Positions 1 through 24,181 of a DNA stretch of 24,181 nt are shown here, piece by piece. The position numbers and the translations under genes were made by a program. Positions within the stretch are counted from its first letter, which is position 1. Each line of letters starts with the position of its first letter. The stretch lies in the IMG/VR virus record IMGVR_UViG_3300025280_003577, positions 1-24,181 of that record; one strand, written 5' to 3'. The stretch is from a virus. The notes under the pieces are model-generated. The model ran no database searches. It was given only the letters and a program-made list of their open reading frames with translations, and was not told the origin of the DNA.

Positions 1-111
1 CATGAATGGGCGCCACGGCCACAAGCGACCCCGCTCACCTGTCCGCGATGCCGAAGCCCGTACTGGAACACCCCGAGAAAGAGAAAAAAAGAAGAGACTA
101 CGCCGTCTGAG
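1..111 (+). CDS. Zinc-ribbon protein, C-terminal part (5' end outside window)
   Basis: The frame is open from the first base and ends at TGA 109-111. It reads HEWAPRP, then nine residues, then CPRCRSPYWNTPRK and a basic tail. CPRC followed by a W and a P-R pair, preceded by H-x-W-x-P-R, is the second half of a small two-knuckle zinc ribbon. The first CxxC pair would lie just left of the window. The same plan is complete in the minus-strand gene at 3212-3364 (CVRCGHMW, then CPRCKSALW), so the two look like paralogues. The gene is convergent with the head protein gene and overlaps its last 14 bases. The function of this family is unknown to me; nucleic-acid or protein binding is an inference. 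The call rests on motif similarity and an open frame of only 36 codons. Confidence 0.6.
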
Positions 112-1285
112 CGGCCAATTTCTGTTGCAAAGCAGCCACAGTAAGAGGCTGACCTTTGAAATCCACAAGGTCGGTGAAACTGAGCTGCCCACTCCTCCAT
201 AAGTTCCAGCGTGTAGGCCCAAGAACCTGCGCGCCAAAACCAGGAGAGGCAGCATCTTTTTGCCGCAACCAGGTAGGAAAAGTGGTTGTACGAGGGACCA
301 GCCCATCCATGGAAGATCGAGCCTGGAAAATCCGCTCTTTTATTTCGGCATCAGTGAAACCTGCTTGTCCCATACGCCGCTCATAGGATTTGCGGATAGA
401 CGAACGGCGGCCATTAACCGTCACTGCCTGACTGTTCGACAATTCCGCCCAAGACTTTGTTTGTGGCACCCAGGCCGAACGGCAAGAAAAATGTGCAGCG
501 CCTGCGCCGCCCAATGCAGGGTACGAGTGCCCTACCGGCTCATCATCAAGTGTGTACACTCTCCCATCACGAACTTGACAGATAAGGCTTGTTCTTGCAT
601 CTAAAGTGCTATGCCATAGCTTCCCCTTTATAATGTCCTTATGCTCGTTCATGACCTCACTACGAATCTTATTTGCTGCTGTCTGGACAGAGGAGCGTAT
701 CAGCCGTTCCGCACTAGTACGTGAAACCCGCATAATGCCGTCCTTAAAGCCCCCTGCTCGTGTTCCGCGTACGCGTTGCAGCAGCTGAGCCAGCGGTTCG
801 CCCTGGAGCATGCCTTGTCGCATTTCGTCCATAAAAAGATCCTGTAAAGTAGAGGCTCGTCGCTTCCACCACTCCTTGCTCGGAGCACCTTGAATAAGCG
901 TATCGGTTGTCAAAGTTTTAAGAGAAGCCGCATCAAGTGTCGGGGTTACGAGGTCTATCCCCAGAGCTTCGTTCAGAGATTGGATGACAAACGTTTGTTC
1001 TACCTGCGCCATACTCGTGACAGATGCCTGGGTTATTCGACGTATGTCTTGGTAACTCTCGCGAATCGTCATCTGAGTCTCAGTCAAGAGGGACTGGAGC
1101 CGCCGACGCTGAAAGGCAGTCCGAGTAGGGCCCGTCGGATCGGAGGAGGCAAGGTTTTTGACGAGATTGCGCTCCAAGTTACGGAGCAAAATAAAAACAT
1201 CAGACTGGATACTTGCCTCGACTCGTGCCAGATCAACCGCATGTGTCGTAAACGAGTCGACAAGAGTTTCATTCACAGAAGGCAT
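98..1285 (-). CDS. Phage head morphogenesis protein, SPP1 gp7 / Mu gpF-like
   Basis: A 395-residue protein. The C-terminal part carries the family signature: DARTSLICQVRDGRVY at about 229-244, then a Pro/Gly-rich loop and HFSCRS at about 265-270. These are the conserved D-x-R-T, C, DG and H-x-x-C-R positions of the Mu F / SPP1 gp7 family (PF04233). The N-terminal half is helical and charged, as usual. Proteins of this family are minor head components that act with the portal in capsid assembly or DNA delivery. It is the last gene of the leftward late cluster. The ATG has no purine-rich ribosome site: the bases before it are CATACTCCCCCT. A terminator-like hairpin and the repeat arrays lie just upstream, so its translation or promoter may be unusual. 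Confidence 0.85.
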   Translation of the reverse strand: MPSVNETLVDSFTTHAVDLARVEASIQSDVFILLRNLERNLVKNLASSDPTGPTRTAFQRRRLQSLLTETQMTIRESYQDIRRITQASVTSMAQVEQTFVIQSLNEALGIDLVTPTLDAASLKTLTTDTLIQGAPSKEWWKRRASTLQDLFMDEMRQGMLQGEPLAQLLQRVRGTRAGGFKDGIMRVSRTSAERLIRSSVQTAANKIRSEVMNEHKDIIKGKLWHSTLDARTSLICQVRDGRVYTLDDEPVGHSYPALGGAGAAHFSCRSAWVPQTKSWAELSNSQAVTVNGRRSSIRKSYERRMGQAGFTDAEIKERIFQARSSMDGLVPRTTTFPTWLRQKDAASPGFGAQVLGPTRWNLWRSGQLSFTDLVDFKGQPLTVAALQQKLAAQTA

Positions 1286-1301
1286 AGGGGGAGTATGTCA
1301 C

Positions 1302-1334
1302 AAAAAAGCCGCGCCCGGTATAACCAGGCTTTTG
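1302..1334 (-). terminator. Bidirectional terminator-like hairpin
   Basis: AAAAGCC (1304-1310) pairs with GGCTTTT (1327-1333), with a smaller inner GGT/ACC stem and an unpaired GCGCCC. On the minus strand the hairpin is followed by TTTTTT, as in an intrinsic terminator. It separates the repeat arrays from the head gene. If it works on the minus strand, the head gene would need read-through or its own promoter. It could instead terminate transcription from the plus-strand zinc-ribbon gene. The stem is imperfect. Confidence 0.4.
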
Positions 1335-1340
1335 AGCATG

Positions 1341-1455
1341 TCGAGTTTTGTCCTGTCTTGTCGTGTCCAGTCCAGTCTTGTCCTGTCGTGTCCCGTCGTG
1401 TCGGGTCATGTCGCGTCCGGTCCTGTCGCGTCGCGTCGCGTCAGGTCCTGTCAGG
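1341..1455. repeat. Degenerate pentanucleotide array 1 (TCNNG x23)
   Basis: Twenty-three consecutive 5-bp units of the form TCNNG without a single indel. TC and G are fixed except in unit 2, which reads TTTTG. The two middle bases vary freely. GT, GC, CT and TT are common. It is the array nearest the head gene and ends at linker 1. Confidence 0.9.
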
Positions 1456-1488
1456 AAAAACAGCCTCCTTGTCTGAGTGATAAACACG
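1456..1488 (-). repeat. Linker 1 of the array block (33 bp, identical copy)
   Basis: A 33-bp sequence, identical to the linkers at 1609-1641 and 1747-1779. On the minus strand it reads CGTGTTTATC, eight bases, AAGGAGG, then CTGTTTTT. AAGGAGG is a full-strength Shine-Dalgarno sequence. No ATG or GTG lies within the usual distance after it, so it looks like a leader without a gene. Confidence 0.9.
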
Positions 1489-1608
1489 TCCTGTCTGGTC
1501 GGGTCGAGTCGTGTCCAGTCTCGTCATGTCGTGTCGGGTCATGTCGTGTCGCGTCTGGTCGTGTCCAGTCGCGTCGTGTCGTGTCGTGTCGCGTCCGGTC
1601 CCGTCAGG
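1489..1608. repeat. Degenerate pentanucleotide array 2 (TCNNG x24)
   Basis: Twenty-four perfect-register TCNNG units between linkers 1 and 2. It ends with units CG, CC, AG (middle bases), as array 3 does. It also shares the four-unit word GT-CA-TC-AT with array 3 and the word GT-GG-AT with arrays 1 and 3399-3518. Seven of the 24 units are TCGTG. Confidence 0.9.
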
Positions 1609-1641
1609 AAAAACAGCCTCCTTGTCTGAGTGATAAACACG
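1609..1641 (-). repeat. Linker 2 of the array block (33 bp, identical copy)
   Basis: Identical base for base to linkers 1 and 3. It carries the AAGGAGG and GTTTATC blocks on the minus strand. Confidence 0.9.
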
Positions 1642-1746
1642 TCCAGTCTTGTCGTGTCCAGTCTCGTCATGTCGAGTCAGGTCATGTCCTGTCATGTCCT
1701 GTCACGTCTCGTCGTGTCATGTCGCGTCATGTCCGGTCCCGTCAGG
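1642..1746. repeat. Degenerate pentanucleotide array 3 (TCNNG x21)
   Basis: Twenty-one TCNNG units with no break in register. TCATG is the commonest (five units). The first and last units match neighbouring arrays while the centre differs, so the arrays seem to share ends and diverge inside. Confidence 0.9.
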
Positions 1747-1779
1747 AAAAACAGCCTCCTTGTCTGAGTGATAAACACG
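1747..1779 (-). repeat. Linker 3 of the array block (33 bp, identical copy)
   Basis: Third identical copy of the linker. In the direction of transcription it is the first linker, following array 4. Confidence 0.9.
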
Positions 1780-1904
1780 TCCAGTCTGGTCGTGTCGCGT
1801 CACGTCAGGTCCTGTCTGGTCACGTCGTGTCGAGTCCAGTCACGTCGCGTCCAGTCGCGTCGTGTCAGGTCGTGTCGAGCCTTGTCCCATCGTGTCGTGT
1901 CTCG
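1780..1904. repeat. Degenerate pentanucleotide array 4 (TCNNG x25)
   Basis: Twenty-five units. Two deviate: CCTTG at 1880-1884 and TCCCA at 1885-1889. It starts ten bases past the stop codon of the minus-strand gene at 1915-2541. In transcription order it is therefore the first array of the block. Confidence 0.9.
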
Positions 1905-1914
1905 TTATAAATCC

Positions 1915-2541
1915 TCAAACCCGTTTTGCCAGATTCTTCAAGAATTGATCCTCTTGGACATCCTCTCTCCATTCAAACTTGGTCGGCATAAAACGCCCAT
2001 TCAACCCGCCTACTTCAGGACGCCAGACACCAATTCCAACACTTGCCCCAGCCTTTTTCAGGTAAAGCTCAAAAACTTCTTTCGTGATTATGTCCTCTGA
2101 AATTGCAAAATCCACAGCTGCATTCCAAGACTGTGCTTGTGGGAAACATTTCCACACCTTCGATCCCCCGCCCGAGCCCGGTTGTCCAGGGACATATACC
2201 CAAGCTCCTTCAACCTCAGACCTACGGGTGTTTGATAAGACCACATCAGCCATGACCATCACGTCACTGACAAAAAACTTCGTGTATGTCGCATTACGTT
2301 GCCCGGGAATTTTGATGGGAGTTCGCTTGGCAGCCGTAGCCACAGACTTCTTAAAAGACATCGCGGGAATGAACATCTTTGCGTCAGGCTTGTTTGAAGT
2401 CCAGTGTGCAACTTCTGGCCAGATACGACGCTCATATTCATCAGCTGTTTCGCCACTTAACTTAGGATATTCTGCCAAGCTTATCGGGCGACGTTGCTGC
2501 ATAAGGGTTACAGATGATAAGTGTACTTTTACAGTTCGCAT
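1915..2541 (-). CDS. Conserved phage protein of unknown function
   Basis: A 208-residue soluble protein with no signal peptide or membrane segment. It starts at ATG with AAGGAGAGG nine bases upstream. The architecture resembles an unnamed phage family that I recognise only by pattern. It has an N-terminal strand and a Y-E-R-R-x-W motif (about 36-41), then FIPAMSFKKSVATAAK (about 57-72), KIPGQRNATYTKFF, GAWVYVPG with a Gly/Ser loop, KVWKCFP, and near the end GIGVWRPEVGGLNGRF. The G-R-F after a Gly-rich turn is typical of that family. I do not know its role and assign none. It lies between two repeat-array regions in the late gene cluster. Confidence 0.7.
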   Translation of the reverse strand: MRTVKVHLSSVTLMQQRRPISLAEYPKLSGETADEYERRIWPEVAHWTSNKPDAKMFIPAMSFKKSVATAAKRTPIKIPGQRNATYTKFFVSDVMVMADVVLSNTRRSEVEGAWVYVPGQPGSGGGSKVWKCFPQAQSWNAAVDFAISEDIITKEVFELYLKKAGASVGIGVWRPEVGGLNGRFMPTKFEWREDVQEDQFLKNLAKRV

Positions 2542-2607
2542 GGGTCCTCTCCTTGCGGGCAGTTAGAAGCCGGGAGAATTAGCCGTTCTCTCGGTTTCAC
2601 GTTTGTG

Positions 2608-2687
2608 TCAAGTCGAATCTTATCGCGTCTTATCAGATATCGTCAGCTCCAGTCCTGTCCGATCTCGTCGCGTCCTGTCCTGTCAAG
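2608..2687. repeat. Decayed pentanucleotide array 5 (16 units)
   Basis: The 156-base gap 2542-2697 holds a further run with the same 5-bp period. Sixteen units start with TC (one reads TATCG), but the fifth base is often A or C instead of G, and TCAAG and TCTTA occur. It looks like an eroded or diverging copy. The rest of the gap has a short hairpin at 2570-2594 (CCGGGAGAA with TTCTCTCGG, one wobble) and the ribosome site of the next gene. Confidence 0.65.
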
Positions 2688-2697
2688 ATAAAGAAAA

Positions 2698-3228
2698 TCA
2701 TGTATCCGTAACCTCTATAGGTTGCTTCTGACTTCGCATCAAAAACTCAAGTGTTGCTTCTCTGGTCATCGCCTCTTGTGTCTCAGCCATCCGAACGGCA
2801 AGCCGTTGGACAACTAGTCTTTTTGTGATGTCATGTGTCACTGCCAGCAAACTTGCATGCACCCGATAAGAGTTCTGCTCCTCTGGACTCAACTGCATGA
2901 TATTCGTACATTGGTGGCGTTTCAGACCACGTATAGCGGCACGGTTTATTTTCTTTCGAGCTTGTTCAGTGCTCGACACAATCTCAGGATCGGTTATGTA
3001 CTTCAATCCTTGACCACGCAAACAAAGAAAAACTTTATTTTCTTCTCCTTGGAGCATTTTTCGGGCTTGTCTAAGAGCATAAGAACTGCCGTCGAGGGAA
3101 CTCAGAGCAGCCACTGTTCTCAGCTCATCATATGTTATTGTCTCACCCATCTGTAATTTGTTTAGGCGAGTAACGAGCAAATTAATTGCCGCTTGTACAG
3201 CCTCCAATACCTCAAATTTCATCGCCAT
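2698..3228 (-). CDS. Putative winged-helix DNA-binding protein
   Basis: A 176-residue protein. Residues about 27-80 read GETITYDELRTVA, then SSYALRQARKMLQ, then VFLCLRGQGLKYITD. That is a helix, a possible recognition helix and a beta wing, like winged-helix domains in phage regulators. The rest is helical and basic (KKINRAAIRGLKR). No enzymatic motif is visible. Its ATG (3228) lies 17 bases inside the end of the zinc-ribbon gene, so the two are probably translated together; AAAGGGG stands before the ATG. A role in binding DNA near the repeat arrays is possible but is only inferred from position. Confidence 0.55.
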   Translation of the reverse strand: MAMKFEVLEAVQAAINLLVTRLNKLQMGETITYDELRTVAALSSLDGSSYALRQARKMLQGEENKVFLCLRGQGLKYITDPEIVSSTEQARKKINRAAIRGLKRHQCTNIMQLSPEEQNSYRVHASLLAVTHDITKRLVVQRLAVRMAETQEAMTREATLEFLMRSQKQPIEVTDT

Positions 3229-3364
3229 TTTTTCCCCTTTCTCTCTTTGGGATATCCCAGAGAGCGGATTTGCAACGTGGACAGCTACGGACTTGTTTTT
3301 GCCGAGGCCGCCACATATGCCCGCAACGCACGCATTTTAATTCAGGTGAAATTGATACTTCCAC
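3212..3364 (-). CDS. Small zinc-ribbon protein
   Basis: A 50-residue protein with two zinc knuckles, CVRCGH (about 11-16) and CPRCKS (about 28-33), and an intervening W-x-P-R. This is the W/P-R zinc-ribbon plan also seen at the left edge of the window. I chose GTG at 3364 as the start because AAGGAGG lies nine bases upstream. An open frame extends 11 codons further but would place the ribosome site inside the gene. The leader directly abuts the pentanucleotide array 3399-3518. The function is unknown. Such ribbons usually bind nucleic acid or act as adaptors, which is family knowledge rather than something shown here. Confidence 0.65.
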   Translation of the reverse strand: MEVSISPELKCVRCGHMWRPRQKQVRSCPRCKSALWDIPKRERGKNGDEI

Positions 3365-3398
3365 ATCTGGGGTCCTCCTTTCTAAGAAGATAAACAAG
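3365..3398 (-). promoter_or_regulatory. Leader with AAGGAGG, matching the linker plan
   Basis: On the minus strand this reads CTTGTTTATC, eight bases, AAGGAGG, nine bases, GTG start. Both blocks and the eight-base spacing are the same as in the 33-bp linkers at 1456, 1609 and 1747. As there, a TCNNG array directly precedes it on the transcript. Confidence 0.7.
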
Positions 3399-3518
3399 TC
3401 GAGTCTGGTCCTGTCGTGTCATATCGTGTCGGGTCATGTCGTGTCGGGTCATGTCGCGTCTTGTCTTGTCATGTCGTGTCGAGTCCTGTCTTGTCGGGTC
3501 CCGTCTTGTCTTGTCCTG
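3399..3518. repeat. Degenerate pentanucleotide array 6 (TCNNG x24)
   Basis: Twenty-four units in strict register; only unit 5 deviates (TCATA). TCTTG is commonest, and a three-unit word GT-GG-AT is repeated twice in tandem. It fills most of the 240-base gap between kdsA and the zinc-ribbon gene and would form the 5' untranslated region of the latter. Confidence 0.9.
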
Positions 3519-3542
3519 CATGAGACAAAAGTGAAACCCATG

Positions 3543-3600
3543 ACCATACGTATACTCATCCGTATGGTAAATCAATAGGAAAGGACAAAAAAGGACAAAA
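3543..3600. other. Short hairpin and GGACAAAAAA tandem repeat after kdsA
   Basis: ACCATACG (3543-3550) and CGTATGGT (3561-3568) form an 8-bp stem with a 10-base loop. Next to it, GGACAAAAAA occurs twice in tandem before the kdsA stop. There is no T-run on the minus strand after the stem, so this is at best a weak terminator. Confidence 0.35.
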
Positions 3601-3604
3601 AAGA

Positions 3605-4384
3605 TCAAGAAAAGAGGCGGTCGAGCATGGGCCGGAAATCAGCAAGGGGGATTTGTGTCTCTTTATCAGAAAGAGCTTTGGCGGGATTCTCGTGGACCTC
3701 AAAGAAGAGACCATGCACGCCTACCGCGAGGGCAGCAGCGGCGAGGGGTTCAACAAATTGCCGCTGCCCTCTTGTAGAAGCTTCGGCAACGGGGAGCTGA
3801 ACACTATGAGTTGCGTCAAAAATGACAGGGTAGCTAAGTGCTTTCATATCCACGATATCTCGGAAGTCTACAACTAAATTTCCCTGCCCAAAACTTGAGC
3901 CTCGCTCAGTCAAGGTGATTTGCTTGTTCCCTGTTGTGGCGACCTTCTCCGCTGCATAGGCCATCTGCTGACCAGAGAGAAACTGCCCTTTCTTGAGGTT
4001 TACTGGCTTCTGCGTCTGCCCCGCTGCCACAAGTAGATCAGTTTGACGACACAGAAAGGCAGGGACTTGAATCATATCCACAACCTCAGCCGCGAGGGTT
4101 GCTTCAGCTGGGGAATGCACGTCTGTCAAAACAGGAATACCAAACTGTTCTTTTATTTCGGCCAAGATGCCGAGCCCGCGCTCAATACCGACGCCTCGAA
4201 AAGAATGGATAGAGGTCCTATTTGCTTTATCGTAAGACGATTTCCAGATCCAGCTAAGTCCTGTCATTGCCTCAGATAATAACTCAGCGTGACGCAAAGC
4301 CATATCGCGGTCTTCAATTACACACGGACCCGCGATGATGGCAGGTGTCACATTGTGCCTGAAATACGCAGAGAAGAAATCCAT
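3605..4384 (-). CDS. kdsA: KDO-8-phosphate synthase (3-deoxy-D-manno-octulosonate 8-phosphate synthase)
   Basis: The enzyme condenses phosphoenolpyruvate with arabinose-5-phosphate to KDO-8-phosphate in the cytoplasm, for the inner core of lipopolysaccharide or for KDO-containing capsules. The 259 residues cover the full TIM-barrel family. Motifs: AGPCVIE (18-24), KSSYDKANRTSIHSFRG (48-64), QVPAFLCRQTDLL (106-118), NLKKGQF, TERGSSFG (159-166), DATHSVQLP (190-198), FFEVHENPAKALSD (227-240). Cys21, His193, Glu229 and Asp240 match the metal ligands of the metal-dependent class (Aquifex type), whereas the E. coli type has Asn in place of Cys. The ATG immediately follows the portal stop codon (TAAATG), so it is a true member of the phage late operon. 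Its substrate could come from the isomerase encoded at 5909-6625. No kdsC or kdsB is visible here. Confidence 0.93.
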   Translation of the reverse strand: MDFFSAYFRHNVTPAIIAGPCVIEDRDMALRHAELLSEAMTGLSWIWKSSYDKANRTSIHSFRGVGIERGLGILAEIKEQFGIPVLTDVHSPAEATLAAEVVDMIQVPAFLCRQTDLLVAAGQTQKPVNLKKGQFLSGQQMAYAAEKVATTGNKQITLTERGSSFGQGNLVVDFRDIVDMKALSYPVIFDATHSVQLPVAEASTRGQRQFVEPLAAAALAVGVHGLFFEVHENPAKALSDKETQIPLADFRPMLDRLFS

Positions 4385-5857
4385 TTAAGCCGCCTCATCT
4401 TCCTCATCCTCTTCCATAGCAGGAACAGGGAGTTCAGGAAGTCTAGTCATGGCAATGAGTTCCTGCTCCTCTTCCCATGTCCGGCCTTGAATAATCTCGC
4501 CTGAAACTAACGCTTCAAGAAATGTCCGCTCAGAGATAGTATCCGCCTGGCGTGCCGCCATCAACGCAGTCAACATGCCTGGCGACATCTGACTTGCCAC
4601 AATATCTGTATTGAGAGCAATGGTTGCAGTTGGATTGTCCTGTCCTGCCCACCAAGCTACCACCCAGAGGGCTTTTGAGAGGGAAGAACTCAGAGCCCGC
4701 GCCGCTGTCTTGACGATGCTTTCTTCCCCGGCTTGGCGGAGCTGGACCGTCTCGGCTGCCTCTACGGCTCGCTTGGATTCTTCGAGAAGCCGCGCACCGA
4801 GCACGGCCATCATTTTCTCATCCGACTCTTTGGCAGTAGCGATGGTCCCGAGCCCTGCTCCACTGAATTCTAGAAAACCTGCTCGGGCTGCGGGATTGTC
4901 TGAAATCCAGGCGGCCTGTGATCCTATCCGTAGATCAGCATCCGTTGCAAATCCTGCTACCCAGGCAGTCGGGAGGGCAGTGAAGTGTAGGCCGTGTTTA
5001 TAGTCTGCATCAAGTCGGAAATGGTCATAATTCACGTCCACTAAGTCTAGGAGACGTGATGGCTCTAACCGAAATTCAGGGCCGTTGGCACTGATCGGAA
5101 AAAAGGGAATAGAAGCCAGCGACTCTCCCTTACGATCAGGGATTATGGGCGGACCAAAAGGAACCCACTCTGGATTATCGTTTACGTCTTCTTCAATACG
5201 CCAGAGCTGCTGAGTATACACATCCGTGACAAGGGAAACACCGCCAGAAACTGTAGAGGGAACAATCCGCCGGGATAATTCAAGGACCCTATATTGTTCA
5301 ATCTCTTCTGTTCCAAACCCGTCTGCCGCAGGCTCCTCGATTCTCTCGCGTAGCACAACTTGTGTGAGTGTTGGCCGGCCGTCGCGCAGATCAATCCGCC
5401 AGTTAGTGATATCTTCGGCGCGGTACAGACTCAAATAAGGGCGACGTTCATCAAAAGAAGACCCCTCAACCGGCATATCGACAAGAATGCCTGCCCAGTT
5501 TATAGCCATCGCCTCCTTGAATGCGCCACGAGCAAAGTCGGTAAGGGTTTGGCCTGTCAGAGTAACGTCATTCAGCCAAGGAACAAAAGGCTCAGGAAAA
5601 TCAACCAACGGCTCTTTCCGAAAAACCGCGCCCACTAGGCCCGTCAGTGTCCGTGCTGAGTAGCCTGTCCACAACGCACGTCCCATATACTTGTCGTAGT
5701 CTCCTTCCCATTCCCCATCTTGTCCTTCCAGGCGAGGAACATAGGTTTCTCTATGCAGCAGGCTTTTCACCGCGTCCTTACCGGCAAAAGCATCTCGTAG
5801 ACGTTGCCACTGAGGAGCAAGAGAATTGTACGTCGTGTGTGTTGTATCAACTGGCAT
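4385..5857 (-). CDS. Phage portal protein (DUF4055-like)
   Basis: A 490-residue protein located between the terminase and head genes, as expected for a portal. N-terminal features are YNSLAPQWQRLRDAF and Y-x-P-R-L (about 10-45), then YDKYMGRALWTGYSARTL. Next comes the conserved FAREA-like helix (here FARGAFKEAMAINWAGILVD, about 108-127), RPYLSLYRAEDITNWR and a long helical C-terminus ending in an acidic tail. This pattern fits the DUF4055 portal group. The portal forms the dodecameric DNA channel at one capsid vertex. TTTGAGGAG precedes the ATG by seven bases. The gene sits between the two KDO pathway genes. The product name rests on family pattern plus position. Confidence 0.8.
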   Translation of the reverse strand: MPVDTTHTTYNSLAPQWQRLRDAFAGKDAVKSLLHRETYVPRLEGQDGEWEGDYDKYMGRALWTGYSARTLTGLVGAVFRKEPLVDFPEPFVPWLNDVTLTGQTLTDFARGAFKEAMAINWAGILVDMPVEGSSFDERRPYLSLYRAEDITNWRIDLRDGRPTLTQVVLRERIEEPAADGFGTEEIEQYRVLELSRRIVPSTVSGGVSLVTDVYTQQLWRIEEDVNDNPEWVPFGPPIIPDRKGESLASIPFFPISANGPEFRLEPSRLLDLVDVNYDHFRLDADYKHGLHFTALPTAWVAGFATDADLRIGSQAAWISDNPAARAGFLEFSGAGLGTIATAKESDEKMMAVLGARLLEESKRAVEAAETVQLRQAGEESIVKTAARALSSSLSKALWVVAWWAGQDNPTATIALNTDIVASQMSPGMLTALMAARQADTISERTFLEALVSGEIIQGRTWEEEQELIAMTRLPELPVPAMEEDEEDEAA

Positions 5858-5892
5858 AGTCTACTCCTCAAATTTCACCCGTAATGAGGGCA

Positions 5893-5910
5893 AGGAAAAA
5901 CCGTCTCCTT
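5893..5910 (-). promoter_or_regulatory. Ribosome-site hairpin element similar to the linkers
   Basis: On the minus strand this reads AAGGAGACGGTTTTTCCT, matching 16 of 18 bases of the linker segment AAGGAGGCTGTTTTTCCT. AAGGA can pair with TCCTT, which would hide the ribosome site. It overlaps the kdsD-like stop codon and lies ahead of the real portal ribosome site, so it serves no obvious start codon. Confidence 0.4.
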
Positions 5911-6625
5911 ATTTTCTTGCTTGCTCACCTAAATATCCTCCGTGGTGTCGAACAGCATAGTCCTGCTTAGTCATGCCTCCTTGTTCCATAAGAGCAAGCG
6001 CAATACCGTCAAGCAATGCACTGACCACGGCAAGGCTGCTCGTTGGCGTCAGTCCGAGAGGACATGCTTCAGTCACCACCCCGTAAACCACAGCAAAATC
6101 CACATGCTCACACAAATCACTTTCTTCTGGTCCCACTACTCCAATAATAGGCACATCTGCGGCTGAGTACATAATGCGCGCCTGTTGTACTGTTTCGATG
6201 ACCTCGCGTGTCTTACCAGAGTTGGAACACGCCACCAACACGTCGCCAGAACTCAGAATCCCCAGGTCTCCATGCTGCGCTTCTCCTGGATGCAGGAAAA
6301 AGGCAGGTGTTCCTGTGGAGGCCAGAGTCATCGCAAAGCGAGCGCCTACATAGCCGATCTTGCCCATGCCTGTCACGACAACTTTCCCTTGGCACGAACG
6401 CAACGCATCCACGAAGCGAAGAATGTGTGGTTCTGAGAGGGTGTCAATAGACGAGGTGATGGCGATAGCCTCGCGTCTCATCGTCAGAAAAAACCGTTGC
6501 AAGCTGCTCATATCGTCAAGAGTGGCCGGGTTGCCACAGTGGCGACAGGGCCAACCGGAAAAGGTTGAGACTTGAGCGTTATGTGAGGATTCAAACTGCT
6601 TCGCAATGTCCAGGTATCGACCCAT
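5909..6625 (-). CDS. kdsD: Arabinose-5-phosphate isomerase, SIS-domain KdsD/KpsF type without CBS domains
   Basis: Family members interconvert ribulose-5-phosphate and arabinose-5-phosphate, the first step towards KDO. The 238 residues carry GMGKIG (86-91), LASTGTPAFFLHPGEAQHGDLG (101-122), SNSGKT (134-139), EACPLGLTPTSS (186-197) and RHHGGYLG near the C-terminus, all strong matches to the KdsD/KpsF/GutQ family. It ends right after the SIS domain and lacks the two CBS domains of the roughly 330-residue bacterial enzymes. The first 40 residues are not part of the SIS fold and include a CRHC pair (27-30), perhaps a metal-binding extension. I chose ATG 6625 for the GGAAGGGAG seven bases before it. 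The gene follows terL by 16 bases. With kdsA it forms a two-step module around the portal. Confidence 0.85.
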   Translation of the reverse strand: MGRYLDIAKQFESSHNAQVSTFSGWPCRHCGNPATLDDMSSLQRFFLTMRREAIAITSSIDTLSEPHILRFVDALRSCQGKVVVTGMGKIGYVGARFAMTLASTGTPAFFLHPGEAQHGDLGILSSGDVLVACSNSGKTREVIETVQQARIMYSAADVPIIGVVGPEESDLCEHVDFAVVYGVVTEACPLGLTPTSSLAVVSALLDGIALALMEQGGMTKQDYAVRHHGGYLGEQARK

Positions 6626-6641
6626 AGCTTTTCTCCCTTCC

Positions 6642-8285
6642 TCACCCCAAAACAAGTCGGCGCTGCACGCCTTTTGGTGTTGTATCCGGCTCTTCCCAGA
6701 AAGCCATCACAACGGCATCCCCGTCATCCGGCGAGTGGCCAAGCCGCTGCACCAATGTTTGTTCTCCTTCATCAAAAGCTGTCCGCTTAGACTCCACTTG
6801 AATCTTGCCGCCTGAAATGTACCGATACCGGAAATTGGTCAGGTCCCCTGTAAGCAGCTCATCAGGGGGAAGGGCGACGTTTTCTTTGAATTGTGGATCA
6901 AGCAGCTCGCGGAGATTCCACAAGGCTGCACATCGCTTATTAGGAAATCCAAACTCCCCTGTTCGATCCAGGAAGTCTGTTTTGCCGCTCGGAACAAACG
7001 CTATCGTCTGCTTGGGGTAATCCTCCCGTACTCTGTCATACACACCCGACCCGACGCCAGGTAGATCTATCATCGCAGTCGCGCGAGAGTTGGCCCGGAG
7101 TTTGGCAGTCACTCGACCAGCCGTGTCCATCGTATCGGCAATTTGTGTACGGATCAATTCAGTGACGGTGCGGTGTGTCCGCATGGCAAGCACGGTTTTA
7201 TCCCCGCCACGCCCTACATCCACGCCGATCTGCACAATTGGGGCAGCACCCGACAACTCGTGGTAGGCAGACCATCGCTGTTGAGCCGCTTCAATCCAAG
7301 CCAGGGGAATCAGGGAATCACTAGATGTTTCGGCAAATTCTCCCAGGACATGGTTTTGATACAACTCATTTTGTTCGCCCCATTGAGCGAGGCGGCTGCG
7401 TGCCCAGTCTTCAGACATCTGCCCAGCGGCAATGACTTCGGCCTGTGTCACCTGTTGTGTATTCCATTCCTCATAGCCTGGAGCTTGACGGCAGATATCG
7501 TAAAACCGGCCTTCAGCATCGCCAGGGATCGAGGTTGCGAGCCAGTAGGCTTCCCGTCCATCAGGTCCCCAGGCATTGGCAAAGGCTCCTTCAACGCTAT
7601 CCCAACTAGGAGAGGGGATAATCTTCGACTCGTCAAAGACATACAAAACTTGATCGGCGTGCGCGCCTTCCATTGACTCCGGGTCATCCGAAGCGACAGG
7701 AAACGCCTCGCCATGTGGCAAGCGGATACTCAAACCCAACATCTCACTAGTAGGGCGCAAAGGTTCACGCGGGACTTTGCCATTCCACTTGACGCGCCCT
7801 ACCCATTTGTGGACTTCAGGCCAGAGGAACTTCTGTAGCTGTCGCCAATAGTTGGCCGTCGATACGCATTTCCAGTCATGCCCGGCAATGGAACGAGTAA
7901 GAGAAAACCAGATAATAATGATTGCAGCTATGGCCGTCTTACCCAGGCCCCGAGGACCACGCAACGCATGACGGTGATGCACGACAAGAGCACGCATACC
8001 GTCAAGTTGATATGGAGTCGCACTCTTGCCCTCGGGCCACGTAATACACTCCTCGGCAAACAAATCAGGACGGGTGTAGTAGCGATCAACAAAGGCTTTC
8101 CGCTGCACTTGTATATTTTGAGACTGACCTTGTTTTTGTTCTTGGAGGATATCCGCTGCCTTGCGACCAGTCCGGCGCTCTAGCTCTTTGGTCAACTTTT
8201 CCAGAAATTGACGTTTGTTTACATCAGGCCAGTTCTGCCAATCAGGGGGAATGCGGAGCGTATTCGCTTGTATGATAGGCGTCAT
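6642..8285 (-). CDS. terL: Terminase large subunit
   Basis: The ATPase and nuclease that packages DNA into the prohead. The protein has 547 residues when started at ATG 8285. Walker A is GPRGLGKT (110-117) and Walker B is VLYVFDES (213-220). The C-terminal nuclease domain begins at IGVDVGRGGDKTVLAM (about 350), and a later HSPDDGDAVVMAFW segment carries further acidic residues. The ATG overlaps the terS stop codon (TGATG), which is typical translational coupling. A TTG one codon upstream (8288) is an alternative start. Length and order terS-terL-portal are normal for tailed phages. Confidence 0.93.
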   Translation of the reverse strand: MTPIIQANTLRIPPDWQNWPDVNKRQFLEKLTKELERRTGRKAADILQEQKQGQSQNIQVQRKAFVDRYYTRPDLFAEECITWPEGKSATPYQLDGMRALVVHHRHALRGPRGLGKTAIAAIIIIWFSLTRSIAGHDWKCVSTANYWRQLQKFLWPEVHKWVGRVKWNGKVPREPLRPTSEMLGLSIRLPHGEAFPVASDDPESMEGAHADQVLYVFDESKIIPSPSWDSVEGAFANAWGPDGREAYWLATSIPGDAEGRFYDICRQAPGYEEWNTQQVTQAEVIAAGQMSEDWARSRLAQWGEQNELYQNHVLGEFAETSSDSLIPLAWIEAAQQRWSAYHELSGAAPIVQIGVDVGRGGDKTVLAMRTHRTVTELIRTQIADTMDTAGRVTAKLRANSRATAMIDLPGVGSGVYDRVREDYPKQTIAFVPSGKTDFLDRTGEFGFPNKRCAALWNLRELLDPQFKENVALPPDELLTGDLTNFRYRYISGGKIQVESKRTAFDEGEQTLVQRLGHSPDDGDAVVMAFWEEPDTTPKGVQRRLVLG

Positions 8286-8755
8286 CAATGCACCGTGTGT
8301 GAGTCTTCCTCTTCAATAACAGGGGGAAGTTCGTTCTGCAAAGCTAGCAAGACCTTATCAATTTCACTGTCAAGGTTCACATTCAGTGTGTCACCATAGT
8401 CCTGCCGACGCCGACGAGACAGCCACCACTTAGCAGCCTGCCAGTCATATTCGCGTTTCGTTTCTACTGTTGTAATGATATCACCATTTGGCCGTGTGAC
8501 GGTTTTCTCCACCGTCACATCATGACCGAAAGCTGCTTTCACAATGACGGAAGTGTAACGTGATTCTGCTATGTTCTCGGCTTCCATCACTTGTGTGGCA
8601 AAATTGGCCTTCTTATTGATCCAGTCATAAATGACATCTTGAGACACACCTGCATACGCAGCCGCCGCGCGTCGAGTCATCCCGGACTTGAGACCTTCCA
8701 TAATCTTTCCTATCCGATCAGGTGTATATTTCCCTTTCCGTCCTCGTTCCGCCAT
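8285..8755 (-). CDS. terS: Terminase small subunit
   Basis: A 156-residue DNA-binding packaging subunit. Residues about 8-52 form a helix-turn-helix: YTPDRIGKIMEGLKSGMTRR, AAAYAGVS, and IYDWINKK, typical of the phage terS DNA-binding domain. A central segment with VTVEKTVTRPNGDI and KREYDWQAAKWWLSRR (about 100-120) is also characteristic of this group. The C-terminus is acidic and likely contacts TerL. AAGGA lies ten bases upstream of the ATG. A 10-bp perfect inverted repeat just upstream (8773-8801) may be an operator or packaging element. Confidence 0.88.
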   Translation of the reverse strand: MAERGRKGKYTPDRIGKIMEGLKSGMTRRAAAAYAGVSQDVIYDWINKKANFATQVMEAENIAESRYTSVIVKAAFGHDVTVEKTVTRPNGDIITTVETKREYDWQAAKWWLSRRRRQDYGDTLNVNLDSEIDKVLLALQNELPPVIEEEDSHTVH

Positions 8756-8772
8756 GTATTATCCTTATATCG

Positions 8773-8801
8773 GACAGGGTACTCTAAAATCGTACCCTGT
8801 C
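8773..8801. promoter_or_regulatory. 10-bp perfect inverted repeat upstream of terS
   Basis: GACAGGGTAC (8773-8782) and GTACCCTGTC (8792-8801) are separated by nine A/T-rich bases. The size fits a dimeric repressor operator or a transcript hairpin. It lies 18 bases before the terS start and just after the 25-residue gene. No T-run follows, so an operator is slightly favoured over a terminator. Confidence 0.5.
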
Positions 8802-8807
8802 ACTGAC

Positions 8808-8885
8808 TTACAACACGCCGCTAGTAAAAGATGATCCGCCCCCGCGGCCTCCACGTTTGATCTGCATCTGTTTGTGTTTCTTCAT
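8808..8885 (-). CDS. 25-residue basic, glycine-rich microprotein
   Basis: The protein has an N-terminal basic part (MKKHKQMQIKR), a glycine-rich GGRGGGSS turn and a short hydrophobic end. It is too short for standard gene prediction. The ribosome site GGGAGGTGA, about seven bases before the ATG, is one of the strongest in the window and matches the spacing of its neighbours, which is the main reason to call it. It sits between the DUF4417 gene and terS. I do not recognise a family. The basic, flexible composition would suit nucleic-acid binding, but that is speculation. Confidence 0.55.
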   Translation of the reverse strand: MKKHKQMQIKRGGRGGGSSFTSGVL

Positions 8886-8904
8886 ATGCACTCACCTCCC
8901 TTCT

Positions 8905-9450
8905 TCATTTTACAGATTTATCCGCTCTCAATCTTACACGTCTGCGCACCGTTGTCCAAGACTCCAACCACACCACTTCGGTCTCCGTCAAATGAGGCTC
9001 TAACCACGTTCGATGATCGGCCCCGCCGTATATCACTAATTTTTCGGGTTGTGTCTGCCGGATGCCTTCACATATTCCCTCTAAATATAACCCTTGATTT
9101 TCTTTACTCTTAATAGAGCGGCACTCCACAGCGACTACAGGCGCATGTTGCGGAATACCTGTGAATACCCATTCATATGTCCGGGCATCCGACCATCTCA
9201 GGATCGGAATAATATCCAGCCCTGCCTCTTGCCAAAATCGCGCACACCACCGTGACCGATAGTGATTATACATTTGAATCACCAACGGCCAATTGCGCCA
9301 CAATGAGAAATCTGCGCGGCAAGACCGCACCCCATCCAAATCGCGCAAGCTTATTAAGGATATCTGCTGCTTCGGTCCAGGCCGTGGTAAATCGTCCATC
9401 GTCCACAAAGAATCCCAACACACCGCCCTTTGCTTCCGGGGGAAACGCAT
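8905..9450 (-). CDS. DUF4417 domain, downstream part of a frameshifted ParB-N/DUF4417 gene
   Basis: From about 9335 leftward this frame reads DGVRSCRADFSLWRNWPL, QMYNHYRSRWCARFWQ and IIPILRWSD, then EKLVIYGG. This is the core of DUF4417, a phage/mobile-element family of unknown function. The start of that domain (FFVDDGRFTTAW and LNKLARF) is encoded in the other frame, at the end of the 9266-10141 gene. Skipping one G at about 9333-9339 joins LNKLARF directly to DGVRSCRADFS, as the family requires. The 15-40 residues at the N-terminus of this frame are therefore probably not translated. The 45 bases to the left hold only the next gene's ribosome site. Confidence 0.65.
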   Translation of the reverse strand: MRFPRKQRAVCWDSLWTMDDLPRPGPKQQISLISLRDLDGVRSCRADFSLWRNWPLVIQMYNHYRSRWCARFWQEAGLDIIPILRWSDARTYEWVFTGIPQHAPVVAVECRSIKSKENQGLYLEGICEGIRQTQPEKLVIYGGADHRTWLEPHLTETEVVWLESWTTVRRRVRLRADKSVK

Positions 9451-10141
9451 TTGTGCCCCACAAAAACAACGTGTCAGCGCTATCCAGTATCGGCTGCTTG
9501 GCCCAAATAAGATGGGGTGTTAAAGAACTGAGACGATCTGCACGTATATCAGGAATATCCCAGGGATTGGTACCTGGAAACATTACATCACTTCGGAAAG
9601 CATGAATGCTACTAATTGCTTCGGGGTCATCCTCGGGCGCGTGGACAACGGCCTCTTTTTCTTCGGCTGCCTTTCGGTCTGCCACCTCAGAAACGATCCG
9701 TTCCCCCTCCAAATTTTGGACAAGACGATCCACTTCCTGCATATCCCACCCCAACCCATCCAAACTGTCATCCATAGCAAGTCCCTGTAGGGTCTCGCTC
9801 AGAACAGCGTCGTTCCACCCGCCTTTTTCAACGGCGCGGTTCAACACAAGCGCCGCTTCTTCTTCTTCTGCTTCCGGAATCTGAACATAATCAACAGGCA
9901 CCAACCATTCTTTTTTGGAGACGGTGATCCCTTCTGGCGGGGACAATCCTTGTTCAAATCGGGTCCGTAAGGAATCCGCACGGCCGTGACCAGATAATAC
10001 ATGGCCCGTAATTTCGTTGACCACAATCCGCTCAATGAATCCAAAACGCTCCACCGAAGACTGTATCAAATCTATATCGTGCAACTTGGCATTGTTAGTC
10101 AGTACTTGGATTTTTGACAGCGCAATATTGTCCGGACGCAT
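9266..10141 (-). CDS. ParB N-terminal-like domain fused to start of DUF4417
   Basis: Residues about 6-60 carry a ParB/sulfiredoxin-like fold: IALSKIQVLTNNAKLHD, then FGFIERIVVNE, then GHVLSGHGRADSLR. The G-H-G-R-x-x-S/A-L motif is typical of ParB-like nucleotide-binding domains in phages. An acidic linker (about 150-185) follows, then NPWDIPDIRADRLSSL and GVLGFFVDDGRFTTAW, the N-terminal part of DUF4417. The last 25 residues, after LNKLARFG, do not fit the family and result from a one-base shift relative to the frame 8905-9450. Either the gene is broken, the assembly has an extra G, or a +1 shift is made during translation. AGGA lies nine bases upstream of the ATG. ParB-like proteins beside DNA methyltransferases, as here, are common in phages. 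Confidence 0.7.
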   Translation of the reverse strand: MRPDNIALSKIQVLTNNAKLHDIDLIQSSVERFGFIERIVVNEITGHVLSGHGRADSLRTRFEQGLSPPEGITVSKKEWLVPVDYVQIPEAEEEEAALVLNRAVEKGGWNDAVLSETLQGLAMDDSLDGLGWDMQEVDRLVQNLEGERIVSEVADRKAAEEKEAVVHAPEDDPEAISSIHAFRSDVMFPGTNPWDIPDIRADRLSSLTPHLIWAKQPILDSADTLFLWGTNAFPPEAKGGVLGFFVDDGRFTTAWTEAADILNKLARFGWGAVLPRRFLIVAQLAVGDSNV

Positions 10142-10186
10142 TATTTAATCCTAACAAAAGAAATTATTTCACACATGTCGTCTTCA

Positions 10187-10296
10187 TTTGAAGGCTGGTA
10201 TGATGCACGCTATTAGCGTTCCGTTCTGAGGAAGAGAAAGAGAATACCCGAAACGTGCTCACCACATAAATAGCGTGCATCATGTCAGCCTTCAAA
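10187..10296. repeat. 28-bp inverted repeat (long stem-loop)
   Basis: The gap 10142-10367 contains arms 10187-10214 and 10269-10296, which match at 26 of 28 positions with a 54-base loop. The two differing positions become G-U pairs on a plus-strand RNA and mismatches on a minus-strand RNA. The rest of the gap shows nothing further that I can name. Confidence 0.7.
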
Positions 10297-10367
10297 CAAG
10301 GGGATGGGGACACCAAACGGAACGCTGCCCCCAGTATATGTGTATCGAGTGTTGTCTTTTGTAATAT

Positions 10368-10580
10368 TCACGCTGAACTCCTTTTCATCAGACCCTCAAT
10401 GTCGCGCAATAACTCACAAAATTCAATACGCCAGTGTTTTTTTACACGCTTATCTTGAGATTTTCGTCTCCGGCGACAGATCCGACATTCTCGTGTGAAT
10501 CGAACACGAGATAACCTCCAGAATATGTTTTCTTCTACCTTCGGATGCCCACACACAAAGAAAGGAGACGGTCGCTGCAT
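10368..10580 (-). CDS. Small zinc-finger protein
   Basis: A 70-residue basic protein with C-x-H (10-12) and C-x-x-C (32-35) separated by 19 residues: CGHPKVEEN, then RFTRECRICRRRRK. This is the pattern of small phage zinc-finger proteins that bind nucleic acid or accompany HNH-type genes; no HNH catalytic motif is present. I chose ATG 10580 because GGAGGTG lies directly upstream and the start is one base past the stop of the MazG-like gene. An open frame extends 25 codons upstream but overlaps that gene. The function is not known. Confidence 0.6.
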   Translation of the reverse strand: MQRPSPFFVCGHPKVEENIFWRLSRVRFTRECRICRRRRKSQDKRVKKHWRIEFCELLRDIEGLMKRSSA

Positions 10581-10581
10581 A

Positions 10582-10890
10582 TCACCTCCATCTTCTTTGT
10601 GACACGTCCTGCCACGTCGTTTCAAGAATATTTTCCAGGTCCCATCCATATGCATTACACAACCCCATCAGAAAAACGATGGTGTCGCCGATCGCGTCCC
10701 GCGCCTCATCTGGGAACACCTCATCATCTAAATTTTTTCCCCGTATCCCTTGATGCCCTTTCAGAAATGCGTGGCATAGCTCTCCGAGTTCTTCCTGAGC
10801 ACCAACCAAACACTCCCACGGCTCCCACCCTGGAAAGTTTTGATCTTGCCATTTTTTATGGTCCGCTTGTATTTGACGTAGATCAATCAT
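10582..10890 (-). CDS. MazG-like nucleotide pyrophosphohydrolase
   Basis: The 102 residues match the all-alpha NTP pyrophosphohydrolase fold. The first metal motif is EELGEL (33-38) and the second region is DEARDAIGDTIVFLMGLC (61-78), with Asp in the family's D-A-x-G-D variant. WEPWECLVGAQEELGEL and the C-terminal LENILETTWQDVSQRRW are also typical. Phage MazG proteins hydrolyse NTPs or dNTPs, or lower alarmone levels; which substrate applies here cannot be read from sequence. The start overlaps the methyltransferase stop by four bases (ATGA), so the two are coupled. Confidence 0.82.
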   Translation of the reverse strand: MIDLRQIQADHKKWQDQNFPGWEPWECLVGAQEELGELCHAFLKGHQGIRGKNLDDEVFPDEARDAIGDTIVFLMGLCNAYGWDLENILETTWQDVSQRRWR

Positions 10891-11882
10891 GCCACATCTT
10901 CCTCTGTATTCAGATCAGAAAACAGTAGCTGTCCACTGGGTAGAACTTCCGTCTGTTGGGAGTGCAATAACGCCAAGTTCTGACAGGATTGTCGATAATA
11001 CGTCGGTTTTAATTCAACTCCCACCGATCGACGTTGCTGTGATACAGCAGAATAGACCTCTGACCCTACCCCCATAAAAGGAGTCAACACAATCTCGCCA
11101 GGATTCGACCACAGCGTCAGACAACGATCGATTACATCCAGTTGCAGAGGATGGACATGCTTTTCATCTTCCTCCTCCTTGGATGCCTTATACGGAAGTA
11201 CTCGATGCAGCCGTACATCATCCCAGAACGCGGACGCATACTGTCTCCAAATCCAATGTGAGAACTTGTTTTCAATTTGATTTCCTGTCCATCCACGATA
11301 CTCCAGAACAGACGACGGAGGTTGTCGTTCTCCCGCATATTCAGTCAGCCCCTCGGGATGACTAATCGGAATAGGATTCTTTCCCTTCCGTCGAAACACA
11401 CACAGATAATCTGCGGACGCCACGCTACACCGCGAGGAATCATCCACAATGGTCTTATGGGCCAGGTTCTTCGCCATGGTTCGATTGCGCACGGCCAACG
11501 GCTCTTTCCAGATGGCATACCGACCTGTGTACTGAAACCCGATTTTCTCATGCAATCGAATCACATCTCCGGGGAAGTCCACCAAATGGTCGCATCCCGA
11601 GTTCCCAGAAGGCACGTCCATACAATGGACCGCCGTAATACGTCCGGGCATTGTCAACCGATATAATTCTTGCACCACAAAAGCATAGTGCTCAAAAAAT
11701 TCCTCGTAACTCCGGGCATTGGACAGGTCTCGATCAGACGAAGAGTAGTGATATAGTCCTGCAAAAGGCGGACTATAGACAGATAGATGGATGCTTTCTG
11801 CTGGTAACGTCGGCATGACCTCGCAGCAGTCCCCATTATAAATGGCATACCGATCCGTGATTTTTTGTTCTATGACAGCCAT
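10887..11882 (-). CDS. DNA methyltransferase (N4-cytosine or N6-adenine, beta-type order)
   Basis: A 331-residue AdoMet-dependent DNA methylase. The catalytic motif SPPF is at 37-40, after NGDCCEVM. The AdoMet-binding motif, PFMGVGSEVYSAV followed by SVGVELKPTYY, lies near the C-terminus, so the catalytic region precedes the AdoMet region, as in the beta class. SPPF occurs in both N4-cytosine and some N6-adenine enzymes, so the target base is uncertain. No restriction endonuclease is seen beside it, so it is an orphan methylase, perhaps for self-protection. Its start lies 13 bases inside the end of the helicase gene. Whether it acts on the GTC-rich arrays is untested. Confidence 0.88.
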   Translation of the reverse strand: MAVIEQKITDRYAIYNGDCCEVMPTLPAESIHLSVYSPPFAGLYHYSSSDRDLSNARSYEEFFEHYAFVVQELYRLTMPGRITAVHCMDVPSGNSGCDHLVDFPGDVIRLHEKIGFQYTGRYAIWKEPLAVRNRTMAKNLAHKTIVDDSSRCSVASADYLCVFRRKGKNPIPISHPEGLTEYAGERQPPSSVLEYRGWTGNQIENKFSHWIWRQYASAFWDDVRLHRVLPYKASKEEEDEKHVHPLQLDVIDRCLTLWSNPGEIVLTPFMGVGSEVYSAVSQQRRSVGVELKPTYYRQSCQNLALLHSQQTEVLPSGQLLFSDLNTEEDVA

Positions 11883-13270
11883 GATGGATTCTCCTCTGGG
11901 ACGGTAAAAGATGAGACAGGTTCAATAATCAGTTCGTGACTCATATTGTCCACTAAAGACGCAAACATGCGATCAGCTGCTCCCTGCTTCCGCTGCAAAT
12001 TCTGGAGAACATCACGTTCTCCTTCTGTCGTCACGATATCCACCGTCACAGATTGTGTCTGCCCATACCGCCAACAGCGGCGAATGGACTGATAATATTG
12101 TTCAAAGGAATGACTGGGAAATGTCACGACATGAGCGCAGTGCTGCCAGTTGAGTCCCCAAGCACCAATTTTTGGCTTGATGACAAGAACCCGCGCCTGT
12201 TCCGTCCGAAACGCATCAAATTTCTCCTCTTTCATTTCGTCCTTATCTTTCCCGCTGATCTGAATGGCATCAGTAATGAGTTTTTCTAATAAGTCTCCTT
12301 CAGCATTCAAATGACACCAGACCACAGCCGTCTTTCCATCATTGACCAAATCAGCGGCTTTTTCACATCGTTCCGATATAGTCAGGCGGCGTTCTTCGCG
12401 TTGCTCCCGAAGCCCAACAGAAGGCAGTGTAAACAACATGCCATCCCGCTGTTTCCGGTTTATGACCATGTGTTGTTGTTCTTTTAAAGGAGGCAAAAGA
12501 AACTCTGAATCTTCACATCCCATGTCAGATGGGGACCGAACGGCACGCGCCCACGAACACACCCATCGCCAAAAAGGTTCTTCTGCGTGTCCCTTAAAGC
12601 GCCACTGTTGCCCCTCAAACATACGCGGCGCAGCATGTCCGCGATAATGACCTTTTGTATCAATCGTATTTTGTTTGTTTTTAAAGAATCGAGTGAGCAT
12701 GTCCATATGGCCTAGATGCCCAAGTGCCTCACTGCTTGTTCCCAGCTCGACATAATCGTTAGGGGAGGGGGTAGCGGTACAGAGGAGTCGATACGGCAAC
12801 CGTCGCATAAACTCGGTAATCGCTGCACGTCTTATGCCGTCAAAGCTTTTTAATATCGCCGACTCATCACACACCAAACCAGAAAAATCGTCCGCCTGGA
12901 AATGATGAAGCTTCTCATAATTTGTTAGATTGATTCCCGGCTTGATCGTGCCATCTCTACTATGATGGCACTCTATACCAAATTTTTCCCCTTCTTGTAC
13001 GGTCTGCGGGCATACGGCCAAAGGAGCGAGTATGAGTACCGGCCGATTGGTATAGGCAACCACATTTTCTGCCCATACCAGTTGCATCACTGTTTTGCCT
13101 AATCCGGTGTTTGCAAAAATTGCCCCTCTCCCTTGTCTGATTGCCCACTCTGTCAGGAGTCGCTGAAAATCCTTTAGGTCAGAAGAGAGTGAAATAGGAA
13201 CAAAACCATCGCCTGTATTCTGGTGTCTCTTGGCCTCTAAAAAAGACTGATAGGAATAGGAATACGTCAT
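11870..13270 (-). CDS. SF2 (SNF2-like/DEAD) helicase
   Basis: A 466-residue helicase. Walker A is NTGLGKT (54-60), the DEAD-box variant is CDESAIL (134-140), motif III is CTATPSPNDY (about 164-173), and the C-terminal lobe has YQSIRRCWRYGQ (motif VI), all in normal order. I chose ATG 13270 because it overlaps the upstream stop as TGATG. An open frame continues 41 codons further but runs through the upstream gene. It is followed by the methyltransferase with a 13-base overlap. Phage helicases of this type act in replication or recombination. Linkage to a methylase also fits an anti-restriction role, which is an inference. Confidence 0.85.
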   Translation of the reverse strand: MTYSYSYQSFLEAKRHQNTGDGFVPISLSSDLKDFQRLLTEWAIRQGRGAIFANTGLGKTVMQLVWAENVVAYTNRPVLILAPLAVCPQTVQEGEKFGIECHHSRDGTIKPGINLTNYEKLHHFQADDFSGLVCDESAILKSFDGIRRAAITEFMRRLPYRLLCTATPSPNDYVELGTSSEALGHLGHMDMLTRFFKNKQNTIDTKGHYRGHAAPRMFEGQQWRFKGHAEEPFWRWVCSWARAVRSPSDMGCEDSEFLLPPLKEQQHMVINRKQRDGMLFTLPSVGLREQREERRLTISERCEKAADLVNDGKTAVVWCHLNAEGDLLEKLITDAIQISGKDKDEMKEEKFDAFRTEQARVLVIKPKIGAWGLNWQHCAHVVTFPSHSFEQYYQSIRRCWRYGQTQSVTVDIVTTEGERDVLQNLQRKQGAADRMFASLVDNMSHELIIEPVSSFTVPEENPSWLS

Positions 13271-13482
13271 CACGTCAAATCCGTATGCTGAGGATATAAT
13301 TCTTGAGCGTACGAGCGCGCCTCTTTGTAGGTAGAAAAGGTCCCTGCCTGGTGGGGCTTGTCCTCCCCCTGGGTGCAGGCAGCGAGGAACCACGGGGCGT
13401 TAGGGAGAGGAGGTTGTATAATGCGATACCAATTTTCGATGCCTTGCTTTTTTTGCCGTGGGGAAAAAGACGGGACTTTCAT
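13270..13482 (-). CDS. Small protein of unknown function
   Basis: A 70-residue soluble protein, aromatic and Pro-rich in the middle (WYRIIQPPLPNAPWFLAA), followed by TFSTYKEARSYAQELY. No family recognised. AAGGAG lies seven bases before the ATG. The leader matches that of the gene at 13550-13861 over about 55 bases, including the 23-base hairpin at 13521-13543. The TGA stop overlaps the helicase ATG. Confidence 0.65.
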   Translation of the reverse strand: MKVPSFSPRQKKQGIENWYRIIQPPLPNAPWFLAACTQGEDKPHQAGTFSTYKEARSYAQELYPQHTDLT

Positions 13483-13520
13483 GGTGTTTCTCCTTTTTTT
13501 AGTTAGAGGTTAACTCAGGC

Positions 13521-13543
13521 CAGCCTGCCCAGTGGACAGACTG
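13521..13543 (-). other. RNA hairpin in leader (copy 1 of 2)
   Basis: On the minus strand, CAGTCTGTCC and GGGCAGGCTG form a complete 10-pair stem (two G-U pairs) around an ACT loop. On the plus strand two positions do not pair. The same-sized hairpin with different bases occurs at 13900-13922. Both are followed by nearly the same sequence, GCCTGAGT, CTCTAACTAA and an AAGGAGAAAC ribosome site. Confidence 0.6.
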
Positions 13544-13549
13544 AATGAA

Positions 13550-13861
13550 TTATTTTCGGATCAGATAGCCGCCTGCGGTCGGAGTGACATTTGTGGGGAC
13601 AGGAAACTGGCCGAGGCTGTTGCCACAGAGGCATGTTTCACTACCACAAAGTTGGTCGTGGGTTTTCTTGGCCTGGGACTCAGTGACGAGTAAATCTGGT
13701 CCAGATACAAGCGTCTTGATAGTACAAGACGTGCCATGGAAACTGTTTGTGACAGTGATTTTTTCAAATAGATTAGCACGCTTGCTTCGTGACCTGGGGG
13801 CCTTCTTTCCTGGGATAAAGCCGTCAGTCAATTTTATTTTGCCTTCGTGTCGTTTCATCAT
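13550..13861 (-). CDS. Small protein of unknown function with C-terminal cysteines
   Basis: A 103-residue protein with a basic N-terminal third (KKAPRSRSKR) and a cysteine-rich segment, CGSETCLCGNSLGQ, near residue 78. No family recognised. The start at 13861 (ATGATG) follows AAGGAG by seven bases. An open frame 40 codons further upstream runs back through the hairpin and the end of the next gene and is not believed. Its stop is six bases from hairpin 13521-13543. Confidence 0.6.
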   Translation of the reverse strand: MMKRHEGKIKLTDGFIPGKKAPRSRSKRANLFEKITVTNSFHGTSCTIKTLVSGPDLLVTESQAKKTHDQLCGSETCLCGNSLGQFPVPTNVTPTAGGYLIRK

Positions 13862-13899
13862 GGGGTTTCTCCTTTTCTTAGTTAGAGGGTGACTCAGGC

Positions 13900-13922
13900 C
13901 AGCCCCCTCTATGAGGGGGCTG
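13900..13922 (-). other. RNA hairpin in leader (copy 2 of 2)
   Basis: CAGCCCCCTC and GAGGGGGCTG form a perfect 10-pair stem with an ATA loop. It stands 38 bases before the ATG of the 13550-13861 gene and ten bases after the stop of 13933-14058. No T-run follows, so it resembles an RNA-processing or stability element more than a terminator. Confidence 0.6.
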
Positions 13923-13932
13923 AGTGAGTCGC

Positions 13933-14058
13933 CTAGACAGTTTTGATGCGGGCGTGTGTGAGGTCTGTGGAGTAGAGCCACTGACTACCGATTTCTCGGG
14001 CGGTGCCTCGGTCATCCGCGTAGATGGCTGTTATTTCCTGGGCGTATTTTTTCGTCAT
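13933..14058 (-). CDS. 41-residue protein of unknown function
   Basis: The reading begins MTKKYAQEITAIYADDRGT and ends with HARIKTV before TAG. AAAGGAGATC stands five bases before the ATG. The size is below many gene-finding cut-offs, but ribosome site, spacing (11 bases after the neighbour) and amino-acid composition are those of a real small phage gene. No family recognised. Confidence 0.55.
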   Translation of the reverse strand: MTKKYAQEITAIYADDRGTAREIGSQWLYSTDLTHARIKTV

Positions 14059-14069
14059 TGTGATCTCCT

Positions 14070-14279
14070 TTACAAAAGGACTATTTTCAAGGCATTTCGC
14101 TTAGCAAAGGCCGCTCGCTCGTCTATCATGGCGTCGAAGTCGACTTCATCGTCTGGATCGTATGCGCGTGTCCATATCACGCTGCCCCGTCCGAATGACT
14201 CAGTGGTCAACATCTCAACGATTTTGCCTGTGGTCTCGAAGTCGCTAGAATCGTGTCCGGCATGTGCTTTCGTGTGCAT
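14070..14279 (-). CDS. Small acidic protein, first gene of the leftward operon
   Basis: A 69-residue protein beginning MHTKAHAGHDSS, then ETTGKIVEMLTTE and an acidic stretch DPDDEVDFDAMIDERAAFAK. I chose ATG 14279 because AAGGAG lies six bases upstream. It is the first gene after the strong promoter at 14324-14352, with an untranslated leader of about 36 bases. No family recognised. First genes after a divergent control region are often regulators or host take-over proteins, but nothing in the sequence decides this. Confidence 0.6.
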   Translation of the reverse strand: MHTKAHAGHDSSDFETTGKIVEMLTTESFGRGSVIWTRAYDPDDEVDFDAMIDERAAFAKRNALKIVLL

Positions 14280-14323
14280 GTGTTTCTCCTTGGTTTGTTT
14301 TCTTTTTCCTACCCTCTGAAACA

Positions 14324-14352
14324 ATATTAGCCGATTCTTTTCCCAATGTCAA
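14324..14352 (-). promoter_or_regulatory. Strong sigma70-like promoter, leftward
   Basis: On the minus strand this reads TTGACA (14347-14352), 17 bases, TAATAT (14324-14329). The -35 box is perfect and the -10 close to consensus, with A-tracts immediately upstream in the UP-element position. It would drive the leftward operon from 14279, starting transcription near 14316. Confidence 0.75.
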
Positions 14353-14353
14353 G

Positions 14354-14402
14354 CTTTTTTTTGTTACAGAACTCTTTTTTTTGTTACAGAAACTCTTTTT
14401 TT
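14354..14402. repeat. In-phase A/T-tract direct repeats between divergent promoters
   Basis: Runs of 8, 8 and 7 T start at 14355, 14375 and 14396, each of the first two followed by GTTACAGAA. The spacing of 20 and 21 bases is two helical turns, so the tracts lie on one face of the DNA and should bend it. They lie upstream of both divergent promoters. Confidence 0.7.
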
Positions 14403-14403
14403 G

Positions 14404-14432
14404 TTGACTGGCACTGATTTTAAGGCTATTTT
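14404..14432 (+). promoter_or_regulatory. Sigma70-like promoter, rightward, for a leaderless mRNA
   Basis: TTGACT (14404-14409), 17 bases, TATTTT (14427-14432). The ATG of the next gene begins six bases after the -10 box, so transcription would start at or next to the ATG. No ribosome site is present. Confidence 0.6.
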
Positions 14433-14438
14433 CACCGT

Positions 14439-14636
14439 ATGGATGAGAAACCTTCTGTTCTAGGAGAAAAGCGGACACGTCAAGTGACGGTGACCATCGT
14501 AGAGACCGTGCATCAGTGTGCCTGGTGTACGGAGCTGTTTTGGGCTAAAAATAAGAATCGGCATACCTGCTCAGGCCGGTGTCGTCTGCAGCTGTACCGA
14601 AAGGGGGGCGGTGTCCATGGCGCGCGTCACAGATGA
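14439..14636 (+). CDS. Small zinc-finger protein on the plus strand
   Basis: A 65-residue protein. Residues about 27-50 read CAWCTELFWAKNKNRHTCSG followed by RCRLQLYRK. This is two Cys pairs (CxxC and C-x3-C) with the TCSGRCR ending typical of small zinc-knuckle proteins. It is transcribed away from the main operon, from a promoter that gives no leader. That arrangement is familiar for phage repressor or control genes, so a regulatory role is plausible but not shown. It overlaps the next gene by 20 bases. Confidence 0.65.
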   Translation: MDEKPSVLGEKRTRQVTVTIVETVHQCAWCTELFWAKNKNRHTCSGRCRLQLYRKGGGVHGARHR

Positions 14637-14793
14637 CATACCTGATCCAAAGAATGCCAACCTCGGCACCGAGCGCGGGCGAGGCATGTTGGGCCACTCT
14701 TTGCGCGCTTATGGGGCAGGACGATCTATTTTGGTTGATCAGGATAACGTCACTAGTGGATGTAATTGCAGAGCTGCCAGAGGTTACGCTTAA
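14617..14793 (+). CDS. Short ParB-N-like protein, probably truncated
   Basis: The 58 residues contain NANLGTERGRGMLGHSLRAY and GAGRSILVDQDN. This is the opening of a ParB-like domain common in phages and mobile elements (TERG, SLR and GAGRSILVD are hallmark words). The family normally continues with a G-N-K-T type segment and another 100 or more residues. Here it ends after NVTSGCNCRAARGYA at TAA. It may be a remnant or a mini-version. It is convergent with the endolysin gene, 14 bases away. Confidence 0.55.
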   Translation: MARVTDDIPDPKNANLGTERGRGMLGHSLRAYGAGRSILVDQDNVTSGCNCRAARGYA

Positions 14794-14807
14794 TATTCTC
14801 TTTCACT

Positions 14808-15329
14808 CTACGAGATCCAGGTCATAGCTGCTTTTCTGACGGCGCGGATGCGAGTAGACCACCCCCGCCCGAAAACCGGCCAGAGCGTACCCTGCCGCGC
14901 TCGCTTAAGAAAATCAAGTCGCTCCTCACACATGGACGTGACTACGTCCGAGGCGCGTGCCCGTGCAGCTGCACGCAGGGTACGCGGCCCAATTTTTCCA
15001 TCCTGCGTAGCACCCAGCACTTTTTGCAGCCAACGGGCAGATCTTCCAGGCCCAGAATTAACGGCCTGATCAAAAACAATCAGATCAATCCCGGTCGGCA
15101 AGCGGTCACAAGCACACACCTCCCAGTATCGTTTACGATAGATACGGGCAACGGCTCCCGGTGAGATGTTTCTCAGATCGTCTTTTGTCCGAGTACGCCC
15201 ACAGGCACGTCGAAAGGTGCGCAGTGTAATCCCCTTATTTGTCGCGCCTCCAGGATCAGCAGGATGATCGACATACCCCCCTTCGTACCTGAGAATCTTT
15301 TTCAATGCCTCTGCAAAATTGTGTTCCAT
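14808..15329 (-). CDS. Endolysin, GH108-type N-acetylmuramidase with PG-binding domain
   Basis: A 173-residue enzyme that cuts peptidoglycan at host lysis. EGGYVDHPADPGGATNKGIT (16-35) is the catalytic signature of glycoside hydrolase family 108, with Glu16 the expected acid. WEVCACDRLPTGIDLIVFDQAVNSG (about 69-93) matches the family, and the second half (ARWLQKVLGATQDGKIGPRT) is the peptidoglycan-binding part. There is no signal peptide, so export would need a holin. AAAGGAGAGGAGC precedes the ATG. It is the last gene of the lysis-type cluster and is convergent with the plus-strand genes. Confidence 0.9.
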   Translation of the reverse strand: MEHNFAEALKKILRYEGGYVDHPADPGGATNKGITLRTFRRACGRTRTKDDLRNISPGAVARIYRKRYWEVCACDRLPTGIDLIVFDQAVNSGPGRSARWLQKVLGATQDGKIGPRTLRAAARARASDVVTSMCEERLDFLKRARQGTLWPVFGRGWSTRIRAVRKAAMTWIS

Positions 15330-15379
15330 GCTCCTCTCCTTTCTACCTCAAGAGGCACCCCACCACGGTATATAATTTT

Positions 15380-15676
15380 CTATGGCTCCGTTCCTATCGT
15401 ATCCGTCCGAATAAATGCCTTTGCCCGAGCGCAGTCAATGCGCAGAAAACGACCATCAGCCTCTCTATGCTCCCGATAGGTAAGACGTGCTAGCTCGGGC
15501 AAGGTGCAATAATAATCCTGCAACGCGCGTTCATAGGCAGCAAGACGGTCGAGGCTTCGTGTCGCCATATCAACTGCAAGATGTCCCGTTTTTGTGAGAG
15601 GGACACAACTCCCAGAGATGCTAGCAGCGTATGCTAGTCCTACGACTGCGGCCCCTATAGTAAAAGATAGTCGCAT
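15380..15676 (-). CDS. Secreted or lipoprotein candidate, spanin-like position
   Basis: A 98-residue protein with an N-terminal hydrophobic segment, IGAAVVGLAYAASIS, followed by GSC at 22-24. The cysteine would suit a lipoprotein, but the preceding residues fit the lipobox poorly, so ordinary signal-peptide cleavage is equally possible. The rest is helical with two Cys (YYCTLPELARLTY and RIDCARAK). Position directly upstream of the endolysin suggests an outer spanin or similar lysis role, which is an inference. AAGGAGTG precedes the ATG by six bases. Confidence 0.6.
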   Translation of the reverse strand: MRLSFTIGAAVVGLAYAASISGSCVPLTKTGHLAVDMATRSLDRLAAYERALQDYYCTLPELARLTYREHREADGRFLRIDCARAKAFIRTDTIGTEP

Positions 15677-15699
15677 AATTCACTCCTTGGTCTCTTCTT

Positions 15700-16008
15700 T
15701 TACCCTTTGCGTGTTCGGGCGGGGCACTGTAAAGACTGAACCAGCGACTGAGTTGCTCGGCTCATTTTCGTCTTAGTCGGCTCAAAATCTAGACCTTTCA
15801 TGCCTAGTTTCTTTATGCCTACAACCCGCTGCTGTTCTATCAAAATTAAACTAATTGCCTCGGCAAAATCTGTTGTCAGGCTCGCTATCGTATGAAGAGA
15901 ATCCTGATAGTGAAGTGTTTCTATCCTATAGTCCACTAACACCCCCCGGATACGGGCAACGAGGAGGGCATGGCCTGTATCTTCTGAAGACACATCTGAT
16001 CGACGCAT
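15700..16008 (-). CDS. Small protein of unknown function
   Basis: A 102-residue protein, mostly helical, with a central SLTTDFAEAISLILIEQQ segment and a basic C-terminus (CPARTRKG). No family recognised. Its ribosome site AGGAGGGG is strong, and the start lies 73 bases inside the preceding gene, a long overlap. It is 23 bases from the next gene. Confidence 0.6.
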   Translation of the reverse strand: MRRSDVSSEDTGHALLVARIRGVLVDYRIETLHYQDSLHTIASLTTDFAEAISLILIEQQRVVGIKKLGMKGLDFEPTKTKMSRATQSLVQSLQCPARTRKG

Positions 16009-16310
16009 GAGTCCCCTCCTAAAAGCATCCGGCGTGCATACGAGGAATCAACATGCAGCATTAAGCAGATCCATTCAAAGCTGAAGGGCATATCCTTTGT
16101 GCTTTTAAACCACAGATGAGCTTCCTCTTGCTCATCTGTATAGCGCGATATGGTTGCCTTTGCCACATTCTGAGGACAAGGCCGAAAATAGGCCCGGTAT
16201 GCGTTCTCAAGAACAGCCCAGGCAAGTCTTTGCTCGCCTGTCAAAACCCTATTTTGCAGGATCTCTTTCATCGTATGTGAAATCTCTGGAATCTTCATTT
16301 TGGACCCCAT
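15936..16310 (-). CDS. Phage protein with PFSFEWIC motif, possible DNA-binding
   Basis: A 124-residue protein. The order LTGEQRLAWAVLENAYRAYF, then AHLWFKSTKDMPFSFEWICL, then VDSSYARRMLL matches a phage family I know by pattern, where a tryptophan-rich PFSF-x-W-x-C segment precedes a short helix-turn-helix-like end. The role is unknown, perhaps transcriptional. The C-terminal 25 residues after RRMLL overlap the next gene's ribosome site and start and look less conserved. MGSK at 16310 or the internal Met four codons on could be the start; neither has a clear ribosome site. Confidence 0.6.
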   Translation of the reverse strand: MGSKMKIPEISHTMKEILQNRVLTGEQRLAWAVLENAYRAYFRPCPQNVAKATISRYTDEQEEAHLWFKSTKDMPFSFEWICLMLHVDSSYARRMLLGGDSCVDQMCLQKIQAMPSSLPVSGGC

Positions 16311-16353
16311 CCCTGCTTGCCTGCTCCTGTAATGCGAGCAGTTTATCAGATTG

Positions 16354-16677
16354 TTATTCTCCTCTCACATACAAAACACTCATCTGAGTAGTCAGCACCC
16401 GGAATGCTCGGGTATCAATAGTCGGATCTGTTCGAGCCGCTACAAGTTTATTATCCAGCACCCGCGCTTTTTGCCATCGGGGGTCGTCGGCATCACACCA
16501 CTCCGCATCCTGCTCCGCATATTTCCCGAGATCCTCCGCCATTCTGGCATAGGCGGCTTCTTTTTGTTGTGTCGGGGTCACTGTAATTTCCCTCCTATAC
16601 ATGCCTCGAAAAAAAACTACGATGCAAGTAGCAATGGCAATACCTATGATCGTTTCTATGTCAACTTTAAAATCCAT
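16354..16677 (-). CDS. Single-pass membrane protein
   Basis: A 107-residue protein with one hydrophobic segment (IIGIAIATCIVVFF, about 10-23) followed by basic residues RGMYRR and a soluble helical C-terminus. One transmembrane helix near the N-terminus and a position in the lysis-type cluster would suit a holin-like or inner-spanin-like protein. The basic residues after the helix suggest the C-terminus is cytoplasmic, which argues against a spanin. TAAGGA, overlapping the helicase stop, serves as ribosome site. Confidence 0.6.
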   Translation of the reverse strand: MDFKVDIETIIGIAIATCIVVFFRGMYRREITVTPTQQKEAAYARMAEDLGKYAEQDAEWCDADDPRWQKARVLDNKLVAARTDPTIDTRAFRVLTTQMSVLYVRGE

Positions 16678-16689
16678 ACTAGGTAATCC

Positions 16690-18342
16690 TTACCAGGCTA
16701 CCGCCTGGTGAGAGCCACCGCCCCCTAAGAAAAGATGTTCCTTCGCCCGAGAAACGGCGACATAAAACTGGCGTAGGACAGTGTCATGGCTTTTTATGGA
16801 GCCCGTCCAAGACTCCCACCCGCTATACGACAGATCAGGAAAGACGTAGACCCAATCGGCCTCTCCTCCTTTCACCGAGTGAATCGTGCCGATAGTGGGT
16901 ACACCCGGGGCGGGACGGTTCTCTGGGACCTTCCACCCGTGTATACCGCTCTTTTGATGAACACGTGCGAAATAGTCGATCCGTGCTTGGTGAGAATCTA
17001 GAGCATGGTCTAAGAGCCAGACTAAGTCCCCATTCAAAAGAGGCTCCAGTGCTGCGGGATCACACAGGGACGCAATATAATCAAGCGGCAAGTCTTCTGT
17101 CGTGGTAGGAGGGGTATCCGTCTTGAGCCGTGCTTTTGTATTTCGTTGGAAGACGCCTTTTACCTGGACAAGAGAAGCCCATCGACGCAACTCATCCCAA
17201 GTCCACGTCAACCGACCTGTTTCGTCCTCGTGAGGCGCGCGGAAAGAGACTAAGCGATCTACTGTAGCGATACCCCTACTAGGACGTGATAGCGGATTCC
17301 AACGGGCTTTTGTCGGGCGGTACGCGTTGGCAAAGGCAATGCCTTCCTCTCTAAATCGCTTGATAAGCGGGTCGAGTTGGTAGCCACATGCGGCCAGGAT
17401 CATCAATGATTTACGCTGTTTCTCGGCCTGTTCGTGTAGAGATAAAAGTTCGTGAGGGGCGTGCCAGTTGCATGACTGCTGCGAGACCTCACCCTCCCCT
17501 CGCCCTTTATACGGAGCATACGGCTTCTCAATGCGATCAGAAATGAGATGGACCCAGGCTTGACAGTGCGTATGAATTTGAGGAGGCAGTCGGTACGATT
17601 GATCCAGGATACGGCATTCACGAGGCGTCTGGTTTATCAGGCTCTCAGGGTCGGCACCCCTCCACTGGTAGAGGCACTGATCTTCATCCCCACAAATCAA
17701 GACAAAATCTGCATATTGCCCCATCTTAGAGACGACCGAAAACTCCAGCTTTGAAAAATCTTGAGCCTCATCCACCATCAACAAACTCGCTCCAAACGGC
17801 ATCCCTTCGTAGTCCAAATACCACCGCTCGATCATGTCGGTAAAATCAATCAGGCCGTTTTCTCTTTTCCACTCTTCCCACAGATGAGCAAACGCAAGGA
17901 CACTTTCTGTCCACGCTCCTCGGGGGATCATCTGATGCCGGTTCAGATCATACTGATCGAGCAGGTCATCACCCTTGCCCCCGCTACTGCGCTCAATCGA
18001 CACCTCCTCATCGTCTTCTGGCGAACGAATCCGCGTACTGACTGCCATCTCCCAGCCTGGATTATCCGCGTTCCACTCTGCGATATGCCCATTCACCAAC
18101 TCAGGCCGCCCCATTTCCCGATAGCAGATGGCGTGCAAGGTGCCGACATGATCGCGCACGACAGGCAGTCCACGAGAGGCGAGTTCATTTGCGGCTGCAT
18201 TGGTCATGCTCACAATGACAAGCGCATCATTCCGCTGATATCTGCGGACTGCCTTACGGGCAGACTCCACCAGGGCAGTCGTTTTTCCACACCCAGGCGG
18301 CCCCATCATCAACACGACATTTGACTCTTGATCCAGCTGCAT
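16690..18342 (-). CDS. UvrD/Rep-like SF1 helicase
   Basis: A 550-residue 3'-5' type DNA helicase. Walker A is GPPGCGKT (14-21), the early motif VSMTNAAANEL is at about 43-53, motif II is DEAQDF (190-195), motif III QCLYQWRGAD (221-230), motif V TIHSVKGGEAD (near 500) and motif VI AVSRAKEHL (near 535). It is compact compared with the roughly 720 residues of UvrD, as is common in phages. AAGGGG precedes the ATG. A possible promoter lies within the repeat region just upstream. Its place beside a primase-like gene points to phage replication. Confidence 0.92.
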   Translation of the reverse strand: MQLDQESNVVLMMGPPGCGKTTALVESARKAVRRYQRNDALVIVSMTNAAANELASRGLPVVRDHVGTLHAICYREMGRPELVNGHIAEWNADNPGWEMAVSTRIRSPEDDEEVSIERSSGGKGDDLLDQYDLNRHQMIPRGAWTESVLAFAHLWEEWKRENGLIDFTDMIERWYLDYEGMPFGASLLMVDEAQDFSKLEFSVVSKMGQYADFVLICGDEDQCLYQWRGADPESLINQTPRECRILDQSYRLPPQIHTHCQAWVHLISDRIEKPYAPYKGRGEGEVSQQSCNWHAPHELLSLHEQAEKQRKSLMILAACGYQLDPLIKRFREEGIAFANAYRPTKARWNPLSRPSRGIATVDRLVSFRAPHEDETGRLTWTWDELRRWASLVQVKGVFQRNTKARLKTDTPPTTTEDLPLDYIASLCDPAALEPLLNGDLVWLLDHALDSHQARIDYFARVHQKSGIHGWKVPENRPAPGVPTIGTIHSVKGGEADWVYVFPDLSYSGWESWTGSIKSHDTVLRQFYVAVSRAKEHLFLGGGGSHQAVAW

Positions 18343-18369
18343 ATGTGCCCCTTCTCTTCTATGACGTAC

Positions 18370-18398
18370 CTATAAATTAGGCACGACAGATGTAACAA
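18370..18398 (-). promoter_or_regulatory. Possible promoter for the UvrD-like helicase
   Basis: On the minus strand this reads TTGTTA (18393-18398), 17 bases, TTATAG (18370-18375). It lies inside copy 1 of the 58-bp direct repeat. Both boxes are partial matches. Confidence 0.35.
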
Positions 18399-18442
18399 TG
18401 TCACACCAGTTCCCTGCCTTCGTGTGGCGCGTAATCCTCAAT
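18385..18442. repeat. 58-bp direct repeat, copy 1
   Basis: Matches 18504-18560 over its whole length except for one missing base (GTCACACC here, GTACACC there). Part of the 329-base gap 18343-18671 between the UvrD-like and primase-like genes. Confidence 0.75.
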
Positions 18443-18503
18443 TGTAAACCGTTTTTTCTCACTTTTTCTTGCATAATTGCGTGGTTTTCGCGCTAGTTGG
18501 TGT

Positions 18504-18560
18504 GACAGATGTAACAATGTACACCAGTTCCCTGCCTTCGTGTGGCGCGTAATCCTCAAT
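18504..18560. repeat. 58-bp direct repeat, copy 2
   Basis: Second copy, 57 bases. A shorter related stretch, ATGTCACACC with CACCAGTT, follows at about 18583-18605. The one-base deletion would break any reading frame, so the conserved unit is more likely DNA or RNA than protein. Confidence 0.75.
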
Positions 18561-18608
18561 AGAATCAAGCACTTAGAGGCAAATGTCACACCTGTGCACC
18601 AGTTTTTG

Positions 18609-18646
18609 AAGAAAAAAAAAGTTTTTTTTATTTTTTTTCTGTTTTT
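18609..18646. other. A/T-rich tract, origin candidate
   Basis: A run of A followed by long T-runs (T8, A, T8, CTG, T5) next to the two 58-bp direct repeats and between two replication genes. Repeats plus an easily melted tract are the usual parts of a phage origin. No DnaA box is evident to me. Confidence 0.4.
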
Positions 18647-18671
18647 GCCCCCTATGTAGTGTTGGTGTGCG

Positions 18672-20459
18672 TCAGTGGTACGTTTGTTCTGGCTTCGTTT
18701 CATCTTCTTTTCCTTCTGGCACGAGGGTCCCATCAAACGAAGTCAGCGGAATAACCCAGTACCGGACCCGTCTCCTTGTGCCCTGTTTACTCGACTGTCG
18801 AGCGCCATCGAGCTTCCGTACCTCTGCGCTCAGATCAGATCGTTTCCATTCTGGATCGAGCTTCTGGATGATCTGGCGGAGCCATTCAAAGGTCGTATAG
18901 TAGTGGCCTTCAAACACAAAAGCGTGCCCATTGTCGTAACTTTGGATGCACGATTCTCTTTTGGAGTGATGTGACGTGTTTCGGAGTGCAGCCACAAGGA
19001 TTGCTTGGAGGCGGGTGCCGTATGCCAGCTCCTCATATTCCTCCTCCTGGATAATCGCAAAGAGACGATTTAAGAGCCTAATCCATGTCGGTCGGGCAAC
19101 ACGTACAGGCTGCGTATTGATGTGGTGTACAACGAAGCCAAAGCGGGAAAAGACGTGCATGGTATCAAGGAGCTTCTCACCCTGAAATTTGACGAGCTGG
19201 GGACCGTCTGGAGTTTGAACCGTAAACTGATAACATCGTTCAGACCCGATCACGATCAAAGCAATGTGTATGACGCGGCATTCTTGGGTGTAGACGCTGC
19301 CTTCCTGAAGCCCGAGAAAGGACTCAATTTGAGCATACAGCTGGCTCGGGTCTTCTTCATCCGCGCTACGCCCTGATTCTTGCTCCTCCTGTGCCTGCTC
19401 AGCAAGTCTTTCTGAAGTATACGCTGTGACTACCGCCAACTCCTCTTCTTTGCGGGAAACGGCAAATATGGCCTTTTTTAGGGTGAATAGGTAATATGCT
19501 AGCCGATGTTCGTTTCTGTATTGCTTGCGAAACTCATACATAAGCGCGAGGGTATCTTCCGGCGACCATCCTCCGTACAGCGCTTGCAGGGCAATCGAAA
19601 AATCATATGCTGACTGGGACCCATCCCCCAGGTCTCGTCTACGTTTTTCCCAGGTCTTGGTGAATCGCGGGTCGAGATCAAGAATTTTGAATGCGTTCGG
19701 GCTCACATTTCCGCTGGAGAAAGTTAACCCTTGGATCTGCCCCTTGACCTTTTCGAGCGCCGACTCAGGAGCCGCATCTTTTACTGGAGGGAGGACATCT
19801 AAGAAATCGCCCAAACCAGCGTAGAGAGGCCCTGTTTCTATAATCGTACAGGGAACTGGGCTCGAGATTATTTTGTGGTTTCGTGAGCCTGGTAGGCGTA
19901 ATACTCGGCTTAAATCGTGCGTAGCATCTACGCTGTACTTGCCGATACGCCATGCTGCGGCTGCAAGAGCCGCATGGAGGCGCTTAGCCACGTCATGCGC
20001 TGCAAAACGATCTTCCGCGGACACAAGCAGCTCCGGCTCTTTTAGCGCCCATAGCGGCTGTAATCCATAGCCTGAGTGGATCAAATAAGATGGCTTCAGC
20101 TCGACCGCATCAATGATGCGTCGAGCTGTCTCAGTATCAGGAGGCAGGGTTTCATTTTTGTGGGCTTCTGGGTGGGCAATGTCCACGTCACCGTGGAGAA
20201 GCAATAAAGCCCTCACATCGGCTGATGCACCCCGCCAGCGGGGCCTTTGTTGACTTTGTCGTTCGCGAAGTCCTACTCCGTAATAGACATGCCAGGAGGA
20301 GTATTCCTTTACTATGGTCTGTGCCGCCTCCAGGTCATGGACAAAAAAACTACTGTGATCGGCCTTATTGTCAGGATTCAGGACCCAGAGCAGAAAATCC
20401 AGATCATCAGGTAGGGTGTCGAAAATAGGCTCTAAAAATGTGTATGTGGCATCAGACAT
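18672..20459 (-). CDS. Primase-polymerase-like replication protein
   Basis: A 595-residue protein. Its N-terminal part looks like an archaeo-eukaryotic/RepB-type primase. HGDVDIAHPEAH (89-100) supplies the two metal-binding Asp, LIHSGYGLQPLWAL (126-139) is the nucleotide-binding strand and turn, and DLSRVLRLPGSRNHK (about 187-201) is the third conserved block. A helical segment around 290-335 (YDFSIALQALYGGWSPEDTL) resembles primase C-terminal domains. The last 200 residues form a separate domain I do not recognise. No helicase Walker motif is present. AGGAGAGGGAG precedes the ATG. A GC-rich palindrome separates it from the upstream gene. Confidence 0.75.
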   Translation of the reverse strand: MSDATYTFLEPIFDTLPDDLDFLLWVLNPDNKADHSSFFVHDLEAAQTIVKEYSSWHVYYGVGLRERQSQQRPRWRGASADVRALLLLHGDVDIAHPEAHKNETLPPDTETARRIIDAVELKPSYLIHSGYGLQPLWALKEPELLVSAEDRFAAHDVAKRLHAALAAAAWRIGKYSVDATHDLSRVLRLPGSRNHKIISSPVPCTIIETGPLYAGLGDFLDVLPPVKDAAPESALEKVKGQIQGLTFSSGNVSPNAFKILDLDPRFTKTWEKRRRDLGDGSQSAYDFSIALQALYGGWSPEDTLALMYEFRKQYRNEHRLAYYLFTLKKAIFAVSRKEEELAVVTAYTSERLAEQAQEEQESGRSADEEDPSQLYAQIESFLGLQEGSVYTQECRVIHIALIVIGSERCYQFTVQTPDGPQLVKFQGEKLLDTMHVFSRFGFVVHHINTQPVRVARPTWIRLLNRLFAIIQEEEYEELAYGTRLQAILVAALRNTSHHSKRESCIQSYDNGHAFVFEGHYYTTFEWLRQIIQKLDPEWKRSDLSAEVRKLDGARQSSKQGTRRRVRYWVIPLTSFDGTLVPEGKEDETKPEQTYH

Positions 20460-20483
20460 CTCCCTCTCCTTCTCCTCACACCA

Positions 20484-20516
20484 AACTAAGGGGGGGGCCT
20501 AGGCCCCCCCTTAGTT
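20484..20516. terminator. GC-rich palindrome between two replication genes
   Basis: AACTAA, eight G and CCT face AGG, seven C and TTAGTT around the centre 20500/20501. The stem has about 16 pairs with one bulged G and almost no loop. There is no long T-run, so this is a terminator-like, processing or cruciform element rather than a standard intrinsic terminator. Confidence 0.5.
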
Positions 20517-20531
20517 ATCTTCTACTGGTGT

Positions 20532-21431
20532 TTAGTCTTCTTGAGAAGGAATACTCGTCTCCATATCTACGTCTTCAGACCAAGGATCGTCGAATCCTGT
20601 ATGATCAATGCCATTTGCAGTAGTATCGGAAGCCTGCAGCCCGAGCGCTTGTTCTTTTGCTTTTTGTGGATCGAAGCTCCGTAGTGGCCCCTCATGTGTG
20701 GGCTGCGCAGCTGTTACCTGCTTGACCGAAGCTGCCGCAATCATGGGGGAAAAAGATTTGGTGTACCTACGCAGCGATTCTCGGCTGTTTTCGTCCACCT
20801 TCCCTACGTACTGCAAAAGAATTTTGCTGTAGGTAATCCCGCTGTTGGACTTTTCTCGCTCCAGGCTAAAGGCAGTCACCACATCCGCGATTCTTAAGTT
20901 TTGTTCTGTCAAAGCCAGACGATAGCGGTTCATAGCACGAAGGGAGGTCGGCGGGAAATCGACAACGACGGGAAGTAAAGATGTTTCACGTAAAACAAAT
21001 ACCTTCCACTTTTCTTTACACGCCTTTCCTGCACCAGCAGATCCCCAGGCATTAAAGGGACACAAGTCACAGAGTCCGCCTGGAGCCCCTACGCCGGTCT
21101 CAAGGTCCGGCGATTGACAGTCTGGAGGAGCGCTGCCGTCTCCATCGTCAAGCCCCTGTGCCCAGTAAGAGCGGCTTTTTTGGATGCCCACGATAACGCC
21201 CTGAATGGTGGAATCGTACTCTTGTCCATCGAGAGTCGGGATTTCCCATTGCTGCGCCCCCCCTGATGGGACCTTGATGGTCGTAAGACTGAACACATCC
21301 AGTTTCTCTCCGCCGAAGTTATCAGTAAACAGCTCTGCTATTTCCTGGGCGGGGGTAGAAACAGCCACATAGGAAGAAAGGTCTACAGACGAAATCGCCA
21401 CGGCTCTTGTCTCTGTTTTTGCTTTTGTCAT
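20532..21431 (-). CDS. Putative ssDNA-binding-like replication accessory protein
   Basis: A 299-residue protein with a Cys cluster (GLCDLCPFNAWGSAGAGKAC), then VFVLRETSLLPVVVDFPPTS, LRAMNRYRLAL, VVTAFSLEREKSNSGITYSK and an acidic C-terminus ending EDVDMETSIPSQED. The C-x-x-CP-x-N-x-W-GS plus T-S-L-R and V-T pattern is a phage family found beside replication genes. The acidic tail is like that of single-strand DNA-binding proteins. The functional label is an inference from tail and position. I chose ATG 21431 for the AAGGAGC nine bases upstream. The RHH gene ends four bases before this start. Confidence 0.5.
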   Translation of the reverse strand: MTKAKTETRAVAISSVDLSSYVAVSTPAQEIAELFTDNFGGEKLDVFSLTTIKVPSGGAQQWEIPTLDGQEYDSTIQGVIVGIQKSRSYWAQGLDDGDGSAPPDCQSPDLETGVGAPGGLCDLCPFNAWGSAGAGKACKEKWKVFVLRETSLLPVVVDFPPTSLRAMNRYRLALTEQNLRIADVVTAFSLEREKSNSGITYSKILLQYVGKVDENSRESLRRYTKSFSPMIAAASVKQVTAAQPTHEGPLRSFDPQKAKEQALGLQASDTTANGIDHTGFDDPWSEDVDMETSIPSQED

Positions 21432-21435
21432 TGTT

Positions 21436-21636
21436 CTAAGCTCCTTGTTCTTTAGGTTGAGGGTGGTGTAAAAGTTGGACCACGTCATCTTCAGACAGCG
21501 CCGCGTAAATGCGCAGGGCTCTAGTCATGATACTCACCATCTTCCGATCCTCCTTCTCGGAAAGGCTACGCAAAAGGGTGGTCATTTCAGGCGGAAACGT
21601 GAAAGATGTCCTTTGTGGTGTTTTTCGCATGCTCAT
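21436..21636 (-). CDS. Ribbon-helix-helix DNA-binding protein
   Basis: A 66-residue protein. RTSFTFPPEMTTLLRSLSEK (9-28) gives the beta strand and first helix, and VSIMTRALRIYAAL (about 34-47) the second helix, the usual RHH (Arc/CopG-like) plan. Such dimers repress their own operon. It is the first gene of the replication block. ATG 21636 lies five bases after a -10-like box and has no ribosome site, so its mRNA may be leaderless; an internal Met at codon 3 is an alternative. Confidence 0.75.
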   Translation of the reverse strand: MSMRKTPQRTSFTFPPEMTTLLRSLSEKEDRKMVSIMTRALRIYAALSEDDVVQLLHHPQPKEQGA

Positions 21637-21641
21637 ATGCT

Positions 21642-21671
21642 ATATTATGCATAAGAATGAATAAAATGCAA
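21642..21671 (-). promoter_or_regulatory. Promoter for the replication operon, leaderless arrangement
   Basis: On the minus strand this reads TTGCAT (21666-21671), 18 bases, TAATAT (21642-21647), then AGCAT and the ATG. The start codon would be at or next to the transcription start. Confidence 0.5.
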
Positions 21672-21700
21672 CCTCCCCTCCCCCTGAATCGGTGTTTTCT

Positions 21701-23116
21701 TTATGGGGACTCATTTTCCAGGCGCTTGTCCCCATTCACATACCGATGCTCCATGATCGCCTGAACGACTTCTTTCCTGGCAGCTAGTGCCCTCCTCACT
21801 GTTCTATCAACGCTGTTTTCCGTTATCAGATGTATGTGTGTGACATGCCGTGTCTGGCCCGGTCTATGCAGCCGGGCAAGTGCTTGTTCATAATCGGCTA
21901 ATGAAAATCCAGTTGAATACCAAATCGACGTAGCAGCGCGATTGAGATCAATTCCCACACCGCCTGCCTGAATATTCACACCGAGAATGTTCACTTCAAG
22001 GGGCATCTTGGCTGCGTCCGTCAAGTCTTTCCGACGACCGCTCACCTCCCCATACGTGCGCCCTAAATACTCCGTGACTTCGCGCACGATATCTAAATCC
22101 CTCGTGAACCGAGCAAACACTACGACAGGCTCGTCCAAGTCTTCAAGTGTATCCCGGAGTAAATCTTTTTTGTGGTCACTAACCCATTTTGACGTGCCGT
22201 CATCCAAGGTCACATGGCCCGAAGTCAGCTGTTGCAGCCGAAGAAGTTTGACGAGGGCATTACCGGCGGTGACTTCTCCGTTTGCGACTTGCGCGTAAAA
22301 CTCCCGATGCAGGGAGCGATATAGCCGTTCAATTTTTGGCGAGAAAGTCGTCGTCCGTTCCATAAACGTCTGGGGAGGTAGATCAGGCAAGGATTCTTCC
22401 CGACTGATGACTATCGCTCGGCTGTGGAACTTCTCTTTTAAGTCTTCCATGTTCTGGTATCCGATGATTTGACGTCCTTGATAGCCGCCCATGATAGCGT
22501 ACCGATCTCGAAAAGGGACATAGCGCGTGCCGAAAACAGAGGGCTCGACAAAACGGAATTGACTAAAAATGGACATCGGCGAATGGGCAAAAGGTGTGCC
22601 GGTCAAGGCAAGTCGATAGGGAGCTATGCGGCCTAAGCGCATTCCATACATGCCCATTCTTCCCCCGTTCTTTTTCATCCGATGGGACTCATCACACACA
22701 ATGAGGTCAAGCCCTGCCTGGAGCACCCATGAGGCGAACGGCTCGCGCCAGACAGACTCATAATTGATTGCAGCCAGATAAGGACAGCCCAAAATGGCCG
22801 CATTATGTAGAGCTAATCTTGCATGACTCAGTCGATTTGCAATGGCGCCTTTGTCAAGCCGGGCAAACACATAGGGGAAGTCAGCATGTTCGACTAGTTG
22901 GTTTTCCCACGAGCCCACGACCGGCAACGGACACACAATCAAGATGCGTTTATGTTGACGTGCCGTAATAACTGCCAGTGTAGCCAACGACTTCCCTGAG
23001 CCCATCCACGCAGCAAACATCACATTTCGTTTCTCCAGCGCGAAATTCAGCATCCGAGGCTGATGCTTCCACAGGGGCGTCTTGAGCCCAGGCAGCAAAG
23101 ATTGTTCAGGGGTCAT
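21701..23116 (-). CDS. SNF2-family helicase
   Basis: A 471-residue SF2 helicase. Motif I is MGSGKS (38-43), motif II is CDESHR (141-146), motif III is LTGTPF (171-176), and in the C-terminal lobe NIQAGGVGIDL and QALARLHRPGQ (motifs V and VI) are clear. It is a compact SNF2/ERCC3-like form typical of phages, where it is often next to a VRR-NUC nuclease, as here. The ATG follows the nuclease stop with a single base between (TAAAATG), so the pair is coupled. A role in recombination-dependent replication is inferred from the pairing. Confidence 0.9.
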   Translation of the reverse strand: MTPEQSLLPGLKTPLWKHQPRMLNFALEKRNVMFAAWMGSGKSLATLAVITARQHKRILIVCPLPVVGSWENQLVEHADFPYVFARLDKGAIANRLSHARLALHNAAILGCPYLAAINYESVWREPFASWVLQAGLDLIVCDESHRMKKNGGRMGMYGMRLGRIAPYRLALTGTPFAHSPMSIFSQFRFVEPSVFGTRYVPFRDRYAIMGGYQGRQIIGYQNMEDLKEKFHSRAIVISREESLPDLPPQTFMERTTTFSPKIERLYRSLHREFYAQVANGEVTAGNALVKLLRLQQLTSGHVTLDDGTSKWVSDHKKDLLRDTLEDLDEPVVVFARFTRDLDIVREVTEYLGRTYGEVSGRRKDLTDAAKMPLEVNILGVNIQAGGVGIDLNRAATSIWYSTGFSLADYEQALARLHRPGQTRHVTHIHLITENSVDRTVRRALAARKEVVQAIMEHRYVNGDKRLENESP

Positions 23117-23117
23117 T

Positions 23118-23540
23118 TTATTCTCCCTTTCTCCTCATAGTGCCTCTAAATAAATGATCCCGTAATAGCCTCCATGATTCGCCATTAAGCGGTCCGGGCA
23201 AGGTGGTTTCTGGCGGCGTATCAGGATCACAAAACAGTGGCATCGCACAACACCCCCGCCAGAGACACAATTTGTTTTTCTTCGGATCGCTGGCCAAGAT
23301 GACCGACCGACCGCCCACAACATCTCTTGCCCTATGCCAGTTGGCTTGATTCATCGTTAGCTTGATCTTGCCGGATCGAACAATCTTCAGCTCCACCCAC
23401 ACCGATTGCCCGTCCCAGCACCCCTCTAAATCCGGAACCCCCCGCCCTGTTTGCCCGGTCTCGATTCGAGTCCACTGCGGCCCAGGGAGATTCTTGTTGA
23501 TGAGCCGCCACAAAGCATTTTCTGTGTTAGGGAATGCCAT
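23118..23540 (-). CDS. VRR-NUC domain nuclease
   Basis: A 140-residue protein. GRGVPDLEGCWDGQSVWVEL (32-51) followed by K52 contains the PD-(D/E)xK-type core: Asp37, Glu50 and Lys52. LTMNQANWH (61-69) is the conserved Q-x-x-W-H segment after it. VRR-NUC proteins are structure-specific nucleases, and in phages they often act as Holliday-junction resolvase-like enzymes. GGAG lies eight bases before the ATG. It is coupled to the SNF2 helicase downstream. Confidence 0.85.
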   Translation of the reverse strand: MAFPNTENALWRLINKNLPGPQWTRIETGQTGRGVPDLEGCWDGQSVWVELKIVRSGKIKLTMNQANWHRARDVVGGRSVILASDPKKNKLCLWRGCCAMPLFCDPDTPPETTLPGPLNGESWRLLRDHLFRGTMRRKGE

Positions 23541-23559
23541 CTAGTACTCCGTTAGCTTT

Positions 23560-23676
23560 TTATCCGTGCTCCATGGTGAAGCCTTTGTGGAGGATGGATT
23601 GCTTGAGTTCGGCGAGGTTGGCGAGCTTTTGTTGGCCAACTGCCACCGTGTATATATCGCTGTATGCACTCTTCTT
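23560..23676 (-). pseudogene. Possible remnant of a type I restriction specificity subunit (HsdS) C-terminus
   Basis: The 185-base gap 23541-23725 has no normal gene. In one minus frame the open stretch ends with QQKLANLAELKQSILHKGF. This resembles the coiled-coil end of HsdS proteins, which usually read LxxLKQSLLQKAFxGEL. A stop lies 38 codons upstream and no ribosome site is seen, so it is a fragment or coincidence. Confidence 0.3.
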
Positions 23677-23725
23677 CTACTATGGGCAGCCATTCCACGT
23701 CACCGCTTTCGGGATACCCCCAGCA

Positions 23726-23920
23726 CTATTTCGCGCGCACCGCTTTAATACACATCATCTTTACCCAGGCGGTGTTTATGGCGTCGAAGAAAAAGTCTGA
23801 AACATGAACTTCTGCATCAATCAGTTCAGTCGTAATACAATCGATTCGCTTGACCTGCTCATCTGTGAGAACAAATTTAAACGGATGAATATTGACGCTT
23901 AAACGAGCATCCTCAGCCAT
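23726..23920 (-). CDS. 64-residue protein of unknown function
   Basis: The protein begins MAEDARLSVNIHPFKFVLTD and contains EQVKRIDCITTELIDAEVHV and DFFFDAINTAWVKMM. No family recognised. I chose ATG 23920 for the GGAGGAG ribosome site. The start is two bases after the stop of the DNA-binding gene, so the two form an operon. Confidence 0.6.
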   Translation of the reverse strand: MAEDARLSVNIHPFKFVLTDEQVKRIDCITTELIDAEVHVSDFFFDAINTAWVKMMCIKAVRAK

Positions 23921-23922
23921 AC

Positions 23923-24135
23923 TCACTCCTCCTCTTCCCCTGGCAGCGAAGCCAGGATAAACCATTTTCGTACCCTCGGTAGGTCTTCTGCCTTCACCAC
24001 CCACCGATTCTTTCCATGCCGTACAGCGGGAATACGCCCCTCTCGGATGAACGCACTGATTGTTTGCGATGAGACCTTTGCCGCCTGAGCAATCGCTGAC
24101 ACAGAATAGAAAAGAGGCTTTTCTTGTTTTTCCAT
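23923..24135 (-). CDS. Excisionase/MerR-like helix-turn-helix protein
   Basis: A 70-residue protein with YSVSAIAQAAKVSSQTISAF (10-29), then IREGRIPAVRHGKNRWVVKAEDL. This is the winged helix-turn-helix of excisionases and other small MerR-like DNA binders: helix-turn-helix, then R-x-G-x-I-P wing and the R/W-V-x-x-x-D-L strand. It may be a phage Xis or a transcription factor; no integrase is in the window to decide. The ATG lies six bases after a -10-like box and has only a weak ribosome site. Confidence 0.75.
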   Translation of the reverse strand: MEKQEKPLFYSVSAIAQAAKVSSQTISAFIREGRIPAVRHGKNRWVVKAEDLPRVRKWFILASLPGEEEE

Positions 24136-24141
24136 CTTTAC

Positions 24142-24170
24142 AGACTATTCCATTTCAGCTATCTTGTAAA
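24142..24170 (-). promoter_or_regulatory. Possible promoter, leaderless arrangement
   Basis: On the minus strand this reads TTTACA (24165-24170), 17 bases, TAGTCT (24142-24147), six bases, ATG. The -10 box is a poor match. The geometry equals that of the promoter at 14404-14432. Confidence 0.4.
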
Positions 24171-24181
24171 TAGAGAGAGAG

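Follow-up and report, generated by a model that had tools for sequence, protein, structure and literature searches.

A tandem array of phased A-tracts upstream of an operon promoter in an unclassified phage as a candidate UP-like element

The stretch of DNA analysed here (the window) is the IMG/VR virus record IMGVR_UViG_3300025280_003577, which comprises 24,181 bases of an unclassified phage. The recognised genes for head morphogenesis, portal, terminases, nuclease and methylase are all located on the minus strand, together with those for SNF2-like helicases, an endolysin, a UvrD-like helicase and a primase-like protein, and the helicase and primase-like replication genes occupy 16.7-23.5 kb. 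The exceptions on the plus strand are two small ORFs at 14439-14636 and 14617-14793, which are parted by a T-rich divergent spacer of 159 bp (14280-14438) from the first ORF of the minus operon, whose ATG is at 14279. The phage is represented by three records, namely the window and two sister contigs, both of which are identical to the window over 14200-14850. Where it overlaps the window, one sister contig shows a one-base insertion at 18520, while the other differs at two bases (12925-12926) and lacks 13 bases at 14965-14977. This gap lies in the endolysin gene of 3300025270_002069 and breaks its frame, and it is either a real variant or an assembly fault.

Several other features of the window were recorded. 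A KdsA-like KDO-8-phosphate synthase and a KdsD/GutQ-like SIS-domain isomerase, the match of the latter falling under curated cut-offs, are encoded among the structural genes (3605-4384 and 5909-6655, minus strand). These genes suggest a Gram-negative host and altered LPS, and KdsA has been reported in a marine virus (PMC5332604). Arrays built on a 5-bp GTCNN step were found between structural genes at 1349-1877 and 3398-3515. The GC skew of the plus strand was negative in 22 of 24 one-kb windows; it was about zero in 14001-15000 and reached +0.12 in 13001-14000, even though it is the minus strand that carries the accepted small ORFs of that interval. In the same part of the minus strand, two leaders (13479-13556 and 13858-13935) contain the same two-part hairpin of 18 pairs, and each is followed immediately by AAAGGAG and the ATG of a small ORF; of these ORFs, the one at 13861 has a negative codon score. 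The folding z values of these leaders were -3.7 and -5.4, and 97% of cells were paired with 4 pairs changed on both sides, which was equalled by 32 of 500 shuffles, while slid versions of the pair gave at most 47% pairing and 1 two-sided change. No third full copy was present in the window (next different site, E 0.61), and no copy was detected in the 25 loci searched. In layout, the leaders are similar to the start-associated sequences of cluster K mycobacteriophages, which contain inverted repeats (PMC3203893).

A previous reading of this DNA from its letters alone (the sequence-only reading) had proposed that two good sigma70-like promoters face away from each other across the spacer. The positions and the orientation were confirmed, and the minus promoter is indeed good (10/12), but the plus promoter is modest (9/12). 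On the operon side, the promoter scan and the sequence revealed a -35 hexamer, TTGACA (14347-14352, minus strand), and a -10 hexamer, TAATAT (14324-14329, minus strand), separated by a 17-bp spacer. Only one additional distinct site in the window, at 9292, scored at least 10/12. We consider the site on the operon side a putative near-consensus sigma70-type promoter that would belong to the control region of the minus operon, with transcription predicted to start at A14317, the seventh base after the -10 hexamer. A Shine-Dalgarno sequence, AAGGAG (14286-14291, minus strand), precedes the first operon ORF (14070-14279, minus strand, 69 aa), with six bases between it and the ATG, and the codon score of this ORF was 4.7 in its own frame and negative in the other five. 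No family match above cut-off was obtained for this ORF in Pfam, PHROGs or NCBIfam. A comparison with solved structures matched 11 sequences, the best being a WD-40 entry (5.9e-10), and these matches were set aside, as no single stretch passed alone.

On the opposite side, the plus promoter consists of a -35 hexamer, TTGACT (14404-14409), and a -10 hexamer, TATTTT (14427-14432), also with a 17-bp spacer. The -10 ends six bases before the ATG at 14439, and A14439, the seventh base past this hexamer, is both the likely transcription start and the first base of the ATG. Because sites of 9/12 are only of chance-level quality across the window (9 + 13 found versus 11.7 + 10.4 expected), the case for this promoter rests on its position. 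Among start codons opening at least 50 codons, the -10 of such a promoter match with 5-8 bases in between was found for 2 of 241 on the plus strand, the other being at 15305, and for 0 of 453 on the minus strand. Between 13000 and 15600, 7 promoter matches of 9/12 were observed versus 2.3 expected.

If the plus promoter is real, the 65-aa ORF at 14439-14636 is leaderless by its sequence, as had been suggested, and it contains a CxxC and a CxxxC pair; the zinc-finger part of that suggestion found no counterpart in any recognised DNA-binding zinc-finger family. The codon score of this ORF was small and positive (2.8 over 65 codons), with negative values in the other frames. Its matches were weak, comprising phrog_3794 (0.0036, unknown function), Ribosomal_S27 (0.0065) and NCBIfam S27ae (0.015), the latter two below their cut-offs; no DNA-binding family and no Pfam or NCBIfam match above cut-off was obtained, and no solved relative was found. 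The structure model from the single sequence was poor (pLDDT 61), and a search of the phage collection at E values up to 10 returned 52 records, the best of which (0.4) was annotated as an HNH endonuclease gene. The second plus-strand ORF (14617-14793, 58 aa) overlaps the first and is the truncated start of a ParB-like protein. Its codon score was 2.0 and fell to 0.1 when the overlap was left out. Six IMG/VR loci, of which five closely resemble one another, match residues 3-43 (or 3-42) of its 58 at 63%, and matches of up to 57% were also found to annotated phage DNA methylase and ParB-like genes. The ParB-like relatives in the IMG/VR loci continue for hundreds of residues, while the 58-aa ORF, truncated relative to them, stops at 14793 and leaves 14 bases to the convergent endolysin ORF (14808-15329, minus strand; glycosyl hydrolase 108 by family match). 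Elsewhere, a CxxC protein near ParB genes was seen in 1 of the 5 loci checked (L130), two genes upstream. The plus unit is probably a remnant, a status that is weakened by the open frame and the small positive codon score of the 65-aa ORF. Alternatively, it may be a small functional unit whose transcript would run into the endolysin gene as antisense. The pattern scan listed no plus-strand terminator between 14793 and 15329, but merely a weak site inside the 65-aa ORF.

The spacer itself contains three T runs (14355-14362, 14375-14382 and 14396-14402), whose centres are 20 and 20.5 bp apart. These are the three A/T tracts with a spacing of 20-21 bp that the sequence-only reading had reported, and its picture of divergent promoters across an in-phase A/T array, flanked by a small leaderless ORF and, at the opposite end, by a long operon, agrees with the sequence. 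One correction is needed: the tracts are not isolated, but are parts of a tandem direct repeat. Viewed from the minus strand, unit 1 (14354-14373) contains an A8 tract centred at -41.5 from the predicted minus start; unit 2 (14374-14394), the first 18 bp of which are the same as in unit 1, contains an A8 tract centred at -61.5; and the degenerate unit 3 (14395-14415) contains an A7 tract centred at -82 and carries, in its diverged part, the -35 hexamer of the plus promoter. The extent of unit 3 to 14415 is our own reading, as the array delimited by Tandem Repeats Finder (period 20, 2.4 copies, score 91) stops at 14402. The 18-mer at 14354 and 14374 had no additional match within 3 mismatches (0.03 expected), and TTGTTACAGAA, which follows the tract, is identical in two units. 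The motif CTTTTTTTTGTTACAG was found in 37 stretches of IMG/VR, and two copies were present only in the two sister contigs; by our estimate, the remaining occurrences are roughly as many as a 16-mer should have by chance in a collection of this kind. A further motif, TTGTTACA, had four copies in the window, two of them here and two upstream of the uvrD-like gene (0.61 expected; 0 of 100 shuffles). We did not build on this excess, as each pair sits in a duplication and the four copies were therefore counted as two occurrences.

The strength of the clustering depended on the background with which it was compared. A 60-bp span with three runs of length 7 or above occurred in none of 200 dinucleotide shuffles of the entire window, and in 48 of 2000 shuffles of the T-rich 159-bp stretch alone. 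The real window has two such clusters, the second of which is near 18612-18638. The length-weighted phasing score in 100-bp windows, which reflects run length as well as phase, peaked at the divergent spacer (28.4 versus a maximum of 18.5 in 100 shuffles), and the second-highest value (25.3) was near 18601, upstream of the uvrD-like gene. The spacer before that gene (18343-18671) combines its A-tract cluster and high phasing score with duplicated blocks of 40 and 17 bp that are 118-119 bp apart. For the three tracts of the divergent spacer, the phasor was 0.99, 0.99 and 0.93 for periods of 10, 10.25 and 10.5, and 0.69 for a period of 11.

UP elements and upstream phased A-tracts are reportedly bound by the alpha-CTD of RNA polymerase, and the tract centres at -41.5, -61.5 and -82 coincide with the places where the alpha-CTD reads such sequences. 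Relative to the predicted start, the tracts upstream of the minus -35 thus occupy these positions on one helical face. In addition, the run beside the -35 has the strand orientation that a proximal UP subsite of the minus promoter should have, and the opposite one for the plus promoter; of the 8 positions of the proximal subsite consensus, the minus promoter matched 7 and the plus promoter 0. Since the tract centres fit the alpha-CTD positions and the strand is the one expected for the minus promoter, we favour the reading, with a probability of roughly 0.5, that the three helically phased tracts form an UP-like array boosting the operon promoter, although use of the tracts by the alpha-CTD is predicted from sequence. 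Some observations count against it. The full UP consensus specifies 14 positions, of which only 8 fit the minus promoter; a comparable cluster arises in the local shuffles at the frequency given above; and an UP element alone does not explain why TTGTTACAGAA was kept after the tract in two units.

The array could be compared only within the phage itself, and no relative close enough for a comparison of 14280-14438 was found in the IMG/VR, genome and phage-collection scans. The IMG/VR protein scans, which depend on exact short peptides and detect only close relatives, returned only one or both sister contigs for the 65-aa protein, the first operon ORF, the UvrD-like protein, the primase-like protein and a 318-aa protein, while the scan with the SNF2-like helicase gave 80 of the 597 confirmed loci, among the matches listed. 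In a comparison of 16 window proteins with the loci, in which the ParB fragment was off frame and loci matching only the ParB-like query were left out, the adjacent methylase was matched outside the sister contigs, and one locus (L006) also matched the endolysin weakly (E 0.007), both among the matches listed. Genome scans with the 65-aa protein and the terminase revealed no relative, and the phage collection held no near nucleotide match to 8000-24181. Distant relatives of the terminase amounted to 344 records (best 46%), and those of the primase-like protein to 139 records, 0 of which covered 80%.

The array and its two promoters can also be explained in other ways. A phage protein, the 65-aa protein or another, might bind the direct repeats and switch the divergent promoters in the manner of phi29 p4 or the lambda-type repressors, and the leaderless small ORF beside the repeats, as well as the identity of TTGTTACAGAA in two units, would fit such an arrangement. 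Precedents are available in phage PY54, whose divergent cI and cro messages are leaderless and accompanied by an UP-like sequence (PMC4488713), and in phi29, in which p4 reads A-tracts at the A2c/A2b-A3 early-late switch (PMC3100819). The comparison of the layout with a lysis-lysogeny switch is not supported. No integrase or CI-like repressor was recognised among the 32 ORFs treated as genes (all compared with Pfam, with PHROGs or with the two together, a single ORF over part of its length) of a contig that may be incomplete, and no inverted repeat was found in 14250-14480 at an exact seed of 7 and a length of 10, settings that shorter half-sites could escape. An excisionase-like HTH protein is encoded at 23923-24135, and the ORF at 15380-15676 matched a recombination directionality factor very weakly (E 0.097). 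An early-late switch is not apparent either, because the replication genes are on the same strand as the operon and the divergence is therefore not one of early versus late genes. The further idea that a zinc finger takes the place of a classical repressor is not supported by the 65-aa protein, which matches no DNA-binding family and is poorly modelled; no HTH match was obtained for this ORF, the ParB fragment, the first operon ORF or the endolysin, and the plus unit consists only of a small ORF and a fragment. The phi29 p4 site pattern (inverted CTTTTT-15-AAAATG) was not detected in the repeats within 2 mismatches; its one match in the region (14302-14328, with 2 mismatches) overlaps the minus -10, and the window contained 8 matches versus 2.6 expected. 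The neighbouring genes match no repressor family and the repeats contain no p4-type site, which counts against membership in the lambda or p4 type, and a protein-operated switch appears rather doubtful.

The possibility of a tandem duplication by slippage in the T-rich spacer, with no specific function and only the core promoters of importance, is unlikely, yet it deserves slightly more credit. The 18 identical bases in two units suggest a recent duplication, other low-complexity repeats exist in the contig, the sister contigs show no variants at the array that could reveal constraint, and the local shuffles yield comparable clusters; however, the tracts fit the alpha-CTD sites of the minus promoter, and their phasing score exceeds those of all 100 shuffles. 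It seems improbable that the units serve as iterons in a replication origin adjoining A/T-rich DNA. A tandem arrangement of 20-21 bp units in a T-rich setting would suit an origin, as would the positive and near-zero skew on this side of 15 kb, but there are just 2.4 copies placed between two -35 boxes, the skew is negative again after 15 kb and makes no lasting switch, and the helicase and primase-like genes lie at 16.7-23.5 kb, with the other A-tract and repeat cluster at 18343-18671. A very improbable variant is that both promoters share the array, with two polymerases competing for the same alpha-CTD sites and the plus antisense acting as a protein-free lysis timer. From the plus start, the tract centres are at -40, -60.5 and -80.5, nearly the mirror image of the minus side, and the leaderless plus transcript could become endolysin antisense because the scan listed no plus-strand terminator up to the far end of the endolysin gene. 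If this were true, the choice of promoter would time lysis without any protein.

Under the favoured reading of an UP-like array serving the operon promoter, the array would have been born by tandem duplication of a 20-21 bp unit, and the outermost, diverged unit would supply the -35 of the weaker, back-facing plus promoter. The latter may produce a leaderless message for the 65-aa, probably zinc-binding protein and the truncated ParB-like fragment. We infer that the plus unit is most likely the stump of a plus-strand cassette, which would have been cut off when the endolysin side was acquired. The region would then be an ordinary kind of control region and is probably not a new zinc-finger switch. 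If this reading is right, the phage provides a natural case in which a compact UP array of tandem repeats serves an operon promoter and a diverged repeat unit gave rise to a back-facing promoter, and it cautions against taking every divergent phage promoter pair for an immunity switch.

Among known systems, phi29 also has phage promoters with A-tract-bearing sites nearby, but its p4 sites are inverted (PMC3100819), while those found here are direct repeats; no p4-like protein was recognised here, and the plus side, unlike that of phi29, carries only the 65-aa ORF and the fragment. With PY54 and lambda (PMC4488713), the locus shares divergent promoters, a leaderless message and an UP-like A/T sequence, whereas in the window no CI- or Cro-like gene or integrase was recognised and inverted repeats were not found. 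At Pr/Pc of pLS20, periodically spaced A/T tracts likewise accompany divergent promoters; their static bend sits between two operators of a known DNA-looping repressor (PMC4207663), and none is known here. We regard the resemblances to PY54, phi29 and pLS20 as likenesses of layout. In H. pylori, T- and A-tracts beside the -35, together with UP-like elements, set promoter output via polymerase binding (PMC4081817). As in UP-element and phased A-tract promoters of this type (Estrem 1998 and Aiyar 1998, both as cited in PMC4081817), for example that with the sabA T-tract of H. pylori (PMC4081817), the tracts of the phage begin just upstream of the -35 and, at about -41, -61 and -82, share one helical face. 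They differ from the known promoters of this kind in their two-turn spacing (20-21 bp), in their location within a tandem repeat and in the second promoter that faces away from the same array, from which the alpha-CTD would serve the operon promoter.
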